A stretch of DNA of 52,284 bases from Verrucomicrobiota bacterium (lineage in GTDB: Bacteria > Verrucomicrobiota > Verrucomicrobiia > Chthoniobacterales > UBA10450), in contig QHNH01000020.1 of NCBI GenBank assembly GCA_003218375.1, positions 67,983 to 120,266 on the forward strand. The letters run 5' to 3'. Made by a program: the position numbers and the translations under genes. The first letter of the stretch is position 1, and each line of letters opens with the position of its first letter. This document shows, piece by piece, positions 1 through 52,284 of this stretch. The notes beneath the pieces are model-generated. The model had not been told where the DNA came from and did not search any database. It was given only the letters and a program-made list of their open reading frames with translations.

Positions 1-929
1 AGCTCGAAATCGATCGAGCTTTCTCCGAATTTGTTCAGGAACACGCTCGGCGCCGGATCTTCCAGGACGTGGGAATTACTTCGGCCGGCGGCGATGAGCG
101 CTTCGCGGACTTTGTTCACGTCGCTGCCGTAAGCTACCCCGATCGGCACCCGGAACCGGACCCGCGGATCGCTGTAGGTCCAGTTCGTCACCGGCGAATC
201 GATGAACTTCGAGTTGGGCACGATCATGGCAATGTTATCGTTAGTCAGGATCACGGTGCTGCGCGCGCGGATTTGCTGGACCTGCCCGACGACGCCCGCG
301 ACTTCGACCCGGTCGCCGATCGTGATCGGGCGCTCGGCCAGGATCACGAGGCCGCTGATGAAGTTGCTGGCAATATTCTGCAACCCGAACCCGACACCGA
401 CGCCGACCGCGCCCGCAAACACGGTGAGCGCGCCGAGATGAATACCGGCGTTATCCAGGACGATGAAAATGCCGATGATCAGGACGAGATTGCTGACGAT
501 CTGGGCGATGGCGTACTGAAGGGAACGGTCCAGCCCGCTCTTGACCAGGAACCGGTTGAAGAGAAAGCGTTTCGTCTGTGACGAAAACCAGAAGACCGCT
601 ACGAGAAGCGCGACCAGGAGAAAGGCCTGGACCAGACTGAGGTTGATGCCTGGAACCGGAGCGGTCCAGAGAAGCGGAATCCCGGCGGCATTGATGGCGT
701 GGACGGTGAAAAACACCAGGGCCGAGAGGCTCAGGATCGTGGTGACGATCGCGGTGAAATTCGTGTCGAGTTTAAAGCGCGCCAGGAACCGCCGGACCAT
801 GTCGCTTTGGAGCGCGCCGGCGAGGAGGACGCCGAGGCCGAGCAACGCGGCAAAAGCCATGAGCCCTAGGAACGAGACTGAATGCCCGCCCACGTAAAAC
901 AGCGGCCGCTCGAACAAGGCGAAGTTCAC
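1..929 (-). CDS. Mechanosensitive ion channel, MscS family (partial, C-terminus outside window)
   Basis: Translating the minus strand from a GTG at 929 gives about 309 residues running off the left edge. The N-terminal part has several hydrophobic segments. It is followed by the MscS pore-lining helix and beta domain: a glycine/valine-rich VGVGVGFGLQNIASNF, then FISGLVILAERPITIGDRV, then a stretch ending IVPNSKFIDSPVTNW. In this family the protein sits in the inner membrane and opens under turgor to release solutes. The GTG is the first start after an in-frame TGA just upstream; no strong ribosome binding site is seen, so the start is uncertain. The fold assignment is secure; the substrate and gating class are not. 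Confidence 0.88.
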   Translation of the reverse strand, partial: MNFALFERPLFYVGGHSVSFLGLMAFAALLGLGVLLAGALQSDMVRRFLARFKLDTNFTAIVTTILSLSALVFFTVHAINAAGIPLLWTAPVPGINLSLVQAFLLVALLVAVFWFSSQTKRFLFNRFLVKSGLDRSLQYAIAQIVSNLVLIIGIFIVLDNAGIHLGALTVFAGAVGVGVGFGLQNIASNFISGLVILAERPITIGDRVEVAGVVGQVQQIRARSTVILTNDNIAMIVPNSKFIDSPVTNWTYSDPRVRFRVPIGVAYGSDVNKVREALIAAGRSNSHVLEDPAPSVFLNKFGESSIDFE

Positions 930-1026
930 CGTTTCAGTCTGGGCTGCTCAAAGAGCTGCGCAACCCGGAAACAAAAAAACCGGAACCCGCTATTGGAGAA
1001 ATAAGTTGAACCCGCGTCGCGCAGTT

Positions 1027-1152
1027 CCTTCTCCCTGAGGGAGAAGGTTAGGATGAGGGTGCCTTTGTCGCTTGGCGAAATCAGGCACCTTGAGATGATG
1101 TCGACGCCCGATACCATTGACCCTCACCTCAGTCCTCTCCCTCAGGGAGAGG
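1027..1152. repeat. Inverted pair of REP-like palindromes
   Basis: Two short hairpins, CCTTCTCCCTGAGGGAGAAG (from 1027) and CCTCTCCCTCAGGGAGAGG (1134-1152), lie about 85 bases apart in opposite orientation. Each has a related flank: GATGAGGGT after the first and ACCCTCACCTC before the second. They fill most of the 345-base gap between the MscS and acyl carrier protein genes. The arrangement is that of a REP doublet. The rest of the gap, apart from the terminator at 1212-1245, shows nothing recognisable. Confidence 0.75.
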
Positions 1153-1211
1153 AAGTCGATTGCAATGCGAGGCATTGTCCGTACGCCCCGCGAGGGCGCG
1201 CCGTCTCCAGA

Positions 1212-1245
1212 AACAAAAAAACACGGCCGGAGCCGTGCCTTTTTG
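1212..1245 (-). terminator. Rho-independent terminator of the acyl carrier protein gene
   Basis: On the minus strand, a stem CACGGC / GCCGTG with a four-base loop (1222-1237) is followed by a run of T (opposite the A run at 1215-1220). It starts about 30 bases after the acyl carrier protein stop codon. There is also a T run on the plus strand at 1240-1244, so it could stop transcription in both directions. Confidence 0.8.
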
Positions 1246-1274
1246 AAATCGTGGCGCTCAAAAGCGCGCGGGCG

Positions 1275-1523
1275 TTACTGCTTCGAAGATTTCTCTTCGA
1301 TGTATTTGATAACGTCGCCGACGGTTTGCAGTTTCTCCGCATCTTCGTCCGGGACTTCCACGGAGAATTCCTCCTCGAAAGCCATCACCAGCTCCACGAT
1401 ATCGAGCGAATCCGCGCCCAAATCCTCGATGAACGACGCGGTCGGCGTGACCTGTTCCGGGTTCACGCCAAGCTGCTCCACGATGATCTCTTTCACCTTC
1501 TCTTCGATTGATTTATCGGCCAT
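1275..1523 (-). CDS. acpP: Acyl carrier protein
   Basis: This 82-residue acidic protein carries the growing acyl chain in type II fatty acid synthesis in the cytoplasm. The phosphopantetheine attachment motif [10 protein letters not shown] is present, with the modified serine at residue 39, and the length matches the family. A good ribosome binding site (AGGAG) lies about 8 bases before the ATG. The gene stands alone here rather than next to fabD/fabG/fabF, and ends in a strong terminator. The adjacent genes give no metabolic link. Confidence 0.97.
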
Positions 1524-1691
1524 AAACTTTTCTCCTTTGACGTTATTTGAGGGGACAGTTTCTTAACATTCCCAGCAAGCATCGCAACTAAATGAATTAG
1601 CGGCCTTGTCAATCAATTTCAGGCCCGGGCCGCCCGTTCCTGATACTGATGGGCAGTTTACTTCGCTCTCGCTTGGCGTACATGAGAATGG

Positions 1692-3188
1692 ATGGCGTCG
1701 CCCACTCCCACCGAAGATTTGCTCGACCTGAAAATGTTGCCCGCCTGGGCGAACGAACCGACGCGGGCTAATGACTACGCCAATTTTGAGGGCGAGGATG
1801 CGGATGCCGGCCAACGCCGTTCCGATCGCCCACGGAACCGGGACCACGACCGGCGCGGCCCTCGGAAGCCGGACCGCCGCGACGAGCGCCCGAAACGGGA
1901 CGGGCGCGGTCCTCGCTCCCGCCCCGATGGCGCCCGCCACGACCGGCCGCAGCGCGAACACCGTCCCGAAGTTGCGCCCGAGCCGCTCGCGGTAACGGTT
2001 CGTTTTTTGCCGCACGGCCGCGCTTTCGAAAATGTGATCGCCCAGATCAAATCCGCGCCGTTGGCCTATTCCGTTTTCGCCCTGGCGCGGTTGTTCCTGG
2101 AAAAGCCGGAGCGCTACGACGTGCGGCTCATGATGCCGGAAGGTGCGCAGCTTTTCCAACTGGGTGAAACCGGCGCGGTCGCCTCCGACCGGCGCATTCT
2201 CGAAGGCTCGGCCTTTGCCAGCGCCCGGGACGATTTTTATACGGTCGAGGTCACGCAAAGCGAACCGTTGAAAGGCAATTTTACCAACGTCGCGCGTTGC
2301 CGGCTCAGCGGGACCCTGCTCGGCCCGACGAATCATCACGCCTACCAGCCGCAACTGCGCAATCTCTACGAGACGCGCTTCAGTCGCCGCATGAGTTTTG
2401 CCGATTACCAGCGCCAGATCGAGGTCGTCAGCGATCCGGCGGTGGTCGAGCAATGGAAGGAACAGGCGCGAAACGTGACGACGTATCACGTGAAGAACGC
2501 GGAGCCGCCACAGTCTTTCACGAACGCCGCGGACGCGGAACGACATTTTCGCCAGACGTATTTGCCCGGACTGCTGCGCGAAGCGAATGAATTGACGATC
2601 AGGGGGGTGCTGAGCCGGAAGTTGCCGGATCGCCGGCTCGGTCGCGCCATCGAAAACGCCTGGGCGCAGGAGACCCGTTCGCCATCGAAGATGATGCAGG
2701 AACTCGCCGCCGGTTTGCGGCAGGTCGGCCTGAATATTTTCCGGCACCGGCGCGGGATGCTGTTTGTCTCGCCGGTTCGCGCCCGCGTCTTCGGCCACGA
2801 GCGCGCCGGAGTTTCGTCCTCGATCAACGCGATCCTGGAGAAAGTCGAGAAAAGTCCGGGGATTAACCGCAAGCAGCTCGCGGAACAACTCGCTGTCGCC
2901 GACGCGGAGGCCGCCGCCGCTGAACGCGCGAAGATGACTCTCGCCAACGATCTCCACTGGCTCATCCACGAGGGCTACGTCATCGAATTCAACGACAGCA
3001 CCCTCGATTTGCCCCGGGCGAAGGCGCCTGCCGTCGCTGCGGAAGAGAAACCGACGGAAACTTCCGCAGAGGTAAATAAGGACGAACCGGCATCTACTAC
3101 CGAAGAATCAGCTCGGGCAACAACGGATAGCAGCCTCGAGCCTGTAGCTGTAGCCGGGATCGCTGATCCCGGTTCGGAAAACGAGTGA
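1692..3188 (+). CDS. Conserved-looking hypothetical protein with disordered basic N-terminus and winged-helix-like C-terminus
   Basis: The 498-residue product is not assigned to a named family. Residues about 35-95 are a low-complexity Arg/Asp/Pro segment, which looks disordered. A folded alpha/beta region follows (about 98-390). Near 395-440 is a helical stretch with SPGINRKQLAEQL and HWLIHEGYVIEF, which resembles a winged-helix domain. The last 60 residues are again low complexity, and a palindromic repeat has been absorbed there (3149-3172). A long reading frame on the opposite strand (1563-2969) is a shadow. Nucleic-acid binding is a guess from the basic tail and winged-helix look. Confidence 0.75.
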   Translation: MASPTPTEDLLDLKMLPAWANEPTRANDYANFEGEDADAGQRRSDRPRNRDHDRRGPRKPDRRDERPKRDGRGPRSRPDGARHDRPQREHRPEVAPEPLAVTVRFLPHGRAFENVIAQIKSAPLAYSVFALARLFLEKPERYDVRLMMPEGAQLFQLGETGAVASDRRILEGSAFASARDDFYTVEVTQSEPLKGNFTNVARCRLSGTLLGPTNHHAYQPQLRNLYETRFSRRMSFADYQRQIEVVSDPAVVEQWKEQARNVTTYHVKNAEPPQSFTNAADAERHFRQTYLPGLLREANELTIRGVLSRKLPDRRLGRAIENAWAQETRSPSKMMQELAAGLRQVGLNIFRHRRGMLFVSPVRARVFGHERAGVSSSINAILEKVEKSPGINRKQLAEQLAVADAEAAAAERAKMTLANDLHWLIHEGYVIEFNDSTLDLPRAKAPAVAAEEKPTETSAEVNKDEPASTTEESARATTDSSLEPVAVAGIADPGSENE

Positions 3189-3220
3189 TTTCTGCGGCCG
3201 GGATCGCCGATCCCGGCTAC
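3149..3220. repeat. Two copies of a TGTAGCCGGGATCG-type palindromic repeat
   Basis: The first copy (3149-3172) reads TGTAGCCGGGATCGCTGATC and continues CCGG. It lies inside the C-terminal codons of the preceding gene, where it encodes VAVAGIADPG. The second copy (3196-3220, GCCGGGATCGCCGATCCCGG core) lies between that gene and rpmB, where it could act as a hairpin between convergent transcripts. A third copy is at 33547-33570. Confidence 0.8.
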
Positions 3221-3224
3221 AACT

Positions 3225-3494
3225 TTACGCCGGGACCAGTCCGGCCTTCTTTAACGTCGCGTAGGCGCCGTTCTTATTCAGCGTCTTCATTCCCCGCGCG
3301 GTGACGCGGATGCGGACGAACTTCTTCAACTCCGGCACCCAGATGCGGCGCTCGTGCAGGTTCGGGCTGAAGGTGCGCGGCACGTTCTTGGTGACGTGAC
3401 GGCCCACGCCGCCCTTTTTCTTGGCCATACCGCGCCGATGAATCACACTTCCGCGCGTGACTTTTGATCCTGTAATGCTGCAAACTTTTGCCAT
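3225..3494 (-). CDS. rpmB: 50S ribosomal protein L28
   Basis: The 89-residue product matches L28 of the large ribosomal subunit: MAKVCSITGSKVTRG at the start and RTFSPNLHERRIWV in the middle, with the usual basic C-terminal half. It is about ten residues longer than the common form. The extra length is a GMAKKKGGVGRHVTKN insertion like that of chlamydial L28, which supports a PVC-group origin. I chose the ATG at 3494 rather than an in-frame ATG at 3527 because the family begins at MAKVC. L33 or other partners are not nearby. It is divergent from the oxidoreductase gene at 3617, leaving 122 bases for two promoters. Confidence 0.95.
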   Translation of the reverse strand: MAKVCSITGSKVTRGSVIHRRGMAKKKGGVGRHVTKNVPRTFSPNLHERRIWVPELKKFVRIRVTARGMKTLNKNGAYATLKKAGLVPA

Positions 3495-3616
3495 AACCGA
3501 AGTCGAAGGTGCGTAAGCTGGCGTCACTGCCCCAGTCGGTCAAGCGATTCTTGAACGATGGCTGCGCCTGGGAGTCAAAGATAAGTTCACGCCTTTTTCC
3601 ATTCGCTAATTTCTAA

Positions 3617-4657
3617 ATGAGCCGGACGAACAATCATAAACTGCGCATTGGAATTGTCGGCGCCGGCGCGATCGTGCGCGACCGTCATCTGCCCGGATTG
3701 AAAAAACATCCGGAAGTGGAAATCGTGGCGGTCTCGAATTCCACTTACGAGAGCGCGGAAAAATTCTGCCAGGAAAACGCCCCGCACGCCACACCGATGG
3801 CGAACTGGGCCGATCTCCTCTCGGTCCCGGAGCTGGATATCGTTTGGATCGGCACGCCGCCCTACATCCATTCGGCCGTGACGATCTCCGCCCTCGAAGC
3901 GGGCAAACACGTTTTCTGCCAGGCCCGGATGTCAAACGACCGCGCCGAAGCGGAAGAAATGCTGGCCGCGTCGAAACGATTTCCAGAACTGGTGACTATG
4001 CTTTGCCCGCCGCCATTCGGATTGCGCGGCGACCTGCTCGTGAAAAAATTGCTCGCCGAAAATTACCTCGGCCGGCCGCACCATATCCGGCTGCAATGTT
4101 TCACCGGCGCCTATCTGAATGCCGACGCCCCGGCGCATTGGCGGCAACGCATTGAGATCAGCGGCTTGAACGTGCTCGCCCTTGGCATCTACGTCGAAGT
4201 CCTCCAGCGCTGGTTCGGCGATATCACCGGCGTTTTCGCGCGCGGCAAAATGCTGCACGCGATCCGGCAGGGCTACGAAGTGATCATCCCGGATTTGCTC
4301 ACCGTGCTCTGCCGGTTCGCCAACGGCGCGGAAGGCGTGCTGGAATTCAGCGGGATCGATGCGCTGGCCTCCGGCGACCGGCTCGAAGTTTACGGCGATT
4401 CCGGCGCCATGACCTACGATTTCGGTTCCGATGCGATCAACGCCGGCCGCGTCGGCGATCGCGCCTTGCACGCGATGGAGATAACCCCCGAGCTCGAAGG
4501 CGGCTGGCACGTCGAGGACGATTTCATCGCCGCCGTGAAATCGAAAGGCCGGATCAAGCCGCAACCCGATTTCGAAGCAGGCGTGGGTTATATGCGCGTC
4601 GTGCAGGCCGTCGCCGATTCGCGCGCCCGCAACGAATGGGTCGAGATCAAGACCTGA
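3617..4657 (+). CDS. Gfo/Idh/MocA-family oxidoreductase, atypical active site
   Basis: The 346-residue protein has the N-terminal Rossmann fold (GIVGAGAIVRDRHLPGL, residues 12-28) and the C-terminal alpha/beta domain of NAD(P)-dependent sugar and cyclitol dehydrogenases. In the family the catalytic lysine sits in an EKP motif. Here the corresponding position is CQAR (residues 101-104), so that lysine is absent. The second catalytic motif with Asp and His also looks replaced (SGLNVLALGIY). The protein may use different chemistry or only bind ligand. No sugar-metabolism neighbours hint at the substrate. No clear ribosome binding site was seen before the ATG. Confidence 0.88.
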   Translation: MSRTNNHKLRIGIVGAGAIVRDRHLPGLKKHPEVEIVAVSNSTYESAEKFCQENAPHATPMANWADLLSVPELDIVWIGTPPYIHSAVTISALEAGKHVFCQARMSNDRAEAEEMLAASKRFPELVTMLCPPPFGLRGDLLVKKLLAENYLGRPHHIRLQCFTGAYLNADAPAHWRQRIEISGLNVLALGIYVEVLQRWFGDITGVFARGKMLHAIRQGYEVIIPDLLTVLCRFANGAEGVLEFSGIDALASGDRLEVYGDSGAMTYDFGSDAINAGRVGDRALHAMEITPELEGGWHVEDDFIAAVKSKGRIKPQPDFEAGVGYMRVVQAVADSRARNEWVEIKT

Positions 4658-4692
4658 CCGCGGCCGACACGCGTCGCGCCAGTAATTTGTCG

Positions 4693-4800
4693 TTTGTGTA
4701 TTGAGCGCCAAAGGCGCGGCGTTCATAAAGTAGCCTGGGGCAGCGCCCCAGGTAATTCGCGTAGCCCAGAACCCGCCAAGCGCTGAAGGCGCGATTCATG
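4693..4800. repeat. Dispersed-repeat-like block with three hairpins
   Basis: The gap between the oxidoreductase and AraC genes holds three consecutive hairpins: GCGCCAAAGGCGC (4705-4717), CCTGGGGCAGCGCCCCAGG (4734-4752) and GCGCTGAAGGCGC (4780-4792). They are separated by GTTCATAAAGTAG and related words. I recall blocks of this style (GCGCTGAAGGCGCG next to CCTGGGGC...GCCCCAGG) as dispersed non-coding elements in Planctomycetes and Verrucomicrobia. No coding sequence is evident. Confidence 0.6.
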
Positions 4801-4930
4801 GCGAGAGCATGGGCAGTATCTAGATGGATTTTGCCGCGGCTTGATCCCCGCGCACAAGATTGGCCCAGCCATTGGCAAGGAAGGGAGAGCGGTTTCGCGC
4901 GCCCCGGATTCTTTTTCATCGGAGAAAACG

Positions 4931-5320
4931 ATGAAGAACCAGCCGGGCCGAAAAAAGAGCAACGGCGTCGAGTCGGTAAGAATCTGGAAGGCACGCAATT
5001 TTATTGAGGAGCATTCCGGCGAAGAGCTTTCGCTGGGGACAGTGGCGAAGGCTGCGAACACGAGTGCGAATTATCTCAGCGAGAAGTTCAAGGAGGCGAC
5101 GGGCATGAACTTCGTGAAATACGTCGCGCGGGCGCGCTTCGAAAAAGCGGCGGCGCTGTTGCGGGAAGCCGATCTGCGCGTCAGCGAGATCGCATTCGCC
5201 ACCGGCTTTCAATCGCTCTCGCAGTTCAATCGCGTCTTCAAGAAGCTCGCCGGAAAATCGCCGACTGAATATCGGGCCGCGGCACGCGCTAAAACGAAAC
5301 GGCAGCGTGCCGATTCATGA
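4931..5320 (+). CDS. AraC-family regulator, DNA-binding domain only
   Basis: The 129-residue protein consists almost entirely of the AraC double helix-turn-helix: LSLGTVAKAANTSANYLSEK for the first and ISEIAFATGF-like VSEIAFATGFQSLSQFNRVF for the second, followed by the typical GKSPTEYR ending. There is no ligand-binding domain. The ATG at 4931 is preceded by GGAGA at a proper distance, which favours it over an upstream in-frame ATG at 4841. It lies directly before the multiheme cytochrome gene and may control that cluster. Its DNA-binding half closely resembles that of the PocR-AraC protein at 23868-24824. Confidence 0.88.
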   Translation: MKNQPGRKKSNGVESVRIWKARNFIEEHSGEELSLGTVAKAANTSANYLSEKFKEATGMNFVKYVARARFEKAAALLREADLRVSEIAFATGFQSLSQFNRVFKKLAGKSPTEYRAAARAKTKRQRADS

Positions 5321-5361
5321 AATTCGCCCTGCGTTTTGTCGGTGAAAATGCGTAGCCAGTA

Positions 5362-6228
5362 ATGCGCGTCTCCTGCGAAGCTTCGCAAGTGCGCCGCCCG
5401 AGGCTAACCCGATGGTTCCACGGTAAGCGTGAGAAACTCTGGTGGGCCGTCGGCGGCGGAGTCGCTCTAACCGTCATCCTGCTTTCCTGCAGCAATTTCG
5501 AATCGAGCCGCGCGCTCCTCGCGCCGCCGAGCATTCCCGGCGCGGAATTTGTCGGCTCGGAAGAATGCGCGACCTGCCACGAAGCAATCGCGAAAGGTTT
5601 TCCGACCGCGACCCACGCGCGTTTGAAGGCGCAAGGCGACAACGCGAAGAATATCGGCTGCGAATCGTGCCACGGCCCAGGAAGTCTCCACGTGAAGAGC
5701 GGCGGCGATAAAGGCACGATCATCAATCCGCGCAAGTCGCCAGCGACCTGTTTCCAGTGCCATCTGGAAGTGAAAGCGAAATTCGATCTTCCGCATCACC
5801 ATCCGGTGCTCGAGGGCAAAGTGAGCTGTGCTGATTGCCACAACCCGCACAAAGGCGACGCGATCAAAGGCGGCGGCACGAACCTGCCCCAGTCGCTCAA
5901 GGGCGGCGGTACGGCGCTGCTCGGTCACAACGAGACCTGTTTCCAATGTCATACCGCGCAGCGCGGCCCGTTTGTCTTCGAGCACGAAGCGGTGCGCGAA
6001 GGTTGCCTGAGCTGTCATTCGCCCCACGGCTCGATCAACCAACGGATGTTAACGGAACGAAGCGCGACGCTTTGTTTGAAGTGCCATTTCCAACAGCAGA
6101 CCACAGCGGGCCGTATCTTCATCGGCGATTCCGATCACACCGCGCGACTGCCGCAGGGCACGTGCTGGTCCGCCGGTTGCCACGAAGCGATCCACGGCTC
6201 GCAAGTCAATGCGCATCTGAGGTACTGA
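5362..6228 (+). CDS. Multiheme c-type cytochrome, DmsE-like, lipoprotein
   Basis: The 288-residue protein has a hydrophobic export segment ending in LLSC (lipid-attachment Cys 43), so it is probably anchored in a membrane facing the periplasm or outside. Seven CXXCH heme sites begin at residues 69, 100, 130, 156, 193, 215 and 238. An eighth, near the end, has four spacer residues (CWSAGCH, residue 268). Spacing and the GTCWSAGCH...AIHGS ending resemble the DmsE/OmcA-partner cytochromes that feed electrons through an outer-membrane barrel. The MtrB/PioB-type barrel gene follows 3 bases later, in keeping with a porin-cytochrome module. The electron donor or acceptor cannot be read from the sequence. 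Confidence 0.9.
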   Translation: MRVSCEASQVRRPRLTRWFHGKREKLWWAVGGGVALTVILLSCSNFESSRALLAPPSIPGAEFVGSEECATCHEAIAKGFPTATHARLKAQGDNAKNIGCESCHGPGSLHVKSGGDKGTIINPRKSPATCFQCHLEVKAKFDLPHHHPVLEGKVSCADCHNPHKGDAIKGGGTNLPQSLKGGGTALLGHNETCFQCHTAQRGPFVFEHEAVREGCLSCHSPHGSINQRMLTERSATLCLKCHFQQQTTAGRIFIGDSDHTARLPQGTCWSAGCHEAIHGSQVNAHLRY

Positions 6229-6231
6229 CGA

Positions 6232-8451
6232 ATGCGCGCCATTGCCACATTTTTCGCCGGCTTGCTCGCGCTGGTTCTGACCTGCTCGCTGCGCGCTGGT
6301 GAAACGAAGGTCACCGAGAACGGCACCGCGGTTGAGGAAGAAACGGCCGCCGGCAAGAACTGGATCGAGCTTGCGATCGGCGGGGTGAACATCGCGGGCG
6401 ACGACGCGCAGTTTAAACAGGAACACCGGATGTCCGGCGACGTTTTTGGCGGGATCAACGATCTCCATCTCGAGCAGGCGATCGGCAAGAAAGGACAATT
6501 GACCATCGATGGACACGCGACCTTCGATAACCACGACTACGACGTGAAGATCGACCTGACGGTCCCGAATGTCGGTTACATCCGGGCCGGTTACACGGAA
6601 TTCAGGAGCTGGTACGACGGCAACGGCGGTTTTTATCCAATCGGCGACACCTGGTTCCAGCCGCTTCATCCGGAGATGACACTCGATCGTGGGGAAGCGT
6701 GGATCGAGCTGGGCCTGCGGATGCCGAAGCTGCCGGAGATCACGGTGCATTACTCGCATTTGTTTCGCGACGGCCAGAAGGACTCGACCATCTGGGGCGA
6801 CACCACGCTCACGCTTGTGGCGGTAAATCCGGCCCGTAAAATCGCACCTGCTTTTCGCGACATCAACGAAACGCGGGACATCCTCTCGGCCGACATCGTG
6901 CAGAACTTCGGCAAGACCGATGTTGGCCTGGGCATGCGCTACGAGCACAGCGAGATCGACGATCGTTTGCAGTTGGAGCGCGGGGCGGGCCAGCTGCCGC
7001 CATTCGTGGCGGCGCCGGGCGCGCAACGCTTCATCACTCATCGCGATCGAAACGATCTCGACGCGTTCAATGGCCACGTGTCGATGGAGACGCGCTTCAG
7101 CGACTCGCTTTGGTTCACGACCGCATATTCCTATTCGACGCTCGACAGCGATGTTTCGGGCACGCGGATCATCGGCTCGGGCTACGACGCGATGGTGGGC
7201 GACCCGATCCTGACGCTGCAATCGAACGATCACGGCGTTCTGAATTTGAGCGGTGTCTCAGAAGTCAATGAACATGTCGTTAATGCGAACCTGATGTGGT
7301 TGCCAGTGAAACAGCTGACCGTGCTAACAGCTTTCCGTTACACCCACGAGAACAAGGACAGCGCAGCGACGTTCCTCGATACGAACACTGCTGCGAACGT
7401 CGCGCCTTTCACGGCGACGAACCCAAGCGGCGGTTTCCATCTCATCACGCCGGTCGTGCGCGCGGGCGACAGCTCGGATCGATACGATAATTTAGCGGAG
7501 ACATTCGAGATCCGTTATGCCGGGATCGACAACTGGCTCTTTTATGTAAGGGGCGACTGGACGGAAGAAAACGGCAATGTGAAAGAGCACGAAATCGTCG
7601 GTCCGACCGATCAAGGAATGCTGAACAAAGATACCGACGTCTTTTCGCAGAAATATACGGTCGGCGTGAACTGGTATCCGACGCCCGGACTCAATGCTGC
7701 CGGCCAGTATTTTCATAAGAGCCTCGACTACGATAACGATTTCAAATGCGAGTTGGCTACAGCACCGGTTCCAGGATCAGAAAGAAATCAACGGTTGCTC
7801 ACCCAGGAGCTGGATACCGACGATGTGAATTTTCGCGTCACCTGGCGGCCGAAACTCCCCGCGAAGATGGGCACGGTCGCCTTCGTGACCAGGTATGATT
7901 ATGTGCGTGCTACCATCGACGGACAGTGGGGAATATCTCCGGCTAATCCGCCGGGGGTCGGTCTCACTGGTATTACGCTTGCCGAACAGCGGACGGCGGA
8001 AATCACGAACCACGTAATCACTGAAAGCATCACCTGGAACCCGTGCGCGCGCTTGTATCTGTAAGGGAACGGTTCCTACGTCCTGAACAAGACCGACACG
8101 CCAGCCAATTTCAATCTGATCCCGAACACGAGTCCGACGGTGCTCGATTTCAGGAATGATTACTGGACCGCGAGCGTCTCGGCCGGGTTTGTGGTCGACG
8201 ATAAGACCGACGTCCGCGCGGAATATTCCTACTATCGCGCCGACAACTACGACAACAATTCGCTCGTCGCACAGCCTTACGGAATGGGCGCGAAAGAGCA
8301 CACGGTCGGCGCGAGCGTTACGCGGCAGATTGCGAAGAACGTTCGGTTGAAACTCCAGTACGGCTACTTCCACTATCGGGATGAAACTTCCGGCGGCCAT
8401 AATAACTACGATGCGCACGCCCTCTTCTCGAGTTTGCAGTTCCGCTTCTAA
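6232..8451 (+). pseudogene. MtrB/PioB-family outer-membrane barrel interrupted by one in-frame stop
   Basis: The reading frame opens with a signal peptide (ending LRAGE) and continues as alternating beta-strand sequence rich in aromatic residues, typical of decaheme-associated barrels. At 8062-8064 a TAA follows NPCARLYL. The same frame then continues without further interruption (GNGSYVLNKTDTPANFNL...) to 8451 and ends in LQFRF, a normal barrel terminus with a final Phe. Without the stop the product would be 739 residues. The single change is most simply CAA to TAA. This could be a recent nonsense mutation, a sequencing error or a read-through site. In the family the barrel surrounds the multiheme cytochrome and lets electrons cross the outer membrane. 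The 610-residue product as it stands would lack the last strands and probably would not fold. Confidence 0.85.
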
Positions 8452-8467
8452 TTCTTCGCCCGGTTTG

Positions 8468-9076
8468 ATGCGAAACTGGAGAATGAAGGGAGCAGCGGGG
8501 TCCATGGCAATTGTCGCCACGATACTGCTTGGCGCCTGCGATCGCGACGATCAACAGGTAAAAGTCTATCGCGTTGCCAAGGCGACCTTGGAATCCACGC
8601 CTCCGCCCGACGCCACGATGCCCACTAATGCATCTTCTCCAAACGCGGATGCGCCGGCCGCACCGCCCAGCTCCGAAAAGCCGCAGATCCAATGGGACGT
8701 GCCGCCGGGCTGGTCTTCCTCGCCCGCGTCCGCCATGCGTTATGCCAGCTTTGCGGCGGAAAAGAATGGTGAGAAAGTCGACATCTCGGTGGTGACATTT
8801 CCCGGCGATGGCGGCGGCGACGAGGACAACGTCAATCGCTGGCGGCAACAGATCGGCCTCGGTCCCGTCGATTCCGTCGATGCACTCATCGTTCCACAGC
8901 ATGCTGGCGCTCTCCACTTTTCCACGGTCGACATGGCCGGCCCGACGGCGCGGATCCTGGCCGGCTGGACGCGACACGAGGGACGCGTCTGGTTTTTCAA
9001 ACTCACCGGTCCTCCAACCGTGGTCGAACAGGAGAAGCCGAACTTCGCCGCCTTTCTCCAATCGGTTCGCTTCTAG
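8468..9076 (+). CDS. Lipoprotein of unknown function
   Basis: The 202-residue product starts with a basic stretch (MRNWRMK), a hydrophobic segment and an ILLGAC lipobox, followed by a Pro/Ala/Ser-rich linker and a folded domain beginning around IQWDVPPGWSSSP. I do not recognise the family. It sits between the barrel gene and resB, 3 bases before the latter, so it is probably expressed with the cytochrome maturation genes. The start is uncertain: ATGs at 8468, 8483 and 8504 all keep a usable signal peptide. Confidence 0.72.
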   Translation: MRNWRMKGAAGSMAIVATILLGACDRDDQQVKVYRVAKATLESTPPPDATMPTNASSPNADAPAAPPSSEKPQIQWDVPPGWSSSPASAMRYASFAAEKNGEKVDISVVTFPGDGGGDEDNVNRWRQQIGLGPVDSVDALIVPQHAGALHFSTVDMAGPTARILAGWTRHEGRVWFFKLTGPPTVVEQEKPNFAAFLQSVRF

Positions 9077-9079
9077 AAC

Positions 9080-10237
9080 ATGGTGCGCAGACTGATCGCC
9101 ATCATCACGTCGCTGAAGTTGACGATCATTTGTCTCGTCGCGGCGATGGTGCTCATCTTCGCGGGAACGATTGCCCAGGTTCACCTTGGAATTTGGGAAG
9201 CGCAGCAACGCTACTTCCAAAGCTTCTTCGTCTGGTGGCCGCCAGAGGGACGCGGCTTGCGGATTCCCATTTTTCCCGGCGGCCATCTCATCGGCGCGGT
9301 CTTGCTCATCAACCTGATCGCGGCGCACGCGAAACGCTTCCAGTGGGCCTGGCGCAAGTTCGGCATCCATCTCACCCACGCCGGCCTCATCATCATGCTC
9401 GCGGGCGGCTTGTTCACCGACCTGTTCGCGGTCGAGAGTCACATGCGGCTGACTCAGGGCGACACCCGGAATTATTCCGAAGATCCGCGCCGGATGGAGC
9501 TGGCGGTGATCAACACCTCCAACCCGGAGTTCGATCAGGTGACGGCGATTCCGGAAGCAGTCCTGCGCCGCGGCGGAACGATTAAGCACAAGAGCCTGCC
9601 GTTCCGCCTGGTGGTCCGGCACTTTTACCAGAACTCGCGTCTCCACATGGTGAGCGAGCCTGGTGTCACTCTTCAGCCGATTGCGAACCAAGGGCCCGGA
9701 GCGCAAGTTGTCGTCGAGGCAGTCTCCCGCGCGACTGGAGTGAACGACCGTGACCTGGTCAGCGCCGCGGTTGAAATTATCCCCGCGGAATCCGCCTCGC
9801 TCGGCACCTGGCTGGTCTCCGATGCGCTCGGCGCGCCGCAGACGTTTTCCGGCGATGGACGTACCTGGCAGTTAGTCATGCGCCCGGCTCGTTACTACAA
9901 GCCTTACAGCGTCACGCTCCAGAAATTCACGCACGAGCGCTACGTCGGCACCGATATTCCAAAGAACTTCGCCAGCAAGGTCACGTTGATCGATCCGGAG
10001 CGGTCGGTGAATCGCAATGTCCTTGTCTATATGAATCACCCGCTGCGCTATCGCGGCGAGACCTACTACCAGGCTGGTTTCGAGAAAGACGATCGGACCT
10101 CGATCCTGCAAGTAGTGCGTAACCCGTCGTTCGTCGCTCCTTACATCGCGTGCATTGTCGTTGCGGTCGGGTTGCTGGTCCAATTTGGATATCATCTTGT
10201 CGGCTTTTCTCGCCGGAGGGGAACCGTGGCGGCATGA
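9080..10237 (+). CDS. resB: ResB-like cytochrome c biogenesis protein
   Basis: The 385-residue membrane protein has the ResB/Ccs1 layout: an N-terminal helix (LTIICLVAAMVLIFAGTIAQ), two more helices around residues 70-120 including FGIHLTHAGLIIMLAGGL, a large extracytoplasmic beta-rich domain, and a last helix (IACIVVAVGLLVQFGYH). With CcsA it forms System II, which delivers and attaches heme to apocytochromes outside the cytoplasmic membrane. Its stop overlaps the ccsA start (ATGA). That fits the need for heme attachment to the multiheme cytochrome encoded just upstream. Confidence 0.9.
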   Translation: MVRRLIAIITSLKLTIICLVAAMVLIFAGTIAQVHLGIWEAQQRYFQSFFVWWPPEGRGLRIPIFPGGHLIGAVLLINLIAAHAKRFQWAWRKFGIHLTHAGLIIMLAGGLFTDLFAVESHMRLTQGDTRNYSEDPRRMELAVINTSNPEFDQVTAIPEAVLRRGGTIKHKSLPFRLVVRHFYQNSRLHMVSEPGVTLQPIANQGPGAQVVVEAVSRATGVNDRDLVSAAVEIIPAESASLGTWLVSDALGAPQTFSGDGRTWQLVMRPARYYKPYSVTLQKFTHERYVGTDIPKNFASKVTLIDPERSVNRNVLVYMNHPLRYRGETYYQAGFEKDDRTSILQVVRNPSFVAPYIACIVVAVGLLVQFGYHLVGFSRRRGTVAA

Positions 10238-12132
10238 AACGTTTTTTCCCCTGGCTTGTCTTGATCTTCGCCGCTGCCTGGGTGATGGCGAGTTGGTTTC
10301 CGCCAAAAAGCACGGATAACGCGATCGATCTCATCACGCTCGGAAAGGTTCCTGTCCTCGTCGGTGGCCGCGTAAAACCGCTCGATACGGTCGCCCGGAA
10401 TTCATTGCTCATTATTCATGGCAAAGAAACTCTCCAGCTCCCGAATGGTGAACAGATCGGCGCGATGCAATGGCTCGCCGATGTTCTTTTCAAGCCGGCG
10501 CTCGCCGATGAGTATCCGGTTTTCGTCATCCAGAATTCCGAAGTGCTCGGCCTGTTCGGCTGGGAACAAAGCGATCGAAAATATTTCAGCTTCACCGAGC
10601 TGTCGCCGTTCCTGAAACAGATCGACGAGCAGGGCGAGCAAGCGGACAAGCTCGAGTCGGTCCAACGTTCCGCCTATCAGAGCGCGATCCTGAATTTGCG
10701 GAATGCGCTGATTCTTTGCCAGCGGTTGAAGAACAGCTTGCGTCCCGAAGACGCGCATGATTTTTCGAAGGAACTGGAGACCTACGCCACGGCGATTCCT
10801 CCCGCCGCGCAGGCCGCAGGCCAGCGCGGGAAAGGCGAAACCTTCGATAAGGCGAAGCTCGATTCTGTCGCCGCGTTTATCCAGCGATACGAAAACCTGT
10901 CGAGCATGGCTTACCTGCTCGCCGTCCCGTCTGGAGAAGGATTGCAGTGGCAGGCGGTTGGCGAAAGTCTTTTGCAAGCCGTGCAGACCGGCGAACTCCA
11001 TCCGGTCGTAAAAGCGTACGCGCAGCTCGGAGATGCCTATCACGTCGGCGATCAACGGACCTTTAATCAGCAAGCTACCCGGCTCCGCGATTGGTTTGCG
11101 AAAGAACAAGCTGTGGCTACGAAACGGACCTCTTTCGAGTTTCTCTTTAACCGGGTCGATCCGTTCACCCATAGCATGGTGCTCTACGTTCTCGCCTTTC
11201 TGCTGGCGTGCGGTTCGTGGCTTGGCTGGAACCGGCCGCTGAATCGGGCCGCGTTCTACCTCCTGCTCCTATCGCTGGCGGTTCACACCTTCGGGATGGC
11301 CTCGCGGATGTATCTCCAGGAACGTCCGCCGGTCACGAACCTTTATTCCTCGGCGATTTTCATCGGCTGGGGCGCCGTGATCGTCGCGCTCATCCTCGAG
11401 CGAATCTTTCGCGATGGCATTGGCGCGGCTTGCGCCGGCGCGATTGGTTTCATCACCCTAGTCATCGCGCATCATCTGGCCGGCAGCGGCGATACTCTCG
11501 AAATGTTGCAGGCGGTTCTCGACACCAACATCTGGCTCGCCACCCACGTTGTCGCCATCACGACTGGTTATTCCGCGATGTTTTTAGCCGGCATGCTGGC
11601 GATGATCTACGTCATCCGCGGCGTCTTCACGCGGTCGTTGAAAAAGGAAACGGCCGATTCGCTTTCGCGCATGACTTATGGCGTCGTTTGCTTCGCCACG
11701 CTCTTCAGCTTTGTCGGCACCGTCCTTGGCGGCATCTGGGCGGATCAATCGTGGGGCCGCTTCTGGGGTTGGGACCCGAAGGAGAACGGCGCGGTTCTCA
11801 TCGTGCTCTGGTGCGCAATCATTTTACACGCGCGCTGGGGTGGGTTCATCCGGCAGCGCGGGCTTATGATCATGGCGATCTTTGGTAATATCGTCACCAG
11901 CTTCTCCTGGTTCGGCGTGAACATGCTCGGCGTCGGCCTGCATTCCTATGGCTTCATGCAGAAAGCCTTTCCGTGGCTCGTCGGATTCATCGTTAGCCAA
12001 CTCGCCTTAATGGCGGTGGGAGCAATGCCGCTCGAGCGCTGGCGAAGTTTCCGCGGATCAACCAATGGGTCGCGTCAAAATGATAAAATGAACTTCGTCC
12101 CCCCGGGACTAGTAGAAAGAACCTCGGAATAA
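10234..12132 (+). CDS. ccsA: CcsA-like cytochrome c biogenesis protein with long N-terminal domain
   Basis: The 632-residue protein has a first helix (FFPWLVLIFAAAWVMASWF), then a mostly helical soluble stretch (about residues 30-310), then the multi-helix CcsA core. The tryptophan-rich heme-handling motif WGRFWGWDPKENGA is at about residues 507-520, and conserved histidines appear in the THVVAI and LHSYGF segments. The start at 10234 overlaps the resB stop codon by ATGA, which favours it over an upstream in-frame ATG. The N-terminal domain is not ResB; its role is unknown but it is probably a heme- or apocytochrome-binding module. Confidence 0.9.
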   Translation: MKRFFPWLVLIFAAAWVMASWFPPKSTDNAIDLITLGKVPVLVGGRVKPLDTVARNSLLIIHGKETLQLPNGEQIGAMQWLADVLFKPALADEYPVFVIQNSEVLGLFGWEQSDRKYFSFTELSPFLKQIDEQGEQADKLESVQRSAYQSAILNLRNALILCQRLKNSLRPEDAHDFSKELETYATAIPPAAQAAGQRGKGETFDKAKLDSVAAFIQRYENLSSMAYLLAVPSGEGLQWQAVGESLLQAVQTGELHPVVKAYAQLGDAYHVGDQRTFNQQATRLRDWFAKEQAVATKRTSFEFLFNRVDPFTHSMVLYVLAFLLACGSWLGWNRPLNRAAFYLLLLSLAVHTFGMASRMYLQERPPVTNLYSSAIFIGWGAVIVALILERIFRDGIGAACAGAIGFITLVIAHHLAGSGDTLEMLQAVLDTNIWLATHVVAITTGYSAMFLAGMLAMIYVIRGVFTRSLKKETADSLSRMTYGVVCFATLFSFVGTVLGGIWADQSWGRFWGWDPKENGAVLIVLWCAIILHARWGGFIRQRGLMIMAIFGNIVTSFSWFGVNMLGVGLHSYGFMQKAFPWLVGFIVSQLALMAVGAMPLERWRSFRGSTNGSRQNDKMNFVPPGLVERTSE

Positions 12133-12151
12133 CTCCTGAAAGGAATCAACT

Positions 12152-12481
12152 ATGAAAGTAATCGTCACCATCATCATTAGTCTCTTCGTGGCTTCCGGTG
12201 TCTCACTCCGCGCCGCGGACGCGAAAGCAAATTGGGATGCGAACTGCGCCCAGTGTCACGGTAAGAGCGGCAACGCCGATACCAAGATGGGAAAACAATT
12301 GAACGCAAAAGATCTGACCGATCCGAAAGTTCAAGCTGCTTTCACTGATGCCAAGGCCACCGAGTCGATCAAGAACGGCGTGAAGGAAAACGGCAAGACG
12401 ACGATGAAAGCGTTCGCCGGCAAACTAACCGACGACGAGATCAAAGCACTCGTCGCTTACGTGCGGACACTGAAAAAGTAA
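12152..12481 (+). CDS. Small mono-heme cytochrome c
   Basis: The 109-residue precursor has a cleavable signal peptide ending LRAADA and one CAQCH heme site (residues 32-36). A MKAFAGKLTDDEIKALVAYV tail supplies the distal Met and last helix of a class I cytochrome c. AAAGGA lies about 8 bases before the ATG. It follows ccsA by 19 bases and is likely co-transcribed with it. A shuttle between the bc-type complex and the multiheme cytochrome is plausible but inferred only from position. Confidence 0.92.
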   Translation: MKVIVTIIISLFVASGVSLRAADAKANWDANCAQCHGKSGNADTKMGKQLNAKDLTDPKVQAAFTDAKATESIKNGVKENGKTTMKAFAGKLTDDEIKALVAYVRTLKK

Positions 12482-12532
12482 CGCGCAGATTAAAGCCAAA
12501 GTTTTCGCAGACCAGTTACGTTCGCTTCGGCG

Positions 12533-13378
12533 ATGATGACTTACTCCTTTTTTGCGCACGTCGCCTTTGCCTTCGATGCCCGGTCGCATGCTACTCCGCA
12601 AGCCACCGCGAATCTGCTGATCGAGGTCGAAGATAAAACGGTAAGAGCCCACGACCAGCACAGGCACCTCAAAGTCTCCGAGACGGGCGGTGCGCATTCT
12701 GCCGAAGTGGCGGGTGAGATTGCGATGGCCGCAGCCCTTGAATACCTGAAGGCCGAGCCGGAGTTCCGCCCCTTTCCGGCCCAGCGTTTTGTTAACTTCG
12801 ACCTGATTCGGCCGACCCATATTTCGATTCGCCCTCCGCCGACCAAGGTCCTGCATGACGGCTCGAAGATTTGGCGACTCGCTGAATGCGACGCCGACAA
12901 GCTCCGAGGCGAACCACACTCTGTTCGTTACCCGGGCATCGAACAACGGCTGGCGGCTCATCCCTTCCTCAAGGGAATGAGTCCGCATCACTTCGAGCTT
13001 CTCGCGCTTTGCGCGATGCCGACCGAATTCGACGCCGGCGACATCGTCTTGCGCGAAGGCGAACCGGCCAGCGGCTTCTACCTCATCGAAACCGGAACCA
13101 TTGTCCTGGAAGCAAAAGCGGATGACGGAAAAACAGTCGTCATCGACACGGTCTCGGCCGGAGAGCCGCTGGGTTGGTCCTGGCTTTTCCCGCCTTACCT
13201 CTGGTCCTTTGATGCGCGGGCAACCGAGCCCTGCACCGCCATCTGTCTTTCCGGCCTGCTCTTGAGGCAGCACCGGGACGACGACCTTACCCTGAGCCAG
13301 GAACTGCATAAGCGGGCGAGCGAAGTGATGGTGCGTCGTCTTCGGGCGGCCAGAAAAAAACTGATCGCCCACAAATAG
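12533..13378 (+). CDS. Cyclic-nucleotide-binding-domain protein with unassigned N-terminus
   Basis: Residues about 135-255 form a CNB/Crp-type beta roll (FDAGDIVLREGEPASGFYLI). There is no helix-turn-helix after it, so it is not a normal Crp transcription factor. The C-terminal half aligns well with the protein at 24845-25435, including the shared GWSWLFPPY segment. That homologue begins almost exactly where the CNB domain starts. The first 130 residues here match nothing I know, and their codon pattern only moderately supports translation. No good start codon occurs close to the CNB domain, so the N-terminus is uncertain (ATG at 12533 or 12725). Confidence 0.72.
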   Translation: MMTYSFFAHVAFAFDARSHATPQATANLLIEVEDKTVRAHDQHRHLKVSETGGAHSAEVAGEIAMAAALEYLKAEPEFRPFPAQRFVNFDLIRPTHISIRPPPTKVLHDGSKIWRLAECDADKLRGEPHSVRYPGIEQRLAAHPFLKGMSPHHFELLALCAMPTEFDAGDIVLREGEPASGFYLIETGTIVLEAKADDGKTVVIDTVSAGEPLGWSWLFPPYLWSFDARATEPCTAICLSGLLLRQHRDDDLTLSQELHKRASEVMVRRLRAARKKLIAHK

Positions 13379-13399
13379 CGGACGTCGCCAGCACCACCG

Positions 13400-14554
13400 A
13401 TGAAAGAAAAGGACCACGTTTTCACCATCGGCATCGAGGAGGAATTCCAGATTGTCGATCCGGAAACGCGCGAGCTGCGTTCGCACATCCAGGAAATTCT
13501 GGCGCAGGGAAAAATGATCCTGAAGGAACAGATCAAACCCGAGATGCATCAATCTGTCGTCGAGCTCGGGACGGAAATCTGCCGCGATGTCGCCGATGCG
13601 CGCCGGCAAGTCGTGCGGCTTCGCCGGGAGCTTGCCATCCTTGCGGCGCGCGACGGCCTCCTGGTCGCCTCCGCCGGCACGCATCCGTTTTCACATTGGA
13701 TGGATCAGTTGATCACCTCGGGCGAGCGCTATGCCACGGTCGTCAACGATCTGCAACAGATTGCGCGGGCGAATCTCATTTTCGGATTGCACGTGCACAT
13801 CGGCATCCCGAATCGCGAGGAGGCGATCCAGCTCATGAACCAGGCGCGTTACTTTCTTCCGCACATCTATGCGCTCTCGGTCAATTCTCCTTTCTGGCTC
13901 GGCCAGAATACCGGCTTCAAGGCTTACCGGCACAATATCTTCGAGCGCTTTCCGCGCACCGGAATCCCGGACGTTTTCGAAAGCCTGTCCGAATATGAGG
14001 ATTACCTCGAGCTTCTGGTCACTACTAATTGCATCGATAACGCGAAGAAGATCTGGTGGGACATTCGACTCCATCCGTTCTTCGACACGCTGGAATTTCG
14101 GATTTGCGATGCCCAATGCGGCGTCGAGGACACGATCGCGCTGGCCGCGATGATGCAGGCGGTCATATTCAAATTGCACAAACTGCTTCGGCAAAATACA
14201 TCGTTCAGAATCTATCAGCGGCGCGTGATCGATGAGAACCGCTGGCGCGCCTCGCGCTACGGGCTCGACGGCAAGCTGATCGATTTCGGCCGTAAGTGCG
14301 AAGTGGAGACCCGCAGCTTGATCCACGAAATCCTGGAGTTTATTTCGGCCGAAGTGGACGAGCTTGGCAGCCTCCGCGAGATCGGTCACATCGAGCGCAT
14401 TCTTCGCGGAGGGACGGGCGCGGACCGGCAACTTGCCGTTTGGGAACGCACCCAAGACATGAAAGCCGTCGTCGACCAAATCGTCGCGGAGACTAACGAA
14501 GGTCTTGGACTAAACGAAGCGTCGAGCGTCTCGGAAGCCTCAGCCGTGGTATGA
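13400..14554 (+). CDS. Carboxylate-amine ligase, YbdK / glutamate-cysteine ligase 2 family
   Basis: The 384-residue protein begins FTIGIEEEFQIVDPETRELR, the metal/ATP-binding glutamate signature of GCS2-type ligases. It continues with the HVHIGIPN and RLHPFFDTLEFRICD segments of the family. YbdK-type enzymes have weak gamma-glutamate-cysteine ligase activity; the real substrates are mostly unknown. The gene starts 21 bases after the CNB-protein gene and converges with the DHOD-like gene (11-base gap). A role in thiol or redox metabolism would suit the surrounding electron-transfer genes, but this is inference. Confidence 0.92.
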   Translation: MKEKDHVFTIGIEEEFQIVDPETRELRSHIQEILAQGKMILKEQIKPEMHQSVVELGTEICRDVADARRQVVRLRRELAILAARDGLLVASAGTHPFSHWMDQLITSGERYATVVNDLQQIARANLIFGLHVHIGIPNREEAIQLMNQARYFLPHIYALSVNSPFWLGQNTGFKAYRHNIFERFPRTGIPDVFESLSEYEDYLELLVTTNCIDNAKKIWWDIRLHPFFDTLEFRICDAQCGVEDTIALAAMMQAVIFKLHKLLRQNTSFRIYQRRVIDENRWRASRYGLDGKLIDFGRKCEVETRSLIHEILEFISAEVDELGSLREIGHIERILRGGTGADRQLAVWERTQDMKAVVDQIVAETNEGLGLNEASSVSEASAVV

Positions 14555-14565
14555 TCGTGTGCCGT

Positions 14566-15516
14566 TCAACGGCGCAGCGGGAACAACGACTTATAACTCG
14601 AAAGCCCGCGGACGTACTGCGCCCGCTCGAAGGCGCTCGGGTCCGGGCAATTCTTCTGGCTCATCACGCCCTTGATTTCGTCCAGCGATTTGTGGCCGTG
14701 CTGTTCCAGCCAGGCCACCATTTCCATTTCGATTCGTTGAATATGCGGAATGCCGTGCCGCATCAACGCGCTGCAAAGCATCGTCACGTCCGCGCCAGCC
14801 ATCACCATTTTGATCGCGTCCGTCGCCTGATAAATTCCGCTCGTGGCCGCGAGATTGCATCGGACTTTCCCGAACAAAATCCCGATCCAGTGCAATGCGA
14901 GCCGCATGTCGGCCGGGACGCTTAGGGTTAGGTTTGGCGTTACCTCCATCTTCTCGATGTCGATGTCGGGCTGGTAAAATCGGTTGAAGAGAACAAGCGC
15001 GTCGGCGCCGACGGCGTCGAAAGCGGCAGCCATGTTTGCGAAGTTGCTGAAATACGGACTGAGCTTTATCGCCAATGGAAGCGTCGTCTGGAGTCGGACC
15101 GTCCTGACGACATCGATGTATCCCTTCTCGATGGTCGATCCGGTGACTTTTGTTCGCGTCGGTATCTTATAGATATTCAACTCGAGCGCGTCGGCCCCGG
15201 CCTCGGCGATCTCCCGCCCGTAACGAATCCAGCCGCCGAGGGTAGTGCAGTTGAGGCTGGCGATAATCGGAATCTTCACGGCGCGTTTCGCCGCCTCGAT
15301 GTGCTTTAGGTAAGTTTCGGGCGTAACTCGAAAAGCGGGGCTGGTGGTGGTGGAATCCGTTTCCGTTTGTTCTTCAAATAAGGAGTGGAGGACGACCGCC
15401 GCCGCACCGGCTGCTTCCATTTGTTTGATCTTGTCGATCTCCTCCGAAAGGGGCGAAGCCGACGGCACCAACGGCGTGCGCAACTTCAGCCCAAGATAGT
15501 TCGTGGAAAGATCCAT
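14566..15516 (-). CDS. Dihydroorotate dehydrogenase-like flavoprotein
   Basis: The 316-residue TIM-barrel protein begins MDLSTNYLGLKLRTPLVPSA and has the FMN-binding IKLSPYFSN segment and the glycine-rich C-terminal phosphate loop region. The catalytic SCPN segment of true dihydroorotate dehydrogenases is replaced by LNIYKIPT, as in the DHOD-like subgroup often found beside pyruvate:ferredoxin oxidoreductase. It is therefore unlikely to be PyrD. It is the last gene of the minus-strand cupredoxin-Rieske-cytochrome b operon (43-base gap), suggesting a flavin oxidoreductase linked to that chain. Confidence 0.88.
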   Translation of the reverse strand: MDLSTNYLGLKLRTPLVPSASPLSEEIDKIKQMEAAGAAAVVLHSLFEEQTETDSTTTSPAFRVTPETYLKHIEAAKRAVKIPIIASLNCTTLGGWIRYGREIAEAGADALELNIYKIPTRTKVTGSTIEKGYIDVVRTVRLQTTLPLAIKLSPYFSNFANMAAAFDAVGADALVLFNRFYQPDIDIEKMEVTPNLTLSVPADMRLALHWIGILFGKVRCNLAATSGIYQATDAIKMVMAGADVTMLCSALMRHGIPHIQRIEMEMVAWLEQHGHKSLDEIKGVMSQKNCPDPSAFERAQYVRGLSSYKSLFPLRR

Positions 15517-15559
15517 GATGCAGCCCTATGTGGCCTAACGAATTGTTGTGTTTCCCCCG

Positions 15560-17038
15560 CTACTTCAGACTTTTGAGGTAAGCGACGAGTGCTTTCAAGT
15601 CTTCGTCGGGAATCTCCACCGGTTTCATCTCGCCTTCGATCATCTTGGGGGTGGGATGGCGAAGCAGCTTCGTCAACTCTTCGGCGGATTTTTGCGCGGT
15701 AGCGCCGGCCAGCTTCGGGCCCGCGTTCGTCCCTACGCCGTTCTCGCCATGGCACGCGTCGCACGATTCGCCGTCGTAAATTTTCTTCCCCGCAACAGCG
15801 GCTGGATCGAGGACAGAAACATTCGGCGCCGAGAGAGAACTCGCCGCCGCTTCCGGTTCGAACGGCTCGCGCATGAACCGCTCCGTTTCTTCGTTTTGTT
15901 TTGCGACCTGTTTCGCGATCGCCGGATCGAGTTGATCCTCATGCCGGCTCAACCATCCAAAGGTGATGAGCGTCGCCATTATGGCCAGATAAATTCCAAC
16001 AGCGATCGGGCGCCGCCACGGCCGCCGTTCCAGGCGCCTGTCGAAAAAGGGAAGACCGACGACAAGGATCGCGGTGAGCGTCGGGATGACGACAATGCCG
16101 ACGATAGAGAGCGAGCCCTTGAAGTATTTCAGCCATTGGAACACCGGCAGGTAGAACCATTCTGGGCGCGGGACGTACTGGGTATCGGCCGGATTCGCTT
16201 TTGGACCAAGCTCCGTCGGAGAAAAATAGGAGAATAATCCCAGCACGCAGATCATGAGCAGCGCCACGACCGTATCCATCAACACCTGTCGCGGATAAAA
16301 CCGTTCGGTCGGAAGTTTGGGATTGATTGGGTCTTCGCTCGGTGGACCGGCGGCACCGGCTTTGCGGAACAAAAACACGTGGGCCGCGATCAAGCCCAGG
16401 ATTGCTCCCGGCAGCAAGAAAACGTGCCCCACAAAAAAACGCGACAAAGTGAGGGTGCCCATCTCGTTTCCACCACGCATCAAGCGTTTGAGAGTGGAGC
16501 CGATCAATGGCACTTCGCTCGCCATGTTCGTCCCGACCGTCGTGGCGAAATACGCTTTCTGGTCCCATGGGAGCAGATAGCCGGTGAACGCCATCGCCAG
16601 CATCAGGCCAAGGAGCGCGCAGCCGGAAATCCAGAGCACTTCACGGCGGCCTTTGTAGGCGCCGTAAAGAAATGTCTGCGTCAGATGGAGGAGCATGACG
16701 ATGACAACCGCGCTCGAGCCGTAGGCGTGCAGGCTGCGCAAGAACGAGCCGCCGGTTACTTCTTTCACGATGTAAGCGAGGGTTGTGTGCGCATGATCGG
16801 CCGTCGGCGCGTAGTAGAGCGCAAGAAAGATCCCGGTGATGGTTTGCGAAATAAAAAGGAAGAGCAGGACCGAACCGAAAACGTAGGCCCATCGCGCGCC
16901 GCCCGGGATCGGCTCGTCCAGCGCTTCGTGCATCAACGATCCCACCCCGATGCGAACGTCGAACCAGCGATAGATGCGCCGCCGCCGGTTCAGATGCGGT
17001 TCGTTCGGTTTCCCGTTGGGCGTCAGCGCGTCAGCCAT
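15560..17038 (-). CDS. Cytochrome b fused to a C-terminal cytochrome c domain
   Basis: The 492-residue membrane protein carries the four heme-ligating histidines of cytochrome b in two helices (SLHAYGSSAVVIVMLLHLTQ and the RFFVGHVF...AAHVFLF segment). It has a Qo-site PEWF motif (RPEWFYLP), further helices, a hydrophilic linker, and a C-terminal mono-heme domain with CDACH at residues 426-430. In bc1/b6f complexes this subunit oxidises quinol. Fusion with cytochrome c removes the need for a separate cytochrome c1. The Rieske gene lies 12 bases upstream in the same operon. Confidence 0.94.
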   Translation of the reverse strand: MADALTPNGKPNEPHLNRRRRIYRWFDVRIGVGSLMHEALDEPIPGGARWAYVFGSVLLFLFISQTITGIFLALYYAPTADHAHTTLAYIVKEVTGGSFLRSLHAYGSSAVVIVMLLHLTQTFLYGAYKGRREVLWISGCALLGLMLAMAFTGYLLPWDQKAYFATTVGTNMASEVPLIGSTLKRLMRGGNEMGTLTLSRFFVGHVFLLPGAILGLIAAHVFLFRKAGAAGPPSEDPINPKLPTERFYPRQVLMDTVVALLMICVLGLFSYFSPTELGPKANPADTQYVPRPEWFYLPVFQWLKYFKGSLSIVGIVVIPTLTAILVVGLPFFDRRLERRPWRRPIAVGIYLAIMATLITFGWLSRHEDQLDPAIAKQVAKQNEETERFMREPFEPEAAASSLSAPNVSVLDPAAVAGKKIYDGESCDACHGENGVGTNAGPKLAGATAQKSAEELTKLLRHPTPKMIEGEMKPVEIPDEDLKALVAYLKSLK

Positions 17039-17050
17039 GATGGATTCGTT

Positions 17051-17626
17051 CTAGGCGAGAACTTCCCTGGTCGGAATGAGCTGGCGGAAATATTGATAGC
17101 GCACCTTCAAGACACCCTCCTCGACCTTGCTCTCGAGGTCGTCCATCGGTCGCGGCGCTGGACCGGAAACACGAATGCCATCGAGCGTGAAGATCGCGGT
17201 GTGGCAGGGACAAATGAACTGCTGTTTCGCTTCCACCCAGGGAATGGAACAACCGAGATGCGGACAAATCGGCGACAACACGCGCAGGACACCATCCTTC
17301 GCCGGTAAAACATAGATCGCTTTTTCCGAAACAATTTTCCGCCAACCGTCGCGTTGATCGACTGTGATCAGCTTTTTCATCGGCGCCGTAAGCGAAGCGA
17401 ACTCTTCGATCTTTCCGATATCCGACCAGCCGATGTCCGTCGTTTTGGTCAGCAGCGGATGGAGCGCAAAACGAAGAAGCGGGACCGACAGCGCCGCGCC
17501 TACGACCATGGCGCCGAAACCGAGCAGCACGCCCAAAAAGGAACGGCGATTGATCGGTTCGACCTCGACCTGGCTTGGCGGAGCCGCGCCCGTGCGGCCT
17601 TCGCCCGATGTTGGGGACGAGTTCAT
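17051..17626 (-). CDS. Rieske iron-sulfur protein of the bc-type complex
   Basis: The 191-residue protein has a twin-arginine-type N-terminus (NRRSFLG), one membrane anchor (residues about 33-52) and the Rieske cluster ligands: CPHLGC at 121-126 and CPCH at 139-142. The fold ends normally. It takes electrons from quinol and passes them to the cytochrome c domain of the adjacent cytochrome b-c fusion. Gene order Rieske then cytochrome b is the common one. Confidence 0.95.
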   Translation of the reverse strand: MNSSPTSGEGRTGAAPPSQVEVEPINRRSFLGVLLGFGAMVVGAALSVPLLRFALHPLLTKTTDIGWSDIGKIEEFASLTAPMKKLITVDQRDGWRKIVSEKAIYVLPAKDGVLRVLSPICPHLGCSIPWVEAKQQFICPCHTAIFTLDGIRVSGPAPRPMDDLESKVEEGVLKVRYQYFRQLIPTREVLA

Positions 17627-17737
17627 TAGAACGCACTGGCCATTAACGGAGGAACAGAAACCAAAACAAGTGCGATCGCTCGGTTCCGAAAAAATGCGCA
17701 GCCTTTTTGACGCCAGGGTGAGATGGACTCACGCCCC

Positions 17738-18208
17738 TCATTGGCGCACAGTCATCACGCCTTTCATGCCGCCGGCGTAATGTTCGGGAAACGTGCAGAC
17801 ATAATCGTACGCTCCGGGAACGCCCGGCGCGGTGAACGTCACGCTGTCCGATTCCCCGGGACCGAGCAGCTTCGTTTTCGCCAGGACATAGAACTCCTGC
17901 TCGAACGCGATGTAGTCCCGTTCTGGATGCGGCATTCCCAGCTCGACAAACTTCGGCGTATAAGCCTCCTTCGCGAGTAACACCCAGTTGTGCGCCGTCG
18001 CCTCCTTCGGCAGCTCGCCGATGTTCTTCAGACGCACGATCACTTTCTGTCCCGGTTTCGCGTCGAAACTCGTTACGCTAAACTTCATGAAATCATCCCC
18101 CGTGATTTCAACCACTTTCGGCGGCGCGACATTCCGCGAGCAGCCGAGCGCCGTCGCAGCTATCGCGAGCAGAGCAAGACTCGCGGCCTTCATATGTCTG
18201 CCGATCAT
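17738..18208 (-). CDS. Azurin-like cupredoxin lipoprotein
   Basis: The 156-residue precursor has a signal peptide with an ALGC lipobox (Cys 23). The azurin/plastocyanin type-1 copper ligands are visible: His 73 in TAHNW, Cys 138 in YVCTFPEH, His 143 and Met 148 in AGGMKG. It is a likely periplasmic one-electron carrier. It sits 111 bases upstream of the Rieske gene on the same strand, so it probably serves the same electron-transfer chain. Starting at the second ATG (18193) would give an equally good signal peptide. Confidence 0.92.
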   Translation of the reverse strand: MIGRHMKAASLALLAIAATALGCSRNVAPPKVVEITGDDFMKFSVTSFDAKPGQKVIVRLKNIGELPKEATAHNWVLLAKEAYTPKFVELGMPHPERDYIAFEQEFYVLAKTKLLGPGESDSVTFTAPGVPGAYDYVCTFPEHYAGGMKGVMTVRQ

Positions 18209-18237
18209 GTCCGGAACGCGGAATCCACGTCAACCTC

Positions 18238-18370
18238 TGATCGCCGCCCTCTGCCCTCCGTCTTCTTCCGCTCTCGCTGACCTCAGACCTCTGTCCTCCG
18301 ACCTCTGAGCGTTTTCTCCTTTCCACTTCCTCCTTTCTAATTTAGATGATTTCTCCAATGCCCTCCCAGG
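18238..18370. repeat. Direct repeat copy 1 flanking the HigBA-type module
   Basis: A pyrimidine-rich block of about 130 bases (reading strand plus) contains CTGACCTCAGACCTCTGTCC, then CCGACCTCTGA, TTTCTCCTTTCCACTTCC, and TCCTTTCTAATTT. It recurs with small changes at 19164-19288. The short words (GACCTC, CCTCTG, CTCCG) repeat within the block. It occupies most of the gap between the cupredoxin gene and the toxin gene. Confidence 0.85.
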
Positions 18371-18453
18371 AAACTGACCTGTCCAAGGCCGCAAAACTTT
18401 TCTTCCGCGTGTCCGCGGTTTCCGATGATACATCAATATTGATGTTGCCGTAG

Positions 18454-18804
18454 ATGGAGTTCACCGTAGAGTTTTACGTAACGACTGCCGGGAGACGCCC
18501 GGTGGAGGAATTCCTCTTGAAACTCAAAGCCAGTGATCCCAACGATTTCGCCGCCGTGGCGGCCGGGTTGGAGAAACTGCGCCATCGGCAGTATCACCGC
18601 GAACCTCTCTCCAAGCCCATCGGCGACGGCCTCTTTGAACTGCGACACGTAGGCAAGTTGAATACCCGTGTTCTTTGGTTCTTCCGGAAAGGCCGCCGCA
18701 TCGTCGCCGTTCACGCCATCCGTAATAAAGCCCTGACCATCCCGATCCGCGATCTGGACACGGCGCGGGCGCGGATGCGTGACTGGGAAGAAAGGTATGA
18801 GTGA
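18454..18804 (+). CDS. RelE/HigB-type toxin (phage Gp49-like family)
   Basis: The 116-residue basic protein has the Gp49/HigB layout: VEFYVTTAGRRPVEEFLLKL at the start, a helical middle with PLSKPIGDGLFELRHV, and the beta-sheet WFFRKGRRIVAVHAIRNK with conserved basic residues. Such toxins are ribosome-dependent mRNA interferases. The antitoxin start overlaps its stop codon (GTGA), the usual toxin-first higBA order. The pair sits between two long direct repeats, which suggests it arrived as a unit. Confidence 0.88.
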   Translation: MEFTVEFYVTTAGRRPVEEFLLKLKASDPNDFAAVAAGLEKLRHRQYHREPLSKPIGDGLFELRHVGKLNTRVLWFFRKGRRIVAVHAIRNKALTIPIRDLDTARARMRDWEERYE

Positions 18805-19166
18805 AGAGCAAGACGAACTTTGATCGATTTCTGGAGGAACAACTCCGCGACCCACAGTTCGCCGAGCGTTTCAAACAGGCTGGTGCGGCCTGGGACGTGG
18901 CCTTGCAACTGGCCGCGTTGCGTGAGCAGGCCGGTTTCTCGCAGACGGAACTCGCCCGCAAACTGAAGACCACGCAGCAACAAATCAGCCGGCTCGAATC
19001 CCCCGGGTACGAAGGTCATTCGCTCAGCATGCTGCGCCGGGTCGCGCGGATGCTGAATGCTCAAGTGCGCGTCATCTTCGAAGCGAAAGAGAAAGCTTCT
19101 CCCCGCCGGGTCGCCGAGCCCTCGGCGAGATATCGATCCAAACGCCGGCCCCCAAAAAGCGTGTGA
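18801..19166 (+). CDS. XRE-family antitoxin (HigA-like)
   Basis: The 121-residue protein has a helix-turn-helix (LREQAGFSQTELARKLKTTQ followed by QQISRLES) flanked by helices. The family binds the partner toxin and represses the shared promoter. It starts with GTG overlapping the toxin stop codon, so the two are translationally coupled. The C-terminal 25 residues are basic and low complexity. The stop codon at 19164 is the first base of the second direct repeat, which may have replaced the original downstream end. Confidence 0.88.
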   Translation: MKSKTNFDRFLEEQLRDPQFAERFKQAGAAWDVALQLAALREQAGFSQTELARKLKTTQQQISRLESPGYEGHSLSMLRRVARMLNAQVRVIFEAKEKASPRRVAEPSARYRSKRRPPKSV

Positions 19167-19288
19167 TCGCGGCCTTCCGTCTTCTTCTGCTCCCGCTGAC
19201 CTAAAACCTCTGTCTTCCGACCTCTGAATCTTTCTCCTTTCCACTTCCTCCTTTCTAATTTGTAATGGCTTTCTCCCTATGCCCTCCT
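19164..19288. repeat. Direct repeat copy 2 flanking the HigBA-type module
   Basis: This is the second copy of the block at 18238-18370, in the same orientation. It shares TGATCGC at its left end, then CCGTCTTCTTC, CCGACCTCTGA, TTTCTCCTTTCCACTTCC and TCCTTTCTAATTT, and ends ATGCCCTCC. The two copies bracket the toxin-antitoxin pair exactly. The remaining 150 bases up to the helicase gene contain no recognisable gene. Confidence 0.85.
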
Positions 19289-19437
19289 CAGAAGAATCGG
19301 CGCGCCAGAACATTAGCGGTTTCTCCTTGTCAAATGGAACTGGACACGTCCCAATCCCGTGCCTCGAAATAGGTGCATTCGTCGGCCACAGACTTCCAAG
19401 TGTAGTTTTGCTCATAGGCCAATAGCCTTTTGACCCC

Positions 19438-22400
19438 ATGGCCCTCTTCGTTTTTATCACCGATAATAGCCGTGAATCGGCTCGGAAACATGGAATGCAG
19501 GACGAGCTCCTTCGCTTGGCTGAGCGCGTAGAGCGAACGCAGAATATTAGATCTCTTGATCCTTTTCCTGCTGGATACTTGGTCAAGAAAAAATTCAGTG
19601 GAAGGCAGGGCCGACTGATCGCTCGCTATGTCCCTTTAGGTGAACACGGAGTGGTGATCTTTTTAGCCGTCATGATGCGCGGTGACAGCACATATGAGGA
19701 CCAATTCAGCCGCAATCCAGAGGGTTTTGGCAAAAGGTTTTTCGACCACCTCTATACAAGGCAAAGCTTGGAGGAATTTGTCGCTGATCGCACTAAAGTC
19801 GATCCGCCGCCGGAAAAAGCCGCTCCGTCGGAAGAGGAGTACGGGTATCTGCATCAAGTACTGCAGCGGCAAGGCACCGCAGCCAATGGCACTGAAAAAC
19901 AAGAGGAACTGGTCTGCGAGACTCGAAACTGGGTTGAAAAATGTGCACAGGTTCCATTCAGGAACTGGATCTCCAATCTTTATGAGGGCATCTGGTCCGC
20001 GAACTGGCATGAAGGGGTCGGAGGGAATTTAGTTGAAGTTCCAGGCAAACCTGATTGGGCGATGCTAGTGCGTTATTTTGCGAATCAGCGTGTGCTACTT
20101 TTGGTTGCTCCTGTTCTGAAATCAGATGAAACCAGTCTGAAAGAGATTCGGGCAACATACGAAAACGTTTTGACCGCCCAGGCTCCAAGTTTGAACGATG
20201 TGTTAAACATCTCCCGTCGCGCCTATCCATCTCCGATTCTCGAAGATGGTGATTTGTGGATTGAGTTAGAACGCGATACCGAGGCGAATATGGCTCTATC
20301 GCCAGAAGAAACTCGACTTCTAGAATCGGTGAGGCACAACGAAGGCGGCTATCCTCTGTTCATAAACGGACGCGCGGGCAGTGGGAAGACCACAATCCTT
20401 CAATATCTATTCGCAGATTATCTTTACTACCATTTGACACAAGGCGGTGTAGGCTATCCGCCTGTCTACTTCACATATAATGCAGAGCTTCTACGTCGCT
20501 CGCGTGGAACAGTTACGCGGCTATTGGAATGTAATGCGAAGTGGTGGAAGCATCACAATCGCGGTGCCCTCGTTCGAGACAACGGAAGTGTAATTGAGGA
20601 CGCCTTCAAAGAGTTTCACACTTACCTTCTGTCTGTCGTTCCTTTGGAGGAGCGGACAAGGAGTTTTGCCGGACCTAAATACATTACCTACTCGCGGTTC
20701 AAGCAGCTCTGGGAAGAGCGGTTCTCCAAGGATCCGAATGCAAGGAACGATTACGGCCCAGACATTTCTTGGCACGTGATTCGGAGTTATATTAAAGGGC
20801 TAAGTTCCGACGACTTAATTGACCCAGAGGAGTATCGTCAACTCGACCGTAAGCAAATCTCGGTGACGCAGTCCACTTATGAGGCTGTTTACGACAAAGT
20901 ATGGGCTCGCTGGTATCAATCCAAGTGTGAGAAAGAATCCTGGTGGGATGATCAGGACCTAGCGCGTTATCTCATTGAGCATGATTTGATCGAGGCAGTC
21001 TACCCCGCGATTTTCTGTGACGAATCGCAGGATTTCACGCGGATTGAACTCGAAGTCATTTTGCGCATGTCGCTGTTTTCCGAGCGGAAGATAGGCCGGG
21101 AAGAAGCGGCTCTGGTGCCGTTCGTATTTGCCGGCGACCAATTTCAAACTCTGAACCCAACAGGTTTTCGGTGGGATGCCATCAAGGCCTTTTTCGTCGA
21201 AAAGTTCATTCTAGCTCTCACTCAGCACGAGCCAAAAAGAATCGATCTGAACTACCAGGAGCTTACACACAATTACCGATCGTCGCGCACGATCGTGCAG
21301 TTTAGTAATTTCGTTCAAGCACTCCGAGCGCGGTTATTTCAGTTGCCTGGATTGGAGCCGCAGAAGCCGTGGGAACATGAGGTCAATCCGGCACCGGTCA
21401 CGCGCTTCAGACGTGAGGATGACGATTTTTGGGATCGCTTGAAAGAGGAGAGCGATGTTGCCATCATAGTACCCTGCGGTGAAGGGGAAGAAGTCGGATT
21501 TATCCGTGGTGATCCGGTATTGAAGACGAAGGTGAAGATCGACGAAAATGATGTGCCGCAGATGCTCGTGCTAAGTGCAAATCGCGCCAAGGGACTCGAG
21601 TTTGCACGCGTGGTGCTCTACGGATTTGGGGAACAAGCAGATCCGAGTCTACTCGATCCTTTGCGGGGCAAACCGGCATACGCCGCCGACCCGGATCGTT
21701 CACTGCCTTATCAATATTTCATTAACCGGCTTTACGTCGGCGTTAGTCGGCCGAAGAGAAGGCTGTTCATCGTCGATTCGGAGCGAGGTCTCGCTGATTT
21801 CTGGAGCTTTGCCCATGACTCCGAGCAAGAGAAAGCGATACTCGATGGGTTAAAACAAGGACATGAAATTTGGCATAACTCATTGGCTCGACTTGAACTT
21901 GGAAACTCTAGTCACCTGTCGCTAGATCGAGCGGCTGACCCGCTAGAAAACGCAACAAATCTTGAACGTGACGGCAGAGCGCGTCGGGATGCATACTTGC
22001 TCATGCAGGCTGCCGTGTCTTATCGCAATGCCGGATCTGAAAAAGATGCGATTCGCTGCACCGCCGAAGCGAAGCGAATCCAAGGCGATAATATCGAGGC
22101 TGGAAATCTGTTTTTCCAATGTGGTGATCCGAAACGGGCTGTCGCAGCGTATTGGGATGCGAAGCACCAAGGATGGAAGCAATTGGTCAAAGCGGCACAA
22201 GAAAGCGGTGAGTTGATACAAACGCTCGAGTACAAATTCGCGCTTGCCCTTACGCAACACCTCACGATCGGTACGGCAACGCAATTGTTGGAAGAGTTGG
22301 TCGAACGTAGTCGTATCGAAACTAGTCGTATCGAACTAACATCGAGTTCCGCGTGGACCTTTGCGATTCAAACCCTTGTTGCCGAGATCAAGAAATTTGA

Positions 22401-23793
22401 GGTCCAAACGCCAGAGGAATGGGGACCGATCGCAATACTCGTTTCAAAACTCCACGAAGTCGGCCTTTCTGTGGGAGCCACTGGGAGAGCAGTGCTACAT
22501 TACCGGGCCGGACAACTCGGCGCGGCTGTAGAGCTCTGGGAACAAGCTGGGGAACGCACCTCCCACGAATATCGTCTAGCCAAGGCTTTCACCGCGCCCT
22601 ATCCAGAAAAGCTTGAGGCACTTCGAGATCTCGGAAAACAAGACGACATTATTAGCGAGTTCGGAAGAAACCCTAGTGTTGCACTCTCGCGCGAACAAGC
22701 AAGAATTGTGGGAAGCGCATTCGTGCAGAGATCCAACTATCAGGAGGCGCTAAACCTGTTCGTCAAGGCGCTCGATGGCTCGGGTCTGGTTAATATCTTG
22801 TGCGATGTTCACTGGCTGCAACCGGGCCTTGCGCTACAGGCGGGACTCGCAGCTCTTGCTGTCGCTGCAGCGACAAACCAGTTGAAAGAGCTTCTTGGAT
22901 ATGTGGAGAGGGGCGCATTGCCATTTCTTAAGGATCCCTCCGGTAACGTCGTGCAGTGGATGTTACGTAACAAACCAACGCTTGACCTCGGATTGATGCG
23001 CACGCTCGCTCGCGCCGATGCACTGGATCAGCTAGACTGGGACGACCGGAAATCCAAACTGCGATTACGCCCGTTCGCCGAGTTTGTTCAGCGAATATTC
23101 TTTCCAAAGGATCAGCCCACCTTGGGTCCTGAGCACCTGATTGAACTAGGAGCTGCCCTTGAGCGGACCGGTAACAGAACGAACGCTTTACGCTTTTACG
23201 AAGTCCTGCAGGCGGACCGTTCGTTACCGACCAAATTGAAGAACCACTCTCAACGGCGCTGGATTGCTGCGAAGGAACGACAGGCGCGCTTTGCCGCACA
23301 AGACGGAGACACAAAGGCTGCCGCTGTTATGATGGTTGAGGTTAAGAAAGAGCGCGAAAATTTCCGGCCGACATTAAAGGACAAGCTACCTGAATTTCCA
23401 ACTATCGAGCCGCTAGGGCAATATCTATTATCAATTACGAAAACATCGATTTCTGTGATATCGGTCGCGGCGGATATTTCAGTGAAGAGCGGTGAGGAAA
23501 CGCCAAGAGAAAGTAAGGAGCAACAAGAGTGGAGAATTAACGATCTTCGCTTCGAATATTTCCCTGAAGCACAAAAACTAGTCGTTACTGATGCTAAGGG
23601 AGCCACAGCGTCCATCAAGCCAAAAGACGGGAGCTGTATTGGAGACGATGTTGCGATCGCAAAACATCCTACGGTCATCGGCATCTTCGAAGCGGCTAGT
23701 TGGCAGCTTACTATCGATATCAGCGATCCGCGATGGATCAAGTTACATACGCCAATAAAGGATCTAAACATCGAGACGCAGCCGACAAAATAG
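19438..23793 (+). CDS. Large UvrD/Rep-type superfamily 1 helicase with helical C-terminal region
   Basis: The 1451-residue protein has SF1 helicase motifs: Walker A GRAGSGKTT (about 311-319), motif II CDESQD (527-532), NYRSS (612), ANRAKGLEF (714) and YVGVSRPKRRLFIVD (about 766-780). The order is that of UvrD/Rep. Residues 1-110 are a separate small domain (LVKKKFSGRQGRLIARYVPL, then VVIFLAVMMRG), which faintly resembles the RelE fold. Residues 840-1330 are almost wholly helical with TPR/solenoid-like repeats, and a short beta domain ends the protein. No nuclease motif was found. Its DNA is visibly A+T-richer than neighbouring genes, and it follows a toxin-antitoxin module, both signs of transfer. 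Such long single-gene helicases are common in anti-phage islands, but function here is inferred. Confidence 0.85.
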   Translation: MALFVFITDNSRESARKHGMQDELLRLAERVERTQNIRSLDPFPAGYLVKKKFSGRQGRLIARYVPLGEHGVVIFLAVMMRGDSTYEDQFSRNPEGFGKRFFDHLYTRQSLEEFVADRTKVDPPPEKAAPSEEEYGYLHQVLQRQGTAANGTEKQEELVCETRNWVEKCAQVPFRNWISNLYEGIWSANWHEGVGGNLVEVPGKPDWAMLVRYFANQRVLLLVAPVLKSDETSLKEIRATYENVLTAQAPSLNDVLNISRRAYPSPILEDGDLWIELERDTEANMALSPEETRLLESVRHNEGGYPLFINGRAGSGKTTILQYLFADYLYYHLTQGGVGYPPVYFTYNAELLRRSRGTVTRLLECNAKWWKHHNRGALVRDNGSVIEDAFKEFHTYLLSVVPLEERTRSFAGPKYITYSRFKQLWEERFSKDPNARNDYGPDISWHVIRSYIKGLSSDDLIDPEEYRQLDRKQISVTQSTYEAVYDKVWARWYQSKCEKESWWDDQDLARYLIEHDLIEAVYPAIFCDESQDFTRIELEVILRMSLFSERKIGREEAALVPFVFAGDQFQTLNPTGFRWDAIKAFFVEKFILALTQHEPKRIDLNYQELTHNYRSSRTIVQFSNFVQALRARLFQLPGLEPQKPWEHEVNPAPVTRFRREDDDFWDRLKEESDVAIIVPCGEGEEVGFIRGDPVLKTKVKIDENDVPQMLVLSANRAKGLEFARVVLYGFGEQADPSLLDPLRGKPAYAADPDRSLPYQYFINRLYVGVSRPKRRLFIVDSERGLADFWSFAHDSEQEKAILDGLKQGHEIWHNSLARLELGNSSHLSLDRAADPLENATNLERDGRARRDAYLLMQAAVSYRNAGSEKDAIRCTAEAKRIQGDNIEAGNLFFQCGDPKRAVAAYWDAKHQGWKQLVKAAQESGELIQTLEYKFALALTQHLTIGTATQLLEELVERSRIETSRIELTSSSAWTFAIQTLVAEIKKFEVQTPEEWGPIAILVSKLHEVGLSVGATGRAVLHYRAGQLGAAVELWEQAGERTSHEYRLAKAFTAPYPEKLEALRDLGKQDDIISEFGRNPSVALSREQARIVGSAFVQRSNYQEALNLFVKALDGSGLVNILCDVHWLQPGLALQAGLAALAVAAATNQLKELLGYVERGALPFLKDPSGNVVQWMLRNKPTLDLGLMRTLARADALDQLDWDDRKSKLRLRPFAEFVQRIFFPKDQPTLGPEHLIELGAALERTGNRTNALRFYEVLQADRSLPTKLKNHSQRRWIAAKERQARFAAQDGDTKAAAVMMVEVKKERENFRPTLKDKLPEFPTIEPLGQYLLSITKTSISVISVAADISVKSGEETPRESKEQQEWRINDLRFEYFPEAQKLVVTDAKGATASIKPKDGSCIGDDVAIAKHPTVIGIFEAASWQLTIDISDPRWIKLHTPIKDLNIETQPTK

Positions 23794-23867
23794 CGCCGCG
23801 TCTTTGAAGAAACTTTTGCCGTGCTGCAAGAAAATGGACTTCGTTGGCCGGAGGCGCATTCGCGAAG

Positions 23868-24824
23868 TTACACTGCTTTGCTTTTGCGCGGGCGCGAATG
23901 AAGATGGGCGCGGAATTCGGTCGGGGATTGGCCGAAGATGCGTTTGAACATGCGATTGAATTGGGTGAGCGATTGGAAGCCGACGTCATATGCAACTTCG
24001 CTGATCCGACGGCTCGGATTCAAGAGCTGGGTCTTGGCGTTCTCCAATCGGACCCGCGCCACGTAGTCGGTGAATTTGAAGCCGGTGGTTTTCTTGAAGA
24101 CTTTGCAGAAGTGAAACACGCTCGCGCCGGAGGCGTGCGCCACCGCGCCTAGGGAGAGCGGCTCCATTTTGTGTTGCTCGATGTATTCGCGCGCTTTGCG
24201 CACGAGCGGCGGCTCGGCGTTCTGTTGCTCGAGCACGATCTGATTGATGAGGGCCGAGAGTTGCTCGGCGAAAAAGGTGAGCAGCCGCACGGTCGCGCTG
24301 TATTTGTCTCTCGGGATGATCGGCGTGGTCTCCCAGGCCTTGCGAATGCCGCCGGTAAACGGCACGCCGCATTCTTTCAGCTTGGCGGCGGCGCGAGTCT
24401 TGTCGGATTGAATGGCGGAGCGACGCAAGACCTGGCCGATCCGGAGAAAGCCGATCGTTTCCTGGCCGAGCCGCACCGGCACCGCCGTCTCGGTTAAACC
24501 GAAGGGGCAGGTCTCGGTGCGCGCGGTGATGCCCGTGTGCTGGACGATGTCGGCATGTGATTGCAGGCAAACGGCCAATGTTGCCGGCCGCTTCGCGAGC
24601 AGAGCGCAGAAGCGGTTCTCGTTTGTCTTATCATGGTGTTCGAGCTGCCAGTATTCGAGTGGGCGCAAGGCGAGAGGCAAGCCGGTCGCTCTCGTGAACA
24701 CATTTTCGTAATCGCGAAACAATCGCGAGCGCAGGAGCATCGCGATGAGCTGCTTGTTCGCGGCCGTCCTCGCAGCGTTGGTTTCGGACGTTGTTATAGG
24801 CACGGATGTTCTCGTGCCGCGCAA
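23868..24824 (-). CDS. PocR-domain AraC-family regulator
   Basis: The 318-residue protein has a PocR-type sensory domain (residues about 35-200; CALLAKRPATLAVCLQSH and CPFGLTETAVPV give the cysteine pattern). A C-terminal AraC double helix-turn-helix follows (LSLGAVAHASGASVFHFCKV and ISEVAYDVGFQSLTQFNRMF, residues about 225-305). PocR domains bind small hydrocarbon-like ligands. The stop is 74 bases from the end of the convergent helicase gene. A CNB-protein gene and a uspA gene lie upstream on the same strand, so it may regulate stress functions. Confidence 0.92.
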   Translation of the reverse strand: MRGTRTSVPITTSETNAARTAANKQLIAMLLRSRLFRDYENVFTRATGLPLALRPLEYWQLEHHDKTNENRFCALLAKRPATLAVCLQSHADIVQHTGITARTETCPFGLTETAVPVRLGQETIGFLRIGQVLRRSAIQSDKTRAAAKLKECGVPFTGGIRKAWETTPIIPRDKYSATVRLLTFFAEQLSALINQIVLEQQNAEPPLVRKAREYIEQHKMEPLSLGAVAHASGASVFHFCKVFKKTTGFKFTDYVARVRLENAKTQLLNPSRRISEVAYDVGFQSLTQFNRMFKRIFGQSPTEFRAHLHSRPRKSKAV

Positions 24825-24844
24825 TTTGTGTCAACGCGCTTTGG

Positions 24845-25435
24845 TTAGGCGTGAGCCGCGCAACGCGCCGAGTTGCCGCATTTTGTTCCATCGCAGGCAG
24901 GCGGGATATCCAGTTCCTGGTCCATGAACGGGGCTCGGAACCCGACCGGCTCCAATGCGGTTTCGCGCGAGTGGACTGCGAGCAGCTTCTCGCGGGCCGC
25001 TTGCAGGCGTTTGATCATCACCGCCCCCATGCGTTTGAACAACTCGTAGCCCAGCGCGTGGTTCCGCTCGCAATATTCGCGCAAGATTGTGCCGTAGAAA
25101 AAAATCGCGGTGACCGGCTCGGCCGCGCGCGCGGTGAAATGCCAGACGTACGGCGGAAACATCCACGACCAGCCAAGAAGGTCGCCCGCGCCGATCGTGT
25201 CGATCACGACCGGATCGCTCTGCGCGCCGCTCGATTCCAGGGTTACCTTGCCTGATTCGATCAGATAGAAGCGGTTAGCGAGTTCACCCTCGCGGAAAAT
25301 CGTTTCGCCCGGTGCGAAACGGACGACCATGGCGCAATCCGTGAGCAGGGCGAGCTGGGCTCGGTTTATCCCGGCGAGAAATGGGTGTAATGCCACGCGC
25401 GTGGCCATCGAGTCGGGGTGAGTTGGAGTTTTCAT
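24845..25435 (-). CDS. Crp-type cyclic-nucleotide-binding protein without a DNA-binding domain
   Basis: The 196-residue product begins MKTPTHPDSMATRVALHPFL and contains a CNB beta roll (FAPGETIFREGELANRFYLI) and the GWSWMFPPYVWHF segment shared with the 12533-13378 protein. No helix-turn-helix follows. A C-terminal tail holds three cysteines (PACDGTKCGNSARC), which might bind a metal. It follows uspA by 28 bases on the same strand. It may gate a partner in response to a nucleotide rather than bind DNA. No strong ribosome binding site is present; the ATG at 25435 is chosen because it begins the conserved part. Confidence 0.85.
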   Translation of the reverse strand: MKTPTHPDSMATRVALHPFLAGINRAQLALLTDCAMVVRFAPGETIFREGELANRFYLIESGKVTLESSGAQSDPVVIDTIGAGDLLGWSWMFPPYVWHFTARAAEPVTAIFFYGTILREYCERNHALGYELFKRMGAVMIKRLQAAREKLLAVHSRETALEPVGFRAPFMDQELDIPPACDGTKCGNSARCAAHA

Positions 25436-25463
25436 GAGTATTCGATTTTCGGTTTGACTGCGC

Positions 25464-25970
25464 CTAACAAAATTCGTGTTCCTTTTCGCGGACGACCAGC
25501 ACCGGGCACGGAGCGGCACGCACGACCCGCTCCGCGGTGCTCCCGATGCAGAAATGTTTCCAGCCCGTGTAACCGTGCGTGGCGATGACGATCAGATCGA
25601 AGTCAGCATCTTTCGCCACTTCCACGATCTCGTACGAAGGAATGCCGGCGCGGACTTTCCAGCGCGGGCGCTCGACGGCGCCGTTGCGGGCCGACGTGAT
25701 GATGGACTGCAAATTCTTTTCCGCCCGGGAGAAATCGGACTCGGAAAAAAGTGGAATGCCGGGAATGGCGGCAAAGCTGGCGGATGGGACTGGCGGGAGA
25801 ACGTAAAGCAACGTCAGTTCGGACCCGAACTCTTCCGCGAAACGCAGCGCGTAACGAAAAGCGTTTTTCGACGCCGGTGAAAAATCCGTTGGAACAAGAA
25901 TCTTCTTGAGCCGCCATGTAGGACAGGCGGTGTCGCGGCCTTGACGACTTTCAAGGGTCTTTGCTGTCAT
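25464..25970 (-). CDS. Universal stress protein, UspA family
   Basis: The 168-residue protein has the core KKILVPTDFSPASKNAFRYA and the C-terminal nucleotide-binding motif ATHGYTG followed by GSTAERVVRAAPCPVLVVR. The glycine spacing is that of the ATP-binding UspA class. The ATG at 25970 is chosen because the residues upstream of it (an in-frame ATG lies at 26129) look non-coding. It probably forms an operon with the CNB-protein gene. UspA proteins support survival under stress; the partner here is unknown. Confidence 0.92.
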   Translation of the reverse strand: MTAKTLESRQGRDTACPTWRLKKILVPTDFSPASKNAFRYALRFAEEFGSELTLLYVLPPVPSASFAAIPGIPLFSESDFSRAEKNLQSIITSARNGAVERPRWKVRAGIPSYEIVEVAKDADFDLIVIATHGYTGWKHFCIGSTAERVVRAAPCPVLVVREKEHEFC

Positions 25971-26140
25971 GCCCTGACAGTCCTGCGTTCGCGCCTGTGC
26001 CGCTCGTCCGCGCTTGCGAAACGCTGGGCATTTCTTGCGGAGGCGCGGCTGTTTTCGTCGCAATTTTCGCGCAGCGAAAGACAAGGCGCGATAGGCCCAA
26101 TGCGTCGCCGTCTCTACAGTTTTCCACAAAGGAAAACGCT

Positions 26141-26230
26141 ATGAATTACATGATCAGCTTTGGAATCGGCGCGATAGCGCTGCTCTACCTTGGAATTATC
26201 TGCGGCTGCCTTAGACATGCCGAATGGTAG
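26141..26230 (+). CDS. 29-residue single-pass membrane peptide A
   Basis: A strong ribosome binding site (AAAGGA) lies about 8 bases before an ATG that opens a 29-codon frame: MNYMISFGIGAIALLYLGII and then CGCLRHAEW. It is one hydrophobic helix with a basic/acidic cytoplasmic-type tail. It lies in the gap between uspA (minus) and the cyclase gene (plus). The next peptide downstream has the same length and a similar pattern (M[N/D]Y...F...LR..E). KdpF and similar small subunits have this size, but no Kdp genes are present, so function is unknown. Confidence 0.65.
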   Translation: MNYMISFGIGAIALLYLGIICGCLRHAEW

Positions 26231-26367
26231 GCTGGCGGGCGCCGGTTGTTTCGGTCACAAGACCGCCTCCAGCCCGCGCAGGCACAAATTTCGCAGAGAC
26301 AAAGCCAAAGGATGACGAGCGACTTTCTTGGTGCGCTGCAATCTGGAGGCAGGAAAGGAGAGATCGT

Positions 26368-26457
26368 ATGGATTACCTCGTTGTGTTTGCGACAATGCTC
26401 ATGATCGCCGGCTACGCCTGCATCATTGGCCGCTCTTTGCGGAAGCTCGAGCCGTAG
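26368..26457 (+). CDS. 29-residue single-pass membrane peptide B
   Basis: A ribosome binding site (AGGAAAGGAG) precedes the ATG by about 8 bases. The product is MDYLVVFATMLMIAGYACII followed by GRSLRKLEP. Like peptide A it is one helix with a basic tail, and both are exactly 29 residues. The two share M-[DN]-Y, F at 7, and LR..E near the end. This suggests a duplicated small-protein gene. It lies 98 bases before the FHA-cyclase gene. It would be missed by length cut-offs. Confidence 0.68.
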   Translation: MDYLVVFATMLMIAGYACIIGRSLRKLEP

Positions 26458-26555
26458 CAAGCAATCTTTACCGTCGAGCTCGAAGTGACGTTCCAGTCTT
26501 ATCACCTGCAAAAGGATTGACAGACCGGCGGGCTGATCCGCATTTTCTCGGGTCC

Positions 26556-27410
26556 GTGACCACGACCCCCCAAGCCTGGCTGGAAACGATCAAGGGCGAG
26601 CGCATCCCGTTGAGCGGCGCCTGCAGTATCGGCCGGGACGCGGAGAACGTCCTGGTAGTGACGGGCGAGAAAGTTTCGCGGCGCCACGCGTTGATCCACG
26701 CTCAAAATGAAAATGAGCTGTGGCTCGTGGACCTCGGGAGCCGCAATGGGACCTTCTGCAATTCCCGGCCGATCAAGCAACCCACTCGCCTCCGCGACGG
26801 CGACACGATTGGAATCGGCGCCGTGCAATTCACGTTGCGAATGGAACGGTCGCTTACCGCGGCGACCGCAGCGGAATCGGTCCTCGGCGAAACCATCGTA
26901 ACGAAACGAAGCACCGACGTCTGGTTGCTGGTCACGGACGTGGAAAATTTCACGGTCATGTCGCAGTCGCTCCCCGCGGAAGAATTAACGCGGCGCCTCG
27001 GCTCCTGGCTGCGCGAGTGCAGCGACCTGGTCGAGCGGACCGGCGGTTGTGTCGACAAATACGTGGGCGACGGGTTTCTCGCCTACTGGGAAGACAAGCC
27101 GGGGACCGGACCGTTCGCGAAGACGCTCGAAAAAATAACGGCGCTCCAGGCGAAGGCGTCGCTTCCCTTCCGCTGGATCTTGCACCACGCGAATCTGCAA
27201 CTGGGCGTGTCGCGCTTCGGCAACGACAGCCTGGTCGGGAAAGAAATAAATTTCGCCTATCGAATGGAGAAGATCGCGGGCGGCCTGAAGCTGCCGCGCA
27301 TGCTCAGCCGGCCGGCGCGAGAAGCGCTCGGTGATGGAGTCCCGTCGCGTCCGGTGGGAGCGCAGGCGATCAAGGGCTTCGAAGGCACCTACGATTTTTT
27401 CGCCGTCTAA
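26556..27410 (+). CDS. FHA domain fused to class III adenylate/guanylate cyclase
   Basis: The 284-residue protein has an FHA domain (residues about 10-97: IGRDAEN, SRRHA, GSRNGTF), which binds phosphothreonine. A class III nucleotidyl cyclase domain follows (about 122-275). The metal-binding aspartates are at 128 (TDVENFT) and 172 (VGDGFLAYW), and the NFAYR motif of the transition-state Asn/Arg is present. It would make cAMP or cGMP when recruited to a phosphorylated protein. The gene converges with the amidase of the K1 operon, overlapping by 4 bases. It stands next to a seven-kinase cluster and CNB proteins, so a kinase-to-cyclic-nucleotide link is plausible. The start (GTG) is a best guess. 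Confidence 0.87.
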   Translation: MTTTPQAWLETIKGERIPLSGACSIGRDAENVLVVTGEKVSRRHALIHAQNENELWLVDLGSRNGTFCNSRPIKQPTRLRDGDTIGIGAVQFTLRMERSLTAATAAESVLGETIVTKRSTDVWLLVTDVENFTVMSQSLPAEELTRRLGSWLRECSDLVERTGGCVDKYVGDGFLAYWEDKPGTGPFAKTLEKITALQAKASLPFRWILHHANLQLGVSRFGNDSLVGKEINFAYRMEKIAGGLKLPRMLSRPAREALGDGVPSRPVGAQAIKGFEGTYDFFAV

Positions 27411-28267
27411 TTGTCGGGCGATGGGGACGGCGCGAGCGTCGCGCCCGGTCTCGGATAATGCCTCGGAGAAGGCGCCGGAGAGTTGGTTTCGATTATGACG
27501 TCGTCTTTTTGCACCCGCGGGATGGCCGGGGCTTTGGCGAAGTGATCGCGAATCCCGCGCACGATCGCGGCGGTGATCGTCGCCTGGGTGTCCTTCTTGA
27601 GCAGGGCCTGCTCTTCCTTCGGGTTTACGATCACGCCGCATTCCACCAGGACCGCCGGCATGGTGGCGGTTTTGAGAACCACGAGATCGTCGAAGGCATA
27701 CACGCCGGCGTCCTCGTCCGCGAAGGGCCGATTCTCGCCCGCAATCTTTTCGTGATGGTGCTTGGCGAATTTGAACTTGGAGCTCTGCATCGCGTGGCCG
27801 ATCCGACGAGCGACATCGAGACTCTCGTCGTAGCGCGGATTCTTGCGGGAAACGAAAACTGAATAGCCGGAAAACTCGTTGGTGAACCGTTCTTCCTTCC
27901 CATTGACTTCCCGCTCCTCGAGGTATTGGTCCTGGGCTGAGTCGTGATGGATCGAGATAAACAGGTCGGCGTTTTTGCTCGCGGCGATTTTGGTCCGCGC
28001 CGTCAGCGCCATCGGTTTCTCGGAGGAAATGATGAACGGCTTGATCGTCGCGCCAGCGTCCTTGTTCGTTTCCTTCAATCTCTCTTCGAGCTGCCGGGCG
28101 ATTTCCCGATTGAATTCGTATTCGGGCCGACCCGTCACGCTGATCGCGCCCGGACTCGCCTTCGTATGGCCGACATCAATCGCAACAATATAAGTTTCGC
28201 CCGCGGCGAGTTCTGCGCTGCAGGCGAGAGCGAGGATGAACAGAATCGCAGCCGCGTAGAATTTCAT
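27407..28267 (-). CDS. N-acetylmuramoyl-L-alanine amidase (Amidase_3)
   Basis: The 286-residue protein has a signal peptide (ending LAAGE) and zinc-ligand motifs in family order: DVGHTKASPG, the PEYEFNREIA glutamate segment, SIHHDS and VLVECGVI. It cuts the stem peptide from peptidoglycan in the periplasm. A Pro/Ser-rich tail ends the protein. Its ATG overlaps the K1 stop codon (ATGA), so it is translationally coupled to a transmembrane kinase. That suggests wall remodelling is an output or a partner of that kinase. Confidence 0.93.
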   Translation of the reverse strand: MKFYAAAILFILALACSAELAAGETYIVAIDVGHTKASPGAISVTGRPEYEFNREIARQLEERLKETNKDAGATIKPFIISSEKPMALTARTKIAASKNADLFISIHHDSAQDQYLEEREVNGKEERFTNEFSGYSVFVSRKNPRYDESLDVARRIGHAMQSSKFKFAKHHHEKIAGENRPFADEDAGVYAFDDLVVLKTATMPAVLVECGVIVNPKEEQALLKKDTQATITAAIVRGIRDHFAKAPAIPRVQKDDVIIETNSPAPSPRHYPRPGATLAPSPSPDN

Positions 28268-30150
28268 CGGGTCCGTGTTCGGTTCGTCACGTTCTGTTTT
28301 TCCGACACGATCTTCAACCCACCGTATGACGTATCCAGGACCCAGGTATTCGCCGCGTCACCCAATGAATGGATGCCCTTGTTGTTCCGGGCGTCGAATC
28401 GGTAATCGAACCAGATCGTCACCCGGTTGCCGTTCGCGTTCTCGCTGATTCGAACGATGCCGAACGGCACGATCTTCTGGGTGGGCCACGCCGCTACAAA
28501 AGTCTGCCGGTCCTTCGCAATAAAAGAGTGATCGGCATAGCTGTTTTCATAGTAATCAACGCGGTCGGCATAGTCGGCCAAGAGACCGCTGATGTCCGCG
28601 TTCACCGCTTTGCGGAGATGCTCGTAGACAAATCTTTCAATTTCCGTCCGCAGATCGCGCGTCGGGGTCGTCGGCGACGGCGCGATTGATGGGCTCGGAT
28701 TAAATTTTACCTCGACCGTAGCGGTGGGAGCGGGAGAGGCGGGCGATGGAGTCATCGCTACGAGATGGATCGGTCCGAAATCGAAGGTCCCGCCGCCCTT
28801 CACATCGGCGATCAGACTGCTGGTCATGTATCCGGTCGCTTCAATGCTGAGATGATGAATTCCCGGCGTGACGCCGTCGATGACCAGCGGAGTTTTGCCG
28901 CGATCGCTTCCATCCAGATAAACGGAGGCGTTGGCGGGAATCGTGTTCACGACCACGCGTCCGGTTTCCACTTTCGGAGGCGAAGGAACAGGCGAGGGCG
29001 GCGATTGCGTGAAGCGCGCGGCGTCATCCGATTTCGAAAAAGGGCGGCTGCTAATGTAATACGCCGCGAGGGCTGCCAGGATGATGACCGCCAGGGAGGC
29101 GGCGGCATAACCCCATTGCCTGCGTTTCACGGAACGAACGAGTTCCGCGCTGCGGCGTGCGCCTGCGGTGAGAGAAGTGACGAACGAATTGGCCGGGACG
29201 GGCGGAGGTTCCGCAGGTGGACGCACTGGGATGGGCGGCGGCGCTTTCTCTGTCTCAATATTCTCCGAAGAAAGCGCCCGCGCGATTTCCGCCGCGCTTT
29301 GTGGCCGATCAGAAGGATTTTTCGCCAGGCACGCGGAGACGGTTCGCTCCCAAATCGCCGGCACCGGCGGCCCGTCGATTCCCAGTTCGCTGCGCCGTTC
29401 CGCGATCGACGCCGGCGGTTTGGTGCGAATCTGATGATCGATCTGGCCGCGATAGAACGGCGGCTTGCTGGTGAGAAGTTCGTAAAGAACGGCGCCGACG
29501 GAGTAAACGTCGTCCAGGGGCGAAGTGCGCTCGCCCTCGAGTTGTTGCGGGCTCATGTAAACGAGCGTGCCGCTGGTGTGCCGCGTCTTGGTCAGCATGC
29601 TGACGGAATCGGTGAGGCTGCGCGCGATGCCAAAGTCCGCGACCTTCATTTCGTCCCGGCTGTTAATCATCAGGTTCGACGGCTTGATGTCGCGATGAAC
29701 GATTCGCGCGCGGGTGTGGGCGTATTCAAGCGCTTCGCAGAGCTCGGCCACGTAGCGCCGTAATTCCGCGGGCGCGAAAACCAGATTCGGTTTCCGGGCC
29801 CGCAGGAGCGAGAGGGTGTCGCCATCGATGTATTCCATCGAAATGCAGGCCGCGTTCTGGTCCTGGACGAAATCGTAGATCCTGACGATGTGGCGATGGG
29901 TCAACTCGAGGCTGCGGCGCGTTTCCGCCTTCAGGTTGTCGAGTAACGCGCGATCGTGGAGCACGAGCTCGGGCAAAAATTTCAGGGCGACCTCGCGTTC
30001 CAACTCGTCATCCCGGGCCAGCCAGACGACACCCATCCCGCCCCGTCCGAGGATTCGGACCAGCGAGTAGCGACGAAAAACTTTTTGCCCGGCGCTGAAT
30101 CCCCGGACTGTTACGCCGAGGTCAAGCTCGGCCGGGGAGGAACTCTCCAT
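28264..30150 (-). CDS. Hanks-type Ser/Thr kinase K1: kinase, TM, PEGA and NTF2-like domains
   Basis: The 628-residue protein has a kinase domain (about 29-293: GRGGMG, catalytic Lys 57, HRDIK with Asp 154, DFG at 172). One transmembrane helix follows at 346-366, then a PEGA domain (397-463, SVYLDGSDRGKTP) and an NTF2-like domain (500-628). The APE position reads SPQQ, so the glutamate is lost, as in the other six kinases of the region. The outer PEGA domain is usually a wall- or surface-binding module. An amidase gene overlaps its stop codon. The divergent gene at 30274 encodes an FHA-like protein, a possible target. Confidence 0.95.
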   Translation of the reverse strand: MESSSPAELDLGVTVRGFSAGQKVFRRYSLVRILGRGGMGVVWLARDDELEREVALKFLPELVLHDRALLDNLKAETRRSLELTHRHIVRIYDFVQDQNAACISMEYIDGDTLSLLRARKPNLVFAPAELRRYVAELCEALEYAHTRARIVHRDIKPSNLMINSRDEMKVADFGIARSLTDSVSMLTKTRHTSGTLVYMSPQQLEGERTSPLDDVYSVGAVLYELLTSKPPFYRGQIDHQIRTKPPASIAERRSELGIDGPPVPAIWERTVSACLAKNPSDRPQSAAEIARALSSENIETEKAPPPIPVRPPAEPPPVPANSFVTSLTAGARRSAELVRSVKRRQWGYAAASLAVIILAALAAYYISSRPFSKSDDAARFTQSPPSPVPSPPKVETGRVVVNTIPANASVYLDGSDRGKTPLVIDGVTPGIHHLSIEATGYMTSSLIADVKGGGTFDFGPIHLVAMTPSPASPAPTATVEVKFNPSPSIAPSPTTPTRDLRTEIERFVYEHLRKAVNADISGLLADYADRVDYYENSYADHSFIAKDRQTFVAAWPTQKIVPFGIVRISENANGNRVTIWFDYRFDARNNKGIHSLGDAANTWVLDTSYGGLKIVSEKQNVTNRTRTR

Positions 30151-30273
30151 GAGTGTTGCCTAACAAATGGTCTCCGCCCGGCCAAGCTCTTTCCATCGCC
30201 TCACGCCAGGGCGGGGCCGCCTCCGATTTCGAAACTTTTCCTTCTGGCCGCGATCTGCCATGATCCAATCCCC

Positions 30274-32001
30274 ATGGTGATTTGCGGACATTGCCAAAGC
30301 CAGAACTCGGCCTACGCGAAGTTTTGCGGCAAATGCGGTGCCGCGCTTCGGGCGCCCAGAGATCCGGCGAAGACGCAGGCGGCATGGAAAAAACCCGCTA
30401 GCGCCGCGGAGGCGGCGACCCTGGTCGAGCGCCCACTCGCGGCAGCGCGCCCGATCAAGAACCAGAGAAGCAGCACCATCGCTCAATCCGTCCCGGTCAA
30501 GCCCGCTACGCGCCCGGCCGTCGCGACGCCGTCCAAGATCGCCGTTCCGCAAAAAAAATCCCCCGAAGCTCGCGCCGGGGCGGCAAGCGAATCGGCGATC
30601 GACGTCGAGCCGTTGATGGCCGAGGAAGCGAAAGCCCGGGTAGCCGATCAGCTCGATCGGGCGCAGGCTCCCGCTCTGGCACTGTGGCTCAACTTTCCGC
30701 GCGCGCTCGTCGCGGGCTACGGCTCGATCGTGGAAGCGAAGATCGAAAATACCGGCGAAGAATCCCTCGAAAACCTCAGCGTGATGCTCGAATCCAACGG
30801 TCTCGCCGAGAGCATCGAAGTGATGTGCCGCCACATCGGACCCGGCAACTGGACCCGAAAACAAATCGAGCTGACGCCGGTCAAGGCGGGCAACTTCGTC
30901 CTGCGTTGCAACGTCAAGAGCGTCCGCGCGGCGCAGGCCTATGCGTTCCGCGGGGGCGTGCCGATCACCATCAACGTAGTCCCCGATCCGGCGAACTTCG
31001 TTTTCAATATCGGCGACATCCAATTGAATCGCGGCGGCGGCGGTAGCACCGGATTGGCGCAGGAATTCAAACCGATGAACATCGGCCAGCTCGTGGCGCC
31101 GGACGCGATCCGCTCGTTGAACGATCTCCTGAACCTGAGCTTCCCCGAGTCCTACGGGAAAGTGCCGCTCGAGCTGGATTACGAAGTGAGCCAGGTCGCC
31201 ATTTCCCAATCCGCCGCGCCTACATCCAGCGCCTGGACGATTCCCAAGCCGTTCCTCGATCGAGTGCAAGCGGGGACGAAATTGAAACTGGAGCCGGTCG
31301 AAGGAACGGCACCGGAGATTTGCGCCCTGCACCTGGTCGCGCGGGAAGAATTCCATCTCGGCCGTTCGCGCGAAGACGCGGATTTTCTGACCTGGTTCTG
31401 GCCGCGCTCGCCGCAAAATGACGAGCGCACGAAACGGTTAAGTAAAGTTCACGTCAGCGCTGCGCGGGCCGGCGATAAGCTCGTCCTGCGCGACGCCGGC
31501 AGCGCGAACCGCTCCACCTTCGAAGGACATCCGCTTTCTTTCACCGACGATGATGTCCTCGGCCAGCGCGGCACGCTGATCCTGGGGCATGAGTATCACA
31601 TCGACGTGGCCCCGTTCGATTCTACGCTTACCGGCGATCTGCGCATCGCGAACGCCCAGGATTGGGACGGGCCGCCCGAATACGAGGCGCCGAGGCGCGG
31701 CGCGGTTCGCTTCATGCCGATCAACTCGGAGCTGGCGTTGCGCAACGCGGTCTGGATTTTTACCGATGCGAACATCGGCTGCAGCCGGCTAAACGCGATC
31801 ATCCTCGACGCGCCCGGCGCCGCCGAAGTGGAAGGCCGCTTCCATTACTACCGGGACAATTTCTGGATCGAAGCGCTCGAAAGCGGGAATGGCATCACGG
31901 TGGATGGATACGAACTGGAGCCGCGCGATATCGTCCCCATCGTCGACGGCAGCGAAATAACGATCGCCGGCGTCACCTTCCAAGCGGCGGTCGAACCGTA
32001 G
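30274..32001 (+). CDS. Zinc-ribbon protein with FHA-like domain
   Basis: The 575-residue product begins with a zinc ribbon (CGHCQSQ and CGKCGAA, cysteines 4, 7, 18, 21), then a basic low-complexity linker. A beta-sandwich-like region follows (about 130-290). An FHA-like domain (about 350-440) carries LGRSREDADF, KRLSKVHVS and NRSTF. A final beta domain ends the protein. The FHA arginine, serine and Asn-Arg-Ser positions look present, suggesting phosphothreonine binding. The gene is divergent from kinase K1 (123-base gap), so a kinase-reader pairing is plausible. The ATG at 30274 is chosen because it places the zinc ribbon at the N-terminus. Confidence 0.8.
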   Translation: MVICGHCQSQNSAYAKFCGKCGAALRAPRDPAKTQAAWKKPASAAEAATLVERPLAAARPIKNQRSSTIAQSVPVKPATRPAVATPSKIAVPQKKSPEARAGAASESAIDVEPLMAEEAKARVADQLDRAQAPALALWLNFPRALVAGYGSIVEAKIENTGEESLENLSVMLESNGLAESIEVMCRHIGPGNWTRKQIELTPVKAGNFVLRCNVKSVRAAQAYAFRGGVPITINVVPDPANFVFNIGDIQLNRGGGGSTGLAQEFKPMNIGQLVAPDAIRSLNDLLNLSFPESYGKVPLELDYEVSQVAISQSAAPTSSAWTIPKPFLDRVQAGTKLKLEPVEGTAPEICALHLVAREEFHLGRSREDADFLTWFWPRSPQNDERTKRLSKVHVSAARAGDKLVLRDAGSANRSTFEGHPLSFTDDDVLGQRGTLILGHEYHIDVAPFDSTLTGDLRIANAQDWDGPPEYEAPRRGAVRFMPINSELALRNAVWIFTDANIGCSRLNAIILDAPGAAEVEGRFHYYRDNFWIEALESGNGITVDGYELEPRDIVPIVDGSEITIAGVTFQAAVEP

Positions 32002-32010
32002 TCTCTCTTC

Positions 32011-32035
32011 TGTAGCCGCCGCCCTGCGGGCGGCG
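32011..32035. repeat. TGTAGCCGCCGCCC palindromic hairpin between convergent genes
   Basis: A GC-rich hairpin with arms CGCCGCCC and GGGCGGCG (32017-32033) begins with the same TGTAGCCG word as the palindromes at 3149 and 33547. It lies between two convergent genes and may end both transcripts. Confidence 0.6.
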
Positions 32036-32047
32036 TGGGTATCGCGT

Positions 32048-32467
32048 CTATTTCTTCTTCCGCTGCAGATCGATTTCCTTGATGGCGGTCGTGGTGTGAG
32101 TCATCGACACGCCTTCGAGTTGATAGCTTAGCTCGAGGTTCCCGCCACAGAAGAGATGGTCCGGCTTGATCGATGACGAAAGACCAAAGGTGCAGCCCAT
32201 GATCGACACCGTGCCGGCCGGCCGGCCCGGTTGCGGGCAAACCAGAATGGCTTCGCGACCTTTCACGATGGTCAGAAAATATTCGCTGTGCAGCGTGACG
32301 ATTCTCAGCAGGTCGCCCGGCTGAAGCTGGGACAGCTCCAGCTCATCTCCGAGCTTGCCCTCGTTCGATTTCAGATACTGGACCCAATCCTCCATACAAA
32401 CGGATTCGTTCGCCGACATTTCCGCGGTTCGCAACGCCGCTTCTCGATTTGCGCGGACGAAAATCAT
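32048..32467 (-). CDS. Hypothetical protein coupled to kinase K2
   Basis: The 139-residue product has no recognised family. It begins MIFVRANREAALRTAEMSAN and is mostly beta and loop, with LRIVTLHSEYFLTIVKGREA and a Cys-containing FCGGNLELSYQLEG. No signal peptide or helix for membrane insertion is seen. Its ATG overlaps the K2 stop codon (ATGA), so it is translated with the kinase. It could be a substrate or regulator of K2. Longer upstream frames in this reading are shadows of K2. Confidence 0.7.
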   Translation of the reverse strand: MIFVRANREAALRTAEMSANESVCMEDWVQYLKSNEGKLGDELELSQLQPGDLLRIVTLHSEYFLTIVKGREAILVCPQPGRPAGTVSIMGCTFGLSSSIKPDHLFCGGNLELSYQLEGVSMTHTTTAIKEIDLQRKKK

Positions 32468-34524
32468 CGCGTCGACCGGTTCGTGATCGTCTCGCGATGA
32501 TAGATGATCTTGTATCCGCCGAGGCGGTTCTCCACCCGCCACGTGTCCGCGGCATGGCCGCGGGAAGTCTTGCCTTTGGCTTTGTTCCGCGCATCGAAAT
32601 CGTAGCCGAACGATACCGTATGTTCCCCGTTTCCGCTTTCGCGGACGTCGATCGCTCCGGTCAATTGCAACGTGATCTGCGGCCATGCCTTCACGTAGGT
32701 GCTGCAATCGCGCGCGATGAAATCCTTGCTCACCACGCCGTTGTCGAAGTAGTCAACCCGGCTCGCATAATCTGCCAACACGCCGTCGCAGTCGGACCGT
32801 TCCGTTTTCCGGAAATGCTCGGCGACGAATTGTTTGATCTGCTCCGTCGCGCCGGTCGCTGCCGGTTGTTCGCTCGGGTTCACTGTGTTCCGGCTGATCG
32901 TCTTTTGCTTTTGTGAGACGATCTTCAATTCCGCGTTCAGGCTTGGCCGTCGCACGATCCAGGTCACCATCACGGCGCCTTCGCTGGTTTTGCCCGCCGT
33001 GTTGCGCGCGCTGAACTCCATCGTGAACGAAACCGTTTTCGCATTGCTGTCCACGTCTTCGATCGTGATGTCGCTGGTGCGCCGGAAATTCTGCACCGGC
33101 CAGCGCGCGAAATATTCCGTGATCTCGCGCGCGAGCGTCTCGTGCGACTTGATCCCTTCGGTAAGGAAATCGACCTGGTCCCCGTAAAGCGACGCGACCG
33201 TGGCGGGATCGTTGCTCGAGACCGCTTTCAGGTGCTTCGCGACCAGTCCCTCGATTTCGACCCGGCTCGTGCTCGCCGGAGGTGGTGGCGGAACATAAAC
33301 GGGAGCGGTGCTGGATGCTTCCGCGGTCGGCGCCGGAGTTGATGGCGCTGCCGATGCGACGGGCGAACTCATTGACGGCGAACTATGGGGAACAATGCTC
33401 GGCGCCGGAGTCGCCTTCGGCTGCACTGTCGTGATCACCTCTGTCGTGGTTCTCGTCCCGAGCCACACAATGACGCCAATCAAGATTACCGTCGCGCCGA
33501 TCGCGGAAACAACCATGCCCGAATGTTGCCGGATCCAACTCTTCGCTGTAGCCGGGATCGATGATCCCGGCGGCGTTAGTGGCGGCGCTGGCGCTATTGG
33601 TGGCGGAGCTATTGGCGGTGGCGCCGGCGGCGGAACATACGTCCGCGTCGGAGACAAAAGACGTTCCTCCAGCTCGGCTGCGCTCTGCGGCCGCGCCCTG
33701 GGATCTTTTGCGAGGCAGGCAGCAACGGCTTCCTCCCAACGTGGCGGAATGGCGGCCTTGCTCGTGACTCCAAGGTCCGCGCGCCGCTTTGCCATCGTCG
33801 GCGGAATTTTCTCGCGCACGAGCCGATCGATCTGGCCGCTGTAAAAAGGCGGCTTGCCCGTCAGCAATTCGTAAACGGTCGCGCCTAACGAGTAGATGTC
33901 GTCCAGCTCCGAGACGTGCTCGCCCTCGAGTTGTTGCGGGCTCATGTAAACCAGTGTGCCGCTCGTTCCGCGTGACATCGTCAACATGCTCACCGAATCG
34001 GTCAGGCTCCGCGCGATCCCAAAGTCCGCCACTTTCACGTCGCCCCTCGCGTTCAACATCAGGTTCGACGGTTTCAAATCGCGATGGACGATCCGCGCCC
34101 GGATGTGCGCGTATTCGAGCGCGTCGCACACCTGTTGCAGCAATGGCCCCAGCTCTTCCACCTCGAAGACCTTGTCCGGGCGATCAACCCGCAACGACGA
34201 AAGCGTCGCGCCATCCACGTATTCCATGGAGATGCAGGCGCACTCGGTGTCCTGGGCGAAATCGTAAATCCGCACGATGTTGTGATGGGTCAGCGCCAGG
34301 CTGCGCACCGTCTCGCGTTTCAAGTCGTCGAGCACGGCCCGGTCATGGACCACGAGCTCGGGCAAAAACTTCAGCGCGACTTCCCGTTCCAATTCATCAT
34401 CGCGCGCCAGCCAGACAACGCCCATTCCGCCGCGGCCCAGGATGCGGACAAAGGTATAGCGGTTCAGGATTTTCTGGCCAGCGGCAAAGCCGCGAATGGT
34501 TTGGCCTAGGTCAAGTTCATCCAT
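32464..34524 (-). CDS. Hanks-type Ser/Thr kinase K2: kinase, TM, two NTF2-like domains
   Basis: The 686-residue protein opens MDELDLGQTIRGFAAGQKIL, then a kinase domain (about 23-290: catalytic Lys 52, HRDLK with Asp 149, DFG at 167-169, SPQQ instead of APEQ). A Pro-rich stretch and one transmembrane helix (336-356) follow, then two NTF2-like domains (421-545 and 560-686) on the outer side. The first 300 residues are nearly identical to K3 at protein and DNA level. A palindromic repeat sits within the Pro-rich linker (33547-33570). The coupled hypothetical gene follows. Confidence 0.94.
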   Translation of the reverse strand: MDELDLGQTIRGFAAGQKILNRYTFVRILGRGGMGVVWLARDDELEREVALKFLPELVVHDRAVLDDLKRETVRSLALTHHNIVRIYDFAQDTECACISMEYVDGATLSSLRVDRPDKVFEVEELGPLLQQVCDALEYAHIRARIVHRDLKPSNLMLNARGDVKVADFGIARSLTDSVSMLTMSRGTSGTLVYMSPQQLEGEHVSELDDIYSLGATVYELLTGKPPFYSGQIDRLVREKIPPTMAKRRADLGVTSKAAIPPRWEEAVAACLAKDPRARPQSAAELEERLLSPTRTYVPPPAPPPIAPPPIAPAPPLTPPGSSIPATAKSWIRQHSGMVVSAIGATVILIGVIVWLGTRTTTEVITTVQPKATPAPSIVPHSSPSMSSPVASAAPSTPAPTAEASSTAPVYVPPPPPASTSRVEIEGLVAKHLKAVSSNDPATVASLYGDQVDFLTEGIKSHETLAREITEYFARWPVQNFRRTSDITIEDVDSNAKTVSFTMEFSARNTAGKTSEGAVMVTWIVRRPSLNAELKIVSQKQKTISRNTVNPSEQPAATGATEQIKQFVAEHFRKTERSDCDGVLADYASRVDYFDNGVVSKDFIARDCSTYVKAWPQITLQLTGAIDVRESGNGEHTVSFGYDFDARNKAKGKTSRGHAADTWRVENRLGGYKIIYHRETITNRSTR
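33547..33570. repeat. TGTAGCCGGGATCG palindromic repeat inside a kinase gene
   Basis: TGTAGCCGGGATCGATGATC followed by CCGG is another copy of the repeat at 3149 and 3196. It lies within the K2 coding frame just before the transmembrane helix, so the element has been absorbed in frame in a flexible linker. Confidence 0.75.
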
Positions 34525-34560
34525 GTTCCAGGGACCGGTTAAATCGCCCGCATCTTGGCA
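34522..34560 (-). repeat. 39-base leader duplicate shared with K3 (other copy 36540-36578)
   Basis: The 39 bases covering the K2 start codon and its upstream region are identical to those of K3 (36540-36578), beginning CATGTTCCAGGGACCGGTTA on the plus strand. Beyond this the two regions drift apart. It marks a recent tandem duplication that included the 5-prime leader and likely part of the promoter. Confidence 0.85.
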
Positions 34561-34613
34561 ATTCTCGCGGGTGTTGTCACTCCTGGCGTAATTGAAGCCG
34601 TTGATAAACGAGT

Positions 34614-36542
34614 CTACTTGCTCTCGGCCCTGGCGATTACCTCATCAAGGAGCTGTTGGCTTTGCGATTGATTGGGTTCAAACTCCCAGATCTCCTTATC
34701 CAGGAGATATTGGGCCGGCGTTCCGAATACTCTATTGGTGTTCGGCTGTAGGGTTACGATTCCAGCCAGGGTCCCGCCCCGGCAAAGAAGCAATGGTCCG
34801 CCGCTCTCGATAGGACTTAGCGATGTTCGAATGAGAGTTCGCGAACCGCTCTTGTCGAACCGGGAAATAGTCCCCTCGGCAACTTTGAGGCCGTTGGAGA
34901 TAGCCACGCACGCTTCGGCTTCGCGGATTTGGTCTAATTGCCCAACCGCAATCCGGTTCGGCGTCCATTTGCCTTCGAGTCTGACCAAGAGGAGTGCCAA
35001 ATCGATATTGTCTTTTGCGCGAGCAACCACTAGGCAGTCGGCATAATCCTTATGAAAAGAAAACCTGACGCCACAGGTGTCGATCGACGCAACGCGATCA
35101 ATAATCTGCTTGCTCGTAACGATGAGCGCGCGGGCCGAGTTATTGTAAAAGAGGATTCCTGTCGCACTAGAGCCGGAAGCTGTCTCGTTTAGCTTTAGCT
35201 TTCCGGGTGTTTGAGGTTTTCCAGTTATGTGCACTTCGACAATGAGCGTCTTGTAAATATCGCGGAGCTCGTCCCGAGTGAAGATTCGCTCTTGCGACTG
35301 AGGCGACTTGGCATTTGCCGTAGTTTGGGGAGTGAGTTGCGGCCCAGCAGTCGGCGTCGCCGAGAGGTTGTCTGTTGCCGGAGACTTTTGTTCCTGGACC
35401 GAATTCTTGACCGGCGAGTTCATTAGAAAATAAACGACGAGGCTTCCCAAGGCGATAATGCCGAAGAGCAGCACAGCCATCGCAGCGCCGACAAAAAGAG
35501 CTCGGTTAGGTTGACGCGTCGGTGCGGGCTTGATCAAGGGCGGCGGTGGCGCCGAGGTCGGCTGGGGTCCCGTGGAAGAAATCGGCGGTGGCGGTGGCGG
35601 CGGCGGTGGCGTCGTGGCTGAGGTCGTTAGGACCTTGGCGGACGGGGGAGGAGGAGCCGCCGTTTGAGTCCCACGCAAACGCTCTGCCAAGGCCGCGGCG
35701 GATAGTGGTCGGCGACTCGGATCTTTGGCCAGGCAATCGGCTACGCACTCTTCCCAATGCTTCGGGATAGGAATATTTGACGTAATCCCGAACTCCGAAC
35801 GGCGCACGCTCATAGGCGCAGCCACCTTTTCGCAGATCTGGCGCTCGATTCCACCGCTGAAGAAGGGCGGTTTGCTCGTCAGTAACTCGTAGATCGTGGC
35901 ACCCAGCGCATAAATATCGTCGGAGAAGGATGGAAACTCTCCGTTCAGTTGCTGCGGACTCATGTAAAGGAGCGTCCCACTGACCGCTCGACCTCGTGTC
36001 AGCATGCTAATGGAGTCGCTCAGGCTTCGAGCGATGCCGAAGTCGGTCACCTTCAATTCTCCTTTGGAGTTTAGCATCAGATTCGCTGGCTTCAGATCGC
36101 GATGGACGATCGCGGCGCGGTTATGCGCGTAGGTGAGCGCTTCGCAAAGTTCCGCCATCGGCTGTGCCAGCTCTTCCACCTCGAAGACCTTGTCCGGGCG
36201 ATCAACCCGCAACGAAGAAAGCGTCGCGCCGTCCACGTATTCCATGGAAATGCAGGCGCACTCGGCGTCCTGGGCGAAATCGTAAATCCGCACGATGTTG
36301 TGATGGGTGAGGGTAAGGCTGCGCCGGGTTTCGTGTTTGAGTTCCTCGAGCACCGCCCGGTCGTGGACCACCAGCTCGGGCAAAAACTTTAGCGCTACTT
36401 CGCGTTCGAGTTCATCATCGCGTGCCAGCCAGACAACGCCCATTCCGCCCCGGCCCAGGATGCGGACAAAGGTGTAGCGGTTCAGGATTTTCTGGCCCGC
36501 GCTGAAGCCGCGGATGGTTTGGCCTAAATCAAGTTCGTCCAT
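34614..36542 (-). CDS. Hanks-type Ser/Thr kinase K3: kinase, TM, degenerate trypsin-like domain
   Basis: The 642-residue protein has a kinase half almost identical to K2 (Lys 52, HRDLK Asp 149, DFG 167-169, SPQQ), a Pro-rich linker and one transmembrane helix (about 346-373). The outer part (about 420-620) resembles trypsin/DegP proteases. The SPIESGGPLLL segment supplies a serine (580) and DNIDLALLLV an aspartate (514). The expected His region reads IVTSKQIID, with Gln 479 at the catalytic histidine position. It probably binds peptides without cutting them. Its DNA is noticeably A+T-richer over this outer domain than over the kinase half, suggesting a separate origin. Confidence 0.92.
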   Translation of the reverse strand: MDELDLGQTIRGFSAGQKILNRYTFVRILGRGGMGVVWLARDDELEREVALKFLPELVVHDRAVLEELKHETRRSLTLTHHNIVRIYDFAQDAECACISMEYVDGATLSSLRVDRPDKVFEVEELAQPMAELCEALTYAHNRAAIVHRDLKPANLMLNSKGELKVTDFGIARSLSDSISMLTRGRAVSGTLLYMSPQQLNGEFPSFSDDIYALGATIYELLTSKPPFFSGGIERQICEKVAAPMSVRRSEFGITSNIPIPKHWEECVADCLAKDPSRRPLSAAALAERLRGTQTAAPPPPSAKVLTTSATTPPPPPPPPPISSTGPQPTSAPPPPLIKPAPTRQPNRALFVGAAMAVLLFGIIALGSLVVYFLMNSPVKNSVQEQKSPATDNLSATPTAGPQLTPQTTANAKSPQSQERIFTRDELRDIYKTLIVEVHITGKPQTPGKLKLNETASGSSATGILFYNNSARALIVTSKQIIDRVASIDTCGVRFSFHKDYADCLVVARAKDNIDLALLLVRLEGKWTPNRIAVGQLDQIREAEACVAISNGLKVAEGTISRFDKSGSRTLIRTSLSPIESGGPLLLCRGGTLAGIVTLQPNTNRVFGTPAQYLLDKEIWEFEPNQSQSQQLLDEVIARAESK

Positions 36543-36578
36543 GTTCCAGGGACCGGTTAAATCGCCCGCATCTTGGCA
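36540..36578 (-). repeat. 39-base leader duplicate shared with K2 (other copy 34522-34560)
   Basis: This is the second copy of the leader described at 34522-34560, identical over 39 bases, at the start of K3. Confidence 0.85.
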
Positions 36579-36671
36579 GCTATCGTGAATAGTGTCACGC
36601 CTTCCGTCGGCCTGGAAAAACCTGGCTCGGGTTTGGTTGACCTTTCGACCCCCAATCTCTATCGCTCAGGC

Positions 36672-37412
36672 ATGGCGGAGGAGACGTGGGTCGTGTTCAG
36701 CGACATTCATTCCAACCTCGAGGCGTTCCAGGCCGTCCTGGCAGACATGCGCACGATCCGCTTCCACCGCATGATCTGCCTGGGCGACGTCGCCGGTTAC
36801 GCTGCCAGCCCGAAGGATTGTCTCGACCTGCTCAGGACGCTTGAGACCGACGTGTTACAAGGCAATCATGACTTCGCCGTAGTCGACGATGAAATCCTAT
36901 TCGATATGAGCGGGCCGGCCGTCACTGGCGTGCGCTATGCCCGCGAGCAGCTCTCTGCGTCACGCCGCGATTTCCTCGCCGCTCTTCCCATGGTCGCCAC
37001 CCACGGTAAGCTTCAATTTGTCCACTCGTCCCTGGACCATCCCGAGGCATGGACCTATCTCCGGCGCGAGCCGGAGATTCGCGCCCATTTTGCCGTCCAA
37101 ACCGATCCCGTTTGTTTCTGCGGCCACACCCACATTCCTGGGGTCTTCCACCTGGGTTCGGGGGACGAGATTCGGTCGTTAGGCGCGAGCGGCCGCATCG
37201 AGTTGCCTCGCGAGGGAAAAGTCCTGATCAACGCCGGCTCCGTCGGCCAGCCTCGCGATCGCAATCCCGATGCCTGCTACGTCGTCTACGAGAAAGCCGC
37301 GCGTACCGTCGAGTTCCGCCGCGTTCCTTACGATATCGACGCGGCGAAAGAGAGAATAATCCGAGCCGGATTGCCCAAGATCACCGCCGAGCGGCTTTCA
37401 TTCGGAAAGTAA
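36672..37412 (+). CDS. Calcineurin-like metallophosphoesterase
   Basis: The 246-residue protein has the two-metal phosphoesterase motifs in order: SDIHSNLEA, GDVAGY, GNHD and GHTHIPG. It resembles the small YfcE/MJ0936-type enzymes that hydrolyse phosphodiesters or phosphoesters. The frame can extend to an ATG at 36573, but homologues begin near MAEETWVVFSD, so 36672 is preferred. It is the only plus-strand gene inside the kinase run, between K3 and K4. A role in removing signals (phosphoprotein or cyclic nucleotide) is tempting but unproven. Confidence 0.9.
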   Translation: MAEETWVVFSDIHSNLEAFQAVLADMRTIRFHRMICLGDVAGYAASPKDCLDLLRTLETDVLQGNHDFAVVDDEILFDMSGPAVTGVRYAREQLSASRRDFLAALPMVATHGKLQFVHSSLDHPEAWTYLRREPEIRAHFAVQTDPVCFCGHTHIPGVFHLGSGDEIRSLGASGRIELPREGKVLINAGSVGQPRDRNPDACYVVYEKAARTVEFRRVPYDIDAAKERIIRAGLPKITAERLSFGK

Positions 37413-37448
37413 GTCTTCTCCTGACAGGAGTTCGGAACCCCGGGGCGA

Positions 37449-40265
37449 TTACTTCTTGAGGATTCTATCCGTCAGGTCCGGCATGCCGGGAGATAGGACC
37501 GCCACGGGAACATAATTCGTGCTCTCCCCGCTCGAATCGAAGACGAGATTGAAGCTCTCCGCGCCTGCCCGAGTTTTCAAAGTAGAGGTAATCTTCGCGA
37601 CAATGTCCTCGCGCATTTTCATGGCCTGGTCCTGGAGCTCTTTTTCGCGCTTCGTGCGAAACTCGTTGATCTCACGCTCCAGGTCTTTGATTTTGGTTAT
37701 CTTGGCGTCGCGCTCGCGTGCCATTGCCGTCTTGGTCTCGGCGGTCAGCGACGGAGAATCCAGCTGTAAGTTCAGGCGGTTGATTTCATCGAGATCCTTT
37801 TTGTACCGATCGGCAAGGACATCGTACTCTTTTTTGGCGGCATCCTTGGCCTCATTGATTTTTGCTTCCGACGAGGTTGTTTCGGGCCATGCCTTGAAAG
37901 CGCGGTTCATGTTGATCACCCCGAAACGCAAAGCCTTCGCGGGACTAGGCAAGGTGTGGAACCTACCGGATCCGCTCGTCCCGTTTAATGCCGCAATGGC
38001 ATCGTCGGAGAAGTCCGGAACACCGCTCAGATAGGTTACCACTGGGACACCGTTCATGCTCGGTCCGCTGAGGTCTAGCAAGAGAGCCCCCGGTGTCTGC
38101 TGGATTCCCTTGCCGATGGCATCCGTGATTTCTTTGACGATTGCTTCGCGCATTCTCAGGGCCTGCTCCTGCAGTTGTTTCTCCCGAGTTTGCCGGAAGT
38201 CATTAATCTCCTTTTCCATCGCCTTGATTTTCGCGATCGCCGCATCTCGTTCCTTCGCCAGGGCAGTCTTGGCAGATGCGCTGAGGGAAGGCGAATCGAG
38301 GCGGGTATTCAGGTTGTTAATTTCATCCAGCGCTTTCTTGTAAGTTGCCGCGCGGTCGTCGTACTCCTTCTTCGCCGCGTCCTTGGCTTCGTTAATCTTC
38401 GTTTCCGCGTCCTTCGTCTTTCGGTAGCTCTTGAAGATACGATTCATGTCCACCACGCCCACCGAGAGATCGTGCGTTCCGGTGAAAGAGGAGCGGCTTT
38501 TACGATTCAGGGCCGAGATCACTTTGTCGCTCACATCGGCGCGGTCGGGAGCAAACATCAACAACGGCACCCCGTTCGTAGTTTGCCCACTCCTATCGTA
38601 GATCATGCCTCGAGTAGTGGCGTTTAGGCTGGTGATTTCCTGGGTGATCTCTTTTACGAGGTTCGTTCGCATTTTTGTCGCCTGCTCTTGAAGTTGCCTC
38701 TCGCGAGTCTGGCGGAAATCATTGATCTCGCGCTCCATGTTCTTGATGTTCGCGACCTTTTCGTCGCGGTCCTTGGCCATGGAAGTCTTCTTGTCCGCGC
38801 TTAAGCCCGGCGAATCGAGCTGCTGGTTGAGTTTGTTGATTTCGTCGAGCGCCTTTTTGTAGTTCTCGGCGCGATCGTCATATTCTTTTTTCGCGGCGTC
38901 CTTGGCCTCGTTGATCTTGGCCTCCGAATCCTTCGTCTTGCTGTATTCCTTGAAGATTCGGTTCATATCCACCAGCGCGATTGCCGGGTCATAACCATCC
39001 GAGGACGAATACGAGGAGGTCTGGGCTGGCGCACTGGTCGCTGTCGCGGTGGTTGCGGGCGAAGACAATGGGACTGCGGTGTAAGCGACAACTGGTGGCG
39101 GCGTGGTAGTCGCGCGCGCCGGTGTCGGCACCGGACTGCTCGGGAGCGTCACTTCGAGGGGGCCTAGCTTGACCGTTCGGTCCGCCGACTCGTCCCGTGA
39201 GCGCACGCTCAAATAGATGGCGGCGCCGCCCAAAAGAAGAACAGCCGCCACCGCCGCGCTGATGTAAAAGACGCGGTTCGAGCGAGGCTTCGACTGGACT
39301 TCGATTACTGGGGTTGGAATGGGCGTGAACGACGCTGGGGGTTTTGGTGGCGAGGCGGAAGGCGCGACTGCAATCGGCGGCGGGCTCGAGATACCGCGCA
39401 ACCGATCAATCAGTGTGGCAGCCGACGGCGGACGCTGGCCGGGATCCTTCGCCAGACAAGCTGCGACGCAATCTTCCCAATGCTTCGGAATCGAAACGGG
39501 CGACGCGATGCCCAAATCCTCCCGCCGCACACTCATAGGCGGCGGGACTTTTTCATGGATCTGCCGTTCGATGCCACCACTATAAAAGGGAGGTTTGCTG
39601 GTGAGTAACTCGTAGATCGTTGCGCCGACCGAATAGATATCATCCGCGGCGGAGGGCCGGTCCCCATCCAATTGCTGGGGGCTCATATAAAGAAGCGTCC
39701 CACTGACGCCGCGACCCATCGTGAGCAGGCTGATCGAATCGCTGAGACTTCGGGCGATGCCGAAGTCGGTCACCTTTAACACGCCACCGGCTGTCAGCAT
39801 CAGGTTCGCCGGTTTCAGGTCGCGATGAACGATCTTGGCGCGGGTGTGCGCGTAGGTAAGCGCTTCGCAAAGCTCGGACATCGGTTGCAGCAGCTCGTCG
39901 GCCTGGAAGACCTTGTCCGGCCGGTCGATTCGCAATGCCGAAAGCGTTTCGCCGTCGACAAACTCCATCGAAATGCAGGCGCTAGTACTGTCCTGCGCGA
40001 AATCGTAGATGCGCACGATGTGGTGATGAGTCAGGTCCAGGTTTCGTCTCGTCTCGCGTTTCAAATCGTCGAGCACGGCCCGGTCGTGAATGATCAGCTC
40101 CGGAAGGAACTTAAGCGCTACGTCGCGCTCGAGGTGCTCGTCAAACGCGCGCCAGACGATTCCCATGCCGCCGCGCCCGAGGATCGATTTAAGGATGTAG
40201 CGCTCGAACATCTTCTGTCCGGCGGCAAAGCCACGGATCGTCTGGCCAAGATCGAGTTCTTCCAT
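37449..40265 (-). CDS. Hanks-type Ser/Thr kinase K4: kinase, TM, three tandem Skp/OmpH domains
   Basis: The 938-residue protein has a kinase domain (catalytic Lys 52, HRDLK Asp 149, DFG 167-169, SPQQ), a linker and one transmembrane helix (about 332-354). Outside are three tandem OmpH/Skp modules of about 160 residues: 428-586, 601-762 and 780-938. Each opens with a VDMNRIFK-like strand, runs through a long charged coiled coil (EAKINEAKDAAKKEYD) and closes with a two-strand NGVPLL...FAPDRADVS-type segment. Free Skp is a trimer that holds unfolded outer-membrane proteins. Here the three copies could form one intramolecular Skp-like jellyfish, letting the kinase sense misfolded outer-membrane proteins. 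I know of no described fusion of this kind, though I cannot search. Confidence 0.93.
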   Translation of the reverse strand: MEELDLGQTIRGFAAGQKMFERYILKSILGRGGMGIVWRAFDEHLERDVALKFLPELIIHDRAVLDDLKRETRRNLDLTHHHIVRIYDFAQDSTSACISMEFVDGETLSALRIDRPDKVFQADELLQPMSELCEALTYAHTRAKIVHRDLKPANLMLTAGGVLKVTDFGIARSLSDSISLLTMGRGVSGTLLYMSPQQLDGDRPSAADDIYSVGATIYELLTSKPPFYSGGIERQIHEKVPPPMSVRREDLGIASPVSIPKHWEDCVAACLAKDPGQRPPSAATLIDRLRGISSPPPIAVAPSASPPKPPASFTPIPTPVIEVQSKPRSNRVFYISAAVAAVLLLGGAAIYLSVRSRDESADRTVKLGPLEVTLPSSPVPTPARATTTPPPVVAYTAVPLSSPATTATATSAPAQTSSYSSSDGYDPAIALVDMNRIFKEYSKTKDSEAKINEAKDAAKKEYDDRAENYKKALDEINKLNQQLDSPGLSADKKTSMAKDRDEKVANIKNMEREINDFRQTRERQLQEQATKMRTNLVKEITQEITSLNATTRGMIYDRSGQTTNGVPLLMFAPDRADVSDKVISALNRKSRSSFTGTHDLSVGVVDMNRIFKSYRKTKDAETKINEAKDAAKKEYDDRAATYKKALDEINNLNTRLDSPSLSASAKTALAKERDAAIAKIKAMEKEINDFRQTREKQLQEQALRMREAIVKEITDAIGKGIQQTPGALLLDLSGPSMNGVPVVTYLSGVPDFSDDAIAALNGTSGSGRFHTLPSPAKALRFGVINMNRAFKAWPETTSSEAKINEAKDAAKKEYDVLADRYKKDLDEINRLNLQLDSPSLTAETKTAMARERDAKITKIKDLEREINEFRTKREKELQDQAMKMREDIVAKITSTLKTRAGAESFNLVFDSSGESTNYVPVAVLSPGMPDLTDRILKK

Positions 40266-40311
40266 CGGTTACGCGTCCTTTACCCGATTCGATCTCAAGG
40301 CGGGGCTAACT

Positions 40312-41019
40312 TCAAGGATGATCCGTCTCGAGTAAGGCGTGAACCCCGGCCACCAGTGCGTCAACCATCGCCCGCTTATTCGATTCCTGTTTTATCCATT
40401 CTGCGTCGTGCCGCGACGTAAGAAAAATCATCTCCACGAGCAAAGTAGGGACTTCGCTAAAGATCGAGCCGGTTAAAGCACCCTGCTTCCCGCCAATCAA
40501 CGTTCCTTCCTCGCCGCGCAGCCCATTATCTTTTAACTTGCCGCTAAGACTGGCCGCGAAAGCTCGATGGAAATTTGTAGCAGCGCGCTTCGAGGATGCG
40601 AGAACTTCCGCCGACGGGCCTTCGATTCCATGCCAGTTGCCTCGCCGGCTGGGATAATAGACGGTGAAGCCGGTGGATTCTCCTTCATCGGCATGAAGGC
40701 GCAGAAACAGGCTTGCTCCCGCGGAGTTCGCGATCTCAGCCCGGTGCCGGTTCGTTACAAACTCCTTTTCGGCCTTCTTAGTCAGGACCACCTTGATCCC
40801 ATCACTTTCGAGACGTTGCTTTAGAAGAAGAGCTACTTCCCAATTGAGCGAGGTTTCGCTAAGTCCGTTCGTTACCTTCGCGCCGTCGTTGTTTTCGCTG
40901 GGATGGCCGGGATCGATGCAGACGCAAAAATTTCCGGTGGCGGGGGCGGCCATTGACCTCAGACAGTTGCCGGGGACCGCTACGATAAGCAACCAAAACA
41001 AAAGCCGGAACGATCTCAT
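40312..41019 (-). CDS. N-acetylmuramoyl-L-alanine amidase, second copy
   Basis: The 235-residue protein has a signal peptide (ending SMAAP) and zinc-ligand motifs DPGHPSENNDG, NWEVALLLKQ, RLHADEGEST and LLVEMIFLTS. It belongs to Amidase_3 and probably cuts septal or side-wall peptidoglycan. It differs clearly from the amidase at 27407-28267. It lies 11 bases after K5 and 46 bases before K4 on the same strand, so it is likely co-transcribed with kinases. Confidence 0.91.
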   Translation of the reverse strand: MRSFRLLFWLLIVAVPGNCLRSMAAPATGNFCVCIDPGHPSENNDGAKVTNGLSETSLNWEVALLLKQRLESDGIKVVLTKKAEKEFVTNRHRAEIANSAGASLFLRLHADEGESTGFTVYYPSRRGNWHGIEGPSAEVLASSKRAATNFHRAFAASLSGKLKDNGLRGEEGTLIGGKQGALTGSIFSEVPTLLVEMIFLTSRHDAEWIKQESNKRAMVDALVAGVHALLETDHP

Positions 41020-41030
41020 ACCGATGAGAT

Positions 41031-42613
41031 TCAGCGACGGCTGTCTCTTATCTTTTGCAGAAGCTCGAGGTTGACATATTCCAGGCGGGAGAGTTGAGCT
41101 GCTGCCACTTCTTGGGTACGGCCCGCGACCCAGCGCTGACGATACCAGGCAAAGCGTGAGAAGAGCGCCTTGATCTCGGCATTTTGAAAATCATAGCCTC
41201 CGCGAGCATAAAGCTCATTGATCGCATAGCGCAGCCTGGCGTCACTCCAGGTGCGGATTTCATTTGATGTAAGGAGGCGAGTTCGCGTTTCGGGGAATTG
41301 TTCGTCACTTGTCGGCTCCGAAGAAGCTGGCGGCGAAACTGCCTCCGCAGGAGGAGAGATAGTAGCTCTTGTTTCCGTGACTGGCGCTGGAGATTCAACC
41401 GCGGTGGTTGTTGCGAATTTGGGCGCAGCCGTCGAAGTCTCTGAGGAAGGTTGAAGCGTCCTGGCGCTTTCCATCATCTTCGCCGCGGCGCTCGGGGTTG
41501 GGTTCGTTGATGGCGAAGACTGAACCGCCGCACTCCTCTCCGAGATTTTCGGTTCGCGGCGAGAGAGAAGTGCATAGGAAACCACGATGAGCCCGATAAG
41601 GATTGCAGCGCTCGCGATAAGAACGGAGACGTTCCAGGGGCGGGGATTCAGAGGGGAAGGTGGAACGGCAGTGAGTGAAGGCGAAACGGCGACAAGGGGA
41701 GGCGGAACGGCGGTCGTAACGGTGGGCGGCTCTTTCCCGGTCAAGCCCAAGCGCTGGATGATCTCACCGGCGTGTTGCGGTCGCTCCTGCGGTAGTTTCG
41801 CAAGACACGATCGAATCGTCTCCTCCCAATGAACTGGGATGCCCTGCTCACTGGCGATATTAAGATCGGTCCGGCGTTGTGACATCGGCTCGGGCGTCTT
41901 GGTCTTAATCTGATCCGTGATGTCGCCACTGTAGAAAGGTGGTTTGCCGGTCAAGAGCTCGTAGATCGTTGCCCCGATGGAGTAGATGTCATCGAGATGG
42001 GTGGCCCTTTCGCCAGTGATTTGCTGCGGGCTCATATAGGCCAGGGTGCCGCTCGTCCCGTGCATCAGAGTTAGACTGCTCACAGAATCGCTCAGGCTTC
42101 GAGCGATCCCGAAGTCGGCCACCTTCAATTCTCCTTTGCCACTTAGCATCAGGTTCGCTGGTTGATGTCCCGATGCGCGATCCTGGCGCTCTCGTGTGCG
42201 TATTGCAGCGCTTCGCACGCCTGCCTGATCCACGGGCCGAGCGCCTGAACGTCGAAGACTTTGCCGGCCTGCTCGACCCGCAACGCGGACAAGGTGGAGC
42301 CATCGACGTACTCCATTGAAATGCAGGCGCTCTCCGCGTCGTTCACGAAATCGTAAATGCGAACGATGTTATGATGCGTGAGCTGGAGGCTGCGCTTGGT
42401 CTCTATCTTCAGTTCGTCGAGCGCAGCCGCATCATTAACCACAAGGTCGGGCAAAAACTTCAGAGCCACGTTTCGTTCCAGCGCGTCGTCTTGCGCCAGC
42501 CAGACGACTCCCATTCCTCCGCGCCCGAGAAGACGGACCAGGGTATAACGCTGAAAACATCTTTGCCCGGCCCCCAAACCGCGAATCGTAGCGCCGACAT
42601 CAAGCTCGGTCAT
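41031..42613 (-). pseudogene. Hanks-type Ser/Thr kinase K5 with YARHG domain, frameshifted
   Basis: The first 154 residues are a normal kinase N-lobe ending AHRDINQRT before an early stop. The next frame continues exactly as the kinase (PANLMLSGKGELKVADFGIA...SPQQ), with a transmembrane helix (VSVLIASAAILIGLIVVSYA) and a YARHG domain (ELYARGGYDF...FSRFAWYRQRW). Other kinases here read HRDIKPANL. Restoring one base at 42162-42163 (AA to AAA on the minus strand) rejoins the frames, giving about 527 residues. The lesion removes the catalytic-loop lysine and everything after it. It may be recent decay, a phase-variable run or an assembly error. Confidence 0.9.
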
Positions 42614-42675
42614 GGTCCGGGTTTAGCAGGGGCCAGCGGCCGATGCGAGCCCAAAGCGTTCGTGCGATAGACTTC

Positions 42676-44667
42676 TTAGCGGTCCGAGTGGAGGTCGCCG
42701 AGCGTGTCAATGTGCCACTCACCGTTTTCCACCACAAGCCTGATCGGGCCGTTCCAGTGGATCAATTTTCCGTTCGACTCGACTTCCTGGAAGGTCACTT
42801 CGACTGTGGCGGAGCTGCTCGTCGCGGCGGTTCGACTGACGCTGGTCAAGGTCAATGTCCCTGTTTTCTTCAGGCGTCGCAGATATTCCTGGAACGCGAC
42901 CCGGGTGTGGTAGCTCGTCCCGAAAAGCCGATAGGCGGTGGTCCCATCCTGGTTGTTCACGGCGGTGAAGTAACTTTTCACGACCGCGATGGCGCCGTCC
43001 GGCTCTGACGCGTCGGACGCCTTCTCCTGCCTCACGCTCTTCTGCTTGTGGGAAACGATCTTGAACGAAGACCATGGACCGTCCCGGCGGACGATCCAGG
43101 TCACGTTCACCATATTTTGCCGCTTCTCGCGCGTCGCCGGATTGCTCGCTTCGAAATCAAGAGTGTAACCGACTTTCCTCTCGTTCGTGCCGAGCGTCTC
43201 GATAGTAATGTCTCCGATCAGTTTGGAACGTCGCACCGGCCAATGGGCGAAGTATTCCGGCAAATCCTTCGCGATGTCATCGCGTGATTTCAATCCTTCA
43301 TCGTAGAAGTCTACGCTATCCGCATAGAGGGCCATGGAGGCCGCGACGTCACCGCGGGTTCCCGCTTCGATCTGCGTGGCAACCATCGCTTCGATCTCTT
43401 CCCGCTCACTCCGGGCGCTTGGCGGGAGTGAAGGCGAAGGCTCGGTGCGCTGGACCGGTGCCACGGTCTCCTCAGGAGTAGGGGACTTAATGACGGGCGA
43501 CCGTGTTACCGGCGCGGGAGTGGGGCTAACTATCGCAGCGCGCGGACTCGCCAGCGGAGCGACCGGGGTTTTTTCGATGGGCGTTTCCTTATTCGAACTA
43601 AACCACCAGAAAGTGCCACCGATGATTGCCAACAAGATCGCGCCCCCGGCGATCAACACTCGATTCGTTAGGTAAGGCGGTAGCTTCGGACCGCGCGTTG
43701 GTTCAACGACCTTTACGATGTCCGGCGGAGACGGAGGGGTCGGCAAAGGTGGAGTTATCGGCAAAGGAGGGGTCGTCTGCGATGGCAGGGGAGCGGCGCG
43801 CAACCGATCGCGGACATCCAGTGCGGTCTGCGGTCGCGCCGCCGGATCCTTGGCGAGGCAAGCCGCGATCGTTTGCTCCCATTGCTCGGGAATCCTCCTG
43901 CTGCTGTCAATTCCCAGCTCCTCTCGTTTCGCCGTTAGCGACCCCGACGTTTTCTCGCGGATCAATCGTTCGATGCCTCCGCTGTGGAACGGCGGCTTGC
44001 TCGTCATCAGCTCGTAAAGAGTAGCGCCGAGGGAATAGATATCGTCGAGATTCGAGGCCCGCTCCCCGTCAAGTTGTTGCGGGCTCATGTAAGCCAGGGT
44101 GCCGCTGGTGCCGCGCGCCATCGTCAGCATGGTCACGGAATCGCTAAGGCTCCGCGCGATCCCGAAGTCCGCCACCTTCAAGTCTCCTTTGCCGTTCAAC
44201 ATCAGGTTTGCCGGCTTGATGTCGCGATGGACGATTCGCGCGTGCTGGTGGGCATATTGGAGCGCCTCACAAATTTGCTCGATCCACGGCGCCAGCTGCT
44301 CGGATTCGAAAACGCGGCTGGGTTGCTCGACGCGCAAGGCCGAGAGGGTGGGGCCATCCACGTACTCCATCGAGATACAGGCGCTTTCCGCGTCCTGCAC
44401 GAAGTCGTGGATCCGAACAATGTTATGATGAGTGAGCTGGAGGCTGCGCCGCGTTTCCCGCTTCAATTCGTCGAGCACCGCGAGATCGTGCACCACCAAG
44501 TCCGGCAAAAACTTCAGCGCCACCTCCCGGTTCAGCTCTTCATCCTTGGCGAGCCAGACAATGCCCATCCCGCCCCGACCAAGAATCCGGACCAGGGTGT
44601 AACGCCGAAAGACCTTTTGGCCTGACCTGAACCCGCGAATGGTTTGTCCCAAGTCGAGTTCTTCCAT
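42676..44667 (-). CDS. Hanks-type Ser/Thr kinase K6: kinase, TM, two NTF2-like domains
   Basis: The 663-residue protein has a kinase domain (catalytic Lys 52, HRDIK with Asp 149, DFG at 167-169, SPQQ at about 195-198) and one transmembrane helix (335-357). Two outer domains follow: an NTF2-like one (420-545, ALYADSVDFYDEGLKSRDDI) similar to those of K1 and K2, and a second, more divergent NTF2-like/SnoaL-type one (556-663). NTF2 folds often bind small ligands in a pocket. It starts 73 bases after the end of K7 and ends 62 bases before K5, so a shared transcript is likely. Confidence 0.94.
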   Translation of the reverse strand: MEELDLGQTIRGFRSGQKVFRRYTLVRILGRGGMGIVWLAKDEELNREVALKFLPDLVVHDLAVLDELKRETRRSLQLTHHNIVRIHDFVQDAESACISMEYVDGPTLSALRVEQPSRVFESEQLAPWIEQICEALQYAHQHARIVHRDIKPANLMLNGKGDLKVADFGIARSLSDSVTMLTMARGTSGTLAYMSPQQLDGERASNLDDIYSLGATLYELMTSKPPFHSGGIERLIREKTSGSLTAKREELGIDSSRRIPEQWEQTIAACLAKDPAARPQTALDVRDRLRAAPLPSQTTPPLPITPPLPTPPSPPDIVKVVEPTRGPKLPPYLTNRVLIAGGAILLAIIGGTFWWFSSNKETPIEKTPVAPLASPRAAIVSPTPAPVTRSPVIKSPTPEETVAPVQRTEPSPSLPPSARSEREEIEAMVATQIEAGTRGDVAASMALYADSVDFYDEGLKSRDDIAKDLPEYFAHWPVRRSKLIGDITIETLGTNERKVGYTLDFEASNPATREKRQNMVNVTWIVRRDGPWSSFKIVSHKQKSVRQEKASDASEPDGAIAVVKSYFTAVNNQDGTTAYRLFGTSYHTRVAFQEYLRRLKKTGTLTLTSVSRTAATSSSATVEVTFQEVESNGKLIHWNGPIRLVVENGEWHIDTLGDLHSDR

Positions 44668-44740
44668 GAGTTAGGGCCGTCTGGTTATTCGAATTGGAAG
44701 CGCGCGGTCGTAACAAAGGGTTCGTTCGCCAAACCGGATG

Positions 44741-47029
44741 CTACTTCCGATGGTTGAGGATTCCTTGGATAAGTCCCCCGAGGAGCTGCGCAGCCTCTTG
44801 TTCTCTTTGGGCTTGGAGCACGGCCTCCTGCTGCGCGCGCTCTGCTTCCAGCTGCTTTTGTTGAGCCAGCGCCGCTTGTCGCTGCTGCTCAGCATACTTT
44901 TGTTGAGCGAGAGCTGCTTGTCGCTGCCGTTCGGCATACTCTTGTTGAGCGAGGGCTGCCGCCTGTCGCGCCCGGTCGGCATTTTCTTTCCGAACAACGG
45001 TAACCGCATGCAGGGTGACAACATTCTGCACTTCCACGTCCGAAAAAGACTCTTCGATCTGTTGATTACTTAAATCCCGACGCGGACGATACCAGCTCAA
45101 TTTGGCGAAGACGGCCGCGATTTTCTTGTCGTCGAATAACCTGCCGTGGCGCGCGAACGCCTCGTTGATGGCGTATTGCAGGTCGTCATCGCTCCAGTTC
45201 TGCACTTCGTTGCTTTGCAGGATGCGCATCCGGGTTTGGGCGAAACGTTCGCCGGACATCGCCTCGGCGGGGAAGAGCGGGTTCCCATCGGCGTTACGGC
45301 CGTCCTTGGCAAAACGTTTGATCGCCTGCACGTTCGCTTTGCCTACTTCGGAGATATACTTGTCGATCGCTTCGCTCAGCAGCCTCTTGTCCCGATTCGC
45401 CTTGTCCGTTCCCAGAATCGCCGGCGACGAAAACTCCGAGATCGCTTTGCCGCGCAACGCATCGGCCGGTGTGAGGTCGGCCGCTACTACTCGATCCACC
45501 CGCCAATCGTTTCCTTCCCGAAGCGCTTTGAATTGGAACTGGAAGTCGACCGTTTTTCCGACGGCTGTCGTCTCCTGGACAAATTGGAACGCCCCTTCAT
45601 CGACCGCGGCCACATCGCTACCGGCGCGTTGCCGCAAAAAGCTGGCGCGTTCCCGCGCCTTACGCCACTCGGCTAGCTTCAGCTCTGGAAGCACGGCGGT
45701 GTCCTCGTTCGCGACACCTTCATACAAAGCGCCGCGGGTGATCGCTGATCCTTTTATAGTCACGTGCGCCACGCCGGTGCTTTCCCGCACGATCGCTACC
45801 TCCTTCGGTTCGAAACGTAGCAGCGTCCCTTTGCCGAACGCCGCCGTCGTTTGCTCCAGTGGAACCGTTCGCGCCCATTCCGCGGTCGGTTCGCGGTTGG
45901 ACATGTCCGCGATCAAGCCGCGCACACTTTTCACGCCCACCGCGACTAGGGCCACGAACCCAATAACGGCGAGCGCTGCGAGACCCCAGGCAACCAGGCG
46001 TCGCACCGGAAACGGCTGGCGGACTGGGCGAGGAATTGGAGTTAGCACGATCGGCGCCGGGACCGCGGTAACCATGCGGTTACTGTCCGCGTCGCCCGGC
46101 GTCGGCAACGACGTGGTGTTGGTAACCGGCGCGCTTTCGATCGGCCGTGGCGCCAGTCCTAAACGCGCCGCGAGGTCGCCCGCGCTTCGGGGTCGCTGCG
46201 CCGAATCCTTGGAAAGACAGGCGCCAATCGTCTGCTCCCAGTCATCCGGAACGACGTCATCGTTCGCGATATCCAACTCCTTGCGCCGCGCCGCCACCGG
46301 GATCGGCGCCTTCTCACGGATCTGCGTTTCAATGGCGCCGCTGAAGAACGGCGGCTTACTCGTCAGCAATTCGTACAGGGTCGCGCCAAAGGAATAAATA
46401 TCGTCGAGCGAGGACGGGCGCTCGCCATCGAGCTGTTGCGGACTCATGTAAAGGAGGGTGCCGCTCGTGGCCTTCATCGACAGCATGCTGACCGAGTCGC
46501 TCAGGCTGCGCGCGATGCCGAAGTCGGTGATCTTGAGTTGCGCGTTCGCGTTTACCATCAGGTTAGCCGGCTTGAGATCGCGGTGGACGATCCGCGCCCG
46601 GCTGTGCGCGTATTCGAGCGCATGACAAAACTGCGCCACCAGCGGCCGGAGCTCCGCTACTTTGAAGATTTTCGCTTCGCGTTCCACGCGTAACGCCGAG
46701 AGGGTCGAACCATCGACGTATTCCATCGAGATGCAGGCGGTGTTGTCTTCGTGGGCGAAATCGTAGATTCGGACGATGTTATGATGGGTCAGCTCGAGGT
46801 TGCGTTTCGTTTCCCGTTTCAGCTCATCGAGCGCCGCGTGGTCGAGCACGATCAGTTCGGGCAGGAATTTCAACGCCACGTCGCGCTCGAGATGCTCGTC
46901 AAACGCCCGCCAGACAATCCCCATCCCGCCTCGCCCGAGGATCGCCTTCAGCGTGTAACGCCCAAACAAATTTTCCCCCGGCGCGAACCCGCGCAGCGTC
47001 TGTCCCAGATCGAGATCATTGTCGCTCAT
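44741..47029 (-). CDS. Hanks-type Ser/Thr kinase K7: kinase, TM, YARHG, coiled coil
   Basis: The 762-residue protein has a kinase domain (catalytic Lys 54, HRDLK Asp 151, DFG 169-171, SPQQ) and one transmembrane helix (345-368). A beta-rich outer segment (about 390-520) follows, then a YARHG domain (597-652, INEAFARHGRLF...LSWYRP) and a long Gln/Ala-rich coiled coil (682-750) made of 14-residue repeats. YARHG domains are extracellular and often wall associated. It is the first gene of the minus-strand kinase run, with no kinase upstream, so its promoter likely lies in 47030-47120. Confidence 0.94.
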   Translation of the reverse strand: MSDNDLDLGQTLRGFAPGENLFGRYTLKAILGRGGMGIVWRAFDEHLERDVALKFLPELIVLDHAALDELKRETKRNLELTHHNIVRIYDFAHEDNTACISMEYVDGSTLSALRVEREAKIFKVAELRPLVAQFCHALEYAHSRARIVHRDLKPANLMVNANAQLKITDFGIARSLSDSVSMLSMKATSGTLLYMSPQQLDGERPSSLDDIYSFGATLYELLTSKPPFFSGAIETQIREKAPIPVAARRKELDIANDDVVPDDWEQTIGACLSKDSAQRPRSAGDLAARLGLAPRPIESAPVTNTTSLPTPGDADSNRMVTAVPAPIVLTPIPRPVRQPFPVRRLVAWGLAALAVIGFVALVAVGVKSVRGLIADMSNREPTAEWARTVPLEQTTAAFGKGTLLRFEPKEVAIVRESTGVAHVTIKGSAITRGALYEGVANEDTAVLPELKLAEWRKARERASFLRQRAGSDVAAVDEGAFQFVQETTAVGKTVDFQFQFKALREGNDWRVDRVVAADLTPADALRGKAISEFSSPAILGTDKANRDKRLLSEAIDKYISEVGKANVQAIKRFAKDGRNADGNPLFPAEAMSGERFAQTRMRILQSNEVQNWSDDDLQYAINEAFARHGRLFDDKKIAAVFAKLSWYRPRRDLSNQQIEESFSDVEVQNVVTLHAVTVVRKENADRARQAAALAQQEYAERQRQAALAQQKYAEQQRQAALAQQKQLEAERAQQEAVLQAQREQEAAQLLGGLIQGILNHRK
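44831..44956 (-). repeat. Three 42-base tandem repeats encoding 14-residue coiled-coil units
   Basis: The segment encodes ALAQQEYAERQRQA, ALAQQKYAEQQRQA and ALAQQKQLEAERAQ, that is, two heptads per unit. It lies inside the C-terminus of K7. Such in-frame repeats can change copy number by slippage. Confidence 0.75.
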
Positions 47030-47201
47030 CTTTCTTTGGCCCGGACGCGGCTTTGTTTAACGGAGTGAGGTTTGTTCATATTGAGGGAGCAATCGAGATC
47101 GGGCGCTTAATGTCCGGGGAATAGAAATGACTAACAAGTCGCCAGCCTGGCGCATAGCTTTTTTTGCCCGTCCATTCCGCCAGGACGCCCACCAAGGAAC
47201 G

Positions 47202-47288
47202 CGCCTGATGATCGAGACAGCACCTCTCGAACAAGCAGCCGATGGCTACGCTCGCATGATGCACGGCAAAGCCCGGTTCCGGATAGTG
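47202..47288 (+). pseudogene. Remnant of a zinc-type alcohol dehydrogenase C-terminus
   Basis: A plus-strand frame (ATG at 47127 to 47372) contains RLMIETAPLEQAADGYARMM and then HGKARFRIV, which matches the very end of AdhP-like medium-chain alcohol dehydrogenases. Nothing upstream matches the rest of that enzyme, and the frame runs on into unrelated sequence. It is most likely a leftover after deletion. The 542-base gap between K7 and hicB otherwise holds only the purine-rich repeat downstream. Confidence 0.65.
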
Positions 47289-47375
47289 CCGGTAGCGAAG
47301 GAGGAGGAGGACCGTGCTTTCTATTTTCCAACCGCAGTTTTATTCATCGTTTACCCGAAACAGGAGAATTGAGGA

Positions 47376-47520
47376 TGGCGGATTGAGGACGGAAGACAGA
47401 AGCCAAAGGTTGGAAGCCAGAAGCCAGAAGCCAGAAGCCAGAAGCCAGAGGTCGGAGGGCGGAAGTCAGAGGTTCGCCACGGCGAATCCGTCCGTTGGCG
47501 GAGCGGAGGGCAGAAAGCGA
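47376..47520. repeat. Purine-rich degenerate repeat with five GAAGCCA heptamers
   Basis: A plus-strand purine-rich block contains five perfect tandem GAAGCCA heptamers (47413-47447), flanked by AGAGGTCGGAGGGCGGAAGT and similar words. Its reverse complement shares CCGACCTCTG and CCGCCCTCC words with the direct repeats at 18238 and 19164. It lies 50 bases upstream of the HicBA pair. Confidence 0.8.
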
Positions 47521-47571
47521 CCGCAGATTCCGGGCTGGTCGAATGAGCGCTGATGCGGTAAGCTTGCCCTG

Positions 47572-47796
47572 ATGAAGCTTCCTAAACTCACGGCGGTAAT
47601 TGAACGCGAGGATGACTGGTTCGTGGCGACGTGCCCTGAGCTCGGCGTGGCCAGCCAGGGACGCACCATCGAAGAGGCGGAGAGAATGATAAAAGAAGCC
47701 GTCGATCTGTTGCTCGAGGATGCGGACGAAAAAGAGATCGAGCGGCGTCTGAACCGAGGCGTGAAAGTAACTTCGCTCGAGCCGGCGCATGCCTAG
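47572..47796 (+). CDS. hicB: HicB-family antitoxin
   Basis: The 74-residue protein has the HicB partial RNase-H-like fold (AVIEREDDWFVATCPELGVA, TIEEAERMIKEAVDLLLED). It lacks a C-terminal DNA-binding domain, so it is a short form. It neutralises HicA. The antitoxin gene precedes and overlaps hicA by 8 bases. An upstream purine-rich repeat, resembling that flanking the HigBA-type pair, may mark how these modules move. Confidence 0.9.
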   Translation: MKLPKLTAVIEREDDWFVATCPELGVASQGRTIEEAERMIKEAVDLLLEDADEKEIERRLNRGVKVTSLEPAHA

Positions 47797-48013
47797 GCTT
47801 CGCATCCTGTCAGCGAACAAAGTTTGCGAAATACTGCTCGAACACGGGTTTGCCAAATCCCGGCAGGCAGGCAGCCACATTGTAATGCGGCGCGAGACGC
47901 CTGAAGGTACTCGTATCGTGATTGTGCCGAACCACCATGAGGTCAGACGCGGGACGTTAAAGAGCATCATCGAACAGAGCGGACTGTCTCGCGATCTGTT
48001 TATGACTCGGTGA
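47789..48013 (+). CDS. hicA: HicA-family mRNA interferase toxin
   Basis: The 74-residue protein has the small double-stranded-RNA-binding-like HicA fold: SANKVCEILLEHGFAKSRQ, GSHIVMRR with the active-site His 30, and PNHHEVRRGTLKSII. HicA cuts mRNA until bound by HicB. Its stop codon lies 2 bases before the DapA-family gene start, so the pair may have inserted immediately upstream of that gene or share its transcript. Confidence 0.92.
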   Translation: MPRLRILSANKVCEILLEHGFAKSRQAGSHIVMRRETPEGTRIVIVPNHHEVRRGTLKSIIEQSGLSRDLFMTR

Positions 48014-48015
48014 AC

Positions 48016-48978
48016 ATGGCCCAACCCATCCGCGGCGTCCTGGCGCCTGTTGTCACTCCGTTCGGAGCCGATCTCTCGCCTGATAAGGAACGTTTCCTCG
48101 CGCATTGCCAATGGCTGCTTGCGCAGAACTGCGGGCTGGCCGTGTTCGGCACCACAAGCGAGGGGAACTCGCTGGGGGCCGAAGAACGCGCGACGCTACT
48201 CGATGAGCTGGTTGCGAGCGGAGTCGACACATCGCGCCTGATGGCGGGCACCGGTTGTTGCTCTATCACGGAAACCGTCAAGCTCACAGCGCAGGCGGTA
48301 AGGCATGGTTGCGCGGGTGTCCTAATGCTGCCGCCTTTCTATTACAAAGGTGTCAGCGAGGAAGGTCTCTACCGATATTTCAGCGAGGTCGTGCAGCGCG
48401 TCGGCGATCCGCGGCTGAGAATTTATCTCTACCATATCCCGCCGGTGGCGATGGTCGGCCTTACCGCGGGCCTGGTCGAGCGCCTGCTTAAGTCTTATCC
48501 CAACGCCATCGCGGGGATGAAAGACAGCTCGGGCGATTGGAACAACACCAGGATTTTCCTTGACGCGTTCGCCCAGTCCGGTTTTGACGTGTTTGTCGGC
48601 AGCGAATCGTTCCTCCTCGCCAACATGCGGAATGGCGGGGCCGGCACCATTTCCGCGACCGCCAACGTTAACCCGGCCGCAATTCACAAGCTCTACGCGG
48701 AATGGACGAATGCAGATGCCGACGACCAGCAGGCAAAGCTAAATGTGATACGCGACGCGTTCGGCAAGAAGTACCCGATGATAAGCGCGCTGAAGCAAGG
48801 CATCGCGATCTACGCGAACGATCCGGGGTGGGCGAAGGTACGGCCGCCGCTGGTCGAACTCACTGAAGAGCAGGCAAGGACGCTCGCCGCGGAACTTAAA
48901 ACGATCTCTTTCACGATGCCGGGATTGAAGCGAGTGGACGCAACGCTGGAACGAGCGCGCTCACAGCTACGGCTTTGA
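48016..48978 (+). CDS. DapA/NanA-family aldolase
   Basis: The 320-residue TIM-barrel protein has the Schiff-base lysine 169 (AGMKDSSGD), the tyrosine 139 (YLYHIPP) and the paired threonines (FGTTSEGNSL, 46-47) of the dihydrodipicolinate synthase/N-acetylneuraminate lyase superfamily. The GTTSEGNSL loop is not that of typical DapA, so it may cleave a 2-keto-3-deoxy acid instead. A GTG at 48010 overlapping the HicA stop is an alternative start. The C-terminus overlaps the converging transporter gene by 12 bases. Confidence 0.9.
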   Translation: MAQPIRGVLAPVVTPFGADLSPDKERFLAHCQWLLAQNCGLAVFGTTSEGNSLGAEERATLLDELVASGVDTSRLMAGTGCCSITETVKLTAQAVRHGCAGVLMLPPFYYKGVSEEGLYRYFSEVVQRVGDPRLRIYLYHIPPVAMVGLTAGLVERLLKSYPNAIAGMKDSSGDWNNTRIFLDAFAQSGFDVFVGSESFLLANMRNGGAGTISATANVNPAAIHKLYAEWTNADADDQQAKLNVIRDAFGKKYPMISALKQGIAIYANDPGWAKVRPPLVELTEEQARTLAAELKTISFTMPGLKRVDATLERARSQLRL

Positions 48979-50406
48979 CGCTTCGGTCGCCGCTGGATCG
49001 AGAGCCACATCGACGTTGCTCGTACCCGTTCGCGCGCCATCGCCGAGCTCACGCTGCTTGCGGCCAAGCGTGCGTCCCACGAAGACCCAGACGCCCGCGA
49101 TGGGTATGGTCAGCGCGGCGATCGCCGTCAGGCTCACGCCGATGGCTTGGATGCCCATGAACGCCCAGGCTCCAAGGCAATCACCGAGGCGATAGATGAA
49201 GGTGTCGATGAAGCTCTTCGATTTATACTTCACCTCGCGCGCGACGACGGTGTAGAGAGCTTCGCGCGCCGGTTGCGCGGTGGCGAAGTTACTAATGCGC
49301 AGCAGAATTTGCACGCCCGCGAGGACAGCCAGCTCCGGCGCGAGCTGGCCTACGGTGAACCCGTGCGTCCCGAGCCACTTTCCGTAGATCATCGCCAGCG
49401 ATAGCGCGATCCATCCCAGCACCGCGATCGCGGGTTGCGAGATGAGCGCGAACGTAATGCCGAACCAACGGATCAGGCGAGCCGTGAGCAGAAATTGGAT
49501 GAGCACCGTGCCGAGCTGGACCCAGAACTCGATGTTAGCAAAATACTGAGTGCGCAGGTCGCGATCGTGAATGGTGAAATCGACGAGCTTGCCCTGTTGA
49601 TAGTAGAGGAACGTTCCGATCAGCCCGTAAAAGAAGGTGTAGCTCGCGATCCAGCGCAGATAGCTCTGGCGGATAATGAGCTTCAAGCCGCGCCACATGT
49701 CCGAGGTCGAGACGGCCCCAGCCGGTGCGGCGTTTTGTGCAGGCGATGCCGTGTCGATCTGATGGATGACAACGAGACGGCGCACACTGAACACAGCGAG
49801 CTCGAGCAGGACGATCGAGAGGAAGAGCAGGTTCACACTGCCAATCGGCTTCGCGAGCCAGCTCGCGATCTGCGAGCCAGCCAGCGCGCCGAGTGTGCCG
49901 CCGACGCCGATGAAACCGAAGAGGCGCTTGGCCTGGTCGAGGCGCCAGATGTCGGCCATGAACCCGCGGAACACAGATACGACAAAGAGATTGAAGACAC
50001 TGAACCAGATAAAGAACGTGTAGGCCGCCGCGAGGTTGAAGCTCTCCGGCAGGAACTTCAACGCCAGCCAGAATGCGAGCAGGCACGCCATCGAAACGCG
50101 ATAGACGATTGGAATGAACCGCCTGCGTGGCAACTTTGTCACTAGGAGTGCGAACGGCGGGCTGACGACTACCATGGCGACGAGCGTTCCGGTGAAGAGC
50201 CACGGGTATTTATCGGCGCCGCCGTTCAAACCCATCGAGTCGCGCAGCGGTCGCAGCACGAAGGTGCTCGCGAGCAGGCTGAAGAAATAAAGCCACGACC
50301 ACGCGATCGAACGCAGCTCATGGGGCTTGACAGGCACGATGCGCTGCAGTGCCAGCATGAAGGCACCGCCTTGCGCTTCGTCCGCGTCGTCGTCGTTCGC
50401 GCTCAT
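48967..50406 (-). CDS. ATP/ADP-translocase-like (Npt/TLC-type) or MFS transporter
   Basis: The 479-residue membrane protein has about 12 hydrophobic helices and opens with an acidic N-terminus. The segments ASTFVLRPLRDSMG and FGFIGVGGTLGALAGSQIAS look like bacterial relatives of the ATP/ADP translocase family (MFS-related). In free-living bacteria the substrate is not established. The upstream gene (7-base gap) encodes a P-loop nucleotide kinase-like protein. It converges with the DapA-family gene, overlapping by 12 bases. Confidence 0.8.
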   Translation of the reverse strand: MSANDDDADEAQGGAFMLALQRIVPVKPHELRSIAWSWLYFFSLLASTFVLRPLRDSMGLNGGADKYPWLFTGTLVAMVVVSPPFALLVTKLPRRRFIPIVYRVSMACLLAFWLALKFLPESFNLAAAYTFFIWFSVFNLFVVSVFRGFMADIWRLDQAKRLFGFIGVGGTLGALAGSQIASWLAKPIGSVNLLFLSIVLLELAVFSVRRLVVIHQIDTASPAQNAAPAGAVSTSDMWRGLKLIIRQSYLRWIASYTFFYGLIGTFLYYQQGKLVDFTIHDRDLRTQYFANIEFWVQLGTVLIQFLLTARLIRWFGITFALISQPAIAVLGWIALSLAMIYGKWLGTHGFTVGQLAPELAVLAGVQILLRISNFATAQPAREALYTVVAREVKYKSKSFIDTFIYRLGDCLGAWAFMGIQAIGVSLTAIAALTIPIAGVWVFVGRTLGRKQRELGDGARTGTSNVDVALDPAATEASKP

Positions 50407-50413
50407 CTGGAAC

Positions 50414-50986
50414 TCAAGGGACGGACGGCTGTGCGGCTATCGCATAGTCGGTCGGTTCCATCGCATCGTTAGGCAACATCGGCAGTTGGGTGAGGAAAGC
50501 TTCCACGGCAGCGGAAGAACCCAAGACGTGCACCTGCTTGCCTTGGGTCGCCACGGTCGCGAGCTTCTGAAGAATGCGCGGCCGGCGATCTCGGCGGTAA
50601 CTCCAAATCCATCGGAGAAAACTCCAACTCAGGCGCTCAGCACAGCCCGTGGGCATATCGGGGCGAGCCCTGTAGTGAAATTGCACGCGACGCTTGAGCA
50701 GCCGCCACAAGCAGACAGCCGGCGGAAAATCAAGAAAGACCACTCCATCGCAGGCGGCCAGCCGCACGTCGAGTGTTCCGCCGTAGTTGCCGTCCATCAC
50801 CCATGAATCACGCTGGAGAAGCTCGACCACGATCTGCTTCCACTCTTCCCGCGGCGTCTCTTTCCAGCCGGGCTTCCAGAAAAGTGCATCGAGATGGATG
50901 AGCGGCAACCCGGTTCGCGCCGCGATCCTCGCGGCCAGGGTGGATTTGCCGGAGCCTCCCGAACCAATTAGCAGGATCTTTTGCAT
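50414..50986 (-). CDS. Adenylate kinase-like P-loop protein, FlaR family
   Basis: The 190-residue protein has a Walker A motif near the start (IGSGGSGKST), a PLIHLDALFWKPGW segment and the WVMDGNYGGTLDVRL region of the FlaR/topology-modulation group of nucleotide-kinase-fold proteins. The substrate is unknown. It is directly upstream of the transporter gene. Confidence 0.88.
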   Translation of the reverse strand: MQKILLIGSGGSGKSTLAARIAARTGLPLIHLDALFWKPGWKETPREEWKQIVVELLQRDSWVMDGNYGGTLDVRLAACDGVVFLDFPPAVCLWRLLKRRVQFHYRARPDMPTGCAERLSWSFLRWIWSYRRDRRPRILQKLATVATQGKQVHVLGSSAAVEAFLTQLPMLPNDAMEPTDYAIAAQPSVP

Positions 50987-51069
50987 GAGTTTAGAGGAAG
51001 CCTTTGCAGAAAAAACTCTACCTCTTAGATTCGTATCCCTGACCTAACCACCTGACCACATCGTCTGGA

Positions 51070-52284
51070 TTAGGTGGCTGGTGTGGCCAAAGAGCCCTCC
51101 GGCCAACGTTTCCAAAGGTAGATAGCGTTGATGATCCAGGCGATGGGATTGAAGCTGAGAATCGTCAGCGCGATCCAGGCCCAGTGCTGACGCTGAGCAA
51201 AGAACCAGGCGAGGATTGCGTAAACTAGTCCGCAGATGATCACGCCAGTGGCGCCGGCTTCCAGGAAGAGTCCGACGACAAGGCCCGCAATGAAGGACAT
51301 GATGCTAAAGTAGTAGCCCCATCTGAATCCCCTCGTTCCCGGATGGCGGCGCTTGAAGCGACGATTGAGGACGAATGCGACGATAATTGGCAGGATTAAT
51401 ATGACGATAGGGATCGCGATGAGCTCAAGAGCAATGAGAACGGGGCTGGGCGTGCTCGCGACCGCGGCGTTGCGATTAGCGCTGGGCGCTAGCGGTTCGA
51501 TAGTATCGCCCACAGTTACGACCACTTTTCCCCGGGCGTGGCCTTCTTCCAGGTACCTCATAGCTTCGGGGAACTGACTAAAGGTGTAAGTCCTGTCGAT
51601 AACCACTTTCACCTTTCCCGTCTGGATAAGATCCTCGAGAAGGGTCAGATCTTTTCTATTCATCTCCGCCAGCATCATGGTCATCTCCTGGGTCACGAAC
51701 CGTTTCAGCGCCAACATTTTCATCACCCCAACCAGAGGACCGGTCCAGCGGCTGTCGTTTACTCCTCCTCCTCCGACGACGACAATTTTCCCGTTGGGGT
51801 TCAAGGCGCGCCTGCATTCCAGCGGCGAACGGTTCCCGACATTGTCGAGAATCAGGTCGTAACGTTCCGCACGCTTGGTGAAATCTTCTTTGGTGTAGTC
51901 AATGACATGATCCGCGCCGAGTGATCGAACCAGTTCCACGTTTCGCCCACTGCAGACGCCGGTTACCTCCGCGCCGAATGCCTTGGCGATCTGGACCGCG
52001 AAGGTGCCCACACCTCCCGACGCGCCGTTGATCAGGACCTTCTGCCCAGGCTGGAGCTTTCCGCTATCGCGAAGAGCCTGCAACGCGGTAAGTGCCGCCA
52101 CGGGAAGTGAAGCCGCCTGCTCGAACGACAGGCTGGCCGGTTTCAAGGTCAAGGCCTTATCTGTAGCAACGATGTACTCGGCAAAAGCGCCAAACTTATT
52201 TCCGTAAACTTCATCGCCCGGCTTGAACTCCTTTATGTTCTTGCCCACCGCTTCCACCGTCCCCGCGTAGTCAACCCCGAGTCG
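51070..52284 (-). CDS. Quinone oxidoreductase/alcohol-dehydrogenase (MDR) fused to a membrane domain (partial)
   Basis: About 404 residues are visible, with the N-terminus outside the window. The first 245 residues are a zinc-independent medium-chain dehydrogenase/reductase: LGVDYAG at the edge, KFGAFAEYIVATDKAL and the NADPH-binding GASGGVGTFAVQIAK. After a linker come about four hydrophobic helices (LELIAIPIVILILPIIVAFV, the GYYFSIMSFIAGLVVGLFLE segment, VIICGLVYAILAWFFA and WIALTILSFNPIAWIINAIY). An enzyme domain joined to such a membrane tail is unusual. It may tether quinone or aldehyde reduction to the membrane. Confidence 0.88.
   Translation of the reverse strand, partial: RLGVDYAGTVEAVGKNIKEFKPGDEVYGNKFGAFAEYIVATDKALTLKPASLSFEQAASLPVAALTALQALRDSGKLQPGQKVLINGASGGVGTFAVQIAKAFGAEVTGVCSGRNVELVRSLGADHVIDYTKEDFTKRAERYDLILDNVGNRSPLECRRALNPNGKIVVVGGGGVNDSRWTGPLVGVMKMLALKRFVTQEMTMMLAEMNRKDLTLLEDLIQTGKVKVVIDRTYTFSQFPEAMRYLEEGHARGKVVVTVGDTIEPLAPSANRNAAVASTPSPVLIALELIAIPIVILILPIIVAFVLNRRFKRRHPGTRGFRWGYYFSIMSFIAGLVVGLFLEAGATGVIICGLVYAILAWFFAQRQHWAWIALTILSFNPIAWIINAIYLWKRWPEGSLATPAT

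Follow-up and report, generated by a model that had tools for sequence, protein, structure and literature searches.

We describe a 938-residue protein, encoded on the minus strand at positions 37449-40265 of a 52,284-nucleotide stretch of DNA (the window) from a soil-type bacterium of the Verrucomicrobiota, in which a Hanks-type Ser/Thr kinase domain, a transmembrane helix and three tandem modules of the OmpH/Skp chaperone family follow one another in one chain. Judged from its sequence, it is best read as a single-pass membrane receptor with a predicted Hanks-type Ser/Thr kinase output. The explanation we favour, to which we give a probability of about 0.45, is that its periplasmic part would act as an intramolecular, three-headed Skp-like sensor with unfolded outer-membrane proteins (OMPs) as ligand, and that this ectodomain is interchangeable between kinases and TIR proteins.

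The reading frame opens with an ATG, and its Pfam kinase match covers residues 24-280 (39426-40196, minus strand; E 5.3e-46), with the motifs GRGGMG, VALKF, HRDLKP, DFG and SGTLLYMSP all kept. The model for PknB/Stk1 PASTA kinases (NF033483) stayed below its cut-off, reaching 222.6 of the 450 bits needed and over residues 17-298 only, while the PADLOC models PD-T4-6 and MAD6 matched the protein strongly, best over residues 17-294, that is, the kinase domain; both models also matched the paralogue at 28264. Between kinase and modules hydropathy reveals a single hydrophobic helix (about residues 335-354; 39204-39263, minus strand), its best 20-residue window starting at residue 335, and because basic residues precede this one helix, an arrangement with the kinase inside and the OmpH modules outside fits. 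The natural reading would therefore place the kinase in the cytoplasm and the modules in the periplasm, and the periplasm-facing ectodomain proposed in the first-pass annotation is to this extent supported by hydropathy.

A Pro/Ser/Thr-rich linker (residues 355-425; 38991-39203, minus strand) leads into the modules. Pfam finds OmpH (PF03938) in three stretches of the protein (146 bits; cut-off 32.4), and in a profile search of the same genome each module passed this cut-off alone: module 1 (residues 426-592; 38490-38990, minus strand) with 53.6 bits over 38508-38981, module 2 (residues 599-765; 37971-38471, minus strand) with 59.1 bits over 37986-38462, and module 3 (residues 778-938; 37452-37934, minus strand) with 61.6 bits over 37452-37928. 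The first-pass annotation had placed three tandem OmpH/Skp modules, fused to a kinase, at 37452-38984, and was right in both the architecture and the position. Since modules 2 and 3 share 61% and 50% identity, respectively, with module 1, the three are diverged repeats and not a duplication introduced by assembly. Free Skp is a separate periplasmic protein with its own signal peptide. Here a kinase and an internal transmembrane helix precede the modules, and the gene, although it encodes Skp modules, is not a Skp chaperone gene.

In order to compare folds, AlphaFold models of the ectodomains of the kinase protein and of its orthologue from the sister species G407 were built from three-row alignments (a further alignment, A2, in which the triples were shifted against each other, was left out of folding). 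The models reached a mean pLDDT of 66.9 with pTM 0.33 and a mean pLDDT of 70.0 with pTM 0.47, respectively. Helix hairpins flanked by strands appear in both models, in the kinase protein for all three modules, and residues with pLDDT below 50 lie mostly in the closing strands and linkers. Foldseek placed SkpA (8gl8), Caulobacter OmpH (4kqt) and E. coli Skp (1u2m and 1sg2) at the head of the matches to the kinase-protein model, at modest E values of 2.8e-4 to 2.5e-3, and these entries also top the list for the G407 model. VIA-align superposed module 2 on the whole of E. coli Skp chain 1sg2_C, 142 residues out of 142, at 2.6 A and Z 11.9; the Skp matches land on module 2 (that of 4kqt begins late in module 1 and continues through module 2), so that the superposition on the Skp fold rests on module 2, with modules 1 and 3 seen within the whole ectodomain model only. 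A profile built from modules and free Skps, 21 sequences in all, and searched against PDB sequences at E 0.01, matched the Skp homologue 8gl8_G alone (E 3.7e-8) and did not reach E. coli Skp, and a single-sequence phmmer search of the PDB returned no Skp.

A generic coiled coil was rejected as an identity for the modules on account of the full-length coverage of Skp chains together with the sequence profiles. The eight best Foldseek and the four best VIA-align matches are all Skp/OmpH chains; further down the VIA-align list, at Z 9.4 to 11.1, stand helical proteins unrelated to Skp, and scores at this level are common for models rich in helix. Kinship with Skp/OmpH, as first proposed, is thus borne out by sequence (Pfam and profiles) as well as by fold (module 2 on 1sg2_C). 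As modelled, the modules are of Skp type, with a strand, a two-helix arm and closing strands, the last at low model confidence. The AlphaFold check suggested along with the first-pass annotation returned Skp-like hairpins, and from neither of the two three-row models could confident packing between modules, or a common head barrel, be read; given alignments of only three rows, this lack is weak evidence either way.

A search for fusions of this kind, likewise suggested at the outset, yielded TIR-fused orthologues. In the two sister species G407 and G408, an orthologous triple OmpH module stands behind an N-terminal TIR_2 domain (E 2.5e-18 and 2.8e-20, respectively) instead of a kinase, and each of the two proteins aligns with the kinase protein from module 1 to the end at 48% identity. 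The arms, counted from beta1 to the DxSG turn, measure 125, 126 and 126 residues in the kinase protein and 125, 126 and 57 in both TIR proteins. In module 3 of both TIR proteins 69 arm residues are therefore absent, with the head strands and the C-terminal segment kept; in the remaining seven of the nine modules, arm length varies by no more than one residue. The armless third module gives a Pfam stretch of its own in G407 (three stretches) and not in G408 (two stretches). A missing arm with its head retained is as expected if three heads must complete one barrel, with which this sequence pattern fits, although it does not prove it. At the corresponding site in the relative G409, other genes lie between the histidine kinase and NHL genes, and tblastn with the G407 TIR domain plus ectodomain found no match in the four loci L155-L158, from which we conclude that there was either gain or loss of the TIR-OmpH gene at this site; that histidine kinase is absent, at E 1e-60, from the genome of the window and from G412.

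The heads carry a second signal. A tree of whole modules grouped only module 3 by position (96/91) and joined modules 1 and 2 of the TIR proteins with each other (98/95). As the arms looked homogenised towards free Skp, a second tree was made from the head segments of the nine modules and of 11 of the 42 free Skps. In this head-only tree, the modules 1 of the kinase and TIR proteins fall together, as do their modules 3 (94/93 for either group), while modules 2 do not group by position (6% of bootstrap trees); the head of the kinase protein's module 2 scores best against a free Skp (0.43, versus 0.35 and 0.31 against the TIR modules 2), and its modules 2 and 3 form long branches. We read these sequence patterns as pointing to one old triplication followed by domain swapping, the arms being homogenised later, a history that the whole-module tree does not recover for modules 1 and 2.

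According to the E. coli study, A103, A108 and V117 are interface residues of Skp (PMC7577714). At the position aligned to A108, modules 1, 2 and 3 of the three proteins carry L/T/T, I/L/L and A/A/A (34 of the 42 free Skps have V), at that aligned to V117 they carry Y/F/L, L/I/I and F/F/F (F in all 42), and at that aligned to A103 they carry E/A/A, A/A/A and T/Y/F (V in 27 of 42). Interface residues that are specific to position suggest complementary packing of the heads, a suggestion drawn from nine modules; the E of the kinase protein's module 1 at the A103-aligned position, with a gap nearby, counts against it.

Module 1 of the kinase protein is a mosaic. Its arm is identical to that of the free Skp of G406 at 86 of 97 positions, where the free Skp of its own genome and that of G406 share 82 of 97; its tail, in contrast, keeps 12 of 44, compared with 51 of 63 between the tails of the same two free Skps. 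Modules 2 and 3 have diverged from the G406 tail to a similar degree (19/49 and 14/44), and the arms of modules 1 and 2 in G407 match free Skp at 50 and 60 of 97 positions. A close arm combined with a diverged tail is as expected if client binding was kept and the interface re-specialised. The arm may have stayed close either through selection for the same clients or by being recopied from skp. A recent gene conversion is possible: module 1 arm and own skp agree at 17 of 23 fourfold sites, own and G406 skp at 12 of 24, and synonymous sites do not settle the matter.

The triple module is rare. It occurs in three of the eight genomes of the genus, namely that of the window, G407 and G408, and among 83 genomes of the family, 81 of them with a match, only these three have several modules in one frame; a match in G425 that spans 4-343 of the query (contig C135) comprises 501 bases and a single module. 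The triple profile passed E 1e-40 in 178 of 213 genomes of the order and E 1e-48 in 36 of 384 sampled genomes of the class, with no further triple among the matches listed in either set, and across 387 sampled genomes of the phylum, with at most three candidates scored per genome, a triple appeared in the genome of the window only, among the matches listed. Other phyla were covered by a contig scan with two short patterns, which returned 25 loci. A widespread family of kinase-OmpH proteins was thus not seen among the matches listed for the family, order, class and phylum genomes searched. Seven relatives hold, at eight places (L064, L065, L066, L067, L068, L069, L070 and L071, the G425 match being L068), further OmpH matches that are single-module Skp genes beside the main one.

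One relative departs from the count of three. Locus L121 (694-1995), one of the 25 from the contig scan, encodes two OmpH modules that come after a TIR reading frame which is broken; from beta1 to DxSG their arms measure 111 and 79 residues. Pfam reports three OmpH stretches there; we count two modules because the sequence contains two first strands and two DxSG turns. The contig comes from a metagenome-assembled genome labelled Acidobacteria, and we suspect that it is misplaced, since its TIR domain resembles the TIRs of the present genus. L121 shows that three modules are not absolute, though the gene is possibly decaying. Neither this two-module relative nor the fact that the sensor is not tied to kinases had figured in the first-pass annotation.

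The gene is one of seven paralogous receptor kinase genes that form a minus-strand array (28264-47029) and differ in their ectodomains. The other six carry a PEGA ectodomain (28264-30150), SnoaL-like ectodomains (32464-34524 and 42676-44667), a trypsin-like ectodomain (34614-36542) and YARHG ectodomains (41031-42613, its reading frame broken near the HRD motif, and 44741-47029). Beside the kinase array, on the plus strand, lie a gene for an FHA-domain protein (26328-27410) and a second FHA-domain reading frame (29956-32001), possibly phosphothreonine readers for these kinases. Two amidase_3 genes (27407-28267 and 40312-41019, both minus strand) are interleaved with the kinases. At E 1e-60, the genome has seven kinase-domain matches, six in the array, where the broken gene gave none, and a seventh on contig C47, compared with one or two in each of the seven other genomes of the genus. 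Each genome of the genus has one to six TIR matches, and 18 of 30 TIR loci gave a usable ectodomain; the 30 loci (L072-L101) represent a family of TIR-transmembrane proteins that extends through the genus and whose ectodomains vary. As SnoaL-like ectodomains of kinases are homologous to those of TIR proteins (e.g. E 4.6e-17), and the OmpH triple likewise, sharing of sensors between kinase and TIR outputs recurs in this genus. The one further OmpH match in the genome of the window is its free Skp, on contig C3, whose gene directly follows an Omp85/POTRA gene, as skp follows bamA in E. coli.

Unfolded OMPs are known clients of Skp. In the mechanism that we propose, the three heads of one chain (first strand plus closing strands) would close into a barrel like the one made by three separate subunits in free Skp, and from it coiled-coil arms would hang to enclose a client-binding cavity; the ligand, judged from Skp biology, would be unfolded OMPs. 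Once a client is bound, the arms would become ordered and the barrel more stable; trans-phosphorylation might follow where one client is of sufficient length to span two receptors and so pairs their kinases. A single-chain form would free the folding switch from the concentration of Skp and couple it to the membrane, and the sensor would be a swappable cassette, with a kinase or a TIR domain behind the same ectodomain. The topology we infer from hydropathy, and the intramolecular barrel, the ligand, the activation step and the output are inferred along with it. The E. coli work describes Skp monomers as disordered, with arms that fold on trimerisation, and clients as contacting all three subunits and shifting Skp to the trimer (PMC7577714). 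The built-in trimer of the first-pass annotation gains from the three heads kept where one arm is missing in the TIR orthologues, and from heads 1 and 3 being position-specific; the arrangement itself has no confident counterpart in the AlphaFold models. Points against this mechanism are also the rarity of the triple, the two modules of L121, the absence in G408 of a separate Pfam stretch for the armless module, heads of module 2 that do not fall by position, and the joining of TIR modules 1 and 2 in the tree of whole modules.

Three other explanations have to be weighed against this intramolecular sensor. The three Skp-derived hairpins might be a passive tandem repeat, an extended spacer or adhesive coiled coil that forms no cage and in which copy number is incidental. 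Models without confident inter-module packing agree with such a repeat, as does the two-module L121, and yet a module 3 that lacks its arm and retains its head strands is the opposite of what a spacer needs, and the other seven arms differ in length by at most one residue; we regard it as unlikely. Slightly less probable is a repurposed scaffold, whose Skp-like body would hold a dedicated protein partner and not general unfolded OMP clients. The precedent is SkpA, which is described as a structural element holding the N terminus of SprA in the type 9 translocon (PMC10994853), and the diverged arms of G407 modules 1 and 2 and the missing third arm of the TIR proteins point the same way, but the kinase protein's module 1 arm, as near to the free Skp of G406 as free Skps are to each other, suggests shared clients.

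The least probable of the three is a mixed assembly, in which each tethered module would pair with free Skp subunits, so that the receptor would read the free Skp pool and have no cage of its own. A free Skp encoded in the same genome, directly after the Omp85 gene, would be at hand for it, and the arm of module 1 is still close to free Skp; the interface tails, however, have diverged far beyond the difference between free Skps, heads 1 and 3 go by position in the kinase and TIR proteins alike, and three heads per chain would be superfluous. We retain the intramolecular sensor as our main reading. TIR domains are known in general to cleave NAD. A broader and more doubtful extension of the intramolecular sensor is that a chaperone trimer became a single-chain sensor cage by gene triplication and that the cassette was then passed between kinase and TIR proteins, so that unfolded OMPs, arising for example from an attack on the envelope, would elicit phosphorylation or an immune-type NAD response.

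If the intramolecular sensor is real, a homotrimer has been turned into a single-chain, heterotypic trimer that offers a direct means of watching unfolded OMPs and ties envelope quality control to TIR signalling; the triple-Skp ectodomain appears to be an exchangeable sensor of disturbances in the envelope. The first-pass annotation knew of no described kinase of this type, and, among the open-access titles and abstract openings listed, we found neither an OmpH/Skp-kinase nor an OmpH/Skp-TIR protein, nor a description of a whole chaperone trimer in one chain serving as a sensor shared with TIR proteins.

Compared with known systems, the modules share with the Skp/OmpH chaperone (PF03938; E. 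coli Skp 1sg2/1u2m) the sequence family, first strand, two-helix arm and closing strands, and differ in standing three to a chain, anchored in the membrane behind a kinase, with position-specific heads in modules 1 and 3. In the type 9 translocon, SkpA (8gl8) is another case of the Skp fold taken over for a different task (PMC10994853), there as a homotrimer in a secretion complex and here as a receptor ectodomain. Receptor kinases with varied periplasmic domains are an already known kind, and the transmembrane Hanks-type kinases surveyed in Planctomycetota likewise have a cytoplasmic kinase, a membrane helix and a variable periplasmic domain, the main text of that survey containing no occurrence of OmpH (PMC11032199). 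The membrane TIR proteins of the same genus resemble the present protein in carrying OmpH-triple or SnoaL-like ectodomain families behind one membrane helix, and differ in having a TIR output and not a kinase. In the DegS/RseA sigma-E pathway, unfolded OMPs are sensed at the inner membrane by a protease cascade that reads their C-terminal peptides. The receptor proposed here would resemble that pathway in sensing unfolded OMPs from the inner membrane, and would differ from it in being a chaperone-derived receptor instead of a protease cascade.
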